This document shows positions 1 to 64,000 of a stretch of 64,000 nucleotides of DNA, piece after piece. A program made the position numbers and the translations under genes. The stretch is taken from NCBI RefSeq assembly GCF_039555335.1, contig NC_092646.1:26713780-26777779 (forward strand), read 5' to 3'. The notes under the pieces were generated by a model. It was not told where the DNA came from, did no database searches, and worked only from the letters and a program-made list of their open reading frames with translations. The stretch comes from Amphiura filiformis. Lineage: Eukaryota; Echinodermata; Ophiuroidea; Amphilepidida; Amphiuridae. Positions within the stretch are counted from its first letter, which is position 1. Each line of letters starts with the position of its first letter.

Positions 1-7
1 TCGTCTA

Positions 8-198
<191 letters not shown>

Positions 199-199
199 T

Positions 200-894
200 T
201 CATCAACTATCTACTGCTGAAAGCACACTACTTCACCAGCTATCTACTGCTGATAGCATACCACTATCTACTGCTGATAGCATACTGCTTCATCAACTAT
301 CTACTGCTGATAGCACACTACTTCATCAACTATCTATTGCTGATAGCATACTGCTTCATCAACTATCTACTGCTGAAAGCACACCACTTCATCAACTATC
401 TACTGCTGATAGCATACTACTTCATCAATTAGCTACTGCTGAAAGCACACTACTTCACCAGCCAGCTATCTACTGCTGATAGCATACTACTATCTACTGC
501 TGATAGCATACTACTTCATCAACTATCTACTGCTGATAGCACACTACTTCATCAACTATCTATTGCTGATAGCACATACGTCATCAACTATCTACTGCTG
601 AAAGCACACTACTTCATCAACTATTTACTGCTGATAGCATACTACTTCATCAACTATCTACAGCTGAAAGCACACTACTTCAACAGCTATCTACTGCTGA
701 CAGCATACTACTTCATCAAATATCTACTGCTGATAGCATACTACTTCATTAACTATCTACTGCTGATAGCATACTTCTTCATTAACTATCTACTACTGAT
801 AGCATACTTATACTTCATCAACTATCTACCACTGATAGCACATTACTTCATCAACTATTTACTGCTAATAGCACACTAATTCATCAACTATATA
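200..894. repeat. 33-bp minisatellite, left block
   Basis: Tandem copies of a unit of about 33 bp, core CTATCTACTGCTGATAGCAT followed by ACTACTTCATCAA. Units vary (GATAGC or GAAAGC, TACTAC or CACTAC) and several have indels, so reading frames break here. The core contains CTATC and GATAG seven bases apart, so each unit could form a small hairpin. The block ends where a TA-flanked transposon is inserted. Confidence 0.93.
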
Positions 895-1922
895 CAGCAT
901 GTCTAAAAAAAAATTGTGCAAGTCAAAAAACGTCAATGACGTAGTCTTAGCTCTCAAATGCCGTTTGTTCTGTTCAATTTGCTTGTTTTAATCTCGAGAT
1001 ATGCTTAGTTAACGACGAAAGGGTAAAATCACATTTGTGCCACTTTCACTAGGGAAGAGGGCTTTACATGTAAATCAGTGATAGCATCAAGTTTATCGTG
1101 AAATCAAAAGAATGTATCAATTACACAATACACATTTTTTTACTGTTTTTATTATTTGATCATGATGCAGGAATGATGATTCTCTTTTTTTACAGATTAA
1201 AAGAATAAATATTTCACATTCTGCTGTAAATTTAACATGGTAAATACTGTTCTCCTAGTCACCCAAGACATGTTAAAAGACAAACAAATATTGCACACTA
1301 AGGTCCGTATGCACAAAAAGAGTGAGACAGGGTCTTAAGTTAGACCTGGCCTAACTGGAAGTAAGTTCCATCAGGAATGGTCCTTTACTCTTATTTCCTT
1401 CCTGGCTAGCACATTCTAAAGACTTTGATTCAACGTTCAAAAATTAACTAACTTAAGCAAATGTAAAGGAAAATGTCCTTTCTCGTGGTACTATATAAAT
1501 TCCATTTAGACCAGGTCTAACTTCAGACCCGGTTTAGTCTAACTCTTTTGTGCACATGGACCTTATAGGTTTATATTACTTGTTGGGAGAGAAATTAGAC
1601 AAAATAATGCACGCGCGCTGAAGTTGATGCGAATGATGCATCTAATGCACGAGCCCCGAAGGGGGAGTGCATTCAACTTCAGCTATCATGTACAGCTCTC
1701 GTCCCTAGTAAAAGTGGCCGGCACAATTGTGATTTTGCCCTTTCGTTATTAAATAAGCATATCTCGAGATTAAAACAAGCAAATTGAACAGAACAAACGG
1801 CATTTGAGAGCTAAGACTGCGCCCTTGACGTTGATGTAGGCCTAAGCATCATGTCACAACGGTATTTTCTAATTGCCAAAGAGGGCGCTTTGTACTTGCA
1901 CAATTTTTTTTGAGACAGGCTG
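895..1922. mobile_element. TA-flanked foldback transposon inside the minisatellite
   Basis: Terminal inverted repeats of about 30 bp begin CAGCATGTCTAAAAAAAAAT on the left and, reverse-complemented, CAGCCTGTCTCAAAAAAAAT on the right. A longer subterminal inverted repeat (about 940-1,060 against 1,690-1,820, containing ATCTCGAGAT) extends the foldback. TA dinucleotides flank both ends (893-894 and 1,923-1,924), as expected for Tc1/mariner-type insertion. No transposase ORF is visible, so it is non-autonomous. A second palindrome sits inside it. Confidence 0.8.
1300..1566. mobile_element. inner palindromic MITE nested in the 895-1922 element
   Basis: The left arm starts near AAGGTCCGTATGCACAAAAA and carries GTTAGACCTGGCCTAAC. 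The right arm carries AGACCAGGTCTAAC and ends TTTTGTGCACATGGACCTTA, the reverse complement of the start with a few mismatches. This is an independent inverted repeat with different ends from the outer one, which points to transposon-in-transposon insertion. Confidence 0.7.
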
Positions 1923-1924
1923 TA

Positions 1925-4500
1925 TTGCTGATAGCATACTACTTCATCAGCTATCTACTGCTGATAGCATACTATACTTCATCAACTATCTACTGCTGAT
2001 AGCATACTACTTCATCAGCTATCTAATGCTGAAAGCATTCTACTTCACCAGCTATCTACTGCTGATAGCATACTGCTTCATCAGCTATCTACTGCTGAAA
2101 GCATATTACTTCATCAGCTATCTACTGCTGAAAGCACCCTACTTCATCAGCTATCTACTGCTGATAGCATACTACTTCATCACCTATCTACTTCTGATAG
2201 CATACTACTTCATTAACTATCTACTTCTGATAGCACACTACTTCATTAACTATCTACTGCTGATAACATACTACTTCATTGACTATCTACTGCTGATAAC
2301 ACACTACTTCATCAACTATCTACTGCTGATAGCATACTACTTCAACTATCTACTGCTGATAACATACTACTTCATCACCTATCTACTGCTGATAGCATAC
2401 TACTTCATCAGCTATCTACTGCTGAAAGGATTCTACTTCACCAGCTATCTACTGCTGATAGCACACTACTTCATCAGCTATCTACTGCTGAAAGCATATT
2501 ACTTCATCAGCTATCTACTGCTGATAGCACACTACTTCATCAACTATCTACTTCTGATAGCATACTACTTCATTAACTATCTACTACTGATAGCACACTA
2601 CTTCATCAGCTATCTACTGCTGATAGCATACTACTTCATCAGCTATCTACTGCTGAAAGCATATTACTTCATCAGCTATATACTGCTGATAGCACACTAC
2701 TTTATCAATTATCTACTGCTGATAGCATGCTACTTCATTAACTATCTACTGCTGATAGCATACTACTTCATCAACTATCTACTGCTGATAACATACTACT
2801 TCATCAGCTATCTACTGCTGATAGCAAACTACTTCATCACCTATCTACTGCTGATAGCATACTACTTCACCAGCTATCTACTGCTGAAAGGATTCTACTT
2901 CACCAGCTATCTACTGCTGATAGCACACTACTTCATCAGCTATCTACTGCTGAAAGCATATTACTTCATCAGCTATCTACTGCTGAAAGCACACTACTTC
3001 ATCAGCTATCTACTGCTGATAGCATACTACTTCATCAACGATCTACTTCTGATAGCATACTACTTCATTAACTATCTACTGCTGATAGCACACTACCTTA
3101 TCAATTATCTACTGCTGATAGCATGCTACTTCATTAACTATCTACTGCTGATAGCATACTACTTCATCAACTATCTAATGCTGATAGCAAACTACTTCAC
3201 CTATCTACTGCTGATAGCATACTACTTCATCAACTATCTACTGCTGATAGCATATTACTTCATTAACTATCTACTGCTGATAGCACACTACTTCATCAAC
3301 TATCTACTGCTGATAGCACACTACTTCATCAACTATCTACTGCTGATAGCATACTACTTCATCAGCTATCTACTGCTGAAAGCATATTACTTCATCAGCT
3401 ATATACTGCTGATAGCACACTACTTTATCAATTATCTACTGCTGATAGCATGCTACTTCATTAACTATCTACTGCTGATAGCATACTACTTCATCAACTA
3501 TCTACTGCTGATAACATACTACTTCATCAGCTATCTACTGCTGATAGCAAACTACTTCATCACCTATCTACTGCTGATAGCATACTACTTCACCAGCTAT
3601 CTACTGCTGAAAGGATTCTACTTCACCAGCTATCTACTGCTGATAGCACACTACTTCATCAGCTATCTACTGCTGAAAGCATATTACTTCATCAGCTATC
3701 TACTGCTGAAAGCACACTACTTCATCAGCTATCTACTGCTGATAGCATACTACTTCATCAACGATCTACTTCTGATAGCATACTACTTCATTAACTATCT
3801 ACTGCTGATAGCACACTACCTTATCAATTATCTACTGCTGATAGCATGCTACTTCATTAACTATCTACTGCTGATAGCATACTACTTCATCAACTATCTA
3901 ATGCTGATAGCAAACTACTTCACCTATCTACTGCTGATAGCATACTACTTCATCAACTATCTACTGCTGATAGCATATTACTTCATTAACTATCTACTGC
4001 TGATAGCACACTACTTCATCAACTATCTACTGCTGATAGCACACTACTTCATCAACTATCTACTGCTGATAACATACTACTTCATTAACTATCTACTGCT
4101 GATAGCACTTTACTTCATCAACTATCTACTGCTGATAGCATACTACTTCATCACCTATCTACTGCTGATAGCATACTACTTCATCAACTATCTACTATGA
4201 TAGCTTACTACTTCATCAACTATCTACTGCTGATAGCACACTATTTCATCAACTAGTTGATAGCATACTACTTCCATCAACTATCTACTATGATAGCTTA
4301 CTACTTCATTAACTATCTGCTGCTGAAAGCATACTATTTCGTAAACTGTCTACTGTTGATAGCATACTGTTTCATCAGTTATCTACTGAAGACTATAACT
4401 ATAGAAAACTACCTGTTCAATCTATTGCTGAAAGTACAAAACTTAAGCACTTATCTACTGCTGATAGCTTACTACTTTTTCAACTATCTATTACTGATTG
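1925..4500. repeat. 33-bp minisatellite, right block, with 723-bp higher-order repeat
   Basis: About 75 units of the same 33-bp repeat as the left block. Because 33 is a multiple of three, one frame stays open from 1,873 to 4,200 and reads as an 11-residue LLLIAYYFINY repeat. A higher-order duplication is clear: the segment starting at 2,641 recurs at 3,364 with the same unit variants, a 723-bp period equal to 22 units minus 3 bp. The last units (4,200-4,500) are degenerate and lose frame. The array lies in the intron before the transporter exon at 4,603. Confidence 0.93.
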
Positions 4501-4602
4501 TGCATAATTTTGTGAGGTTCATTAGACTGCTCGCTAATCTTGTTTTAAAGATCGACTAGTAAATATAAAACCGTCTTGATTCCTTATTGTTTTTTGATAC
4601 AG

Positions 4603-4821
4603 TTGTTGCTTTATGTTACTTCCCCTCATCTCTATTCGCCTACTGGGTTTACGGAGCTGAATTTCAACGTACTGGTGGGGATAATGTTTTTGATTTCTTC
4701 ACATCTCAGCCCGTCGTCATCATGTGTATACTATCACTTAATACACATCTGATATTATCCGTCGTGATTGACACAAATCCGTTTAATCAAGATATTGAGG
4801 ATTATGTCGGGATTCCATATG
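4603..4821 (+). CDS. Transporter exon A (internal)
   Basis: 219 bp, begins with two bases of a split codon and ends with one. It encodes the YWVYG helix and the following membrane span. A repeat half-copy starts about 40 bp after its donor site. Confidence 0.72.
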
Positions 4822-6992
4822 GTGAGTGCTGTCAATATTAGGCGTTAAGTTTCAGTGAAGAGGTTAAGGGCTGGGGGTATGAACGTTTGGACAGTATTTT
4901 TTGTGGGACATGAGAGCACATCAGACATATTGAATTGATTTCTGAATACGAAGAATGTTCTTCTGATATCAAATAATTTTGATTTTTTTAATTCGCGATA
5001 TACTACACATTTTATGGCAAATGATTAAAGAATGATATTTCTGATATTTAACAGTCCTCCCAGTAAACTTTATCAATCTAATAATATTTACTTAAAGTGT
5101 TACTATGTAGCTGGGATGAAAAGCCGACGATCAATTGTTGACCTTTCGTATTGAAGATATGGATTTCTTCCCCAAAACACCAAAACAATTTAGGTCTTTT
5201 TAGGAAAAAATGCCCCTCCCTCAATTTTACCCTCCCACCAGGGCTCATAATTATTGCACAGCCGCTTAATCTCCGACACAGGGGTGTAAATTTCAAATGG
5301 AGTCACCCATTCAGGTATCCCCATTTGAAATTCACACTCCTTGTGTGGGAGATTAAGGTCATGTCTTCCATAGGGGGATAGCCTAATATCCTTGGGCCTA
5401 AGGACTCTAGAGGGAGGGGGAACAGCAGGCCTACATAAAAATTGAAAGTGTTAAATAAATCTTGTTTTATATTATGTTCTTTATTTTCTTCAAGATTTTA
5501 CATGGAAGAGATGTATATCCCGAAGTCTCGTCATGACAGTTGTTCTATTACTGGCATTTCTTGTACCAAAGTTTAGTACTTTTATATCCATATTTGGAGC
5601 ACCACTTACAGTATTTGGAAATTTTGTAATTCCATCATTAGTGCATCTAAAACTTCGCTCTATGTTAGCCGGAACAGAGGAAAGGTGAGAACATTATTAT
5701 ATATTTAAAATTCATGGATGTTTTCTAAGCCATAGCCAGGGGGTTGCTTGTTAACCTAAGGCCTAAATGCCAATCCAAATAAAAATGTCCCCTTTTTCTG
5801 TAAAAGCTTTGAAAATCAGCCCTTTTTAAGGAAAAAATCACAAAATGTCTGTTTTTTGGTAAAAATATTAAAATCAGCCCTTATACTCAGAAGAGCCCAC
5901 TGAGCAGTAATTTAAAGCAATAATGTGAACAAAACATGAGATTGATTTTCTTATTTTGTTGCTCCGGATTCTGTGTAATGTTACAGGTTATTTAAGGTGA
6001 TAAGTATTACCAAGGATGGGGAAATTGGGGTATGGTGTATAGGTCTGCTTTTCAATTATCAATCATTTTGTTTATTATCATCATCCCTGGGGTTCTCCAT
6101 TTTAATTTGGGTCAGTGGCGTAGATTTCTTTTTGACATTGGGAGTAATGGGGTTAGAAAAAATCCAGCACCTTTTGGCGACAGATCAAGTTTATGGTACA
6201 AACGCGCGCGAAGTGCGCCAAACACTTTTGGGGCTAAAATGGGCAAATATGAGGTTAATTTGGTCAGAAACCCATATTCAGGTGTCAACATTGGGGGGGC
6301 TGATTGTATGGACCATACCCCTGGCAAAATATTGGGGGGGTAAATCCCCGGGATCTACGCCTATGGTTTGGGTGGGGATGTGCGACTGGGACTCCAAAAA
6401 TCTACCCGACTTTAAATAAAGTTTGACGAAAAACAGATCCAAATTATATTCATTTTTGGAAAATTACCGCAAACTAATAATTGCTAAAAAAGGATGAAAA
6501 ATTCACACTTTTCCAAATTTTTTTTGATAAAAACATCCTTTCATAAAACCAAATTTTCATGATATTTAGGGCTATTAATACACCAAAATGGCTGAAAATG
6601 CACCTGAGTCCTAAAAATATTTTATTATCATTATAAATTTACTCATTTTTTAAAATTATTATCATACTTGCTGGTAAAATATTATAAAGCAGCAAAATTA
6701 ATGTCCATAATTTTGTTTTTTAATTATTTTTAAATATTATGTATTTTTTGATACAAAATTGTTGATTTGTCCTTTATAAAATAAATGTATTTGTCATGGA
6801 ACAAAAAATATGTTAATTTTTATGCTTCATTTGCTTTGCAGATGGATCGGCTACTTTGAGTTATCTCTACATATCGTGGTGAATACATTAGCAGTAATAG
6901 GCGGATCGCATCAATTACAGCAGGGCTGTATATTCTTACTGATAATAATAGTTCTGCTTTTACTCTCCCATGTTTTCTTAATATGTCCTTAG
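4603..6992 (+). CDS. Amino-acid transporter, AA_trans superfamily (SLC32/36/38-like), C-terminal three exons
   Basis: Three exons join in one frame: 4,603-4,821, 5,495-5,684 and 6,842-6,992, stop TAG at 6,990. Splice borders are ATACAG/TTGTT, ATATG/GTGAGT, TTCAAG/ATTTT, GAAAG/GTGAGA and TTGCAG/ATGG. The joined protein has a helix starting with FAYWVYG, a long membrane segment with LSLNTHLILSVVIDTNPFN, a short loop, then VVLLLAFLVPKFSTFISIFG and FGNFVIPSLVHLKLRSML, and two final hydrophobic stretches. FAYWVYG and the FGAPLT...PSLVHLKL pattern are typical of the second half of AA_trans transporters, proton- or sodium-coupled amino-acid carriers of plasma membrane, lysosome or synaptic vesicle. 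Substrate and exact subfamily cannot be told. The N-terminal exons are missing and probably lie left of the window beyond the minisatellite. Other exon combinations or an alternative last exon are possible. Confidence 0.75.
4864..5215. mobile_element. Half-copy of the 52.55-kb MITE family in the transporter intron
   Basis: Starts TTAAGGGCTGGGGGTATGAA, then tracks the left half of the full element at 52,551-53,188 (GGGACATGAGAGCACATCAG, GCAAATGATTAAA, GCCGACGATCAATTG). The right inverted arm is absent, so this copy is truncated at its middle. Confidence 0.75.
5265..5392. repeat. Palindromic TTTCAAATGGA family, copy 1 (partial)
   Basis: Contains GTAAATTTCAAATGGAGTCA, CCCATTCAGG, CCATTTGAAATTCACACTCC and GGTCATGTCTTCCATAGGGG. 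The outer left arm is degraded. It lies in the intron between transporter exons A and B. Confidence 0.75.
5495..5684 (+). CDS. Transporter exon B (internal)
   Basis: 190 bp, completes the split codon of exon A and leaves AG for exon C. It encodes DFTWKRCISRSLVMTV, then the LVPKFSTFISIFGAPLTVFG span and the PSLVHLKL helix. Confidence 0.75.
6112..6360. repeat. Degraded CAGTGGCGTAG-ended repeat
   Basis: Begins TCAGTGGCGTAGATTT and ends with a matching inverted TCTACGCCTATGG. Related starts and ends recur near 8,925, 31,602, 31,850 and 36,625. It is an old interspersed element; the open frames across it have no family resemblance. Confidence 0.45.
6842..6992 (+). CDS. Transporter last coding exon C
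   Basis: 151 bp including the stop. It starts RWIGYFELSLHIVVNTLAV and ends with a very hydrophobic stretch (IFLLIIIVLLLLSHVFLICP), plausible as the final membrane span. The acceptor follows TTTGCTTTGCAG. Confidence 0.65.
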
Positions 6993-7237
6993 AAGTGGTA
7001 TAGAATTTCATCATTTATTGTTGGAGTTATTAAGGACTATATATACTTCAAACATTCAATGTAGAATATTCATTATTCAATATATATATATATTTATTTT
7101 CTTATCTTCTAATGAATGTTTGTTGATGGAAAATCAATTGTATTTGATGTCAGAATGTTTGGTGGAGTTATATTATTTATTGTACAATCATTAAACATTT
7201 GTTACAAGTTGAACAAACATCCAATATTTCTATGTCC

Positions 7238-7243
7238 AATAAA
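7238..7243 (+). terminator. Poly(A) signal AATAAA of the transporter
   Basis: AATAAA occurs about 245 bases after the stop at 6,992, in AT-rich sequence. It is the first canonical signal on this strand after the last exon, so it is the likely 3' end. Confidence 0.5.
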
Positions 7244-7244
7244 A

Positions 7245-7488
7245 ATATGCAGTGGGCATTAGGGATGGATATGCCAAAGTTACTTGTTTGTTTGCTACTA
7301 ATGGTAGCATTATACTGCTGGGACTAAACAGAATTATTTATTGTATGTATGCCAGTCTGTCCCCATTTAAAGGGGCTGAGAGATTTAAAAAATATAATTA
7401 AAAGACATTGCCTTATTTTGAAAGATTTTAATACTCAGAGCTTACTGAGCAGCAATTTAAATTCTTTAATATTGAAAATAAGAGATGT
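7245..7488. other. No gene seen
   Basis: AT-rich sequence after the transporter poly(A) signal. No feature I can support. Confidence 0.6.
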
Positions 7489-7752
7489 GTTGTGACCTTA
7501 TTTGTAATGTGATCTGTGAAGACCCTTCACATATTGATATTTTCAATTTTTAAAGACAAAAACATGGAAATTTTGAACTTTTTTTAGAAGTTTTTACTTG
7601 TATATACCTGTGATTTCAACATTAAAAGCTATGAGTATATAAAGAAGAATTGGAAAAAAATATATATAGTTTTAGCCTTTATTATCTTTATAAAACGAAA
7701 TAGGAAAATGCAACTGTGAAGGGTTTTCACAGATCATCACATCACAGTTGCT
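7489..7752. mobile_element. Small foldback element
   Basis: The left arm GTGATCTGTGAAGACCCTTC matches inverted the right arm GAAGGGTTTTCACAGATCAT about 230 bp away. MITE-like; no clear target duplication. Confidence 0.6.
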
Positions 7753-8217
7753 ATCGAGTTGTGGAACTTCATTACAAAATTAAATTTTTACACGAAAGAT
7801 GCTGAATTAAACTCGACTATTTCTGATGCTGATTAGAATTTGGACAGACCAGGGACTGTATATACCAGAGTTGTAACGAGTCAAGTCATTTCATGGTTGA
7901 GTCAAGTCAATTCTCGCAATATCTCGAGTCGAGTCAAATGATTCAAGTTACTGTACAATCTCTATGGGGAAAATCCGAGTCTCGAGTCCCCGGACAGACA
8001 TTATTCAGTTATGAAACAAACTAGTAGTTTATAGACCTTATCCATATTTTAGTTTGTTCCCTTACATATTGACAGCACCATATTATTATAAGGAAACATG
8101 ACACAGTAATATGACACCGCAATAAGGCAGTTATACATGTATCATAATTGCATTTTTATTCTAATGCACAGCTGAGAAGAGCAGATGTTTAATATAAATT
8201 TCATATTGACCATAAAA
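7753..8217. other. No gene seen
   Basis: Contains a short simple stretch of GAGTCAAGTCA-like motifs (about 7,870-7,990). Nothing else recognised. Confidence 0.55.
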
Positions 8218-8545
8218 TCCATTCCCCCCCTATGGAAGACACATCCTATCATCCACAGAGGCAGTGTGAACTTCAAATGGGGTTATTGCACTACGAAATC
8301 CATTGTGATTGAGATTTATTCAAGATTCTGACATTTTCTTGACTATTTCTTGACATTTCTATTGTAAAGAAATAGTTCAGAACAGTTAAGAAATAGTCAA
8401 GAAAATGTCCGAATCTGAACTAAATCTTAACAAATGAACTTCCTACCTGAATGAGTGACTCCATTTAAAAGTCACACTCCCCATGTGGATGACTAAGGTC
8501 ATGTCTTCCATAGGGTGTATGGATTTCAAATATAACAGCCCATTG
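8218..8545. repeat. Palindromic TTTCAAATGGA family, copy 2, split by a hairpin insertion
   Basis: The outer parts match the family (CTATGGAAGACACATCCTAT, CTTCAAATGGGGTTA, GACTCCATTTAAAAGTCACA, GGTCATGTCTTCCATAGGG). Between about 8,292 and 8,440 a separate hairpin is inserted with arms CATTTTCTTGACTATTTCTT and AAGAAATAGTCAAGAAAATG. Confidence 0.8.
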
Positions 8546-9467
8546 AAGAGTAGACATCAATATTGCAATAAAGGATACCTTGATAAACAACTACAACATA
8601 TTGGTTACTATACACATTATTTGGGTCACTAAGGATGTAAGAATTTATCAATAGACAAATACAAGTTTTCTACTTACTTTATTTCTAGGCTTTTGATACT
8701 AGGGTTTGCTATCTTGATTGCAAATGCGTGGAGGGGGGGGGGGGGCAATTCTAGACACGCTAGAACTAGATGAACTAGTTCAACAGAAAAAGCAGTGAAG
8801 CAATATAAGTGGGGGGGGTAATCTTTATTGGAATGTATTTTCTTCATCATGCAATACAACTTGCTCCTTAAACATGAACAATGCCATCGAGTCTTGTGGT
8901 AAATGCAGCAAGCCCAGGCCCGTACCGTAGCCAGGGGATGGGAAAGGGATAGATGACCACCACATTCACCAACGCCCCAAACAAATCCCCTCAAATCTAC
9001 CCAAAATACCCTATAATCCCCTAAAATTCCATCCTAAATCACCCAAATTTGGTCAAGATCAACCAAAATTTCTCTCAAAATCCTCCCTGAATCCTCATAC
9101 TTTTGTCTGGTCCCCTAAAAAGTCCACTTTTCCAAAAATCTGTTCAAAGAAGTAAAAATCTGTCTTCCCAAAAATAATTCCAGACTCATGGGCCCCGAGT
9201 CAGCTGGGAAAGCGCCTGTGTTTAAGATGGAATACCCTTCCTAGTAGCATAAAAAACCAAGAAAGTATAATGTAGAAACCATGGATTTGTCATCAAAATA
9301 TCTTTTGCTTATTATACCGATAGCACACAAAGCCCTTCTACCTTTGGTGTAACTGCATGTTGCTGCCTTTTTCTGCCAAGTACATGTAGTGCACAAATTG
9401 GCATGTCTGTGATTCCCACTGTGCATCTTACTTTGCTGGTTTCAATCGGTGGGTCTTTGGAACTTAC
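8546..9467. other. No gene seen
   Basis: G-rich and C-rich tracts at 8,734-8,746 and 8,812-8,819 and a fragment like the GGCGTAGCCAGG-type repeat ends near 8,925. No supported gene. Confidence 0.5.
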
Positions 9468-9656
9468 TAATGGGCTATTCCAGTTGAAATCCACACACCC
9501 CCAGTGGAAGACACAACCTTGACCTCCCACACAGGGGGTGTAGATTTCAAATGGAGTTGCCAATTCAGGTAACTACATTTGAAATTCACACTCCCTGTGT
9601 GAAAGATTAAAGTCATGACTTCCAGGGGGTGTATGGATTTCAACTGGAATATCCTA
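9468..9656. repeat. Palindromic TTTCAAATGGA family, copy 3 (near full length)
   Basis: Runs from GGGCTATTCCAGTTGAAATC to GGATTTCAACTGGAATATCC, so the ends are inverted repeats. The centre has GATTTCAAATGGAGTTGCCA, ATTCAGG and CATTTGAAATTCACACTCCC, a second inverted pair. Length about 189 bp. Confidence 0.88.
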
Positions 9657-9841
9657 TTTGTAACCTGATAGATTTCTACACAGAAGAAAAGTCTTAAAAC
9701 CCAATTTTGAGCCAAAAAAAAGTTCGTTTTGAAATACACATGGGGATAAAGAATGTTTGCACATACCTACATGTATGGAGGTCCCTACACTATGAAAACA
9801 AACAGGGAATCACATATAAACATTGTAGATTTTAAAGGTAA

Positions 9842-10090
9842 GGGACCGTTCAAACACTTGTTAGGGGGGCCCTGAAATTTTTGACCCTCCTAAGGGGGGG
9901 GCCTGAAAAAATAACCACAAATTTTCTGGGAAAATTAAGTTTATATGCTTTTCTATGGGGTTGACCGATAATTTTCATGTCAAAAGGGGCCCTGAAATTT
10001 TCAAGGTCTGTTAAGGGGGGGGCCCGAAAATTTTTTGCGATAAAATTTTTTTGCATCAGGCGCCCCCTACAAGTGTTTGTGAACGGTCCC
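9842..10090. mobile_element. GGGACCGTTCA-ended MITE (PIF/Harbinger-like ends)
   Basis: Left end GGGACCGTTCAAACACTTGT, right end ACAAGTGTTTGTGAACGGTCCC in inverted form, 249 bp. Internal direct repeats of GGGGCCCTGAAATTTT. The flanks are TAA on the left and AAA on the right, so the three-base duplication is imperfect. The start fits the known GGGnnnGTTC style of PIF/Harbinger termini. Confidence 0.7.
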
Positions 10091-11066
10091 AAACCCAAAT
10101 GCTAGACTGTACTAACTCAACCATAGATTCCAGTTAATTGATTGGTGTAATTGTACTATATTATCATATTATTTACTGCCCCATTACCTGGAATGAAACG
10201 CATAGGCCTACTGGCATCACTTCCATCTATTTAATAGTGTTGCCCATAGTAAATTTTGTACTTAGACGACAGAAAAAAATCTGTTCTACCGGCCCGACCG
10301 ACCAAATTTGCATTTTTGATTTTTTTTAAAATTTTGCTAAAATCATGTAAAATCAGCCTCTTTTGGGCCAAAATTGATTTATTTTGACAGAACATTTTTT
10401 GAAAATGTTTGCAAAAAATCTTCAGATTTTGGTGAAATTTTAAGCAATTTTAGCTTCCAGAAAAAACTGACCGACCCTACTTGACAGGTTCATCCACCCG
10501 TAGAACAGGCCAGGGTTTTTTTTTTTCTTTGCCTTGGTATGGTTTCATTCATCGCAGACATAATGTGTGTCACTCATGCTGGATGTTATTCATAGTAAGC
10601 ATATTTTTATCATTTGGTTTCAAATTTTCTATAAATTATTGCAGCCTGAAGGTAAATATCTAAACATCAAATAACCAAAATATTTAAATGAGTTATAAAA
10701 TTAATATTCACTGCAGTTGCATTGACAGTAAAACACCACATCCCCTCATTTAAAGATGGATGAATTTATCTTTCAATCCATATTTCATCCACTCACCAGC
10801 AGATAATATTTGTATACTATTACACTTTTTTTAAAATCCATGTAGCTTATTTCAAATTCACTGTATGGAAAAGCAAATTACGGCAAATCTACAGATTGTC
10901 AATATCATAAATGTTTTATTTTGAATTTTTTGAATATTGTAGAATTAATAGCTTGAATAATAACTTTCCTGCATATTATATAAATTAGGCAGGCTTAGGC
11001 AAATTTGAATGAATGAATGAATGACTTTAAACAATTGAACTTTATCACATTATAACTTGTCTGCAT
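10091..11066. other. No gene seen
   Basis: AT-rich. Short open frames here show no domain or splice context. A GAAT tandem repeat lies near 11,009-11,022. Confidence 0.5.
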
Positions 11067-11067
11067 A

Positions 11068-11492
11068 TGTGACGTGTCATGTCAAAAGGAGACACTTTTG
11101 GGCAGGTTATCAATTTTGAGGTTTTTACATATCTTAAGTTTAGAGATATTTTGCTCCACAACACCGTTTTCCCAATGAAATCGGAGATTCCTAAGCCAAG
11201 ATATTGAGTTTGTAAGTCTTGGTATTATAAAATTGGAAATTGAGATATCGGCCTTTAAAAATATTATTGACAATGCTGAGAGTAGGAATACCTTGACAAA
11301 TGTCTCAAAAAACACAAGATGCCAGTTATATTCCAGTCTGAAACTATCAGACAATATTTTAAACATTAATAACATCACAATTTCAAGCAACAAACCCAAA
11401 TTGTGAAAAAAAATCACCCTGGGCAGATTTTTGGCTATTTCTCCATTTACGATCCTGCCCAAAAGTGTCTCCTTTTGACATGACACGTCACA
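11068..11492. mobile_element. 425-bp TGTGACGTGTCATGTC MITE, copy 1
   Basis: Terminal inverted repeats of about 42 bp (TGTGACGTGTCATGTCAAAA ... GACATGACACGTCACA), flanked by TA on each side. A second full copy of almost the same length is at 61,835-62,258 and an internal fragment is near 47,700. The 134-codon frame inside is an artefact of the repeat. Confidence 0.88.
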
Positions 11493-11826
11493 TATTTTAT
11501 TTGCAGGCTTATGAAAGGCCTATGAAAAATGTGTACCGCAAGATTTTGTTGAACAATATTTTTATAACAAGTCATCAAGAAATTTACTTAAAAAAAATAC
11601 CATATTAATAATTTATAAAACCATTTGCTACAAAAATGGTTCACATTTTCATGTTAGATCATCTAAAACTTCATTCAAATTCAGAGGAAAAAACAGGCTT
11701 TGAAATTATTAATATGCTGCCATAAATGCTGCCATAAATGCTGCAATGGTAATAATTATTAATGACAAAAAGTGCAATGTTGGCATTTTACATTACAATA
11801 CCAGCCTTATCAGTGAATAGAGATCG
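11493..11826. other. No gene seen
   Basis: AT-rich; a short CTGCCATAAATG direct duplication near 11,718. Nothing else supported. Confidence 0.5.
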
Positions 11827-12006
11827 GGCAAATTCATTTAAAGACCACACTCCCCCTGTGGAAGATTTTGAAAATATCTTCCACAGGTGGAGTATGACTT
11901 TCAAATGGAATTAGCACATTAACCAACTCTATTTGAAACTCACCTCCCTCTGTGGAAGATTCAGGTTGAATCTTTCTCAGAGGGTGTATGAAATTCAAAT
12001 TGATTA
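11827..12006. repeat. Palindromic TTTCAAATGGA family, subtype 2, copy 4
   Basis: Subtype marked by CTCCCCCTGTGGAAGATTTT, CTTCCACAGGTGGAGTATGA and CTCTGTGGAAGATTCAGG. The ends are again inverted relative to each other. Confidence 0.8.
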
Positions 12007-12641
12007 GCATATACCATCACAAATCCATCACAGACATAGAACTTAAGTGATAGATACAATGTACACAGGGCTCCTAATGACAAGAAAGCTACTGTGTTTT
12101 TTGGCCCTAGTATTGGCATATGGTACTAAAGGAAAAACAAGTAATTAAACAAATACAACCAAACAAACAAACGAACACAAAATCTACATATATGTGTTTA
12201 ATTAACTTATTCACACTGTTTGATTAAAAACTGTTTTAATATTCAATAATATCTTGAATGAAACAAATTTCTGAATTGTAGGACCTAACATATTTTCCAT
12301 AGGTAATGTTTATTCAATTTCACCTACTTTTAGCTTGGTAACAATTAAGTATGGGGTTCAGCAACATATTCAAAACCACAACAACTGGTACTGGTACCTG
12401 ACATTATGGAGCTTATTTTTTATCATGACCTAATTTGAAAATATTTTGTAACAACATTTGTATTCACATGAAGAATTGCTTAGCCAGAAAATATGCTGGG
12501 TCCAAAGATACCAACAAACTTTTATACCATGTTTTAAAAAACATGATTATGATTTCAATATATAATTAATAAGTTAATTAATGTCAAAGTTAATTGAACA
12601 CATATTTTATGAAAAACAAAACATGTCCTCAGGCCCAAGTA
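12007..12641. other. No gene seen
   Basis: AT-rich intergenic sequence without recognisable elements. Confidence 0.5.
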
Positions 12642-13099
12642 CGAGGGGGTATCAAAACGTTTTAGAAATCGCCCAGAAGTGAAAGAGCTATATCAATGAA
12701 ATTTTGTCAGTGCAATCACTGGTCCTTATGTACACTATGGTGCAAAAATGGTCTCATAAGTATGTTTACGTTTTTTTACAGGAGCTGGATGTCACTACCT
12801 GCCTATGTAACCACATAACCAGTCGCTTTTTGGAAAAGGAATTTTTATTTCATCACAGATTTTCTGGGCACTGTAACCCTTAAAATGGAACTTAATCATG
12901 CCTCAATTTTCTCCATTTTGTTGGTTATGCCATTACATAGGCAGGTAGTGACATCTAGCTCCTGTAAAAAAAGTAAACATACCTATGAGATCATTTTTGG
13001 ACCATAATGTACATAAGGACCAGTGATTGCACTGACAAAATTTCATTGATATAGCTCTTTCACTTCTGGGCGATTTCTAAAACTTTTGATACCCCCTCG
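12642..13099. mobile_element. mariner-like foldback element
   Basis: Ends CGAGGGGGTATCAAAACGTT and, inverted, AACTTTTGATACCCCCTCG, flanked by TA (12,640-12,641 and 13,100-13,101). The arms are long, about 170 bp, and include GAAGTGAAAGAGCTATATCA and GCCTATGTAACCACATAACC. The CGAGGGGNNNTCAAAA start is typical of mariner-type termini. No transposase remains. Confidence 0.82.
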
Positions 13100-13232
13100 T
13101 ACAGGTGAATAAAAATGAAGAAAAAAAAAAGTGTCCTGAAAATCATGCTACATGTTTATAAATATCATTATTTATTTTGGCAATTGACATTAGCTTCTCC
13201 TACAGCCTTATTTATGACAGACTATACATGGC

Positions 13233-13474
13233 ATTGGGCAATTCCATTTAAAAGCCACCCCCCTGTGGAAGATTTTGGAAATGATCACATTAAGCAGCTC
13301 CATTTGAAACTCACCCTCCCTCTGTGGAAGATTCAGGTTGGATCTTTCTAAGAGAGTGTATGAATTTCAAATGGAGCTGCTTAATGTGTTCATTCCATTA
13401 GAAATTCATACTCCCCCTGTGGAAGATATTGCCAAAATCTTCCACAGGGGTAGTGTGGATTTTAAATAGAATAG
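13233..13474. repeat. Palindromic TTTCAAATGGA family, subtype 2, copy 5
   Basis: Has GGGCAATTCCATTTAAAAGC at the left and GGATTTTAAATAGAATAGCCC at the right, with inner CCATTTGAAACTCACCCTCC and TTTCAAATGGAGCTGC, so two nested inverted repeats. Confidence 0.85.
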
Positions 13475-13612
13475 CCCATATTTTGCATTAGTTGGCAATG
13501 ATTAAGAAAGCTTTGTACACCATTTCAAAGCAATATTTTCCCGACAGCTTTATACAAATTAATATTTATTTGCATATTTTCCTATAGCTCGATGCCATAC
13601 CCAAGTGAGTAC

Positions 13613-13799
13613 TGGGCTAATCCAATTGTAATCCACACTCCCTATGGTAGACATGACCTTAATCTTCCACACAAGGAAGTACGAATTTCAAATAGGGTTA
13701 CCTGAATGAGCGACTCGATTCAAAATCTACTTCCTGTATGAGGGTGAATAAGGGCATGTCTTCCATAGGGGGTGTATGGATTTCAACTGGAATAGCCTT
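13613..13799. repeat. Palindromic TTTCAAATGGA family, subtype 1, copy 6
   Basis: Runs from GGGCTAATCCAATTGTAATC to GGATTTCAACTGGAATAGCC, with GTCTTCCATAGGGGGTGTAT before the right end. Confidence 0.85.
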
Positions 13800-14308
13800 C
13801 AACATGAAATGAAAGCTTTTACATGACACATAGGAAATGAGTACCAGCTTCTTTCTAATTTTTTCTGCTCATATTCTGATGCTCAATATGTTCAATTAAA
13901 ATACCTTACTGCAGCAATTTACATTAGAATAAATTTGTTCCTTAAGTTTGGGCGTACAGTAATCCAACTAAAATATTAAAGCGTGATACCAGCATCTATA
14001 TCCACTTGCATGTATACATTATTTGCTTAATTTCACTGCTATATTTTTTCAATCAATGATGTGACAATCTATACTGCTTCAACCTAGAAGTACAAATCAA
14101 ATCTGTGGCATTGGGGGTCAATGCTTTGTGCGTGTTAAAAAATGTGACGCATAGAGCGTGGTGCGCTCGGCAAGTATAAATCGCGCAGCAGTTGGCGCGT
14201 CAAAGCATTTACACACGCACAGTAAATAATTGTCTCATACCTCCAGTTTCCGAGGTCTATTTACTTTGTACTTCTGGGTTGACAGACTATACATGGTAGA
14301 GCAGTACC
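13800..14308. other. No gene seen
   Basis: Includes a CG-rich stretch 14,125-14,220 with an imperfect inverted TGTGCGTGTT / ACACACGCAC pair. No gene supported. Confidence 0.5.
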
Positions 14309-14482
14309 ACAGCTATTCCAGTTGAAATCCACACACCCTCACACAGGGGGGGTGTAGATTTCAAATGGACTGACCCATTCAGGTAACCCCATTTGAAATT
14401 TACACTCTGTGTGTGGAAGTGTAAGGTCATGCATGTCTTCCATAGGGGGTGTATTATATATTTCAATTGGAAAAGCCCATTG
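14309..14482. repeat. Palindromic TTTCAAATGGA family, subtype 1, copy 7
   Basis: AGCTATTCCAGTTGAAATCC at the left, GATTTCAAATGGACTGACCC in the middle and TTTCAATTGGAAAAGCCCA at the right. Confidence 0.85.
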
Positions 14483-16265
14483 ACCTGGATTTAGGAATTA
14501 CCACATTGATGCAGATTGATCGCAACAGTTGGAGAAAGCTCCGCAGCCGACTGATGATGATGATGTAGATAGCCTCTATAGAGACAAGGCTTGAAGGCTG
14601 GTATGAATTCTGGTTAGATTTAGATTTGACAAGTACACAAAACATGGGCACAAAATAGCCTTTTGAACAAATATTTTTGTCAATGCCAAAAATTACACAT
14701 ATATATCAGGGCCACCATTTGCGTATCCTTATAGTGTAAAAATATTCATGAGTTAGACTAGTGTAAAGACTCCAATGAGGAATTAAGCAGCCGTATGGAA
14801 TAAAGCTGTATAATCTTTCAATAGTGAAGCTTTTGTGCTAGGCTAATTCCATATAGTTTTGCATGTAGAATAAGGGTTTATTAGTCCTCAGCATCAAAGG
14901 AAGTATTTTGAGCCCAACGTAGACCTATATGCTACTTGACAATCACAAGCCACTGTGAATTCTTTCCTTTGGTATATAGCTGATGGTGTCAGATAGTAAT
15001 CTGACGAAGATCTCCCTAAAATTCCTGGAGGTTAGTGAAGTGACATTTGCAGTTTAATTCTACTTTATACAGGTATCATCACTTTCAATACTCAATCGCA
15101 AAGTAGGTGGGTCAAACTGTTCTTTACTGTTGTCATTGACTTAAAATTGATGAAATTACAACAATACGCTCATATATTGAAAATGGATCTAACAGACAGC
15201 ACACAAATCCTGATTGCGCTATTGGGAGCCAAAATATTTATCATATTAAATTTTTATAGAAAAAACCTAAACGCTCATTGCAAGATATCTATTTTATTGC
15301 TTTTTTGGACCACTTTTTTTTGCTACAATATACTGCATTGTGCTTCCAAATATTATGTGGCTTATTGTGTTCTATCACTTGATACAAAGCTGTTTATATG
15401 GCCATATGCATACGATATAAATAGAATGCAGTAATACTTCAGTGTCTATATATAAATCCTCTTATATATTTCATTGAGAAGGTAAAGATAATGCAATATT
15501 TTACAATACAGGAATTTGACATCCCCCCTCCCGAACAAATATTTTGTTTGAAGATGTGCCACATAGATTCTAACATATTGCCAAATTTGGGCACATTTGT
15601 CTCATCTGAAACCCACCGAAAAAATAAGTATGTGAGGGGGCATCACTATACCAAACTGACTAAAAATGAACCCCAAAACCATGGCACATACCCATATCCC
15701 ATCAAACATGGGGGATCAGACAGTAATATGAGTCATGCATCGTCAACAGGTCTTGTACAAGCATAGGATCCCACACAAGCAGGGTCTTAGCTAGTCCCAA
15801 GTCCGACCATCATATTGGACAGGAAAATGTATCCTTATTATTATAATCTGTTGAAAAGGTTTTATTAAGTAGATCAAATTCCTAAATAATCAGAATATGA
15901 AGGCCATGGCAACACAATTGAACCTCCCAGTCCAATTTTACACAAATGATGAACAATTCTAAATTTCTATCTAAGACACTGCATCCAACAACTCCCTCCC
16001 CAAAATGACACAAGCAAATTCTCATTTAACCCCCTGAGAACTACCATCTTTCTTACACCGTTTCTGATTGATAAATTATGGATATATTTATCTAAGTGAC
16101 CGATAAAATTGCAGCTTCAAAATTTTAAGTTCAATCCTCTTCAGCTGCACAACTGATTCTTATCCATGTCGCTGATTGGCTTGATAACTCATATAATGCT
16201 TCTAGTAGCCAATCACAACTAGCATTAGTTAAAAAGTATCTGCTTCCATCACAGAGCAGATATAA
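14483..16265. other. No gene seen
   Basis: About 1.8 kb without a supportable gene. Open frames at 15,147-15,434 (95 codons) and 15,491-15,766 (91 codons) have no recognised motif and no clear splice context. The second includes a repeat segment (CCCCAAAACCATGGCACATA) that recurs in altered form near 32,980. Confidence 0.5.
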
Positions 16266-16453
16266 TTGGGCTATTCCAGTTAAAATCCATTCCCCCTATG
16301 TAAGACATGGCCTTAGTCTCCCACACAATAGATGTTGATTTCAAATGGAGTCACCCATTCAGGTAACCCATTTGAAATTCACACTCCCTGTGTATGGAAG
16401 ATCAAGGTGGTGTCTTCCAGGGGGTGTATGGATATCAACTGGACTAGCCCATT
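16266..16453. repeat. Palindromic TTTCAAATGGA family, subtype 1, copy 8
   Basis: GGGCTATTCCAGTTAAAATC at the left, GATTTCAAATGGAGTCACCC and CATTTGAAATTCACACTCCC inside, GGATATCAACTGGACTAGCCC at the right. Confidence 0.87.
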
Positions 16454-18060
16454 CTTCATGAGCCAAATAAATTGTTTCTAATAGATACAATACATACAAT
16501 ACTATTCATTCAAACACAAATGAATCAGGGATCCATAAAACACTATATACATACATGTATGTAAGGTAATGTCAAATAAGTAAATAGTAGATTTTTCATT
16601 TCAATTATTGGTGTCATTGCTTTTTCTGCACAGCATTTTGATGTAAACATATGCTTACACAACTGGGACAAGTCAAAGTAGTAGAACACTAGAACTATAC
16701 TACAGCAGGAACATTTCACTATAATATCTAATTGGTCCTATTAGCACTATCAGTGCCCCAAAAGGTACCGATGGCTCCTTCTATCATGCCCTATAGAGGT
16801 AGTCATTGTGACGTCAACGCTACCATCTTGTGGGTACGGAGTGGCTTGTTGCCAAGATCAACGCGCTGACGCTTGACTGAAGAGGTGCGTCACATGCTGC
16901 GACTTCCGAGTAATCGGAGACGTAATGTCTAACGCATGACATGCAGAATGGTAGTACCACAAGATGGCGGATCCCGCGGAAAAAGCTGGTGGCCTCTATA
17001 CATTTGCATAGTGCTCTCATTCTTTTATTTAAATGAGAAACTTTAACTTACCACTATGCAAATGTTCATTATTATGCTTGATACAATTTATTATATCTCC
17101 AGGGTGTGATAGAAAGTGTCATCGCTACCTAAACAGGCACATATAGCACTATAGGACCATATTAGACATGAAGTATACACAGAATTAGGCTTATTGTCAT
17201 AAATTCATCGAGGGAATTCGCAGCTATATTCTGCATGCTGTATAGTCCCTACCTTGAGACTCCACTTACTCTGTAGGCTTATACTTAAACTGTAGTTAAT
17301 ACCATATATCCTGATCCTAAATACAATGAATTAAACCATGTTCCCATTAGAAAATACTGTTGCTCAAAGAAGATTAGTCACTCTTCCTTATCAATTAAGC
17401 ACACATTAACTTTGTATGCATAATGAGGAACAAATGAAGATACAGCTCGTTCCCAATAAACATAACTGAACACAGATCAAAATAAGCAAACGTGCAGTTG
17501 CCTTGTGACAAAGTACTCGATGCAGCACTTCACTTCATAAGTTATGTTTAATGTGAAAAAACCTCTACAATGCATTATCATTGGACATACGATGGGCTCA
17601 AGGACCTACAATGAATCAAAAATGTTAGTGAGATTGACCCCTGATTGTACAACCTATAGCCTAGATATAACCAAGGAAGTTGACTAGTCACACACAAGTC
17701 AGTCATGTCAACATTAATGTCATTTGAAAGTTAAAAAGCTCCATATAAATATATGGACAAAACTCTAACATACCAAACATCTGCATCTTTTACATTAGAT
17801 TTAGAGAGAGTCTTAATGAACCTTTGGTTTAGCATATGCAACTTACAAACACTCACTGAATACCCGATATCTCGTTTCAGCTGATGCCATTTTCTATCCC
17901 GATCTGAAAAGAAATGAAACAAAAATCGGAAGAAAAATGGATGAAAGGTGGTTCTTTGGACACATCAAAAATATAAAATCCCATGAAAACATAGATCTTG
18001 AGATGCCAATTGTTAAATTTAAACTGTTAAACCAAACAGATAATAAATCTACCTATCTAG
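16454..18060. other. No gene seen
   Basis: About 1.6 kb. An inverted pair ACCATCTTGTGGGTAC / GTACCACAAGATGG at 16,821-16,966 suggests another degraded element. A possible 47-bp exon on the minus strand at 17,857-17,903 is discussed as a finding. Confidence 0.45.
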
Positions 18061-18430
18061 TTTACATAAATACATGCACAAATGTTACACCTACATACAA
18101 ATGCATACACACTCATCCCCCCTCACCCCCGACAGAAATACACATTTACTGCAGACGCACAGATGTATACACACCCTCAAATGCTATCAAAACAAGTAAG
18201 TCTGAAACAAACAGACCTCTGTGAATCGAAAAATGTGCTCCTTTATAGGTGGGTTCATAATTTAAATGTGGAAAAAGATAATCTTTTGTACCAAGGCATG
18301 TGCACACACCGATAGAAATTAGAAAACATTTACTACAGACACACACATTCACACATTACTGGCCTTACATCAGACTACTGCACCCCAAACTGCAGACACC
18401 CCACCCACCTACAAACACACCCCCACATCA
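18061..18430. repeat. CA-rich low-complexity stretch
   Basis: Rich in ACAC, ACATACA and CACCC words on the plus strand. It lies in the likely 3' flank or 3' UTR of ZRANB2. Short plus-strand frames here are compositional. Confidence 0.6.
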
Positions 18431-18928
18431 GGCAATTTTTCATCTTCATTCAGATTCAGAAAAAAATACCTTAATGATATTATATAAAGTAACTCTTTGC
18501 ATGCTAAAATATTAAACATTTTGGCTGGACACAACTTTAAAAAAATATATTCCAGATTGATTTTTGTCAGAGAACTTCACAAGGGAACAATTTCTTCAGA
18601 TATATTCTCACTAGCATACATATACAGAAGTAATAAACTCTCATGCACCAACTGCATATAATATGTTTTTTTTTTTTTAGAGCACAAGATTCTTGTAAAC
18701 GTATCAATAATGTAATCAGCATCTTTGCAAGTACTGTCTCCTTTTCTCTAAAATTTGTCTGAAGATTTCAAAACATATCTACTCTTTGGCTCAAAAAAAG
18801 ATGTCAAATCATTTTAAATACAATTACAACTGCAGTTTCTTTAGAAAAACAAACATGCAACGAGTTGAGTTGTAATATTTCTAAGCCCTAAACCCAAACC
18901 TTTAACCACGGTAGCTTCCAATGCCCCA

Positions 18929-19118
18929 TCATCTTGATCGTGATCGACGCTGTCTCCTAGGTGACTCTGAACTCCGTCGTCTGATTGGTGATCTTGAACG
19001 GGATCGTGAACGTCGACGTCCTGTGTAACGTGGTGGTGATCGTGAATTTGACCTTGAGTAGCTGCGCCTAGAGGAGTGCTTCCGTGCCGAATTTTTGTCA
19101 CGGGAGCGTGAGCGAGAT
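18929..19118 (-). CDS. ZRANB2: ZRANB2 coding exon 8 (C-terminal RS domain and stop)
   Basis: Residues 250-312 and stop TGA at 18,931-18,929. SRSRSRDKNSARK, SPPRYTGRRRSRSRSRS and ESPRRQRRSRSR are typical. Acceptor TCTTAG/A. Confidence 0.93.
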
Positions 19119-22100
19119 CTAAGAGAAGAAAACGCCAGCAATTTTCGTAATATTGTTGCATCTTTAAACATTGGTGTTACGAATTACAAAGTTGAATGTT
19201 TCTCGTTTTTGGTGAATGAGACAAAATTTAACTTCAGATTATTTGTGATATTTCGTTGCACCTACAAGTATCCAAATCAGTAATCATATTTATGTATTGT
19301 CATTTTATAAACATAAGATTAATAATAAATCTGCAAAGAATTGTTTCTCTTATGTACCAATATTCCACATTTAACAATATATGCACAATGAACATATTGT
19401 AACAAAGGTTTAGAACGACACATAAATACCAAGTATACCACCTTTGTTTCTTATGCAACTGTGCTTTTTCTAAGTCTCTGGTGTACTAAATTGGGGTTTT
19501 CATAGCGCTCTGCCCATCTTGGTACAAGTTTTCGTTAACAAAGGGGTCACCTTCGGGTGTTCGTTATCGAAGGAGTCACCTTCGGGAATTCAACTGGCTG
19601 CAAAGGATTAGACAATGTTCTCAACACATCCTCAGCCACCCTATGGATTACCTTGACCTGCTTCGTGCGCTCGATCGGCTCGACGATCGGGAGCTTCGAG
19701 AAGATCGTGATCTGGAGTACGAAGAAGAGTGCCCTCTTGAGCGGCTCTTTGAGTGGGATCTGGATCTGGATCTTGATCTGGATCGAGACTTGCTGGGTTT
19801 GGTGGTGGTGGGTTTGGGTGGTAAAACATCATCAGTTAAAGCGTATGCAGATAGGTCACCATCATCATCATCATCCTGAAACATAGGGAAATAAATTATC
19901 ACTTTACTAATTAATATAGATATTACACAAGTGCAACATGGTTTATGGGGAATTGGGCAAAAAAAAAATTGTTGTGTTGCCCTCAGTGACCGACCCTAAA
20001 TCCTGAAAAATCAGGGTCACATTTTTTTTAATGACGATTTTTACAGATATGTTCAAAAAATCAATGTTTTTCACCTAAAATTAATATTTTATTGAATGAC
20101 CCTCCCCGCACCCCTTATTCAATGTTGTATACCAAACGCCACATTTTTTAAATGGTCTATATTTTTGCTCCAACATTGGTTGGTGGGGGAGGGAGGGGAT
20201 TCGATATAGGTTGGAAACTATACAAATAAAATATCATATGGTGAACTTTATATGACCAGTTTATTGAACAGAGGGCGCGAAATATGAACAAGTCCCAGGG
20301 AAATTTGCACTTGATTGTAGTCTTAAATTGATTATCCAACAAGTATCCAGTAGTCAAAATTGACAAATCTCCCTTATGGAAGAAGCATTATTTAATATTT
20401 AGTGGGTTTTTTTAAAAACTGAAGGTTTAAAAAAAGAAAAAGTTAATCGACCAACAGAGATTTTTTTTGGCCTTAGTAAAAACAATTCCAAGAGACCAAC
20501 AGTTTTCACAATACATGTTTACAAATTCCTTGTCAGCTGACCGCTTTTGTTGTTCAACCTTGAAATAGTTACAGCTCACTGCATTTTAAATGAACTAGGC
20601 ATGAAATTTTACTTGCATTTTAACTAGTGGTGAGTTTGCTTTTTAGCTGCTGAAAGTCAAGGTCAGAGTCCGTTCAATATTCACATTGGAGGGGGTGGGA
20701 GTTTTGACCAAAAAAGTGACAAAAAATCCGGCGTTTCCTCCTTGTGGCTACTCAAAATTTGTGGATTTCCATTGGTTACCTCTTTTCTCCATTTTAAACT
20801 TAACATTCTCCCCTCATGGTTAAAAAAATTCAAATGCCCAAAAAGTATCAGATTCCACCTTAAAACTCCCACTACCCCCGGTGGAAATATTGAATGGTCC
20901 CTTAGAGTAATGACATGTCAGACTTATAAAAAAAGTACAGGTCAACTAAAAATTAGAGAATAAAAGATAGGATTTTGTCTTTTGTCTATCCAATATCGTG
21001 TCATAATGGATAGGCTGGCCAATATTTTGTGTAGTGGATACCGGCACTTTTATTTTTATTCAGTTTAAGTATAATTTTTATAAGTAAAACTTTTTTTTTC
21101 CAGAAAAAATAAAAGTTACTTCTGTGAAGACAACCCCATTGTTTTAAATGAATGAAACCTTTACGAACATCTAAGCCGCAGAATTGTGTTCTTAGTTTGC
21201 AAAACGCGAACACATTATCGCACGATCATTGAGGATAAACAAGCGTGGTGCCGTTGCTGACTATTCACTATCGTGTCATAATGTATAGGCGACAACCAAA
21301 CAATGGTTTCTGTTCATTGAGGTACATTTCGTCACTATCGACCCATGTTACATTAGGCAAAAAAAAAAAATAATGGTTTGTCTCAAAGCTCACGAGTGGT
21401 TTGAAAACAAATGCGAAATGCGATTGATTTTTTTTTTTAATTCCCGACTTTTTCCATGGTATTTGGAGAAAAAAATCTGATTTTGCCGAATTTTTCTGGA
21501 AAAACTAAAATGTTGTTTTTTTTAAATAAAAAATTTCCGCATTTCTTTTTTTCCAAATCTCACGATTTTACAAATGCGCGCGCGAGCTTTGAGACAAACC
21601 TTTTTTTTTGGGCCTTAGGTAGCAAATCAGTATACAAACTTGAAATGGAAGAAATGCATTATGGGAAGTGAAAGATGTAAGGTATAAGGACGTAAGTGTA
21701 AGGACGTATGACGTCCTGTCAACCAGACCAAAAATGCCGTACTGCGCAGGTCAGCAACCAATCACGCCGCGCCTTTGCTCTGACGTCAGACGCAAACTAG
21801 TTTTTTTAATTCGGTTTTCAATTATAGAATCGTGAATTTAAAAAACAAGTAAAACAGTCAAAAATGGCACAGCTCTAAAAATTAATTGTGCGAAAAATTC
21901 CACCTTTTAATAACTCATTAATTCTCTTCATTTACTTACATCAGAATCCAATTTATAGGCATCTAAGTTATCATCATCACCACTTTCTTCATCGTCATCG
22001 TCCTCCTCTACCTCAACTGGTTTTATAGGCTGAGGTACTGGTTTGGGTGGCTCCTTACCTCGGTATTTCTTTTTCTTGCGACCAAACTGAAATACAATGA

Positions 22101-25100
22101 GATGTAAATCAGAGATGAATAGTTTCCTATTACTTAAGGTGGTACTATAATTTTGCATTTTTCTCAAAAAATAACTTAACACTGGTAACAAAAGCTATGT
22201 ATATTATAGGGGCAAGGAATCCAATTACTTCACTGAAATTTCAATGATTCAAGACAAGTGGTTCATTATAAACTGAGCTCAAAAAGAAAATTTTTTACAA
22301 CTTGTGAATCACAAGGTCATATCTTAAAATACTATCAATCAAAATGAACCAAAATTACACATAGGATTACCTTAATACTCTACTCAAAACACATGTCAGT
22401 AACCAAGCAGTTGTCCAACTGACACAACAGCAAAATGCACTGTCATGGGAAAGCTTCCTGGACTTCCTTCACTTTCACAGCCCAACATTTGGCACCCAGG
22501 ACAAAAAATCTGTGAGAATGCACACAAGATCCTTGCACAGATGATAAAACGGTGCTGCTTTCTGCTTTTCATACACTTTTATCATGAAACAGGGCTGGGC
22601 TGTGAATGTGGTCCAGGAAGCTGTCCCATGTCAGTGCATTTTGCTGTTGTGTCAGTTGGATAACTGCTTGGTTACTGACATGTGTTAAGAGTAGAGTATT
22701 GAAGTAGATCTGTGTGTAATTTTGGTTCAATTTGATGGATAGGATTTCAAGATATGACCTTGTGAAAAATTATAAGTTTCTTTTTGAGCTCAGTTTATAT
22801 GTTAAAAAATGAGGTACATTCTAGCGGTACCTCTTTTCTTATCACAAATAACGTACCGCTTGTCTTGAGTCACTGAAATTCCAGTGTAGTAACTGGATTC
22901 CTTGCCCCTATAATATACATAACTTGTTACCAGTGTGTTATTATTTTTTGAGAAAAATGCAAAAATAGTCACAAATTTATCTTGGGGTGTAGTACCACAC
23001 ACCTTACGGGCTCGGATAGCAACATTTGCACAGTATTTGAAAGTGGTTAAACATGTGATTTTCATGTTGCTTAGATTTTACTTTGTACAGCTGCATTTTT
23101 ACTCAGCTCAATAAAATAGCCACTGAGTCATTATTAATCCACACTAGTGATTTTACAGTTATGGGAGCAAAAGATGTTGATTCAATTATCCACTATATCA
23201 TTTTGACCAAATACATCATACTTTTGAATCCAGTGGTTTTTCAAACTGTTACTTTATTTTGATACACCCTGTATTTCAAGCCAGAAGGACACTTCTTCCG
23301 ATTGGCAGCCATCCAACCACCCCACCATCCCCTGGCTGGTATGCCACTTCCCCCACATCCACCCAACCACCCCCGATTGGAATATCACTTCCCCTGGTTG
23401 GCAGCAACCTTTAAGATATGCCACTGCATCCTTACCTCATCAAATTCGCCATCAGAATCATCCTTCCTCTCATTATATTCCACATTGTCACGCTCATTGT
23501 ATCCACCTCCATAACCTGATCAAGACAAAGTACACATTGAAAATTAAGAGACTTTCAAAGACCAATTCCTAGTCAGTGGTTGTGGTTTTACTTGTAGGCG
23601 CCAAATTTCATTGGTTCCAGCATGTCGTCTATCACACAGTTTACTGCAGTGTCCCAGTCATCTAATATTTTATCATACTGGTGCCGGTATTCACTACTCA
23701 AAATATTGGACCTGCCTGTCGTATATCACACGGCAGAAGATAGTAAACACAAAAATTCCTATCGCTTGTTCTCCAAGTACTGTTCAACCAACCAAGATTT
23801 TGGAATTTGAAACAACATTTTCTCATTTGAGCCCAAATAAGATAAATTTAACCAGATTTTATAAAATGTCAACAATTTTCAACACAAAACATAAAACATA
23901 TTAAAATAAAACTGGCAAATATTTACAGTTGGATTGAACACAAGGTGCAACTAAACTGGAATTGGAATCTTTATTATCTTTCACTGGAATCTTCCACAAG
24001 GGGTGTGAAGGTTATTAATGGAATAGCCCAATTTCTTTGGCTGACATATTTGTTTGTTTTATGGTCGCTCCATGTGGAGAGTCAGTTGGGACCAGGCTTA
24101 AACAAAATGCTCAAGCCAGGCAGAAAAGCCTATAGCTGACCTATGTGGAAAGAAAAGCGAGTCAGATTTGAAGATAAAGATCAAAGAAAAGAAGACCATT
24201 CCCAACAATCATGAGAACAATTTCACTGTCATCACCTGGGTCAAGTTCTTATTGTCGCTGGGTGGGAAAAACCTCATATCTAATTCCAAAGGTCAAAATG
24301 CAAAACCTCATATTTATGTAAAAAGTGGGCCCCAATTACAAAACCTCATAAGTCATAATGTGCAATTTTGCTCAAATTCAATTTTTGTGTGTCAACTTGA
24401 AGAAAATGTCCCAACACACCTTCTGGTGCTTCCCTTTTATCGGTAAATTGCATAAGTGTCTGTAAATAACCAAAAGAGCAACACCATGTTCTATGTAAAT
24501 TCTGTTAATTTTTAACCGTTTTTCGCGTCTCACTCAAAATCGTTATATATGAGGTTTTGTAATTGGGGCCCACTTTTTACCTATGAGGTTTTGCATTTGG
24601 CCTTAGGAATTATATATATACGAGGTTTTTCCCACCCAGCGATGTTATTCTCTTGCGTAGACCTACCTGTTCTTGCTTCTACTCTTCCAACTTTTGGTGA
24701 TTTACACAGGTTGCATTCATTCCTACGAGCCCAATTCACATTGCCACAACTATTACATATAACAAAAAAAAAAACAAAAAAAAATAGAAATAGGTTTACA
24801 GTTGAAACTAATTAAATTAAACTTCAACACTACTTGTTTACATGTATTTTGCTTACCTGGAGCGCGTTCGAGGAACTTCCTTGTCGTCAGCCGATGTTGT
24901 TAGCTCTGATGTTTTCATGATTTACATTTATTGTATTCTATGCATATTAAATACCGTAATGTTCCTAATAAATATCCCAGGAAATGAAAAAAGTTTAAAA
25001 ATCTAGATTAACATTGTGAAGACGCACTTCCAGTTTGTTTTGGGTTTAAATCCAAGATCCACAAAAATAGTGTATTTATTGATATACCACAAAATTACAG

Positions 25101-28100
25101 ATTATATTTACATTTAACCCTAACAAGCCTGAATACTACAAAACACTACAAACAACTTCACTGCATGTGGGATGATGCAATCAGCCTAGTGATATTTAGT
25201 GATATATGGCCCGATCAGCGTAAGACCCTTTGCTAAGTGTCGGCGACCTAGTGCTTGGCATGTGAGGGGTCTCAGCTTTGAATCCCACCCAGAGCAAACA
25301 ACTTTTTTTGTTTTCTCTCTTTATTTCTCCCTTCTTTCCCTTCCAGTCACCAAAAACCCTTCGGGCGTTAGGGCTAATTAGTTAATGTAAGAATGAGATT
25401 ACTTGTGAAATTCTACTATAAATTGGATACCTGAGTAAAAGAAGGGCCCATCTCCATCAACAGGTTTTCGAAGGTATTAACCAAAAACACAATATTTGGA
25501 AAACTTTTAAGAGACAGACTGTTTTCATCTTGAGGAGACCTTTAGTACTGGTACATGAACATACATGTTATTAGGCCAAAAAAAAGGTTTGTCTCAAAGC
25601 TTGCACGCGCATTTGTAAAATCGCGAGATTTGAAAAACGAGAAATGCAGAAATTTATTTTATTTCAAAAAAAAATTTTTTAAATTAAATTAAACTTTTTT
25701 TCTCAAAATACCATAAAAACACAAAGTCGGGAATAAAAAAAAAAAAATTGCATTTCGCATTTGTTTTTTGCCTTATCTACAATAATATAGAATAAGGTAT
25801 GGTAATACCAAAAAGTTCCTTTTCTGTACATGTAGGACTAATATCCATAGTTAGACTAAGGTGATTTGTAGTGTGCATACAAGCTTGTAAGTCTAATCAC
25901 TGTCAACATTACTTACGTTTTACACTGCCAATCGTCTTCATTAAAGAGGCCTCTGCTCCTCTCAGCCATATTCTTGCCAATGGCTATTCCTCCTGCTTTG
26001 ATTGTGGCACTGCTCGTCTTCTCTGTAATGTCAATTGTCAAGTCAAGAATTTACTCATAGTGACTATGAAATAACAGTAGGCCTACAATTCAGTGCTGGA
26101 AAAAATGCAATATTTCCTGGGAACATCATCAAAATTTCCCTCCAAGTTTGCAAAATTTCCCTCCAGTATTGAAAATGTTCCCATTATTTCTTATGTATAT
26201 CTTTGTTTAGAAGACAAAAATTTCCCTCCCAATAGCAAAATTTCCCTCCAAAGAGCAAAATTTCCTGGGAACATGGTTCTCAAGTTCCCCACTTTTCAGG
26301 CATGAGTACAAACTTTATTTATTTCCTTCTTTGATTTTCTCTCTCCTTTTCTTTTTCCTTCATCTTTTTCTTTACCCCTCTTTCATTTTTCCTTACTTCC
26401 TTCATGATCTTACAGACTCTTTACATTTACACCTAATATACATAAATCTATTATCTATTATGGTTCATCAGCCTTGGTTTTTTACCAGATGATGTTTCTT
26501 CTTTACAGCACACTAGCTACTTTTATGATGCTTTCCTGTGTTCTGTTTTTGTGTTGTCTTTGTATTTTGACAGAGGAGCATGTTGTAATTTGAAATCTGC
26601 CATACCCTTGTGGAAGATTTTTAGAAACATCTGCCACACAGGGAGTAAGTTTTTTGAATGGAATTGGCCAGGGTTAATTATTTTGAACCCATACTCCCCC
26701 CCTGTATTATGGCTTTACCTATATTACATTGTATCTTTCACAACTGGAGTGAGTATTTCAAATGAAATTACCCAATTGTTTATTCTATTTGAAACCCATA
26801 CTCCCTCTGTGGAAGACTTTAGCTAAATCTTCTACAGGGAAAGTGTGGATTTCAATGGAATAGCCCCATGTAGATTCTAGCAGGACTCACCTGCACCACA
26901 TCTGTTGCACTGGGTTCTCCTTGCAAAGTTGACATTTCCACAACTGAAAAATATATCAAAAGATTTTTTTTTAATATAAAATGTTTTCATATCATTTGTT
27001 GATGGTTTCTTTTCAAATTTCAATCTCATTTTACTAATAATCATAAAGTTACATCAAAATTCCAAAAAAATGATTTGGCCTAGGAATGAACTAGAACACC
27101 CACGTAGATGGCCCTGGTCTGTGAACATGGCCCACAAACTTTATTGCCCATTAGCTGGCCAACAACCGGCCAGGATTTAAACATCTATAGACAAGAAAAT
27201 ACACACACAAAATTACAAGATTGCACTTTACATATCATAAACATATTGAAAACAAAAAGAAGGATGGTCCTATAATAATATCTTCCCTACCGAGTGTCAC
27301 GCTACATCATTACACTAAGCTTCCACAGAAAAATTGCTCTCGTTTGCTCTGATTGATGTGTGTCCTGTTAACGCAGCTGTGTACTCTAGACATTGTTTCT
27401 TTCACGAAATTGAGCTTTTTTGATATGTTTGCCCTTTAATACAGGCCATCATTTATTTCAAATTTTGGAAAATTATGATCCTCCATATTGGGACCATCCT
27501 GAGTTACTTGAGAAGTCTAGCTTATTTGCTCACAAATAGCTTCACATTTGAGGCTAGAGTCCTGAGCTAAATCTTGTAGAAATCAATGAAGAATGACACA
27601 GTATAACGCAATGGAAGTTCGGAAGTAAACACAGCCGTTCACGACAGGTAATCGCATCAAAAATGTTGGTAAAATTGCACTCCAACTAAATTTTAGACTG
27701 AGCACTCAAAATAAGTATTGTAACTAAATTGTGTGCAAATTATTCAAAGCTAGAGTTCTCAAGTAACTCCTGGGGCTAGACAAGACCGAATCATTAATTG
27801 TCATCTACCAACTCGATTTAGATGGGCACAGATGCATGTAACATTCAGACTCAGAAATCTGACGCGAATCCGTGAATTGATTCGCGCAAAGATTCTCGTA
27901 AAACATCAACCAGGTGAATCCATACTGGATTCGCGTAGTGCATTGGCAGTTTACAGAAAGAAAAAAATATGTACCAAGTTTGACTCCCAGTTTGACTATT
28001 TATTAGGGTGCATCAGATGCCCCTCATGTCAATGGATTCATCTGTCCCTAGTCTTAAAATGTTCCTATTGTCACAAAACTAACATGTGCCAAGTTTGAAT

Positions 28101-30657
28101 TAATTCGGAGGTCGTCCTGGGGGCCACCGAGGGCCTAAAGTGACAATGTGCGTTCCTATGTAGTAAAGTCTGTTGACCCCTGTACCATTCCCATTAGAGG
28201 TCGATCGTACAATCTAAAATAGCTTCCATATCAAAACCGTTAAGACTTAGAAGCTCAAATCTTTTGCGCTTATAGTACTGATAATCATCTTGAATCGGTG
28301 ATAAAATTAATCACCAACAAAATGAGCATGTGTGGAATTGGCACAAGCGCCCTCGATACAAAATTTCAGTGAAATAGGCATTTTGTGGTAATTTTTACTT
28401 CAAATTTTACAAATGTTGATGTCCTGGTTGTCATTACACTTTTACAAAGCAGATTTTCTGAACTTTAGATCAATATATAATACATATTAACAACTTTCAG
28501 TGTGAAATAAAGTATTATAGCACTTGGTTAAGACAGAAATTATAGATTTTCCCAAGAATATGGACTGTGGGGGCGCTTTTGACAATAAAACACACACAGT
28601 CATTTCTTTGGAGATGGATTTTCATCACAGATTCAAAGATGATTATCAGTACGCTTAGCTCCCAAGATTTGAGCTTCTAAATCCAAACGGTTTTGATATG
28701 GCAGCTACTTTAAATTGTTCGATCGGCTTCTAATTGGAATTGTACAGGGGTCAACGAACTTTACTACATAGGAACACACATTGTAACTTTAGGCTCTCGG
28801 TGGCCCCCAGGACGACCTCCGAATTAATTCAAACTTGGCACATGTTAGTTTTGTGACAATAGGAACATTTTAAGACTAGGGACAGATGAATCCATTGACA
28901 TGAGGGGCATCTGATGCACCCTACTATTTATACTTCATTTTTTAAGCAACCGAACCCCCAAAATGGCGAATCATGGTATACTATAATTTACTTAAAATAA
29001 TCATTAATAATTTGTACAATAATACAGATTTGAGAGGGCATTTTAAAAGCAAAACAGCCATTGGTTGCAGGCCGATCTTTAGTTCGCCAGAGTCGCCATC
29101 TTGGATGACTAAATCAGAAAGTATGCAGGCAGTATTTTTTTTTCAATCATTGTGCAGCGGGAGCGGGATGTAGATTTGCGCGAATCAAGGATTTTCGCAA
29201 AATTCTCATGCAAGAATCCAAATGGATTCACCCGCACTGCCACGGATTTCTAGGCCTGACATTGGTTCTGTGCATGTAAAATTTTGCCTGTGCATGCCAA
29301 ATTTTGTGAATTGACCCCTGGTTAGCGTTCGTATTGTGTCGGACAGTTGGACACATGAAAATATTTATTGAGAGTTAAGTCACACACTATTTGCTCGAGA
29401 AGTCCAGCCACGAATTTGCTCACCGATGAGCTTCACATTCGAGGCTTGAGACTGTTGCATTTGAAATCTAGTTGGAGCCCCTGAATTAAGCATGACACTG
29501 TGTAAATAATCGAAGGTCCAAACCTCAAAAACGTGCCATAGTTTTTGGGTCCCATTGTACCCTATAAATGGATCGGGGATTCTGGCTTGTGTTGTGATTG
29601 GTCGCTCAGATTAGTCACGATTATCGCACTTTCAGTTTCCCACGCGTTTGAACGGGAATTGGATTGCCTACTTTTTCGATGTCTAGTGAGCAAATTTTTC
29701 AATATTTTGAGAAAATGATGTCAAATTTTCTATTCTGTATTGTTTGGTAATAATGTCTTTTGCCAATAGTATGTTTAAAGTTGTAATTTTGTGTTTTTGA
29801 TCGCAAAGATCGGATATTTTCGTTCGATTCAATTCTGAACCCTTTGCAAGGGTGCCGATTTCGCAGAACTTTGACGATAATTTTGCCTTTTGGACACTAA
29901 AATGCTTTCGATCCTTAATTTTGTTTCAACCGAGTCTTAAATTAGCAAGCACAATACGGTTGGTACCACTTTTATATACATTGATAAAATTTTAAAGATT
30001 TTTTTTCAAGTTTTTAACCGGCGCAAAGCGTTAAGTGTGTATTTCCCATTGACATCCAAAATGGGAAATACGAGTCTGATGGACATAGGAACGGCGTCCA
30101 TGAGACTCAGCGAGTCTAGCTCAGATCTTGTTTGAATTTAATATTTGTTCCTGTGATCCAGCAGCCAGCAACTTTGCACCCAAGTACGACAATCCCAGAG
30201 ACGGATTTATTTTAGGTGGGGCACCCGGCACGCCCCCCTAATTTTTGCAGAGCGGCGCCGCCCTCCCCACACGTACACATGCACAATCCACATGCACTAA
30301 TTTGCATCTGGAGCCGGAGCGGCACGCGCGCAGGCCCGACTTTGTCTTTGTGTGGGCCCGAGGGAGGTACTCATGGGCAGAAAAAAGGATTTATTTGAAA
30401 ATTTAACTTCAGATTTCATCTTCCAAGCTGTCTAGTTGCTGAATTCGGAAACCTGTACACATTTTGTACTGGGACCAGTTTTTTCATCACTCATTTTCTT
30501 TCTACTTTGGTTATCAAATCCCCTAAAATCCCGCAAGCAATTAGGAAAATATCACAATAAACTACAGTTCAAAAAGGTATGGTTATAAGTGTAGCTCTTA
30601 CCTTTGATCGGAACAAACCCAGTCCCCATCACTTCCCGAAAATTTACGGGCCGACAT
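18929..30657 (-). CDS. ZRANB2: ZRANB2: Ran-binding-type zinc-finger, RS-domain splicing regulator (complete, 8 coding exons)
   Basis: Minus strand. Coding exons: 30,657-30,602; 26,943-26,891; 26,022-25,917; 24,749-24,667; 23,515-23,436; 22,086-21,940; 19,875-19,652; 19,118-18,929. They sum to 939 bases, 312 residues plus stop, all in one frame with GT/AG borders; the human protein is about 320-330 residues. Zinc finger 1 is residues 13-34 (W13, C15, C20, N24, C31, C34) and finger 2 is residues 68-87 (W68, C70, C73, C84, C87), both RanBP2 type. A glycine-rich link with NERDNVEY follows, then FGRKKKKYRGK (127-137), an acidic stretch with DDDNLDAYKLD, and a long Arg/Ser-rich tail. In the known family the fingers bind single-stranded RNA containing GGU and the RS tail contacts spliceosome proteins in the nucleus, affecting alternative splicing. 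Start chosen because SDGDWVC matches the family N-terminus. Transposons fill introns 1, 2, 4, 5 and 6. Confidence 0.96.
19526..19588. repeat. Short tandem duplication GGTCACCTTCGGG in ZRANB2 intron 7
   Basis: TTCGTTAACAAAGGGGTCAC is followed 32 bases later by TCGTTATCGAAGGAGTCACC, two copies of one motif. Purpose unknown. Confidence 0.5.
19652..19875 (-). CDS. ZRANB2: ZRANB2 coding exon 7 (first part of RS domain)
   Basis: Residues 176-249: DDDDDGDLSAYALTDD, a proline/threonine spacer, then alternating Arg-Ser. Two donors are possible, TCAAG/GTAATC (used here) and CAG/GTCAAG; only the first keeps the frame into exon 8 with an Arg codon at the junction. Confidence 0.9.
19950..20200. other. 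Repeat-like intronic sequence, no gene
   Basis: Intron 6 of ZRANB2. Has GACCGACCCTAAATCCTGAA, which resembles GACCGACCCTA near 10,469, so it is probably an old interspersed repeat. Confidence 0.4.
20666..20902. mobile_element. GGGACCGTTCA-type MITE, diverged copy in intron 6
   Basis: Left end GTCCGTTCAATATTCACATT, right end GGAAATATTGAATGGTCCC in inverted form, with inner GGGAGTTTTGACC against AAACTCCCACTACCC. Same family style as 9,842 and 32,464; the left terminal base pairs are degraded. Confidence 0.65.
21353..21618. mobile_element. GGTTTGTCTCAAAGCT foldback element, copy 1
   Basis: TTAGGCAAAAAA then GGTTTGTCTCAAAGCTC at the left, GAGCTTTGAGACAAACC then a T tract and GGGCCTTAG at the right. 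It lies in ZRANB2 intron 6. A second copy in the other orientation is at 25,571. Confidence 0.8.
21940..22086 (-). CDS. ZRANB2: ZRANB2 coding exon 6
   Basis: Exactly 49 codons, residues 127-175: FGRKKKKYRGK, then a proline-rich and an acidic stretch ending AYKLDSD. Donor CTGAT/GTAAGT. Confidence 0.95.
22137..23004. mobile_element. 868-bp foldback element in ZRANB2 intron 5
   Basis: Ends AGGTGGTAC and GTACCACACACCT, flanked by TA (22,135-22,136; 23,005-23,006). The arms are about 350-390 bp and include TATTATAGGGGCAAGGAATC and GATTCCTTGCCCCTATAATA; the loop is near 22,490-22,590. Its left edge is 50 bases from the exon 6 acceptor. Confidence 0.85.
23436..23515 (-). CDS. ZRANB2: ZRANB2 coding exon 5
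   Basis: Residues 100-126: GYGGGYNERDNVEY and the acidic DSDGEFDE. Acceptor GATCAG/GT, donor GATGAG/GTAAGG. Confidence 0.94.
23980..24033. repeat. Palindromic TTTCAAATGGA family, copy 9 (end fragment)
   Basis: GGAATCTTCCACAAGGGGTG followed by ATTAATGGAATAGCCCAA, the right end only. In ZRANB2 intron 4. Confidence 0.55.
24255..24642. mobile_element. 388-bp foldback element next to ZRANB2 exon 4
   Basis: Left end TCGCTGGGTGGGAAAAACCT, right end AGGTTTTTCCCACCCAGCGA, a perfect 20-base inverted repeat; inner arms include AAAACCTCATA and TATGAGGTTTTG. It ends 24 bases from the exon 4 donor. Confidence 0.85.
24667..24749 (-). CDS. ZRANB2: ZRANB2 coding exon 4
   Basis: Residues 72-99: CGNVNWARRNECNLC, the rest of zinc finger 2. 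Acceptor TAATAG/T, donor ACAG/GTAGGT. A foldback element begins 24 bases past the donor. Confidence 0.95.
24857..24918 (-). CDS. Possible alternative first exon of ZRANB2
   Basis: An ATG at 24,918 opens MKTSELTTSADDKEVPRTRS, ending CTCCAG/GTAAGC at 24,857. Its 62 bases leave two bases of a split codon, the phase that exon 4 (108 bases away) accepts. A transcript starting here would skip finger 1 and the first Cys of finger 2. No homology is recognised for the peptide, so this could also be a chance ORF with a donor-like site. Confidence 0.35.
25235..25385 (+). mobile_element. tRNA-derived SINE in ZRANB2 intron 3
   Basis: Degenerate A box (GCGACCTAGTGCTTGGCA) and B box (CTTTGAATCCCACCC) in tRNA-like spacing, then a T-rich body and CCTTCGGGCGTTAGGGC at the 3' side. 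The phrase AATCCCACCCAGAGC is common in animal tRNA SINEs. Confidence 0.65.
25571..25787. mobile_element. GGTTTGTCTCAAAGCT foldback element, copy 2 (partial)
   Basis: TTAGGCCAAAAAAAAGGTTT then GTCTCAAAGCTTGC; the interior matches the reverse complement of the 21.4-kb copy (GCGAGATTTGAAAAACGAGA). The far arm is shortened. In ZRANB2 intron 3. Confidence 0.7.
25917..26022 (-). CDS. ZRANB2: ZRANB2 coding exon 3
   Basis: Residues 37-71: linker KAGGIAIGKNMAERSRGLF and W68, C70 of zinc finger 2. Acceptor ATTACAG/AG, donor AAAAC/GTAAGT. Confidence 0.95.
26573..26871. repeat. Palindromic TTTCAAATGGA family, subtype 2, copy 10
   Basis: CTTGTGGAAGATTTTTAGAA and TGCCACACAGGGAGT at the left; CTCCCTCTGTGGAAGACTTT and GGATTTCAATGGAATAGCCCC at the right. 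Its right end is only 20 bases from ZRANB2 exon 2. Extra sequence lies in its middle. Confidence 0.75.
26891..26943 (-). CDS. ZRANB2: ZRANB2 coding exon 2
   Basis: Residues 19-36: CGNVNFARRTQCNRCGA, the rest of zinc finger 1. Acceptor TTTTCAG/T, donor GCAG/GTGAGT. Confidence 0.95.
28004..28923. mobile_element. hAT-like foldback element with 8-bp target duplication
   Basis: Begins TAGGGTGCATCAGATGCCCC and ends GGGGCATCTGATGCACCCTA, a perfect inverted terminus. The exact octamer CTATTTAT stands on both sides (27,996-28,003 and 28,924-28,931), the signature of hAT insertion. The arms are long, about 380 bp, and no transposase remains. Located in ZRANB2 intron 1. Confidence 0.9.
29170..30185. 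other. No gene seen (ZRANB2 intron 1)
   Basis: A segment at 29,393-29,510 resembles 27,508-27,610 in direct orientation, and the flanks of the hAT-like element (about 27,826-27,950 and 29,170-29,285) look like imperfect inverted repeats of each other, suggesting an older element around it. Confidence 0.4.
30602..30657 (-). CDS. ZRANB2: ZRANB2 coding exon 1
   Basis: Residues 1-18 and part of 19; carries W13 and C15 of zinc finger 1. Donor CAAAG/GTAAGAG. Confidence 0.93.
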
Positions 30658-30867
30658 TTTGTTATTGACAAAATTGAATATTGATCACAAATCGATTTTA
30701 TCGTGTATGATGAGCACCAACGATGCAGTCGCTCAATGTATTTTCAGAGCTTTTCAGAGCTTTTCAGGAATTGGAAATGAGGCGGGGTGGTTGGGGAGAT
30801 TTTTCCCGGGGGCCTCTTTCAAGGGAAGATCCTACAACGTAGCTGCCGGGGGGCAAAATTGCCTATA

Positions 30868-30917
30868 TCAGTTCGGGGCACTGCTAATTCAAAGACGTCT
30901 GTGATATCAAAGACGGG
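30868..30917. repeat. 50-bp inverted-repeat partner of 36,443-36,493
   Basis: ATATCAGTTCGGGGCACTGC then TAATTCAAAGACGTCTGTGA; the reverse complement is found 5.5 kb to the right with few changes. It lies just upstream of ZRANB2 exon 1 and is followed by two more copies of a GTGATATCA(A/C)A-like motif. Confidence 0.7.
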
Positions 30918-30989
30918 TCAGTGATTTCACATACGGGGTCTGTGATATCACATACGTCGTGCTTTTTTTTACAGTTTGGGGCTAGATGC

Positions 30990-32462
30990 AGCACATCGGA
31001 AAGAAGGTGACTGTATCGGAATATGCTTTCCTATGTTTAGCAAATATCTGCCTGTGCAAACATCATATCTATCTGTGCAAATTCTGACAAATGGTCCCAG
31101 AAAACACTTAGATTGGCAAAATCGAACCATATCCAACGTTTTGAAAAAACAAAAAATCCCAAGTCATGGGGGGAGTGAATATTTTGGCAAGGCAAAAAAG
31201 GAGGGAACAATGAATTTTTGGCCAGTCAACGAGGGGGGAGGGAGCCATTTTTGGCACGCATTGTGGCGGCAACTTTTCAAAAATATATTCAAAAATGACT
31301 TGAAAATGGTAGGCCCCTACGGAAACGTTCAGGCCTAACCTCGTGCATGGCCTGACTCTTGCACACGTGCATGGGATGAATTCGGAGAAATATGGACACT
31401 TGTATTTTATTAATAGGGGTAGGGTTATGTTATGATTAGGTGGCTCAAAATAGATCAACAAATTACGGTAAACCAGGCGCGTGCCCATTGCCCAGGGAGT
31501 GGGGCTTTGGGGCCTGCAGCCCCAGGTCTTTAAAAAAATGAGGGAGACAGAGAGAGAAAGAGAGAAGGGAGAGGGAGGGAGAGGAAGGGGAGTGACAGAG
31601 CAGTGGCATAGCCAGGCCCGTTTTTTTGGGGGGGGGGTGCTGATTTTGAAAAAGTGGTTCTTTTTTTTCCAGGGGGCGATTTTGTAAAAAGTGGACCTTC
31701 TTCACAAACTTTGGACCTTTTTTTGTCTTAATAAGCATAAAAACATATTTTTTTGCTCGCTTCACGGTCGTAAATTAGGATTTTTTGAGGACTATTGCCC
31801 CACCGCACGGTCCCACTCTGCGTCCGGGTCTGGGCCCGGGCCTGGGCATAGCCAGTGGGGTAGTATAATGCCCCTAAAAAATTGGGCGGAAAAGGAGGGA
31901 AAGGAAAGGTCTACTTTTTCGGTCTGATTTCCCAAAAATTGAAAGAAATAACCCGACAACTGAAAACATATATAAAATAACTGCCAATACCGGAATGAAA
32001 TGTTACAAAAATCAGGACAAAATATTAGCAAAACTGGGTTGAAAATTTTGTTTTGCCACAGCCACCCAGGCTCATTTCAATATCCGGGGATTTTTAGGCA
32101 AACAAAAGGGGGGAAAAGTGGAAAGAAAACAAGGAAGAAAACAAGAAGAAACGAGTCATTGCGCATCATAATTTATGATAATTGAAATGCTTGAAATTTG
32201 TGACGGGAAGTCGCATCCACTGGAAATCCATTCTAAAATATCATATATATCATATATATTCATATTTTATTTCCATAAAAATCAAAGACATTACATAAAA
32301 AATAATATATAAACACGGTACATATGGAGGAAAAGGCTGGAAGACCACAAAGGTCTGAAAGTTAGCCTTTCCCTGAAATCAAATGAAATTAACAAAATAA
32401 ATCAAAATCACATAACATAACCAAAAGACAAGGGAGGGGGGTGCTCACGGAAAAGATTAATT
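30990..32462. other. No gene seen
   Basis: Repeat-like, with G-rich runs and GGCATAGCCAG fragments (31,605 and 31,847). A purine-rich GAGA stretch lies at 31,540-31,590. Open frames here are short and without family resemblance. Confidence 0.45.
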
Positions 32463-33599
32463 AGGGACCGTTCATTATTTCTACCGGAGGGGGGGCCGGG
32501 AGCAGACAGAAAGTCACTGCCGAAAACTATATGACCCCCCCTTCTCCGATAATAAAAACCATATGACCCCCCCTCCGAGCTACATGAAAATCATATGACC
32601 CCCCCCCCCAACCAAAATGGAAATTGCTGTGGAGGAGTGGGGTCTTTGTAATTTGGTTACAGGGATGTGCCATCACATCAGACCTTTGTAGCAGTGATGT
32701 CAGTGTGCATTTCATTAGGCAAGTAGCTAGTGGACGCTTAAAGCGCTGACGTATGCACACACGCAATGACGCGCAATAGATGCGCGCATGGATCACATCA
32801 CTGCCACATATCAGACTGAAAAATTATGCCTTTACTGTTTTTGCCACCCAGCTATCAGTATACCAATTTTTCACAAAATGCACCAAAATTTACCCTAATT
32901 GCAGTAATTTGGCACTTTTCTCCAAATATTGGTCTTTACGTAATAGCCACCCATCAATATACCAAAATCGCTGAAAAGGACCCCAAAATCGTGGCACATC
33001 CTCAAATACCTTCAACCAGGTAGAACCCCACTGGATATTTTAAAATGTTTTTTTTGTTTTTAATATTATTTATTTCACATGCATGTACACAGTTTTTGGT
33101 TCAAACTGCCACCCTAGTGCTCCAGCTAGTACATGTATGTACTTCAATACCACAGGTCCCTGAACAAACCACAGTGATATTATCCATAAGACTGATTAAA
33201 GTTACTGTTTTTTTGCACCAAGAATAATCTTTCAAGTGGCAGGTTTGGAAACTTGGGGTCAAAATTATTATAATTCATTAGTTTTATGTAATTAGGCTAA
33301 AATGGCTGTAAAATGAATTTATTTTGTTTTTTAATTTAAATCATTGACTTCAAAATTTCTTTTGTAAAGAGGTTGTAATTTAATTCAATCATACAGAATA
33401 TAAAAAATCAAACAAGTTTAATTTCTTCATTTATCAAACCATCTTAAATTGTAAATATGCATCAACTTCTCATACATGTTGATACTGGGTGCAGTACATA
33501 CCCCCTTTGGTGTAAAATGAATGAGTTGCAAAATCTTCTTCATCAGTATATTAAAAGGAATAAAAAGTAGTTTGTGACATCTTTTTTTTACCATACATA

Positions 33600-34129
33600 A
33601 ATCAGTGATGTATCGATCGGATCGGACTCAAGTCCACTTTTTGCTGGACTCGGACACAAACAGACTCGGTTCGGCTCACTTGGACACAGAAGGTCCAATT
33701 AGATCCATGTGAAATGATTATCTAAAAATGTCAAAATAGATCTCAAATTTGATTCCAAATTTGTTGTCATATTAAATATCCTACATATCCACCAAATTAT
33801 TTTTCTGTCACTTCCCAGAATCGTTACTGTTATCGTTAATGAAATAATTGGATAATTATACATATTTTAATAAATATTTTGACTGTATAAAAATATCTAA
33901 AATTTCTTTCATGGAACTTTCTAATTCATTAAACTCTTGAAAGAGAGAAACATGCACACAGACATGTACACCCCATCCATACATAGGGCTAGGGTGTCTG
34001 TGGTTTGTATGTGTTCACTACTCACTGGCTGGCTGCCACTGCACATTTGTCCAGAACATTTGTCCATCACACAACCATAATATAATTTCTGAAAGGGTGA
34101 ATTTCTATTAGTATTATTATTATGACGAC

Positions 34130-34187
<58 letters not shown>

Positions 34188-34700
34188 TTATTTTTCTATA
34201 ATGTATTTGAATACATTGCCCAAGTTTACTGTCATGGTGGTTTGGGGCGAGTCTTTGTAGTGTATGGAAATGACACCTGTGTGGGGTGGGGTTTGATAGT
34301 GGATGTGTATTGGGGGAGCAGTTTGGGGTGGTGTAGTTGTCTCTTTTCATTGTAAAAGAACAAAGAAGAGTTTGACCACAGCATTACTGTGCAGCAGCTT
34401 ATTATTCTTACAGTGTACATGTATATTTATGAAATATGGTTCAAAATTCTCTTATTTCAGCAAATTTGTATTGTACATAAATTTGTATTGGCAAATTAGA
34501 AGCAATATCTAGAATTTTTCTCCATTTTATGGAATGTTTTACCCAATGACCCATTTTTTCAAAATGTTATAATAAATTACTTAGTTTTGGTACAAATTTA
34601 TGTCAATTCACACCGTGGCAGGTGAAAAACAAGTCACAGATTTCTCCGAGGCCAGACTTAAGTCCGGACTAGGACCAAAGTGTCGGCCGACACGCAAAGT
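33600..34700. repeat. Imperfect inverted pair around a (GAT)n tract
   Basis: GATCGGATCGGACTCAAGTC near 33,615 and GACTTAAGTCCGGACTAGGA near 34,655 look like degraded inverted ends of an element nested in the 32.5-34.9 kb one. Confidence 0.35.
34123..34187. repeat. (GAT)n microsatellite
   Basis: About 20 GAT repeats after GACGAC. Reads as poly-Met or poly-Ser in different frames; not coding. Confidence 0.95.
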
Positions 34701-34982
34701 GCAAATCTAATGGTCAGGGGTCCAGGGCAATGTTCCAGATGGGGTCCAGGGGCGAAGCCCCGAAGCTCAGGATTTTTGATGTGCAAAACCATCTGACCCC
34801 CCTTTCAATAACTAAAAACCATCTGACCCCCCTTTTGCCTGACAAAAACCATCTGACCCCCCATGTATTCTCCGCCCCCCCCCCGGTAGAAATAATGAAC
34901 GGTCCCTTATATATAGAGATCAGTTTTGTTTTGAATTGATTGCGGAAATGTTTAACAGATTTTGAAGCTTTCAGATTTTTAT

Positions 34983-35475
34983 CTAAAGAATTCCAAAGAA
35001 TGGGACCTCTTGTACGTATGGCATGATCAAAAAAGACCTAGTTATGTAGTTATGTATGTCAGAACGTTTGGTAAAATAATTATCAAATGAACAGGGCAGC
35101 TCATTTATAGAGTGCCTGTACATGAATGTACCTAATTCCAGTGTGTACATATCTTCAACTTTTAATATGTTATAATTAGCAAACAATGACGCTGCGTGGT
35201 CTCTATAGTGAACGTTTGCCACCGTTCTAATAGCCCATTTTTTGAATTTTTACAATTTGATCTAAGTAAGTTTTACATGTATTTCCCCATAAAAGTACTC
35301 CATAATTTAAATAAGGCAATATTAACGTACAATAAAGTGTAAATAAAATACGACTTGGAACAAAATGTTTCAATTTATTCATGACACCAACATTTCTTGA
35401 AATTGTTCTAGATACGCAATCTATGTGACATTTCCAAGTGAGAGATTCATCTATTATTACAAGATATGAGTAAAA
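34983..35475 (-). pseudogene. Non-LTR retrotransposon fragment, C-terminal end of reverse transcriptase ORF
   Basis: Reading the minus strand gives a continuous, recognisable RT C-terminal region: DESLTWKCHIDCVSRTISR, LYCTLILPYLNYGVLLWGN, WAIRTVANVHYRDHAA, LFANYNILKVEDMYTLELG and FTKRSDIHNYITRS. This order is typical of the region after the catalytic domain in Jockey/CR1-group LINEs. The upstream RT core is missing, so it is a 5'-truncated copy. Confidence 0.8.
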
Positions 35476-35479
35476 ATAT

Positions 35480-36400
35480 ACATATTATGCATTATCATGA
35501 CATGGTTATATGGCCTATAGGCTATGCTTAATCATGATGGTCGGAAAAATAAGTTAATAATAGGGGCCTAATGCAAAATGATGCACCAATTGGCTTTTAG
35601 TTTGAGGATAATATTCCCCTCACAAGTCGGGTCCGTTGAAATCTGTTATGCCCAAAATAATACGAATAATAAGTGTAAACTTTTACACCAAATGACTTTA
35701 TTGTGCCTTTCATAACTTTTTGAAAATAATTCTCCAACTTCTGAGGGAACACATCCCCTCAGGCACCCTTCTCCGTCAAAAAAGAAAAGGCTAACTTGCA
35801 TTTATCCATATAGGCCTAATTGAGCAGGTTCATCGAATCATACCCATGCAGAAGTCAGGTCCGCAGGAAATTTGTTAGGAATTATAGGCCTATCTTTCAT
35901 AGATATAATGACTATAGGCCTATTGTAGCACATTCCCCTCAAGCAAAACAGAAAAGCCTAAACTTCGGCTGAATTGGAGGAATTATTGAGCACGAGTGTT
36001 CATAAGCCTAAAACTAAAATTCGCGGCTCAGTTGGAAATCTGTAAAAATATATATGCTCCGAAATAACAAATAAACAGTTTTGATGTGTCCGGAGAATTG
36101 AAAGCCTGCAAAATGTCGTCGAGGGAGCAAAGTTATTCTGCAGCATGAAAAAGAGCAACATTTTTTTAGCATTCTCCGATTTCTCACGTTCACTAGAAAG
36201 AGTGTATCCCGAGCCCTCGATTTAATTCATAAATTGGATAGTAAAATTACCAGGAGCTAGCAGGCACTTGGGCTAGCTACAACCCTGATCATGCTGATTA
36301 GGCCTACTCGCAAATTTATTCCCGTTGCGCCAGTTCACGTTCACAATATCGTTTGCGGCTGGGTTTTGAGACTAGGGAGTATGTGATTTATGAGACGTCT
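35480..36400. other. No gene; TAGGCCTA-rich
   Basis: Several TAGGCCTA octamers (35,8xx-36,3xx). AT-rich, otherwise unremarkable. Confidence 0.5.
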
Positions 36401-36650
36401 TTGAATTATGATACTGTCAGGTGGCTCGGCACTGAAGAGTCTTTGATATCAGAGACGTCTTTGAATTAGCAGTGCCCCCGAACTGATATGCAATACCATA
36501 CGATTATTATCAATAGGCCTAAGCATGGCAAAATTGTCTATTTGCCCCCCCAAGTGCAGGGAAATTTGGTGAATTTGGGCCCCCGCCCCATAGGCCTACA
36601 GGCTGCCCCCCCCCCCTGGAAAAAATCCCAGCTACACCGCTGATGTGGCA
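36400..36650. repeat. Repeat block with AGACGTCTTTGAATTA direct copies
   Basis: AGACGTCTTTGAATTA occurs twice (about 36,392 and 36,453). The second copy with CAGTGCCCCCGAACTGATAT is the inverted partner of 30,868-30,917. Ends near AGCTACACCGCTGATG, a CAGTGGCGTAG-type end. Confidence 0.65.
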
Positions 36651-36899
36651 TGATCCGGGGAGCATAATCAGCCCAGGCCGCTTCTACCTGGGGTTGGGGG
36701 GGGGGGGTGGAGAAAAGGTGAATTTCAGTGCCGCCCCTTCAACAATTAGGCTACAGCCCGAAAAGGTTGACCCATTTTTTGAGCAAAAAAAAAAAAAAAA
36801 AACGCTACTGGGTCTTCCTGGTTGCCGGGGGATGTGCCATGGTTTTGGGGTAGGACAAATTTGGGTGTTTTGTGAAAAATTGGTACACTGATAGACTGA

Positions 36900-37720
36900 T
36901 ATGAGCCTGATATGGGTTGGAAAATCAACAGAGCTCAGAAAGTATAATAGAGCAAGTCAGGAAAGTCTGCATGGTACATCCCCGTATACAAAATGGCTAA
37001 TTCAGGGCCGCGATGATAACATTTCGTGAAAGTTATGCCGACTATACTGAGGTGTAATATTAAAACATATAAAACTGGTCGCTCCAGATCAGCGCGGGCT
37101 CTACAGGTGTTTCTGACATAAGTCATGTACCCCCTATATGCTCACATAAAGTCCCCGCACACACTGAACTTTGAGGGGCTAGGGCTGCAAACTATTGATT
37201 AATTGAAAGTACAGTGTTTTTCTTCGCTGTTTATTGTTCTATGGGTGGTACAAAATGAGAGGGTATAATTGTCACCTCGGCAATTCAAGATTTCCAAGTT
37301 TATAGCCCTATATGGGCCTACCAGGGGTGACTTTCAAAACTGCCGAATTGTTTTTAAAACCCATACAAAAATGTTCCTCTGATCATATAAGGATTCAGAA
37401 AATGTATAGTTTGACATAATTATAGGCCTAGACTGGTTCAATTCCCATTCATGTATGCTGTCAGTTCGAGGCTCTCCCCGCGGAACCATGCAAGTAGCGA
37501 ATAAGAACTAGGCCCCCCTATGCGTCGAAGATATGTCAAACTATTCTTTTTCTAAATCCTAATAATGAGAGGAATACAAATTAGATGGTTATGGTTTTAT
37601 CCATAGCATATTCGCCCAATTTTGAAATCTGAGCCCTGTAATAGCCGCCATTATTGTTTTATGCAAATTGGCATTTATTTCCCAAATTCCCTTTTTTGAT
37701 AGGTTGTTCAGGAGGGTGCT
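36900..37720. other. No gene seen
   Basis: AT-rich intergenic sequence up to the LINE tail. Confidence 0.5.
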
Positions 37721-37994
37721 TGAGTTTGTTTGTTTGTTTTTTATTTGGCAAAATCATTAGAATACAAAAACAAATTATAGAGACAGAAAAATCATTACAA
37801 AGTACAACAATGCGACAAATTATTTAAAGCATAAATTAATCAGCCACAAAGCCATTTAGGAACAGGGCACACGGACATAAAAATGACAAGCCGGGATAAC
37901 CCATTAAGCCCGCAGAAAAGCTCAGAAAAGGCAAGCTTATTTCCGATGGGGTCCCAAGAAAAGATGAGAGAACAAATGGGAAACCAAAAAATGC

Positions 37995-38570
37995 CTACAC
38001 AGTGAAATCAGACATCTCTTGACTGAGAGAGTTGCTGGCTAGATGTTGTTTGACACTTTGTTTAAATGCAGACTTGGTAGGCAATCCCTTGATGTTTGAT
38101 GGGAGATCATTCCAGTCCAAAATGGCTTTGTAGTAGAATGTGTTTGAGGCAATACCTTTTACCCTAGGAACAATGAAATTGGATTCACTTGATCTGGTTC
38201 CATAAGAGTGAGCACTTGATGTTCTAGTGAAATTCTGATTAAGATAAAGTGCACCTTGACAATGGTAGATGTTAAAGACATGGTTAAGCCTCAGCTGTTT
38301 AACTCTGTCACAAATTTTCAAAAGATTCACAAGGTTTAGCTCATGTTGCCCAATGTGATCTCTGGGGGAAAGTTTCAAGATGTAACGAGCAACCTTATTT
38401 TGAGTAATTTGCAGTTTATTTTTGTGGTTCTGAGTGAGGCCACTATACCAAGATGTGCAACAGTAATCCATGTGGCACTGAATCAATGCAGAACTAAGAT
38501 TTTTACGCAAAGTTTGATTGAGAATGTGAGAATGTCGGTAGAGGAACTTAAGGCGACCAGAAGCCTTTTG
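37995..38570 (-). pseudogene. LINE ORF2 remnant: C-terminal region after the frameshift
   Basis: In the shifted frame: FLYRHSHILNQTLRKNLSSA, LIQCHMDYCCTSWYSGLT, NKLQITQNKVARYILKL, HSYGTRSSESNFIVPRV and IKGLPTKSAFKQSVKQHL, the usual C-terminal order of CR1/Jockey-type ORF2. Stop at 37,995. Confidence 0.92.
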
Positions 38571-40246
38571 ATGACAGAGTTAACCATGCTTTCACCAGAC
38601 AGTGTATTGTTTATTGAAACACCAAGATACTTGATACTCTCCTGAGATTTGATAACATGACCATCATAGGCAACACAGAAGTCAGGAACTTTCTTTAACT
38701 TAGCTTTGGTGCCAAAGAGTATACATTCTGTCTTGCCAACGTGAAGAGACAGTTTATTATCCACTAACCACTGATTGCAGGATTTAAGATCAGAGCCAAG
38801 CATATCAGCAACAGCCTTGGGGTCTTTGTCATATGCAATGATAACACTGTCGTCCGCATAAAGCAGTAACTTGTTCTGCACTGAAATCTCCATGTCGTTG
38901 CTGTAACACAAATACAACAAGGGGCCCAGCAGGCTGCCCTGAGGGACGCCACAAGTTATAGTTTGGAGAGATGATTTTATTCCATCAATGCAGACAAGTT
39001 GCTTTCTGTTACACAGATATGACTGAAACCAACCAGAGCTGATGCCCATAGCTTCAAGCTTATCACATAATATACTATGGTTGACACTATCGAATGCTTT
39101 CTGGACATCCAGTAACATCATTCCAACATAATTTCCTTGAGAAATTTGGTATTTGACAAAGTCGGTTAAGTATATAAGGCAAGTTTCTGTTGAAAATCCT
39201 GATCTAAAACCAGACTGATACTGATAAATAAGATCTTTATGTGTCAAATAATCCTTAACCTGTACATAAACACTCTTTTCCAAGATCTTTGAAACACAAT
39301 TTAGAACACTCACTGGGCGGTAGTTACCAACATCCAGTTTACTTTTCTTTTTGTACAGAAGGGTGATCCTGGCAGTCTTGAAATCTTCAGGCACAGTTTC
39401 AGTATTGATAGAGAGGTTGACAATATGTGTTATCAAGGGGGCAATTTGAACAGCTCCATCCCTCAAAAATCTGGGGGCTAACTCATCCAAACCCGCACCC
39501 TTCAAAACATTCAAACTGCGGAGCTCCTTGAGAATAAAATCCTCATCAATTGGTCTAAGATTGAATTCACCCTGGGAGACACCTTTATTCTGATAGAACT
39601 GAATAAAGGAGTTTGAAGCTGTGTCATATTGGTTCAAGCCAGCAGGAAGTTTAGAAACCAGGACCGAAGCAACTGAAGTGAAAAATTTGTTAATATAATC
39701 ACATACAGACAAGGTATCATAACACAGTTCACCATCAATGTCCAAAACAATTTTACCCTTAGAGTTTGCTTTAGAGCTATAGCCTAAGTTTTTCAGATGA
39801 GTCCAAAGCTTTCTTTGATCTCCCATGGATTCTTCCAATTTATTCTTGAAAAACGATGCTTTTGCAGCTTTCACTTCCCTCTGGATTTGATTTCGAAAGG
39901 TGGTATAGTCATGATAATCAATACCCGGGGTTTTAGTTATCAACTTTCTACGAATGTTATCCCTTTTTCTAATGCTTTCAAGAATACTTGGAGTGACCCA
40001 GGGTTGGGTTCGTTGTTTTATTCGAACCTGACGCTTGGGAGCAACCTGATCAAGTATATTGACAAAGATTTGTTTAAAGTTCTGGCATGCAGTATCAACA
40101 TTATCACAATTCAAGATAGAAGACCAGTCACAATTTGCAAGTAGGGATCTGAAAGAGTCTATATTGTAGTTCTTAAGAGTTCTTATTTTTATAGTGTTGT
40201 GATTGTTGAATTTAACTTGAGTTGCCTTTCTAGTGAGAATGGGATA
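38483..40246 (-). pseudogene. LINE ORF2 remnant: reverse transcriptase core
   Basis: Contains the RT blocks in order: YRPVSVLNCVSKILEK, QSGFRSGFSTETCL, LLDVQKAFDSVNH (first catalytic Asp), GVPQGSLLGPLLYL and LLYADDSVI (YADD catalytic pair), then KYLGVSI of the thumb. The frame is open over about 590 codons and then shifts near 38,550-38,575 by what looks like one lost base in an AAAAGG run; the true C-terminus continues in the next frame. Such a long open frame suggests a fairly recent insertion. Confidence 0.93.
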
Positions 40247-40259
40247 CTAGCTAGTGAAA

Positions 40260-40580
40260 ACATTGGTGTTCCAATTTTGTCCCGATGTACCCACTATTTT
40301 ACTTAAATTGAAGCTATGTTGTAATCATAAATGATCGAGAAAAACTAATGGTCTACATCCAGCAGGGGATATGTCTGATGTGCTTGTGACAAAATACGTG
40401 AAAACGTCGCTATATCCGAGCCCTTAAGCCAGTTCCTCTAATTTAGAATAAGTTTTGTTCTTTAAAACATAACACAATCAAACATAAAACGAACAAAAAT
40501 ATGTAATGTTTTCACAGCACAGTTATCATGGTTATGTTTTCTGTTTAATTGTTACTGACCATGATTACTATACTTCCTTG
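40260..40580. other. Intergenic, no gene
   Basis: Between the LINE and the first Ig gene promoter region. Nothing recognised. Confidence 0.5.
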
Positions 40581-40680
40581 TACGGTTTCGAAAGTTATAT
40601 TATTATAAACCCGGGATTGTAAAAAAATCCACAGTATGAAACTATGCATCTCTTACTTCCATGGCGGCACTAAAGCGATC
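40574..40680 (+). promoter_or_regulatory. Putative promoter region of Ig gene 1
   Basis: CTTCCTTGTACGGTTTCGAA then AGTTATATTATT at 40,573-40,603, followed by ATCTCTTACTTCCATGGCGG. The same blocks in the same order precede Ig gene 3 (48,752-48,910), and the TTCGAAGGATATAAA variant precedes Ig gene 2. The TATA-like core sits about 235 bases before the ATG. Confidence 0.5.
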
Positions 40681-40831
40681 ATTGCAGAAGGGAAATGTTT
40701 GGGATATGACATTGTGAAATAATTTATATGACTTGAATTTTAATCACGATTAATAACTCATTCGACTTTTAGTTCTTCTGTTGGCAGGTCTATAAATCCT
40801 AGCATCCGTTAATCTCACCGTAAAATCAGTT

Positions 40832-42268
40832 ATGGGAATCACGACTGAGCAAGTGGTAGTTACCATGGTTACCTTGGTTTTCTTATTGTCCTTCATTGCT
40901 ACTAATTGTTACGGATACTCGATTGATCAACTGGTTCATGTCTATCCGGCAGATCTAAAGGAAGGTGATGCAGTTGTAATTTACTGTGCGTCATATGATG
41001 CGTATAGGCCTATTGGCAACCTAGACATAGTTTGGAGTAAAGACGGCGATGAGCTCACAAGAAATGGTACTTTTATTGATGAAGAACTTGACAAACGACC
41101 TGACATTGATCTGTTATACTATAGGTATGAAAGCTACATTACAATAGGCAATGTTTCCCGACGTGACAGTGGCAATTACACGTGTAGTGTACATCATCGA
41201 GGTGAAAAGTATTCTGTGGCGGCAGAATCTGTAATACTTAATGTTTTGTATTACCCTAAAAGCGAGTTTCCTTTATGCTCAGTAAAACCAGTGACACCAA
41301 ACTCTCAGTTGACATTGTCATGTTTGTCAGAGATGGGCAACCCTGCAGTGTCTGTAGATTGGGAAATTCAAAGCGCACAAGTGCAAGTCAATGGAGTTCC
41401 TTCAACAACCAATCAAGAAGACGAGTTTGTAACATCTGAAATTAAGATTACCAGCACACATATTAGAAGCTCGGACATGTTTACATGTTCTTTGAATAGC
41501 TCAGAGTTTTCAATTTCTCGGAAATGTTCCTTGTATGGATATTCCATTTTATACGCAATACATGTGATACCATCGTCTTTAAGTGTTAACGACTTCGAGA
41601 AAGCAGAATATTCTTGCAAAACCAACCTGACTCATGTCATTCCAATTAAAAGGGTATGGGTTACAGAACCAGAAGTTCCTCAATCACGAAGGTTTACCTC
41701 AGACTCAGCCTTGCGGATCGAACCCGTGCTTGCTGAAGATAATGGTACCTTGGTAACATGCTTTGCCTTGTTTGAGAGCAATACTGTAAAAGCGGATGCC
41801 AATCTATGGGTTAATTATGACGACAATTCCTCCGTTAAATCCACAACAACGGAGACAGAACAAGGTGACTCTGCAACTCAAGAAGAACACAAAGGTGGAT
41901 CTGCCACAGCCTGGTTTACAATGTTTGTGGTCGTTTTGATTTTATGGATCATTTCTATTGCCTTTGGTGTTATCTGGTACAGAAAGGTAAAGAGCGCAAA
42001 GTCGTCGTCGCCAAAAGCATCGTCTCAGAAAGATGAGCCACAAGGAAAGGTTGATGACCAAGGGAAAACACAAACAAACGGGGAAAACTATATGGATTTG
42101 AGTCCTGAGCAAAGGGCTTCTGAGGTTTACACAGACCTCAATTTGGAAGGAGCAGTGTCGACTCAGTACACAAATAAGGGATGCGTACACGAGACCATGA
42201 GAGGCCGTAATGTTGATGTGGAAATTTATGATTATCCTGAAGATGACGAGGTATATTCAAATATATAG
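40832..42268 (+). CDS. Ig-superfamily receptor 1: three Ig domains, TM, ITAM-like tail (intronless)
   Basis: 478 residues in one exon. Hydrophobic signal sequence 8-27 (TMVTLVFLLSFIATNCYG). Ig domain 1: C52, W68, D112-S-G-N-Y-T-C118. Ig domain 2: C164, W177, C219. Ig domain 3: C262, W276, C310 preceded by EDNGTLVTC. Several N-glycosylation sites (NGT, NVS, NYT, NSS, NLT). Stalk rich in Thr/Glu, TM about 361-383 (FVVVLILWIISIAFGVIWY), then a basic and Ser-rich start of the tail. Tail tyrosines: Y420-MDL and Y433-TDL spaced YxxL-x9-YxxL (ITAM-like), Y446-TN and Y475-SN (YxN, Grb2-SH2 style). Type I plasma-membrane receptor, probably signalling through SH2 proteins after phosphorylation; ligand unknown. 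First of a tandem array; closest relatives are the next two genes. Start chosen because it aligns with the paralogues. No one-to-one named orthologue recognised. Confidence 0.9.
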   Translation: MGITTEQVVVTMVTLVFLLSFIATNCYGYSIDQLVHVYPADLKEGDAVVIYCASYDAYRPIGNLDIVWSKDGDELTRNGTFIDEELDKRPDIDLLYYRYESYITIGNVSRRDSGNYTCSVHHRGEKYSVAAESVILNVLYYPKSEFPLCSVKPVTPNSQLTLSCLSEMGNPAVSVDWEIQSAQVQVNGVPSTTNQEDEFVTSEIKITSTHIRSSDMFTCSLNSSEFSISRKCSLYGYSILYAIHVIPSSLSVNDFEKAEYSCKTNLTHVIPIKRVWVTEPEVPQSRRFTSDSALRIEPVLAEDNGTLVTCFALFESNTVKADANLWVNYDDNSSVKSTTTETEQGDSATQEEHKGGSATAWFTMFVVVLILWIISIAFGVIWYRKVKSAKSSSPKASSQKDEPQGKVDDQGKTQTNGENYMDLSPEQRASEVYTDLNLEGAVSTQYTNKGCVHETMRGRNVDVEIYDYPEDDEVYSNI

Positions 42269-42420
42269 AAATGGAACAAACTGCGTGGGATCTTGATAAA
42301 GCAGAACAATAATTGTAAAGGCCAAGTAATAGTTGTATCTCGAGCTCCATAATAATAGTTTGGTGAGCTCTACATGCAATATAACAGGGATGGACTTTAC
42401 ACATGCCTGGACGCCAGTGA
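42269..42420 (+). other. Conserved 3' flank of Ig gene 1
   Basis: GGGATCTTGATAAAGCAGAA, CGAGCTCCATAATAATAG and GTTTGGTGAGCTCTACA match the sequence after Ig gene 2 (46,040-46,110), showing that the duplication unit includes 3' UTR. No AATAAA is seen close by. Confidence 0.6.
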
Positions 42421-42990
42421 CTTATGTATCTTTGATGTCGGGTCTGCTTATAGTAGCCCGACTGGCGTGTGGCATTTTGACCCTCATACAGTCATAGTAT
42501 TGGCAATTTCAATTATTTGATATCATAGTAATGAATGATATTGATATGGTATTGGCATAATACGTCTCACACGTCGCCTCCCAATAATGTGGGGGACTTG
42601 CACTTCGTCCTTAACCAGTTGGTCCGTTACCCACGGCGTCCTAAATCCTCAAACATTATCCATTCACAACTTTGATCCGTAGGTTTCTAAAACAGATACT
42701 ACTATAACTTCGGAGGCATGTGTTGTTTCAATCGCTCAGTCAGGGTTCGGTTTTTGCCGGCAAAGTGGCAAAAACGGGCAAAAACCTGTTTTTGCCTGGT
42801 TTTAACAGAAAAAAAATGGCAAAACTCATATATAGTCACTCAAATATTAAAAAGTAACACAGAAAGCTCATAAACAGTAACACACAACTTTCAATGAATC
42901 ATTCAACATATTTTGAAAAAGTTTTGAATTTGATATGCCACATCAGTTAAATGCACTAGTGAGCAATGAAAACGCATGCCTTTAATTGAT
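42421..42990. other. No gene seen
   Basis: A short palindromic-looking stretch GGTTTTTGCCGGCAAAGTGG repeats the word GGCAAAA around 42,755-42,830. Otherwise unremarkable. Confidence 0.45.
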
Positions 42991-43005
42991 AGATACAACG
43001 AAAAG

Positions 43006-43230
43006 AATGAGCAGTAAGACGAGAAGGAAACTTGTAAAATCATGTGATTTTTGTTTAATTGATCCAAAAACGGTTGATATCTGTGTCAAAAACAACAAGG
43101 AAGAGAGATAATCAGTGAGCAGAGAAGAAAACTTGTAAAATCATGTGATTTTTGTTTAATTGATCAAAAAAAGGTTGATATCTGTGTCAAAAACAACAAG
43201 GAAGAGAGATAATCGATGAGCAGACAAGGA
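43006..43230. repeat. 101-bp tandem duplication
   Basis: GAGCAG...AAACTTGTAAAATCATGTGA then TTGATATCTGTGTCAAAAAC and AAGGAAGAGAGATAATC occurs twice, offset 101 bases, with the start of a third copy (GATGAGCAGACAAGGAAATT). Confidence 0.85.
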
Positions 43231-44394
43231 AATTTGTTTCAGTTTTCATTTACCCATATGTCTATGTAACCTAAGTTGGGATTTAACACAAATTTCCTTA
43301 TTGTAGAGGAAGCTTGTTATTATGACGACAATGAAAATGTAATTCTTTCGAATCAAAAGAATACAATCCAAACTTTTTCACCAGATTATGTTTTTACCCG
43401 TGATAACAGATGTTCCGTAGATAAGCTGTGTTATAATGTGTATGCATTGATTCAAGTTATATGTTAACGCGAAAGTTTTATTTTAGCAAGTAATCAATCA
43501 CAAACATCAGGCCGTTGCAACTCATATGCTAGCGCAATACAAAAAGGTGGCGACAGCGTCGGCTTTCCCTGTGTATTACCCTGCACTAACATGGCGTCCA
43601 ATGGCGTCTCCCGGGCAGGGGGCCATTTTGGAAAAGTAAAGAAAAATGCTGCTGCCACCACGATAGTACTAAAAGCTACGTAAAAAATATGCGTAGTGCT
43701 GTGGAGACTTACTTTAACATGACGTCACGAATATGCTAATTAAAGAAAAATGCTGCTGCCATCTACGTCCACATGTTGCAAGCGTGACGATCGCCTGGCC
43801 TCACGTCGACGAACGGAGTTTCAATTCCATCGCACTACGTGCTCTATATACTTATTCCATGCAAACATTTCAAGCAAACATTTATACAGTACCAGTTTAT
43901 GCGTTTTTTGTGTTGAAGACACAGAGAAGAAAATAACTATCAAATAATTTGTAGTAATCATTATATAAAAGCAAATACTGCATTGTGTAGGCAGTGGCCT
44001 ACATAATTCCTATTGGACTTTAGCTGCATTAATTGAGAAGGGGAACAAGACAACATTAAACATTACCACAAAATTGTAAAGTATATATCTATCCTGTTTG
44101 AGATATGGAGTAATTTGAGGCCAGTTTCGATGTAAGAAATGTTTGACCAATTCGACCATGACTTATTAATGGTTAAATCGTAAAGGATTATGGGATTTAT
44201 CGAAATGGTCAATTGACTATTTGAAAATGGTATCCCCTTAAAAAAGGAAACTTGTATTTGCAAAATAGTTCCTCATTTTTCTGCACTACCCCATTATTAT
44301 TATTATGATTTTGATTTAGTTTCGTTTGATGCTCCAAAGATCGTGGGAAAATAAGTATACATTTAATTAGCTATTATATAGTCCGTAGTGATCA
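43230..44394. other. No gene seen
   Basis: Direct repeats AAAGAAAAATGCTGCTGCCA at 43,639 and 43,743. TTATGGGATTTATCGAAATG with GGTCAATTG (44,189-44,218) is a relative of the hairpin at 55,274-55,402. No coding region supported. Confidence 0.5.
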
Positions 44395-44420
44395 AGTTCG
44401 AAGGATATAAAACTACATAC
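44395..44420 (+). promoter_or_regulatory. Putative promoter core of Ig gene 2
   Basis: AGTTCGAAGGATATAAAACT: the TTCGAA(A/G)G(T/A)TATA motif shared with Ig genes 1 and 3, here with the best TATA box, about 115 bases before the ATG. Confidence 0.5.
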
Positions 44421-44516
44421 TTCCTGGTACACCACAAGGGAGATAGTTAGAAAGCGGTTTTGCTACGAATACTAGTCCAAATTAGAAAAAATTGCACCTT
44501 TTTGAACCGTACAATA

Positions 44517-46028
44517 ATGGCAAACACAAAGCAAGTTGAAGTTATAGTATGTATAATTTTTTGGATTATCATTGCCATAACAGCGTCTTACCATTTTGAT
44601 TATGCGTACAGTGATCCGACAAATCCAAGGGAAGGAGAGGCTACTGCATTTAGATGTGAATGGGGAGCCAACAACCATGACATTGTCTTGAGTAAAGATG
44701 GTAATAAACTCATTAGAAATGGCATGATCGTCAGTGACGAACTTAAACAACGATCTGACATACGTCTGGAATATGACGACAACCATGATGGTTTAAATGA
44801 ACTTTGTCGTTATAGTATATTGGGGCATACTTGCCTAGTAATGACAATAGGCAATACATCGAGAGATGATAGTGGTAATTACACCTGTAGCATACATGAT
44901 CGAGGTAGTGACTTTCCTCTAGATGTAAGATCTTTTACAGTAACTGTTTTGTATTACCCTAACAGAGAATTCCCCATTTGTTCAGTAAAACCAGAGACAG
45001 CCAGGTCACAGGTGCCATTTTCGTGTTTTTCAGAGATAGGCAACCCTCCAGTGTCAATGAATTGGGCAGTTGAAAGTGAGCAAGTCAACGACATTCTTCC
45101 AATAACTAATCATTATGACGAGTTTGTAACATCTGAAATTATGATTACGAGCACACAGATTAGAAGTACGGACGTATTTACATGTTCGTTGAACAGCTCA
45201 GAGTTTTCCATTTCTCGGAAATGTTTCTTGTATGGATATTCCATTTTATACGCAATTTTTGTACTTCCACCATCCTTAAGTGTTGACGTCTTAGGAAAAG
45301 CAGAATATACATGCATAACCAACCCGGCTCATGTCATTCCAACTAAATGGATTTGGACAACAGAACCAGAAATTCCGCAATCACGGAGGTTTCGTTCTGC
45401 AGCAAGCTTGCGGATCGAACCCGTACTTGATGAAGACAATGGTACCTTGGTAACATGCTTTGCATTGTTTGAGAGCAATACGGTACGAGCGGACGTCCAT
45501 CTATGGGTTAATCATCATGATTATGACGATGTGGACCCTTCCGCGAACATGGTGACAAAACAAGGGGGCTCTTCTGCTCAAGATGAACAAGGTGACTCTG
45601 CTACTCAAGAAGAACGCAAATGGGGTTCGACCACAATATGGATAGCAATGTTTGTGGTCGTTTTGATTTTATGGATCAGTTCTGTTGCTATCGGTGTCAT
45701 ATGCTACACAAATGTCAAGAACGCGAAGTCATCGTCGCCACAAAAAGCATCTCAGAAAGATGATTCACAAGAAAAGCTTGGTTATCAAGGAAAAACAAGA
45801 AATGACGAGGATAACTATATGGCTTTGAATCCTGAGCAAAGGAACTCCGAGGTATACACAGACCTCAATTTGGAAGGAGCAGTGTCGACTCAGTACGTAA
45901 ATAAGGGATGCGCACAAGAGACCAAGAGAGGCGGTAATGTTGATGTAGAACTTTATGATTATCCTGAAACGAATGAATCAAAAACAGTTACCAATGATGA
46001 CGAAGTATATTCAAATGTAGAAATGTAA
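44517..46028 (+). CDS. Ig-superfamily receptor 2: three Ig domains, TM, ITAM-like tail (intronless)
   Basis: 503 residues from the ATG at 44,517, chosen because MANTKQ aligns with MGNTKQ of gene 3; the frame is open further upstream but without a better ATG. Signal sequence about 8-24 (VEVIVCIIFWIIIAITA). Domain 1: C47 and C124 with the DDSGNYTC motif, but the core Trp of domain 1 is Leu (DIVLSKDG versus DIVWSKDG), and an insertion adds C97 and C106. Domain 2: C170, W183, C223. Domain 3: C266, W278, C314. TM about 374-396. The tail keeps Y434-MAL, Y447-TDL, Y460-VN, Y480/Y482 and Y498-SNV, plus an 11-residue stretch (ETNESKTVTND) missing from gene 1. Stalk longer, with a repeated QGDSATQEE-type motif. 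Role as for gene 1; the altered domain 1 may change ligand binding. 69-70% of the membrane-proximal part is visibly shared with gene 1 by eye only. Confidence 0.9.
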   Translation: MANTKQVEVIVCIIFWIIIAITASYHFDYAYSDPTNPREGEATAFRCEWGANNHDIVLSKDGNKLIRNGMIVSDELKQRSDIRLEYDDNHDGLNELCRYSILGHTCLVMTIGNTSRDDSGNYTCSIHDRGSDFPLDVRSFTVTVLYYPNREFPICSVKPETARSQVPFSCFSEIGNPPVSMNWAVESEQVNDILPITNHYDEFVTSEIMITSTQIRSTDVFTCSLNSSEFSISRKCFLYGYSILYAIFVLPPSLSVDVLGKAEYTCITNPAHVIPTKWIWTTEPEIPQSRRFRSAASLRIEPVLDEDNGTLVTCFALFESNTVRADVHLWVNHHDYDDVDPSANMVTKQGGSSAQDEQGDSATQEERKWGSTTIWIAMFVVVLILWISSVAIGVICYTNVKNAKSSSPQKASQKDDSQEKLGYQGKTRNDEDNYMALNPEQRNSEVYTDLNLEGAVSTQYVNKGCAQETKRGGNVDVELYDYPETNESKTVTNDDEVYSNVEM

Positions 46029-46149
46029 CCAAATGCATGGGATCTTAAAGCAGAACAAATTGTGTAGTTTTATCTTGAGCTCCATAATTGTTTGGTAAAC
46101 TCTACACGCCATGTGCAATGCTTATTTTTGAAAAGTTCGGCCTTCATCT

Positions 46150-46593
46150 CAGGGGCTATTTTAACGTGCCTCCTGGCACGTTTGTGCAGTAAGATTAAAA
46201 ATCTGTGCAGTGAGAATTACAAATATATTTAAATCCGTGTCAAATGAGCAGAAAATGACGTTTTCAGCGAAATAAGACCGAGTCACAGATCCTACGTAAA
46301 AATGAGTATAGTTTTCCTCTCAGTAAACAATTTTTTTTATAAAATCAAAAATTGCTTTATAACGTTTCTGGAACACTTGTCAAAATTGTACGGTGACGCC
46401 AACAGTTACTCCGTTTCTCCCTGTATTTTTCTGTAGGGAATGCCTCGAGACGAGATCAGAGGCGTACCGATCGGGGAACTCAAGACTACCACCCTCGACC
46501 CCGAGTCCCCCACTCCGATGCAAGCACTGCGACAAAAGTGTATAACTACACCTGCCGACGTGCAGTGACCTTTTATGAGTAAAATAGCCCCTG
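46150..46593. mobile_element. hAT-like non-autonomous element with 8-bp target duplication
   Basis: Ends CAGGGGCTATTTTA and TAAAATAGCCCCTG; the exact octamer CTTCATCT flanks both sides (46,142-46,149 and 46,594-46,601). CAGGG-type ends plus an 8-bp duplication are hallmarks of hAT elements. 444 bp, no ORF. It lies just 3' of Ig gene 2. Confidence 0.9.
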
Positions 46594-46601
46594 CTTCATC
46601 T

Positions 46602-47690
46602 TGTCAAATTATGTCTTTTCGCCAGCCCATTCGGGGCTGGTACCTGTTTCAGGTTTGGGGTCAGTTTTTTCAAGAGATTATATTTTAGTGGTATTGGAAT
46701 GATTTTTTTTTTTTACTTTTTGTTTTTAAATTTTTTTTTAAATATTTTAATTCGATTTGTTAGGAAAAGTAAGTATGTTTTGCCGTTTCAACGAACGAAA
46801 ACGAGTGAGTATTATTAAAGTTATGTTTGAACTAATTAATTATGACTTTAAAAGTTTAAAGGCCTAAATGTAACAATAATAGTTAATATATACAGCATCA
46901 TATGGTCAGCAGAAGAAAATCTGACAACACCTATGATGTCATATCAGTGTCCTTGACCGGGGGTCCGTACTCCTTGACCACTGCACAGCGTCATATCATG
47001 CTGATAACAGATCTATAGAATCAAAATCTTCATCATATCCCGGATCATATCACAGATTCTCAACAATCTGTGATCATATGGACCATATTGATGTGAAAGT
47101 AGTTATCTATCATATCCTGTGTCGTTTTATGGATAAAATGACTCAAAATGTTATTGATGAAATGGTTGCTATCATAAACATCAGTTTTGTCTTTTCAACG
47201 GGAAAAATCCGATGCAAAATAAAGTTTTTAGGGCCTAGCTATAATATGGGCATAATTTATGCATATAGTATTGAACAATGTACCCCATTTGACATGCACT
47301 TATAGATAAATAAATTGTCTTACTTTATTAATTTAATAACTTCTTTATTATAAATAAAATGACACATAACTATTTGATTCATAAAATTACATTCAACAAA
47401 ATGATTGAAGAGAAAACACACAAGGCACTAGGCAGACTGTTATAGAATGGAGTATGTAAGATGCCATGTCCATAGCTTCGCAGGAGTTTCCGACTAGCAA
47501 TCAACATGATCAGCACATTCAGAAAAACACAGTTTAAGAGTGAAGATTGTAGTGAGTACTGAGTAACCAGTCCTTTATAAATGTGCTGGCCACTATCTAT
47601 TATAATATAGTAGGCTTAAACTATACATTGCGAATTAATTAAGTTATTTTAAAATAAAATGTACATGTAAGTTAACTCAAACCGGCAGTG
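46602..47690. other. No gene seen
   Basis: Holds a hairpin ATCACAGATT-CTCAAC-AATCTGTGAT (47,049-47,074) within CATATCACAG/ATCATATG repeats. A 75-codon frame at 47,078-47,305 has no recognised motif. Confidence 0.5.
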
Positions 47691-47699
47691 TATATATCG

Positions 47700-47785
47700 A
47701 AAGCAGTGAAATCGGACATTCCTAAGCGAAGATATTGAGTTCGTAAGTTCTGGTATTACAAAATTGGAAATTGAGATATCGTGGG
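47700..47785. mobile_element. Internal fragment of the TGTGACGTG MITE
   Basis: GAAATCGGACATTCCTAAGC then GAAGATATTGAGTTCG and AAATTGGAAATTGAGATATC match the interior of the copies at 11.07 and 61.84 kb. No ends remain. A GTT/AAC microsatellite (47,816-47,843) follows. Confidence 0.8.
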
Positions 47786-48225
47786 TAAAAAGCTGAAAAG
47801 ACAAAAAACCCAACGACAACAACAACAACAACAACAACAAAACAAACAGACCAGAACAATTTGGAGTACATGTAATGAATTAAAAGAGTTGACATGAGAT
47901 TAGGAATTAATGTTTTCTGCTGTTTCAGTGTGCATGTTCTCATCGTTGATGGTTTGGTGGACTGTCATGTAGATGTAAGCGTGATCCTAAAAATGCCTTT
48001 CACATTGACCAAAACTAATTACAAGACCTCTTCTACATTGAGGCTGGCTTTCCCTTTTAAAGGGAATTTTTATTGTACAATAGCGCTTAGGCTTTTTCAC
48101 GATGGCGAAACTATAGGCTATTATAATTTGTAAATATTTTGGAGTAGATCCGAGGGTGCGGAGGGGGGCTAGACTCAGAGAGCACCACGTTTTAAACAGG
48201 TTATATTTTGTGTTTTTGGTTTTGG

Positions 48226-48512
48226 TAAAAACGTTTTAATAACAATAAATGTCGGGTTATATAAAGGTCATGAAAACATTCCAAAACGTTCTATATGAAA
48301 ACACATTGCAAAAATATTTTTTAAATGTTTTCAAAATGTTATTGAAAAATATTTTCTGCAAACATTTTTTGCCAAATATTTTGTCAACATTTAATAACGA
48401 TATGTTAGAGTGTTTACAGTGGGTTATCAAAAATATTTTCAATGTTATGAAAACGTTTTTATATCCTTTATATACCCTTTATATAACCCGACATTTAAAC
48501 GTTTTCTAACAA
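48226..48512. mobile_element. AACGTTTT/ATGTCGGGTTATATAAAGG MITE
   Basis: Left AATGTCGGGTTATATAAAGG and right CTTTATATAACCCGACATTT are inverted, with AAACGTTTT at both outer edges and many AAAATATTTT and AACATTTT words inside. No clear target duplication. Confidence 0.75.
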
Positions 48513-48751
48513 CCTTTTCTAACCTTTTGCGAATGATGTCGAAAACAGTTTGTGTTTGCTGGGGGGTGCATATTCGCCCCGGTGAAAATAATATGGGTCT
48601 GTAAAAAGTAGTGAATCCGCAGTTGGGTCTTGTCTATAGATTAGTTGTTGACATTAATATTTTGTGGTTTAGTGAACCGAATAAAATAAAATTACAATCA
48701 TTACAACAAATATTTGCATGTTCTTATTTTGGTCAAGGTCAATGATTTTTA

Positions 48752-48790
48752 TTTCCTTGTCGTACAGTTTCGAAAGATATAACTACTACA
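48752..48790 (+). promoter_or_regulatory. Putative promoter core of Ig gene 3
   Basis: TTTCCTTGTCGTACAGTTTC then GAAAGATATAACTACTA, matching the block before Ig gene 1; ATCTCTTACTTTCATGGCAG follows at 48,891-48,910 as in gene 1. About 290 bases before the ATG. Confidence 0.5.
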
Positions 48791-49057
48791 TTGTATGTAG
48801 TACGGGATGTAGTAGTATATATTAAGACAAGTAGTATATATTAAGTATGCATATATAACTACTTTACTTCCCATGGAACTTTGAGGAACAATCTCTTACT
48901 TTCATGGCAGCACAATATGAACTAAACTATAAAATCGCGACTTTTCACGATTAATATAAAGTCAGTTTACTTCGACTTCTGGCAGGAGTATGAATCTCAG
49001 CATTGTCATATTCATAGAGTTGTCCTTAACATGCTTAATCTCACCATAAATACAATA

Positions 49058-50242
49058 ATGGGGAACACGAAGCAACAGGTGGGAGTTTGTTTTGTTTATT
49101 TGACGTTCTGCATTTCAACTTCTTGTTACGGATACTTTATAGATTATGTTTTAGTCACTTCGACAGACCCAAAGGAAGGTGGTACAGTTACATTTTACTG
49201 TAGGTCATATGATGCATTATCCGACAACCTAGACATAGTTTGGAGTAAAGACGGCGATGAGCTCACAAGAAATGGTACTTTTATTAATGAAGAACTTGGA
49301 AAACGATCTGACATTGACCTATCATACTATCATGACTTTGGGCATGGAAGCTACCTTACAATAGGCAATGTGTCCCGACGTGACAGTGGTAATTACACAT
49401 GTAGTGTACATCATCGAGGTGAAAAGTATTCTCTGGCGGCAAAATCTGCAATACTGAATGTTTTGTATTACCCCAGTAGTGAGTTTCCTTTATGCTTAGT
49501 AAAACCAGAGACACCATACTCTCAGTTGACATTGTCCTGTTTGTCAGAGATCGGCAACCCTGCAGTGTCAGTAGATTGGGAAATTGAAAGCCCCCAAGTG
49601 CAACTCAGTGAAGTTGATTCAACCATCAGAGTCTATGATTCAACAAGCAATCAAGAAGAGGAGTTTGTAACATCTGAAATTACGATTACGAGTACGCAGA
49701 TTAGAAGCACAGACATGTTTACATGTTCGTTGAACAGCTCAGAGTTTTCCATTTCTCGGACATGTTTCTTGTATGGATATTCGATTTTATACGCGATACT
49801 TGTACTTCCACCATCCTTAAGTGTGGACGTCTTAGAGAAAGCAGAATATACATGCATAACCAACCTGGCTCATGTCATTCCAACTAAATGGATTTGGGTT
49901 ACAGAACCAGAAGTTCCTCAATCGCGAAGGTTTACCTCCGACTCAACCTTGCAGATCGAACCCGTACTTGCTGAAGACAATGGTACCTTGGTAACATGCT
50001 TTGCGTTGTTTGAAAGCAATACGATACGAGCGGATGCCAATCTATGGGTTAATTATGACAACCATTCCTCCGTTAAATCCGCGACAATGGAAACAGAACA
50101 CGGCGACTTTGCAATTCAAAAAGAACGCATACGTTATTCTACCAGAGTCTGGACAGTGATGTTTGCGGTCGTTTTGCTTTTATGGATCAGTTCTGTTGCC
50201 ATCTTAGGTGTCATCTGGATATACGAAGTCGTCTTGGCCTAA
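49058..50242 (+). CDS. Ig-superfamily receptor 3: three Ig domains and TM, cytoplasmic tail lost by frameshift
   Basis: 394 residues from ATG 49,058 (MGNTKQQ). An in-frame ATG 27 bases earlier lies in what is the 5' leader of gene 1 (AATCTCACC), so I prefer the inner one. Domains: D1 C48, W62, C115; D2 C161, W174, C223; D3 C266, W278, C314; TM about 364-387. Just after the TM, compared with gene 1, a small deletion shifts the frame and the protein ends IYEVVLA. The sequence downstream (50,245-50,518) still encodes the homologous tail (ENYMDLSPEQ, EVYTSLNLEG, TQYVNKE) in another frame, then has a 5-base insertion and a TAG where gene 2 has a Tyr codon. So the ectodomain is intact but the signalling tail is gone: either a decoy or adhesion form, or an early pseudogene. 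The domain 1 region is nearly identical to gene 1 at DNA level. Confidence 0.8.
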   Translation: MGNTKQQVGVCFVYLTFCISTSCYGYFIDYVLVTSTDPKEGGTVTFYCRSYDALSDNLDIVWSKDGDELTRNGTFINEELGKRSDIDLSYYHDFGHGSYLTIGNVSRRDSGNYTCSVHHRGEKYSLAAKSAILNVLYYPSSEFPLCLVKPETPYSQLTLSCLSEIGNPAVSVDWEIESPQVQLSEVDSTIRVYDSTSNQEEEFVTSEITITSTQIRSTDMFTCSLNSSEFSISRTCFLYGYSILYAILVLPPSLSVDVLEKAEYTCITNLAHVIPTKWIWVTEPEVPQSRRFTSDSTLQIEPVLAEDNGTLVTCFALFESNTIRADANLWVNYDNHSSVKSATMETEHGDFAIQKERIRYSTRVWTVMFAVVLLLWISSVAILGVIWIYEVVLA

Positions 50243-50244
50243 AG

Positions 50245-50518
50245 AATCGTCTCAGAAAGATGAGTCAGAAGAAAAGGTTGATAACAACTTAGGGAAAACA
50301 AAAACAGACGGGGAAAACTATATGGATTTGAGTCCTGAGCAAAGGGCCTCTGAGGTTTACACAAGCCTCAATTTGGAAGGAGCTGTGTCAACTCAGTACG
50401 TAAATAAGGAATGCGTACAAGAGACCCGTTGAAGAGAGGCGGCAAAGTCGATGTGGAACTTTATGATTATCCCGAAACGAATGAATCAAAAACTATTACC
50501 AATGATGACCAAGTATAG
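50245..50518 (+). pseudogene. Out-of-frame remnant of the Ig gene 3 cytoplasmic tail
   Basis: Encodes GENYMDLSPEQRASEVY and TQYVNKECVQETR in a frame different from the gene 3 CDS, stopping at TGA near 50,430 where an extra CGTTG is present relative to gene 2. Further on, VELYDYPETNESKT is recognisable again in the shifted frame, with a stop replacing the last tyrosine. Confidence 0.85.
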
Positions 50519-50553
50519 TCAAAAGTAAAAATGTAATAATGTGTATGGGATGT

Positions 50554-50559
50554 AATAAA
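50554..50559 (+). terminator. Poly(A) signal AATAAA after Ig gene 3
   Basis: TGTAATAAACATG, about 36 bases after the old tail stop. Likely 3' end of the gene 3 transcript. Confidence 0.45.
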
Positions 50560-50619
50560 CATGAGCAGGAATGCTTTGAATTGAATAGAAAATATCGCGG
50601 GGATAGTAATATTTCAAGG

Positions 50620-51699
50620 GAATTTGCAGTATGTAGACATGACAGATAAAAAGCATGGATATGTTTGCATGTTCTTTGAGCACCTCAGAGTTTTCCATTC
50701 CCCGCATTTGCTCCATGTATGGGCATTCGATATGGAATAAGCTGGAATACATGTATCGTCCTTGCGCATTGAAGTAACCGGTAGTGGAGAACATAATTTG
50801 CAAAACCAATGTTACTATTATGTGATTTCTATTAAATGGTTTTGGGCAACAGAGCCAGAAGTTCTTCAAACACAAAGGTTTGTTTCCGACTCAACCTTGC
50901 GGATAGAACCCGTACTTGCTTACATTGGTGGCGGAACCGGGGTGGGGGGGGGGGGGGGTGTCCAGTACCTACTAATTTTTCGACCGGAAGACTGCCCCTC
51001 CCCACCTCCCCATCCCCAACTTTAGCCAAACCCATAATATGATGTGTGTCACATGTCTGGGTGAACATAAATAATCAATTCTCTATTCTATACCCTGAAA
51101 GGAAGTGTAAAAATGATATACCAAATGGCTTCAATTGAACCTTCATTTTGCAAAATTTTCCAACCCCCCGTGTATGGATAAACAAATCCCCTTTTCGCTT
51201 CTGCTTTGGACACCGAACACTATATATGTGTTTAGGCAATATAGTGAAAACTTGTCCACGAATGACTTCGCGACCATTATTCATATCTTTCAAAATCTTT
51301 CCGCCACCGCTGCTTGCGGTCAGAAGACAACTATACCTTGATAACATCTGGATGACTCTGTTTGCAGTCGCTATCACTTTATTGACCATCTCTAGTGCCT
51401 TCAATGTCTTCTGGTACAGAAAGGACAAGACCACAAAATTGCAGACGAAAGAGGATTCATCTCAGAAGGCTAAAGATGAGCACCAATATCATGGAAAAGC
51501 AACAACTCCAACAGAAGCTAACAGATGGCGAGAAGTACATAGATTTGAATCCAGACCGCAATACCTTTCAGGTTTACACAGGACCCAATTTGAAGGGAAA
51601 GGAGACTACTCAATAATTACTCATCGAAATGAGGCGTCTCAGGGAAATGCTGATATGGACCTAAGCTATGATTATGCCGATACGAATGTACTATAAAGA
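50620..51699 (+). pseudogene. Ig-superfamily receptor 4, broken pseudogene
   Basis: Homology to genes 1-3 begins in Ig domain 2 (GGATATGTTTGCATGTTCTT, CTCAGAGTTTTCCAT) and runs through domain 3 to GAACCCGTACTTGCT, with several frame changes. It is then interrupted by an insertion (about 50,920-51,312) and resumes GCTTGCGGTCAGAAGACAAC ... CCTTGATAAC. A deletion then jumps to the TM (MTLFAVAITLLTISS). The tail survives in another frame as GEKYIDLNPDRNTFQVYTGP and a final MDLSYDYADTNVL. The N-terminal half is missing. Confidence 0.85.
50920..51312. mobile_element. Insertion disrupting Ig pseudogene 4
   Basis: Ends carry inverted GGTGGCGGAA and TTTCCGCCACC; the host motif CTTGC stands on both sides, consistent with a short target duplication. 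The G-tract and C-rich interior has no ORF of note. Confidence 0.6.
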
Positions 51700-51754
51700 C
51701 GTTCAAATGCTAATGAAGACACCGTTCAATGCCGGGGGAGTGGGAGTTAATAAA

Positions 51755-51808
51755 TTAGTTCTACGATCTGGACAACTCTATTTGCAGTCGCTATCACTTT
51801 ATTGACGA
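51755..51808 (+). pseudogene. Extra copy of the Ig receptor TM segment
   Basis: GATCTGGACAACTCTATTTG then CAGTCGCTATCACTTTATTG repeats the TM segment of pseudogene 4 (51,349-51,388). It is a local duplicate with no flanking coding sequence. Confidence 0.65.
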
Positions 51809-51896
51809 GTCCATAATTTTGTTTTTGCTTTATTTATTACTAAATCTTCGGTCTGGACACTTCAATATTCAAAATTCACTATATTATGATTAGCTC

Positions 51897-52088
51897 TTAA
51901 TAGGCGGGAATTATTCGGTTTTTGTTACTGCGCGAGTCAATAAAGTTCCAACTTACGCACGTGTAGTTCACAAAAGCTCGCGTCTTCACGCAAAACGCAC
52001 AGCGCAGTTCGCGTAACAGTTGCGACCAGCTGTGTGTACGCCGTTCTATATCAATCCACGATGTTATAAGTCCCCGCCTATTAAGAAC
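51897..52088. repeat. Inverted repeat TCTTAATAGGCGGG / CCCGCCTATTAAGA
   Basis: About 190-bp unit with 15-base inverted ends and a CpG-rich interior (CGCGCAG, ACGCACG). MITE-like; no clear target duplication. Confidence 0.6.
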
Positions 52089-52135
52089 TGTTCATACATA
52101 CACGCTATGTAACAGCGCGCGTGATTGGTCGAGAG

Positions 52136-52162
52136 CCGGGCATAAACAGCGTTTATGCCCGG
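52136..52162. repeat. Perfect 12-bp hairpin CCGGGCATAAAC
   Basis: CCGGGCATAAAC, loop AGC, GTTTATGCCCGG: perfect inverted repeat with a three-base loop. Could form a strong hairpin in DNA or RNA. Confidence 0.9.
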
Positions 52163-52550
52163 TGTCCCGGATGTAAGTCAAAAATCATGTTTTTTAATAA
52201 TGTTACTTGTAATATTTTGTTATTATTTCGATGAAATAAGAATCACACAATGTTCTGGTATGTATGAACGGGGCAAGCGGCCCCTCGGGCATAAATAACC
52301 GTTTAGTCATGAAAATATATGAATGAACCCCTAAATCAGAGTATAACGGTGTAAACATTTTGATCTCGATGGTGTAAAGATATGGGACTTGAGAGTAACG
52401 GGCATTTCTGAGGGGGAAACTAAAATATATGTGGTCTTTGAATAATAGCGAAGTATACCTCCGAGAGCCTGGGAGAGAACATTTTATTGCAAAAATGCAA
52501 TGGAAATGGAACATTTTTCTTTATAACTTCAGAAATTGTAAGGGAATGCT

Positions 52551-53188
52551 TTAAGGGTGGGGGTATGAACGTTTGTACAGTATTTATTGTGGGACATAAG
52601 AGCACATCAGACATATCGAATTGCATTCTGAATACGAAGAATGTCCTGATGATATCAAATAATTTTGATTTTTTGAAATTCGCATTGTAATACACATTTT
52701 ATGGCAAATGATTAAAATTGATATTTTTGATATTTAACAGTACTCGAAGTAAACTTTATAAATCTGATGATTTATACTTAAAGTGTATGTAGGTGGGATG
52801 AAAAGCCGATGATAAATTGACGATATGGATTTTTTTTCAAAAAACACCAAAAAAAAGGTCTTTTTTGGGAAAAAAATCCATATCTTCAATATGAAAGATC
52901 AAAATTTTCAATTGATCATCGGCTTTTCCTCCCAGCTACATACACTTTAAGAATATGTCATTAGATTTATATAATTTATTTCGAGGACTGTTATTATATC
53001 AAAAATGTGAAAAATATCAAATTTTAATAATTTGTCATAAAATTTGTATTTTATCGTGAATTTCAAAAAATGAAAGTTATTTGATATCCGAAAGACATTC
53101 TTCGTATTCAGAATGCAATTCAATATGTCTGATGTGCTCTCATGTCCCACAAAACATACTGTCAAAACGCTCATTCCAGATCCCTTAA
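52551..53188. mobile_element. 638-bp foldback element bounded by TTAA
   Basis: Left TTAAGGGTGGGGGTATGAAC, right inverted AACGCTCATTCCAGATCCCTTAA. The arms include GTGGGACATAAGAGCACATC and TGATGTGCTCTCATGTCCCAC. The flanking TTAA could be a piggyBac-like target duplication, though a TA duplication is equally possible. A half-copy is at 4,864. Confidence 0.8.
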
Positions 53189-53189
53189 G

Positions 53190-53930
53190 AGAACTAATAA
53201 GCGGGACTAATCTTTCATTTCATTTCAAAAATTTCATTTTAATAACCTCATTGTAACATAAACACCGTAATATTTCGCAAATTTGAAAACTCAATGTTGG
53301 AATATTAATACTAATACATTTGTAGTCCCAAAATAATTCACGATGCAAGGAAGAACGGTTGTTTGATGTGATCATTTATTTTTTTTTCCCAACAAAATAT
53401 TATTATAATGTTTAATTCTACACCTGAATAATACCAACAGCTATCACACTAATAAAATGTGTATACACATTTTGGAGCAATTTCTAACATAGATTTTTGT
53501 TTCTATATCAAATTATTCATCTTTTTCTGATTTTTTGTGGTAATTTTAATTCTATACACTGTAGATTTGTGTGCAAATTGAGGGCACTATTTACATATAT
53601 TTTAAATTTTAATTAGCCAAATAATAAGACTTATACCTTACATTTCATGATTTTTTTTAAAAATTCCCTTGATACGTACTTGTTAGTCTGTTTGCTAATG
53701 TTATAACACCATTTAACAAATGTCTATCCCTTGTAAAGACGCAAACAAGATTTTTGATAAATAGCGCCATCATTGTTCAACTTTTCTTTAAAATGACTCA
53801 GTTTTACATGTCAGCAAACAACCGTGTTAAGAAGAATATAATAAAAACCTGGTACAAATTGCTTGTGAACTATCAATGAATATTATAGCTTACTACTTGA
53901 TACATTCCCACTACATTACTAGGTTTATAA

Positions 53931-53961
<31 letters not shown>

Positions 53962-54060
53962 ACAAACAAAAATATCTTGTTTGATTATTATTGTTGCTGT
54001 TTATTGTGTGATATCTATGTATACCAGAGCGTTCTAAAAGGAAGTTATTAAATCTCTGAG
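53190..54060. other. No gene seen
   Basis: AT-rich; (AAAT)n microsatellite at 53,930-53,965. No supported ORF. Confidence 0.6.
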
Positions 54061-54064
54061 CTTG

Positions 54065-54180
54065 GTAACTGATTAAGAATTATCATCATTGATTTACATA
54101 ATAAAAAGGAGAGGAACCAGAGTTGAACCTTGTGGGACACCGCATATTATACTTTGAGGTTCAGATTTGCTGGAGTTATA
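54065..54180 (-). pseudogene. Small reverse transcriptase fragment
   Basis: The minus strand reads SEPQSIICGVPQGSTL followed by VPLLFI, the GVPQGS block of a LINE reverse transcriptase, with a stop soon after. A short degraded fragment of a different LINE from that at 37.7-40.25 kb. Confidence 0.7.
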
Positions 54181-54192
54181 TAATACTTATCT

Positions 54193-54432
54193 ACAATGGG
54201 ACCCCATTGGAAATAAGCCTGCATACGTAGCCAGGCTTTTATCGGCTATCCTTGCCTTGCAACTTTTGGTGTTGTGGCGTGTATGCCGTTCCAATCTGGG
54301 ATGGCATTTGGTGGTTTTGTGCACATTTTATTATTGTTGTTAAATTTTGATGCTTTGTAATTGATGTCTTACCATTTTTCGGTAATTTTGTATATGTTGC
54401 AAAGCTAAATAAAAACTAAACTAAACTAAACA
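54193..54432 (+). mobile_element. LINE 3' UTR fragment
   Basis: GGGACCCCATTGGAAATAAG matches the 3' UTR start of the LINE at 37.9 kb (GGGACCCCATCGGAAATAAG on its strand), and the piece ends GCTAAATAAAAACTAAACTA, a tail with AAACT repeats. Plus orientation. Confidence 0.7.
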
Positions 54433-54759
54433 GTATCAACAGTACTTTCACTGAACACGCTGATTATGTTCTATTCGTCGTCGAAGTGATGTAACAGGAT
54501 TAATTACCATAGCAATAAATAAATATAATTTTTGAATAGATCGCACAGCACTACAACGTTCACCATGTTCACGCGGTACCTATGCATTGAACCATAGATG
54601 CCAAAGAAATCACTCGCACCTGTATAAGATTAGTATCTTTGAAAAGGGCGGTATTGTATTCAATCTATGATTACAGACATACACAGGTGATGAGTGCAAC
54701 CTGCTTGTAGTGCAGGGCGATCTATTTAAAAATTGTATTCATCTATTGCTATGGTAGTT

Positions 54760-54950
54760 AATGCGTGCGCAAAGGGGGGGGGGGAGGGGGGCCACGCCCC
54801 CACTTTTGTTTGTCAGTCGGGGAAATCAGTCATTTCCCCCGAAATGACTGATTTCGCCCGCACCTTACACTCATAATCAGACTCCATTCGGGGGAACTGA
54901 ACAACCTGCCCCCCCACTTTCAATTATGCTGCGCACGCCACTGAGTTAAT
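54760..54950. repeat. CAGTGGCGTGCGCA-type inverted element
   Basis: TTAATGCGTGCGCA at the left, TGCGCACGCCACTGAGTTAA at the right, GGGGG / CCCCC tracts inside, and a GAAATCAGTCATTTCCCCCG / GAAATGACTGATTTC hairpin in the centre. Confidence 0.65.
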
Positions 54951-55273
54951 CCGATTATTACATAACTTCGACAGCGAATAGTAGCAGACCATGACTCATA
55001 GAGCGGTCCAGTATTACTTCCTTTCAGGTAATAATATTGTTTTGGAAGTATGCTTATCAGGGACTATACTAAAATGTGTGTTCACTGCCAGGCATGCCCT
55101 ATACAATGTACATGCTCCTTTTTTGTACATGCCATGAAAGTTATATAGAATGGGTATATATTTTCCACATATTTACACAAAAAAACAATAATCCGACGAT
55201 TGGTTTTTTGTTCAACTTGCACAATCTTTTGGAGGTTATGTGAAAGTTTTCATCCGCGAATAAATCTCCAGGC

Positions 55274-55402
55274 TATTGACCTTTTCGGTAAATCCCATAA
55301 GCCTTTGCGAGTACACCTGAGAACTCGTCATTGTGCGCGACGTCAAATGACAAGTCTGAGGTGTTCTCGCAAAGGTTTATGGGATTTACCGAAAAGGTCA
55401 AT
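55274..55402. repeat. Strong foldback TTGACCTTTTCGGTAAATCC downstream of SLC10
   Basis: About 50-base arms: TTGACCTTTTCGGTAAATCC, CATAAGCCTTTGCGAG against CTCGCAAAGGTTTATGGGAT, TTACCGAAAAGGTCAA. It lies 82 bases past the SLC10 stop (minus strand), so would be in its 3' UTR. A half relative occurs at 44,189-44,218, so it is an interspersed element. Confidence 0.85.
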
Positions 55403-55483
55403 TGTTTGGAGTGGGTCATTCAATTTACCAGGGAAGTGAGATAGACTCCTGAATTTATCAATACAGATTAACTTTCATGAGCA

Positions 55484-56944
55484 TTAAAACTTTGAGTTTG
55501 CTTCTTCAGCGGCAGCTTGCTCAGCCTTGCTGGGGCTTGTTAAGTTGGTCAACCCTACGTCAGCTGGTGGTGCATCTCCATTGGTGTCATTTTGAGGCAA
55601 CATTTCTTCCGATTGACTATCGGGGTTCGCAAACGGTTTTCCGGGAAATCTCTTCATGAGTCTATAAATACCAACAATAGCGGTTCCTTCTATCATGGAA
55701 AACAAGTAATACAAACACGGTCCTCTCGCGATTAGATCTGCTTCGGGTTGCGGATAAGACAGCTGAGACAAAGCTAACCCAACCAGAGCGTTTTGATAGC
55801 CAGTCTCAATTGCTACAGTTATGGCGGAAAGATTATCGAGGCATGCCATCTTCGCTAAAAGTACTCCAAAGGCCGAGCCGATGAGTGGAAGGACGATACA
55901 GGCAAGATAGACCTCTGGTGGGGCCTGGAATGCGTAAATGAACACTGGAATACCGAAACCCAGACTGATTATTATCAGCAATAGAGAAATGGGTCGAAGA
56001 ACAATCTGCAGGATCTTAGTGACTTTTGGTAGCTTGTAATAACAAAAGATACCAATCAGGATCGGAATGACGAGCAATATCAGTGAGATGACCAGATTTT
56101 CAAACGGTGTTTTAAGACTCTCGTTTCCTGTCGTAAATTCTCGTCCATATAAATAGATGTTCAAAGGCATGAGGCCGAAAGCGATGAATGACGACACAGC
56201 GGTCATGGTAATGCTTAAGACTAGATCACATTCCATTAGAAGTGTTATAACATTGCTGACATATCCACCGGGGCAAGAGGCGATAACGATTAATCCAACT
56301 GCAGATTCATTGTCAAGATTGGCGATTTTCGCCACAGCGTAGGCGACGAGGGGCATGACTATGAACTGGGAAACAGCACCAATGATGACGCCCCACGGCC
56401 GTCGAAGTCTTTTCCAAACTTCCCGCCACTTCATATTCACTCCCATTGATATGTATGCAACAAACAAAAACACTACTAGAGTATACGTGAAAATTGAACT
56501 CAAAATGGATGGCTTCTGAAGAACTTTGACTCTCAATGGATTGATAGTGTTCTTGGGAAGATCAACATTAGACGCAATGTTTGTTACTTCAAAAGTCAAA
56601 TTTCCAATACCGATAAAAATACCTTGAAGAACAAACGATAAGCTGTGATTCGCCATCAAATCAGGATCTTCAATTCCTACTACTGTCGGCATGAGCTGAA
56701 AAGTTGCATTTCCACCAACAACGAAGAAATCTGGATGCTGACTCTTCAATTCAATTTGTGTATCTGACTTTATCCCTGATATGGTCATGTTGACTATCAA
56801 ATACTCTCCAGCAGTGACCGTGACCCATTCAGATTCTTTGGAGTAACCGGGGGAATAACTTACTGTTAATGTTCCGCAAACCAAACTAAGATAGCCAGTT
56901 AGCAATAACAGACATATCAATAGCGTACCATGAGCCATTGTCAT
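55484..56944 (-). CDS. SLC10A3/SLC10A5-like solute carrier (sodium/bile-acid cotransporter family), intronless
   Basis: 486 residues, one exon, minus strand. Signal peptide 1-24 (LLICLLLLTGYLSLVCG), then a beta-rich extracellular N-terminal domain of about 125 residues with N-glycosylation sites (NMT, NAT, NHS, NLT), then the SLC10 membrane domain from about 150 on. Key motifs: CPGGYVSN at 224-231 and ETGYQN at 380-385, the two family signatures around the sodium and substrate sites (Glu380 and Gln384 correspond to conserved ion ligands). Membrane spans fill 150-430, followed by a polar C-tail rich in Glu, Asn and Ala. The long N-terminal domain and single coding exon are features of vertebrate SLC10A3 (P3) and SLC10A5 rather than of NTCP/ASBT. 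Substrate unknown; the family moves organic anions or is orphan. The ATG at 56,944 gives a good signal peptide; a second ATG two codons on is equivalent. Confidence 0.92.
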   Translation of the reverse strand: MTMAHGTLLICLLLLTGYLSLVCGTLTVSYSPGYSKESEWVTVTAGEYLIVNMTISGIKSDTQIELKSQHPDFFVVGGNATFQLMPTVVGIEDPDLMANHSLSFVLQGIFIGIGNLTFEVTNIASNVDLPKNTINPLRVKVLQKPSILSSIFTYTLVVFLFVAYISMGVNMKWREVWKRLRRPWGVIIGAVSQFIVMPLVAYAVAKIANLDNESAVGLIVIASCPGGYVSNVITLLMECDLVLSITMTAVSSFIAFGLMPLNIYLYGREFTTGNESLKTPFENLVISLILLVIPILIGIFCYYKLPKVTKILQIVLRPISLLLIIISLGFGIPVFIYAFQAPPEVYLACIVLPLIGSAFGVLLAKMACLDNLSAITVAIETGYQNALVGLALSQLSYPQPEADLIARGPCLYYLFSMIEGTAIVGIYRLMKRFPGKPFANPDSQSEEMLPQNDTNGDAPPADVGLTNLTSPSKAEQAAAEEANSKF

Positions 56945-57408
56945 GTGTTGCTTTGTGGAGTCAGACTGGACAAGATTCAGCTTTGAAATGGTAAATGATA
57001 CCCGAGTTTGCGTGTCGCCTCCTTTAGTTTACAACTTATTGTTCCAATACGATTAGCAGGAGTAGCTCGCAGAGTAGAATACGAAGCAAGGTGTTAAAGC
57101 CGGAAAAACAAGAAAGGATATATACAGCGGTATATATATATATTATATATACGGTATTCTATAGTATAGTATGCTGCTTGTGGTACACAGTATGGCATAA
57201 AACGGGTAATGACGTACTCAGCCGGAAACGGCATAGTACAATATATTGGTTTACTGACTTTCTTTTGAATGTGCGTATTTAAGCATGACTATTCTGTTTT
57301 TCATGGTCGAATCCAACGAAAAGTGTACACGGCATGTTCAGGACCATAACTTAAAAGTATTAATCAATTGGCATTCGTTTTTGTATTGTGTTTATTCGCC
57401 TTGATCAT
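56945..57408. other. 5' flank of SLC10-like gene; TA repeat
   Basis: Upstream region on the minus strand. (TA)n at 57,130-57,151. No clear TATA box or shared motif. Confidence 0.4.
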
Positions 57409-57600
57409 ACCCCGGGGGCACTTCAATATGAAATGGATATAGGTGTAGGGCTGGCACTTTCGCACTAAGGGGCATTCGGTGAGAGCAAAATGTTAAAAAT
57501 ATGGGGTCATTTGGTGAGAGCATAATTTTTGGCATTCGGTGAGAGCAAAATGTAAAAATATGGGGTCATTGAGTGAGAACATGACCTTTTAAAATGGAAT
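57409..57600. mobile_element. CCCGGGGGCACTTCAA element, truncated copy
   Basis: CCCGGGGGCACTTCAATATG, ATGGATATAGGTGT and GGTGAGAGCAAAATGT match the left part of the full element at 60,167. It contains a tandem duplication of GGCATTCGGTGAGAGCAAAA and ends near AAATGGAATCTTTA without a right terminus. Confidence 0.85.
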
Positions 57601-58085
57601 CTTTACGGCTTAATTGTTGAAAAATATATGTACTGAAATAGACGACGGTCTGCTCATTTGAAAGAAAAATTCGAAGAAGATTAGAAGGGGATAAATACTT
57701 GGATTTGTCAGCTGTCATGTGTGTTTCATTTTAAACGTTTACCGACCTTCTGGTTTCTGAGTAATTTGTGTCCAAATTGGTTTATTCGAAGGTAACTTTT
57801 GACGTTTTCGCTAAGTTTACCTATGAATACTATGGACAAAAACGACTTTTCTCATTGTCTCATGATCTAGACAACACAGTGGTGGACCCTAATATAAAGC
57901 TAATTATAGTTGCCCTCAAACGAAAGGCCACAAGACGTAACTGACTCCAAGATGGACTTCACAACTCTGCAATAACGGTTTTAAGCGATTTGTGTGCATA
58001 CATTTGGATACGATACATGATTTACCGACAAGTGACTCATTTCGGAATGCGATCATGAATTTTGAAGAAAAAAAAGTTTCCACAG
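57601..58085. other. No gene seen
   Basis: No supported features. Confidence 0.5.
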
Positions 58086-58164
58086 GCTTCGTTGGGATTC
58101 GAACCAGCGATTCGAAACTTCCTTCGATTACGCGTCTAGCGCTTTACCGTTCGACCACGGTGGC
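58086..58164 (-). ncRNA. tRNA-like sequence (tRNA pseudogene or SINE head)
   Basis: The minus strand has an A box TGGTCGAACGG (58,157-58,147) and a perfect B box GGTTCGAATCC (58,105-58,095), about 40 bases apart, in a GCCACCG...CGAAGCC frame similar to serine-type tRNAs. The acceptor arms do not pair, the T stem has a mismatch, and the anticodon loop has G at position 33, so it is not a functional tRNA. Confidence 0.7.
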
Positions 58165-58529
58165 AGTTGAGTGGAGGAGTGTAATGATAAATGATAAATC
58201 TCATAATGCCATCTTTAGCCTTTTGTTTACTAAAAAAGACGCGTTTTGTAAAGATAGATTAGCCGATTTATGCATAAAGAGCACGAACGTTTGGGAAAGG
58301 TTTCAAACAAATAATAAAGACACTGATGTGGTGATGAAATTGCGTAAGTCGGGAAATATCTGCGTCGCAATGTTTTGTTTTGGTTTTAGGAATTTGACCT
58401 TAAAATTTACGAAATCAACAAAAGATATATCAACAGTATATGGCATCATTCTTTCTCTAGAATGTTTTATACATGTATGTGAAATAGCTTCAACAATGGT
58501 TCGCTGCATAATGGTAAAAACAGCCTTGA

Positions 58530-60160
58530 CCTAAAAAAGGGCGAGAGGTACCATATTTACGGATTCAGGCTAAATTTAAAATTGATATAAAACGTTTGTT
58601 TTTTGATCGATTGCAAAAATTAATTTTTGTCAAATAAAGAAATTGTGTCTGGCGTGAATTACACTACAGTTTTTATTCTTAGGGCTCTTTGACTTCTTCA
58701 AATGATTTTTTAATGATAAAGTGAATCCCTGGCCCTCTATAATTACGCACAAAGATCGAGTCCCCGTAAGCAAATTAAAGTCACTTTAGTGCCTTTGTTT
58801 CTTACTTCAATCCTCTTTCAACCACTGTGAACCGACATTAAATATACATGATAGGGTCTCAAGTATCAATAAACGCCCATGAAGAAAATAATACATTCAA
58901 AGTGCTCTATAAAATGAAGATTTGATTGCGATATCCACCAAATGTCTAATTCTTACCTACAAATACTGAAATGTTACTTACGAATACAGCATAATACATG
59001 ACATATGTAATGAAGTGTCCCTACCAGTGGAAATTAATTGTCAAAAATTTTAAGCGGTACCCCCGGACAATATTATTACCCATATACGGATTCATTTAAC
59101 AATTATTTATTATGTAAATTTGCTGTTTAGCTACTTGTATATGAAGTGTTCAAATTCTTGCTAAAAGCATCAAAAAATTTTGATCTAAGGTAAAAGCACT
59201 TGTTCATTTGGACGTACCATCTGAAAGAGATCTAAAAACTACCATTTTATTCATTCATTATCATAATAGCAAAATTTGAACCTCTAAACTCAATATAGAA
59301 ATTGTTAAATCGCTCATGTTACCTACGAATACCCGGGTTTCTTCACCTATCATTTTATAAAGCATTAGGTGTATGCGTATAATTCCTAATCCCACTCGTT
59401 CTTATACAATATGTAAATTTTTTCATACTCATTTCATAAATAAAATACAGAAACTGACCTAAACTTCATTTTCAAAAACAAACTACCATAAATTGACTAA
59501 GATCATATTGATCGCGTTATAAAAATAAAAACAAATATTTTCTGGTTAAGCTAGCATTTTCCTGACACCCCGTGGTCTACATTACACGAAAAAAGTGTTA
59601 ATGGGAATATTCCATTTGTTTTAGGTTGATTAGTATTGCGATAGTGAAAGCATCCTAGTGGTATTCGTAGGTAACATTAGGTTTTGATGCCACATTTATT
59701 ATCACACGTCCTGGATTTATTTTTCAAGATTAGTGATGGCACTTTTGGTTCCTATAAAGGCCAACATGCCATAAATCGATGGGCGAAAGGAAAAAATTGT
59801 GGAGACACTTTTATTTTTGGCCCGTGGACACTTTTGGTTGGATTCAACCATATATATATATGCGGCCCACACACGCGGGCACACACGTTCAATTTTATCA
59901 TGGAAATAGTGATTTTATTGTGCAATATATCAAAGACCCTAGATACAAAATCTATCACTATGTACTATTATCATGATTATTGCCCGTGTGTCCAGTGCAC
60001 AATGGTAGACATTCCATCGTTTCAAATTCTAAGTTTTGGTTTCTCTTTTGTTCAGAAACCAAAAATCAGCAGATAAAAAGAGGGGCATAATTTTATCTAT
60101 ACTACATAGGTGAGCGACAGTGATTGGCTTTTACCCAACGCTTTTTGTTGCGTTGGGAAT
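58530..60160. other. No gene seen
   Basis: AT-rich 1.6 kb. A 130-codon frame at 59,684-60,076 shows no domain. Confidence 0.5.
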
Positions 60161-60166
60161 CGCGCT

Positions 60167-60609
60167 ACCCGGGGGCACTTCAATTTGAAATGGATATAGG
60201 TGTCAGGGCTGACACTTTCGCACTGAGGGGCATACGGTGAGAGCAAAATGTAAAAAATATGGGGTCATTGAGTGAGAACATGACCTTTTTTTTAAAATGG
60301 AATCTTTGGGTGAGAGCCGATACAGCGCAACAGAAACCTCGAAAATCGAATTTCTAGTTCTAAATGGCTTCAAATTTCTTTGTTTTATCATAATAAGTGA
60401 CAAAATCAGTGATAAATGAAAGTTGCTGTTAAAATTGAACAAGTAAGGGTCTTTGGGTGACAGATCAACTGAAAAAATAAGGGGTCTTCGGGTGACAGAA
60501 CATGTGTTCGTAAAAAAAATGGGGTCTTTGGGTGACAGCGATGCTGAAAAGGGGGGTCTTAACAGCCGTACATACGCGTCACCTCCAAAGTTGGAGTGGC
60601 CCCCCGGGT
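60167..60609. mobile_element. ACCCGGGGGCACTTCAA element, full copy
   Basis: Left ACCCGGGGGCACTTCAA, right TTGGAGTGGCCCCCCGGGT. Direct copies of CGCGCTAC stand at 60,161-60,168 and 60,610-60,617, giving a target duplication of 6-8 bp depending on where the end is placed. Inside are four degenerate copies of GGGGTCTTTGGGTGACAG. No transposase. Confidence 0.88.
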
Positions 60610-60708
60610 CGCGCTACTACCTCATTGTTCAAATAACAACCGCTTTTCGCTCAGTGATAGAGTAATAAATTAACTTTAGTGTAGAGAAGACCACAAGTAT
60701 AGGCCTAA

Positions 60709-61301
60709 GGCTGAGTTCACATAGAAGTATACGGTATACGGTATTCGCTATACGAAATACGCTCATTCATTCAGGCTGAGTTCATATAGGAGTATACTAT
60801 GTGAACTCAGCCTGATCGAATGAGCGTATTTCGTATAGCGAATAGCGAGTTGTCAGTTTACCCATTTTCTTCGTCTTATCAAATGCTTGTAACCTTACTT
60901 CTTGAGTTCACATTGCATTCAATGAGGTGTCATAATGTGCAGAATTAGATAGTGCATCTATTAAAAAAATGAATTTGCCCACGTATGGTTTAGGTTTTTA
61001 AAATTTGGACGGTATACGCTGCACTAAAATCAAACATGCGCGATTCCCACTATACTATACTATATACAGGTATACTGCCTTTTCGAATAGCTCTTATGTG
61101 ACCCGGTAGTATGAAATTACCTTGCTAGATTTAATCTATACGCGTGCACCTGCAAAACGTGCATCGTATACCCGAATAGTATACTTCTATGCGGTCTTAG
61201 CCTTATGTGACCCGGTACTATGAAATTGCCTTGCTCGATTTAAGCTATACGCAAAACGTGCACCGTATACCCGAATAGTATACTTCTATGTGAACGCAGC
61301 C
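60709..61301. mobile_element. GGCTGAGTTCACATAG MITE with TAA target duplication
   Basis: Left GGCTGAGTTCACATAGAAGT, right ACTTCTATGTGAACGCAGCC, flanked by TAA on both sides (60,706-60,708; 61,302-61,304), as for PIF/Harbinger elements. Inside, an extra inverted piece (CTATGTGAACTCAGCCTGAT) and a tandem duplication of about 110 bp (GTGACCCGGTA(G/C)TATGAAAT). Confidence 0.85.
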
Positions 61302-61439
61302 TAATAGCTTTATTCAGACTATTGTCATGATTGTGCTAAACAGATTTCCGACGCATCCGGTTGTGTTTATATTGAATGTAAAATATGGATCGGATATCAA
61401 TCACACGTGGACAGTAACTGGACTGTGTCATGGGCGCCG

Positions 61440-61530
61440 GCAGTGTTGTTAATTTACCGGTAAATTATAAATGGCGGTAAATTACCGGTAAAAAATGGTA
61501 AAATAAGTAAATTATAAAAAAAGTTAAAAT
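61440..61530. repeat. Short inverted and tandem GGTAAATTA motifs
   Basis: TTTACCGGTAAATTA, GGTAAATTACCGGTAA and AAATAAGTAAATTATA cluster here; simple palindromic AT-rich repeats. Confidence 0.6.
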
Positions 61531-61834
61531 TAACGATAAAAAACTTCTTTACATATTAAGAGCTACACAGATACTTAAACACAGTCCTGTTTTGTTGAAT
61601 ATACCTTTCCAGATGAAAAGCAGCTTCATAAATTAAGCTGAAGTTGTAAGAGGTGAAACAAAAGTCATGTAGTATTTACATACATTTTTAGCAAGTGTTT
61701 CAATGTTTTCTCTCAAAACAACACACAGACAGAGAGCCTGTCTAGCCACTCGGCACTGGACTATACCATCTGAGAAAACTACATTCAGTGTTTATGCAAT
61801 TGCATACATGTTTTAATTTTTGTGGTAGAACATA

Positions 61835-62258
61835 TGTGACGTGTCATGTCAAAAGGAGACACTTTTGGGCAGGTTATTAATTTTAAGATTTTTACATATC
61901 TTAAATAAAGAGATATTTTGCTCCACAACACCGTTTTCCTCAATGAAATCGGACATTCCTAGGCGAAGATATTCAGTTCGGAAGTTATGGTATTATAAAA
62001 TTGGAAATTGAGATATCGGCCTTTAAAAATATTATTGACAATGTTGAGAGTAGGAATTAACTTGAAAAATGTCTCAAAAAATACAAGATGCCTGTTATAT
62101 TCCGGTCTGAAACTATCAGACAATATTTTTAACATTAATAACATCACAAATTTGCAACAAACCCAAATTGTGAAAAAATCAATCGCCAGCAGATTTTTGG
62201 CTATTTCTCCATTTATGATCCTGCCCAAAAGTGTCTCCTTTTGACATGACACGTCACA
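61835..62258. mobile_element. 425-bp TGTGACGTGTCATGTC MITE, copy 2
   Basis: Same ends as the 11,068 copy and TA flanks (61,833-61,834; 62,259-62,260). The interior matches base for base over long stretches with a few indels, so the two copies are fairly young. Confidence 0.9.
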
Positions 62259-62260
62259 TA

Positions 62261-63260
62261 TTAGGAATTTCCATTGAATAAACACGGCTTTCAAAAGTTG
62301 TATTTGATACCAACCGCTATCGTATTTCACATATTTCAAACTACAACGCGAACCCACAACCTTGTACAATACTAACCAATCCTGAGTTACGCACGCACAG
62401 TCGCACACGTAGTGTATATAGGCCTATACGCAAAAAAATTCAGTGTCACGCTATATCAGGCTGTGTTCATTCAATTGACATTTTCACTGCAGATCCTATC
62501 TCAAGACTGATGGTAATGAACTTTTACAGTGGTACCCAAAATACACAGGGAACACTTTGGTAAAACAGAGACAAAGGGCATTTATATTCTGAATGATGTA
62601 AAATCAAAAGGGCCATTCATTCGTCGGTTCACTCATATTTGTGACACTTGAAAATATTGGAAATTTTACCATGAGTTGTTATAAAATATAGAAAGCTTGT
62701 AAGATATCAACCCCTCAAACTTTGGAAGAACCCTCAAGGAGGCTGGGGGTGTGCTGCTTTCAGTGCTTTCATAATTTCATCTAGCCTGTGAAAGTTTTGA
62801 GGTGTTATTGTTTTGCTTATGAGTGTTAAATTAAATGCAAGAAATGAATTTGCAAATCACAAGAACATGCTGATCGGCTGAATGCACAATCACCAGCACT
62901 TTCTCTACTTGCTACTTTAGTCTATTCTACACTATAGTAGTAATAGTATGGGCAGTTTAAGGGCACAGACTATAGGAATAAAGACCAATCGAACATATTC
63001 TTGTTTATGCCATAATATTGTAGTCTTTCAACCCTTTCATAACTTCAGCTGTGTAACTTACGAAAATTCCCGCTAAAAAGTGGTTCTTTTAATTTTTGAA
63101 AATCTGGATTTTTCGTACTGATCATACTATAATGATCACCAGACAATAATGTTCTAATCACACTATAGACTGTGTTGACATGAGACGTCAATTGCCAGGC
63201 AATTTCGGTCATATGCCCACGGATATGTTATGTTCAGTACGGTGTACCATGAGGAACATG
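62261..63260. other. No gene seen
   Basis: No supported features. Confidence 0.55.
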
Positions 63261-63555
63261 CTAACTTAAAATAATTTTTGCAAACTTTGATAATTTTTTA
63301 CAAACTCAAATGATTTTTTTTTTTTCAAATAATTATTACAAACTATTTTTTTTTTGCAAACTTTAATATAATGTATTGTGCATGTAGAGGCCCATTTATT
63401 GTCGGATTTCTGTATTTAGATCACGCAGGGGACGCACCATTAGATTCTCAGGGGTGCATGGGTGTTTGGGTCAGGCAGAATTTTTTTTTTTTTTTTTTTG
63501 GCGGCGAATTTTGTATTTTTTTATCGCCTCCAAAGGGAGGATTTATTTTCCATCT

Positions 63556-63607
63556 CACTAGTGGGCGAAGTTGTTTTTTCGTCTCACTAGTGGGCGAAGT
63601 TTTTTTT
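63556..63607. repeat. Tandem CACTAGTGGGCGAAGTT
   Basis: Two copies of TCTCACTAGTGGGCGAAGTT, 31 bases apart, within T-rich sequence. Confidence 0.8.
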
Positions 63608-63802
63608 CAAAAAAATCCCATGCCCCCTGGAAATCAAATGGTGCGGCTCGTAACAACAATTGAGCGCTATTAATACACATTAATGTTTTTAAGCAAATAA
63701 AATTCCAAAATATGGTACGTTTTCTGTCTTTGCTTGCCACGTGGTAAGCCTATGTTGAGGTTGCGATTATATGTACAAAAAAATTCAAGATGGATACCAA
63801 CA

Positions 63803-63832
63803 AGTCGTGTGGCCGAGCGGTCTAAGACCCTT
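63803..63832 (+). ncRNA. tRNA 5' half fragment (SINE head)
   Basis: GTCGTGTGGCCGAGCGGTCT contains a perfect A box TGGCCGAGCGG as in serine/leucine tRNAs, then the match stops in a poly-A tract. No B box, so a fragment only. Confidence 0.6.
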
Positions 63833-64000
63833 CTTTTTAAAAAAAAAAAATCATATTATCGCATCGCGCATATACTCAATCTCGATAGCCTGAGTCTCGC
63901 TGGGAGTCTTGCTCTCTCGTGAAAGTCGAAAGTTTGCAAAAAATATTTCAAGTTTGTAAAAGATTATTTGAGTTTGTAGAAAGTTATTTGAGATTGTAAA

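Follow-up and report, generated by a model that had tools for sequence, protein, structure and literature searches.

Intronless three-Ig receptor genes in tandem, with a conserved ITAM-like tail, in a brittle star

The window, a stretch of 64 kb of brittle-star DNA, contains on its plus strand two intact single-exon receptor genes (copies 1 and 2) and the broken remains of two more (copies 3 and 4). The intact genes encode immunoglobulin (Ig) superfamily receptors with three Ig domains, a single transmembrane helix and a tail whose tyrosine motifs are conserved in relatives. We regard it as probable that they belong to a tandem birth-and-death family of self-contained receptors with putative docking sites for Syk-type kinases and for Grb2-type SH2 domains. 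A sequence-only reading of the window had described ITAM-like receptors in tandem, which the anatomy of the copies supports, the tail motifs being carried by copies 1 and 2.

Copy 1 (40832-42268, 478 amino acids) and copy 2 (44517-46028, 503 amino acids) are uninterrupted open reading frames, all features given here being on the plus strand; their coding regions lack introns and their products are identical at 281 of 475 positions (59%). In copy 3 (49058-50242) the ectodomain and the transmembrane helix are open, and a stop follows about 7 residues past the helix. Its tail remnant (50226-50533) has the ITAM stretch in another frame (about 50226-50427, reading YMDL-x9-YTSL) and returns downstream, by a second frame change, to the first frame, where a stop replaces the tyrosine codon of the terminal YSN. 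Copy 4 is a decayed pseudogene, as had been stated, consisting of pieces of domains 2 and 3 in two frames (50643-50920) and of transmembrane and tail pieces (51348-51718), with a remnant YIDL-x9-YTGP in a different frame from the helix. Thus, of the three paralogues and one pseudogene with a common tail that had been proposed, copies 1 and 2 are intact, but the tail of copy 3 is broken in frame. A tblastn search of the 64 kb with four family proteins found no additional copy, the best match outside the copies having E = 0.14.

The ancestral retrocopy proposed earlier is a candidate origin, the feature seen being the intronless coding region; a poly(A) remnant, a target-site duplication and an intron-bearing parent would be its further marks. 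The proposal that the genes were duplicated with their flanks is borne out for short flanks only. Six flank comparisons were made against shuffles preserving base composition only. Two, upstream of copies 1 and 3 and downstream of copies 1 and 2, were above every shuffle; that upstream of copies 2 and 3 reached the 95% level but no more, and the other three stayed below it. The upstream flank common to copies 1 and 3 (40709-40805) is 65% identical over 98 columns, and it is a longer, weak match between them that lies above all shuffles. The downstream flank common to copies 1 and 2 (42277-42380) is clear to about 42380 and weaker beyond.

Copy 1 begins with a signal peptide region (residues 1-28, 40832-40915, boundary approximate; hydropathy peak at residue 8), followed by Ig domain 1 (residues 29-138, 40916-41245, boundaries approximate), which matches Pfam Ig_3 with its best stretch at residues 42-121 (E = 1.1e-12 for the whole protein), and Ig domain 2 (residues 139-236, 41246-41539), a CD80-like C2-set domain (C2-set_2, E = 2.3e-6 when searched by itself). 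Domain 3 (residues 237-330, 41540-41821) is divergent: taken alone, neither that of copy 1 nor that of copy 2 matches a Pfam model at E ≤ 10, and that of copy 3 does so with E = 0.093 only. A profile built from eight family domain 3 sequences matches Dscam chains (E = 2e-8), and five of these eight reach E ≤ 1 against Ig_3, the best of them 9.7e-5. The three Ig domains claimed earlier therefore stand, the first two through Pfam and the third through the family profile and some of its members. Above the Pfam cut-offs the ectodomains matched generic Ig models only, in keeping with the earlier reading. Two AlphaFold models had mean pLDDT values of 50.4 and 50.6, with confidence in parts of domains 1 and 2 only and low confidence over domain 3, and of the 1943 PDB matches that Foldseek reported at E ≤ 0.001 the 50 listed were all antibodies with TMq at most 0.28; for these reasons no structural family placement was drawn.

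Both intact products have a hydrophobic peak at the N-terminus and one strong transmembrane peak, which in copy 1 corresponds to residues 358-382 (41903-41977; hydropathy 2.81, and alignment). Copy 2 has an additional marginal peak (1.61 at residue 242). Activating receptors that depend on adaptors of the DAP12/FcRgamma type carry a charged residue in the transmembrane helix. Aspartate, glutamate, lysine and arginine are lacking from the helix in seven of eight aligned sequences, copies 1 and 2 included, the exception being copy 3 with an arginine at the outer edge; the uncharged helices of copies 1 and 2 agree with the proposed self-contained receptor.

The tail of copy 1 contains an ITAM-like pair YMDL-x9-YTDL (residues 420-436, 42089-42139), a YTN as putative Grb2-type site (residues 446-448, 42167-42175), a YDYP (residues 466-469, 42227-42238) and a terminal YSNI (residues 475-478, 42254-42265). 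That of copy 2 contains YMAL-x9-YTDL (residues 434-450, 45816-45866), YVN (residues 460-462, 45894-45902) and a terminal YSNV (residues 498-501, 46008-46019), so that the set of motifs described earlier is found in both. YxN is given as a Grb2 site in PMC3528668. The spacer of nine residues, which had been thought to lie outside a usual 6-8, is ordinary because ITAM definitions permit 6-12 residues between the two YxxL (PMC3528668; PMC6433993), and the idea that it is unusual was rejected. YxxL/I-x6-12-YxxL/I with x9 occurs in copies 1 and 2 and in the related proteins P0003, P0004, P0006 and P0007; it is absent from P0005 and out of frame in copy 3. A pair YxxI/L-x6-12-YxxI/L arose by chance in 0.6, 0.6, 2.2 and 0.7% of the shuffles of four tails, and the conservation in relatives is a stronger argument for the pair than these statistics.

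The protein searches for distant homologues yielded P0003-P0007 and a fish protein, P0008, with generic Ig matches, whose alignment covers 26% of the query at 25% identity (E = 1.6e-5); that they yielded none beyond these is weak evidence, the search needing shared words of five residues. The closest of the relatives found, P0003, is a protein of the ophiuroid echinoderm Amphiura filiformis annotated as "uncharacterized", 84% identical to copy 1 over 91% of its length, which bears out the assignment to an invertebrate deuterostome. It has the same tail motifs as copies 1 and 2. The first approximately 95 residues of its NCBI model resemble the stalk, transmembrane helix and tail start of copy 2 and the remainder is like copy 1, so the model is probably, to judge by this pattern, a fusion of two adjoining genes; because of the resemblance to a second gene, its first 98 residues were cut before the dN/dS alignment. 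The other four relatives, P0004-P0007, are approximately 40% identical. P0006 lacks domain 1, and in P0005, alone among the five, the tail is short and has no ITAM. Among viral contigs 110 pattern matches were obtained, none of which encodes a relative.

Conservation of the tail was counted in the six sequences whose distal tail could be aligned, leaving out P0005, which has none, and copy 3, whose tail is out of frame. The exact x9 spacing is found in all six, three of them relatives at approximately 40% identity, and so are the six distal tyrosines: the tyrosine columns are invariant in 6/6 cases versus 22 of 63 ungapped columns (P = 0.001). All eight motif positions of the earlier description are invariant; among the columns in which copies 1 and 2 agree, 22 of 48 are so (P = 8e-4). 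Conservation of the tail is thereby supported as far as its motifs go. Y466, Y468 and P469 of YDYP (copy 1 numbering) are likewise invariant in all six. The distal tail overall is no more conserved (22/63 columns) than domain 2 (30/84) or domain 3 (34/90). The six tails, in roughly two groups, are not independent observations.

Receptors with a built-in ITAM are already known, and because G6fL, FcgammaRIIA, an ascidian protein and CgIgIT2 precede them, the brittle-star receptors are a variant of an existing receptor type. Human FcgammaRIIA has two Ig domains and is without the array of YxN and YDYP. It likewise has the ITAM in its own chain, with a long spacer (YMTL-x12-YLTL; PMC6433993, Table 2), and differs in being an antibody receptor and in the spacer of 12 rather than 9. 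Fish G6f-like (G6fL), a collagen receptor of thrombocytes, is described as a single-pass Ig protein whose own tail carries both an ITAM and a Grb2-type YxN, but it has four Ig domains and the YxN before the ITAM (PMC3528668). The statement that no named family with this exact layout was known needs correcting in view of this analogue, which is likened by layout and not by sequence; the names G6f and G6fL were not among the protein matches listed, including 60 of 342 in one profile search. A hemocyte glycoprotein of the ascidian Halocynthia, reported to be active in phagocytosis and aggregation, is also an ITAM protein of an invertebrate deuterostome, likened by ITAM and not by domain layout, and has two ITAMs (PMC5465252). 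Oyster CgIgIT2, according to a review an invertebrate Ig superfamily receptor with ITAM that recognizes microbes, is from a mollusc and has five Ig domains (PMC11999971). In the openly licensed literature no paper was recognized as describing the present family.

From motif rules we infer that the tail would recruit a kinase and adaptors. The outer Ig domains would bind a ligand. Once the receptors cluster, a Src-family kinase would act on the tail; YxxL-x9-YxxL, phosphorylated at both tyrosines, would recruit a Syk-type kinase with tandem SH2 domains, and the two YxN sites, including the terminal one, would recruit Grb2-type adaptors. The receptor would thus be able to activate the cell with no partner chain. 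By analogy, use of the receptors in immune cells is plausible. In favor of the signaling scheme are the Syk, Grb2 and Src-family transcripts reported from a sea star egg (PMC11593052) and the signaling of fish G6fL via both ITAM tyrosines (PMC3528668); against it counts that mutation of the G6fL YxN tyrosine had no significant effect in a reporter assay (PMC3528668). The tail without ITAM in P0005 and the lost tail of copy 3 were also counted against it.

YxxL motifs also serve endocytosis. The proteins could be adhesion or scavenger receptors rather than ITAM receptors, with YxxL as endocytic YxxPhi and YxN as a link to Grb2/Ras; YMDL and YTDL do fit YxxPhi, and the profile matches listed comprise many antibodies but also adhesion molecules such as CEA, Dscam and Robo. 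Endocytic motifs are not known to need a fixed pairing, whereas the exact x9 is kept in all six alignable tails though there is next to no conservation in the juxtamembrane part (invariant at 3 of 24 columns), and we consider this explanation unlikely. Distinctly unlikely is an inhibitory receptor whose tail tyrosines recruit SHP/SHIP phosphatases or form an inhibitory ITAM: no distal tail tyrosine of copies 1 and 2 or of P0003-P0007 fits the ITIM consensus [SIVLT]xYxx[ILV], the sole ITIM-like tail matches (IWYRKV, ICYTNV) adjoining the membrane. ITAMs can nevertheless act as ITAMi under certain circumstances (PMC6433993), and CgIgIT2, ITAM-bearing according to the review, is called inhibitory in the title of its reference 93 (PMC11999971).

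Copies 3 and 4, two of the four, are broken, as would be expected of a decaying, little-expressed array without present function, in which the intact reading frames are recent leftovers. This appears very improbable, since copies 1 and 2 have an overall dN/dS of 0.56, their frames of 478 and 503 codons have stayed open at a dS of 0.45, and the same tail motifs are retained in three of the four relatives at approximately 40% identity.

Beyond the self-contained ITAM-like family favored here goes a tentative reading, which we hold to be possible but doubtful, that brittle stars evolved independently of vertebrates intronless, fast-turnover, self-sufficient Ig immunoreceptors with a uniform composite tail and a diversifying outermost Ig domain. 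The composite tail would then comprise the ITAM, two Grb2-type sites and YDYP, and the family would be an echinoderm counterpart of the clustered vertebrate Ig immunoreceptors, its tailless copies being possible decoys. Echinoderm immunity is usually discussed via expansions of Toll-like, NLR and scavenger receptors. A conserved single-chain ITAM-like Ig family outside the chordates would offer a compact system for testing the age of Src-Syk-Grb2 receptor signaling, and whether clusters of Ig receptors that combine diversifying outer domains with a common tail originated repeatedly.

Of the three Ig domains, domain 1 differs most between copies 1 and 2. Nonsynonymous divergence is higher there (87/239) than in domains 2 and 3 together (65/437; P = 4e-10), and synonymous divergence is lower in the tail (6/43) than in domain 1 (33/73; P = 5e-4), by Fisher tests with fractional substitution counts rounded and sites treated as independent. 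The distal-tail dN/dS is 0.85, from small counts (18 nonsynonymous and 6 synonymous changes), so that pairwise constraint between copies 1 and 2 is not shown there. The tails of both are alike even at silent sites, and copy 3 looks like a mosaic of copy 1-like and copy 2-like sequence, a pattern that suggests exchange of sequence between the copies.

Two receptor genes of the cluster, c1 (40832-42268, 478 amino acids) and c2 (44517-46028, 503 amino acids), both on the + strand, have an intact single-exon coding region, and their products share 59% identity across an alignment of 475 columns. The third copy, c3 (49058-50242), is open across the ectodomain and the transmembrane helix (TM) up to a stop at 50242; in its tail the ITAM stretch lies in a different frame, a second frame change follows and the final tyrosine codon is a stop. 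Of a fourth copy fragments are found at 50643-50920 and 51348-51718. The sequence-only reading had counted three paralogues and one pseudogene; the pseudogene stands, but only two of the genes are intact, c3 being broken in its tail. Tblastn with four family proteins as queries revealed no further copies in the window (best outside match E = 0.14).

The c1 and c2 proteins each have a hydrophobic N-terminal stretch and a single strong TM stretch without a charged residue; the c2 ectodomain shows an additional marginal hydrophobic peak. The Ig domains D1 and D2 matched Pfam Ig models. Searched singly, D3 of c1 or c2 matched no Pfam model up to E = 10; a D3 family profile made from eight sequences matches Dscam chains (E = 2e-8), and Ig_3 was matched at E ≤ 1 by five of the eight members. 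The family was placed without the two AlphaFold models, which are poor overall (mean pLDDT 50). The distal tail carries YMDL-x9-YTDL, YTN, YDYP and YSNI in c1, and YMAL-x9-YTDL, YVN, YDYP and YSNV in c2.

In a protein database search the closest relative was P0003, an 'uncharacterized protein' of Amphiura filiformis with 84% identity to c1 across 91% of c1; P0004, P0005, P0006 and P0007 show 39-42% identity. Because the N-terminal approximately 95 residues of P0003 look like c2 from its stalk through the TM into the beginning of the tail, its gene model probably joins two neighbouring family receptors, and automatic annotation of such receptor clusters may therefore be unreliable. Both P0004 and P0006 are encoded on contigs 13,689 bases long, hence perhaps as tandem neighbours on one and the same contig. 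P0005 ends shortly past the TM and lacks the motif. If expressed, c3 would likewise yield a receptor nearly without a tail; the short-tailed c3 and P0005 are possibly decoys, or possibly mere decay.

A pair of the form YxxI/L-x6-12-YxxI/L arises in 0.6-2.2% of shuffles of four tails. When the distal tails of c1, c2, P0003, P0004, P0006 and P0007 were aligned (P0005 and c3 were left out), 22 of the 63 ungapped columns were invariant, including all six tyrosine columns (P = 0.001). Of the 48 columns in which c1 and c2 have the same residue, 22 are invariant, and these include all 8 motif positions named in the sequence-only reading (P = 8e-4). Both P values are indicative, since the six tails form about two groups. 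Overall the distal tail is not more conserved than D2 (30 of 84 columns invariant) or D3 (34 of 90), and its dN/dS between c1 and c2 is 0.85, from few changes. What is notable in the tail is the identity of the kept positions, rather than their number.

The nine-residue spacer had been taken to lie outside the usual ITAM range, which is incorrect: passages defining the ITAM give two YxxL with 6-12 residues between (PMC3528668; PMC6433993). The ITIM consensus is matched by none of the distal tail tyrosines. Candidate signalling partners exist in echinoderms, a sea star egg transcriptome (PMC11593052) listing Syk, Grb2 and Src-family kinases. A precedent is fish G6fL, an Ig receptor that carries both an ITAM and a YxN (a Grb2-type site) in its own chain, in which both ITAM tyrosines signal and the YxN tyrosine is dispensable in the same reporter assay (PMC3528668). 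Together, the spacer, the lack of an ITIM fit, the echinoderm partners and, by analogy, G6fL favour reading the c1/c2 family as an activating, partner-free receptor.

Between c1 and c2, D1 is the most diverged Ig domain (45 of 104 residues identical, 43%), D2, D3 and the distal tail being 69%, 72% and 77% identical; only the signal peptide (22%) lies below it. Nonsynonymous differences are more frequent in D1 (87/239) than in D2 plus D3 (65/437; P = 4e-10), and synonymous differences in D1 (33/73) exceed those in the distal tail (6/43; P = 5e-4) and in D2, D3, TM, juxtamembrane region and tail combined (57/214; P = 0.005). This silent-site gradient suggests that gene conversion or crossover keeps the inner part and the tail of c1 and c2 alike. 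Between c1 and c3, D1 weakly exceeds D3 in nonsynonymous differences (36/241 versus 17/214; P = 0.03), and synonymous differences show no contrast (P = 0.30). Throughout D1 and most of D2 c3 is nearer c1, at residues about 203-277 nearer c2 (91-92% versus 84-87% to c1) and at 278-302 nearer c1 again (93% versus 81% to c2), as would fit a mosaic of c1-like and c2-like sequence. D1 dN/dS values are 0.72, 0.91 and 0.56 across the three pairs; positive selection is therefore not demonstrated.

That the coding regions have no introns is seen directly, an observation confined to the coding part. The unit was also said to have duplicated with its flanks. Homologous flanks are indeed present, with 65% identity over 98 columns upstream of c1 and c3 and about 100 clearly similar bases downstream of c1 and c2, but they are short, and of six flank comparisons two lay above every shuffle, one passed the 95% level only and three did neither. 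This pattern fits a compact unit that was duplicated in tandem at the DNA level. An ancestral retrocopy origin is a guess, on which a LINE-like reverse transcriptase frame (587 codons, Pfam RVT_1 6.5e-37) bears only circumstantially. This frame starts 586 bases upstream of c1 on the opposite strand, in a region (37995-40246, − strand) that also holds an overlapping 194-codon frame without Pfam match, which may continue it; the region is perhaps a LINE.

Non-vertebrate ITAM proteins are already known: an ascidian hemocyte protein carries two ITAMs (PMC5465252), shrimp Dscam has a predicted one, given as YXXL (PMC6851185), and oyster CgIgIT2 is described as an ITAM protein (PMC11999971), yet the title of reference 93 of that review calls it 'inhibitory'. 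The word 'immunoglobulin' is absent from the accessible main text of the brittle star genome paper (PMC11310086), and searches of the openly licensed literature turned up no paper that we recognised as an account of these receptors. They are best regarded as a novel version, found only narrowly to date, of a functional kind that is already known, the ITAM-bearing receptors.

Elsewhere in the window, an open 514-codon frame at 55484-57028 (− strand), also intronless, resembles sodium/bile acid symporters (SLC10-type; Pfam SBF 1e-38). Similar frames at 11082-11519 and 61959-62423 (both − strand), with the common sequence DVSCQKETLLGRI-NGEIAKNL and no Pfam match at E ≤ 0.01, are probably copies of one repeat. 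Arrays of a 33-base tandem repeat occupy 199-895 and 1926-4388, the latter open for 775 codons with YLLLIAYYFIN repeats, and look like satellite rather than gene. Downstream of the cluster, nested inverted repeats at 52551-53188, with arms of 169 and 100 bases that are 85% and 84% complementary, are perhaps a mobile element.
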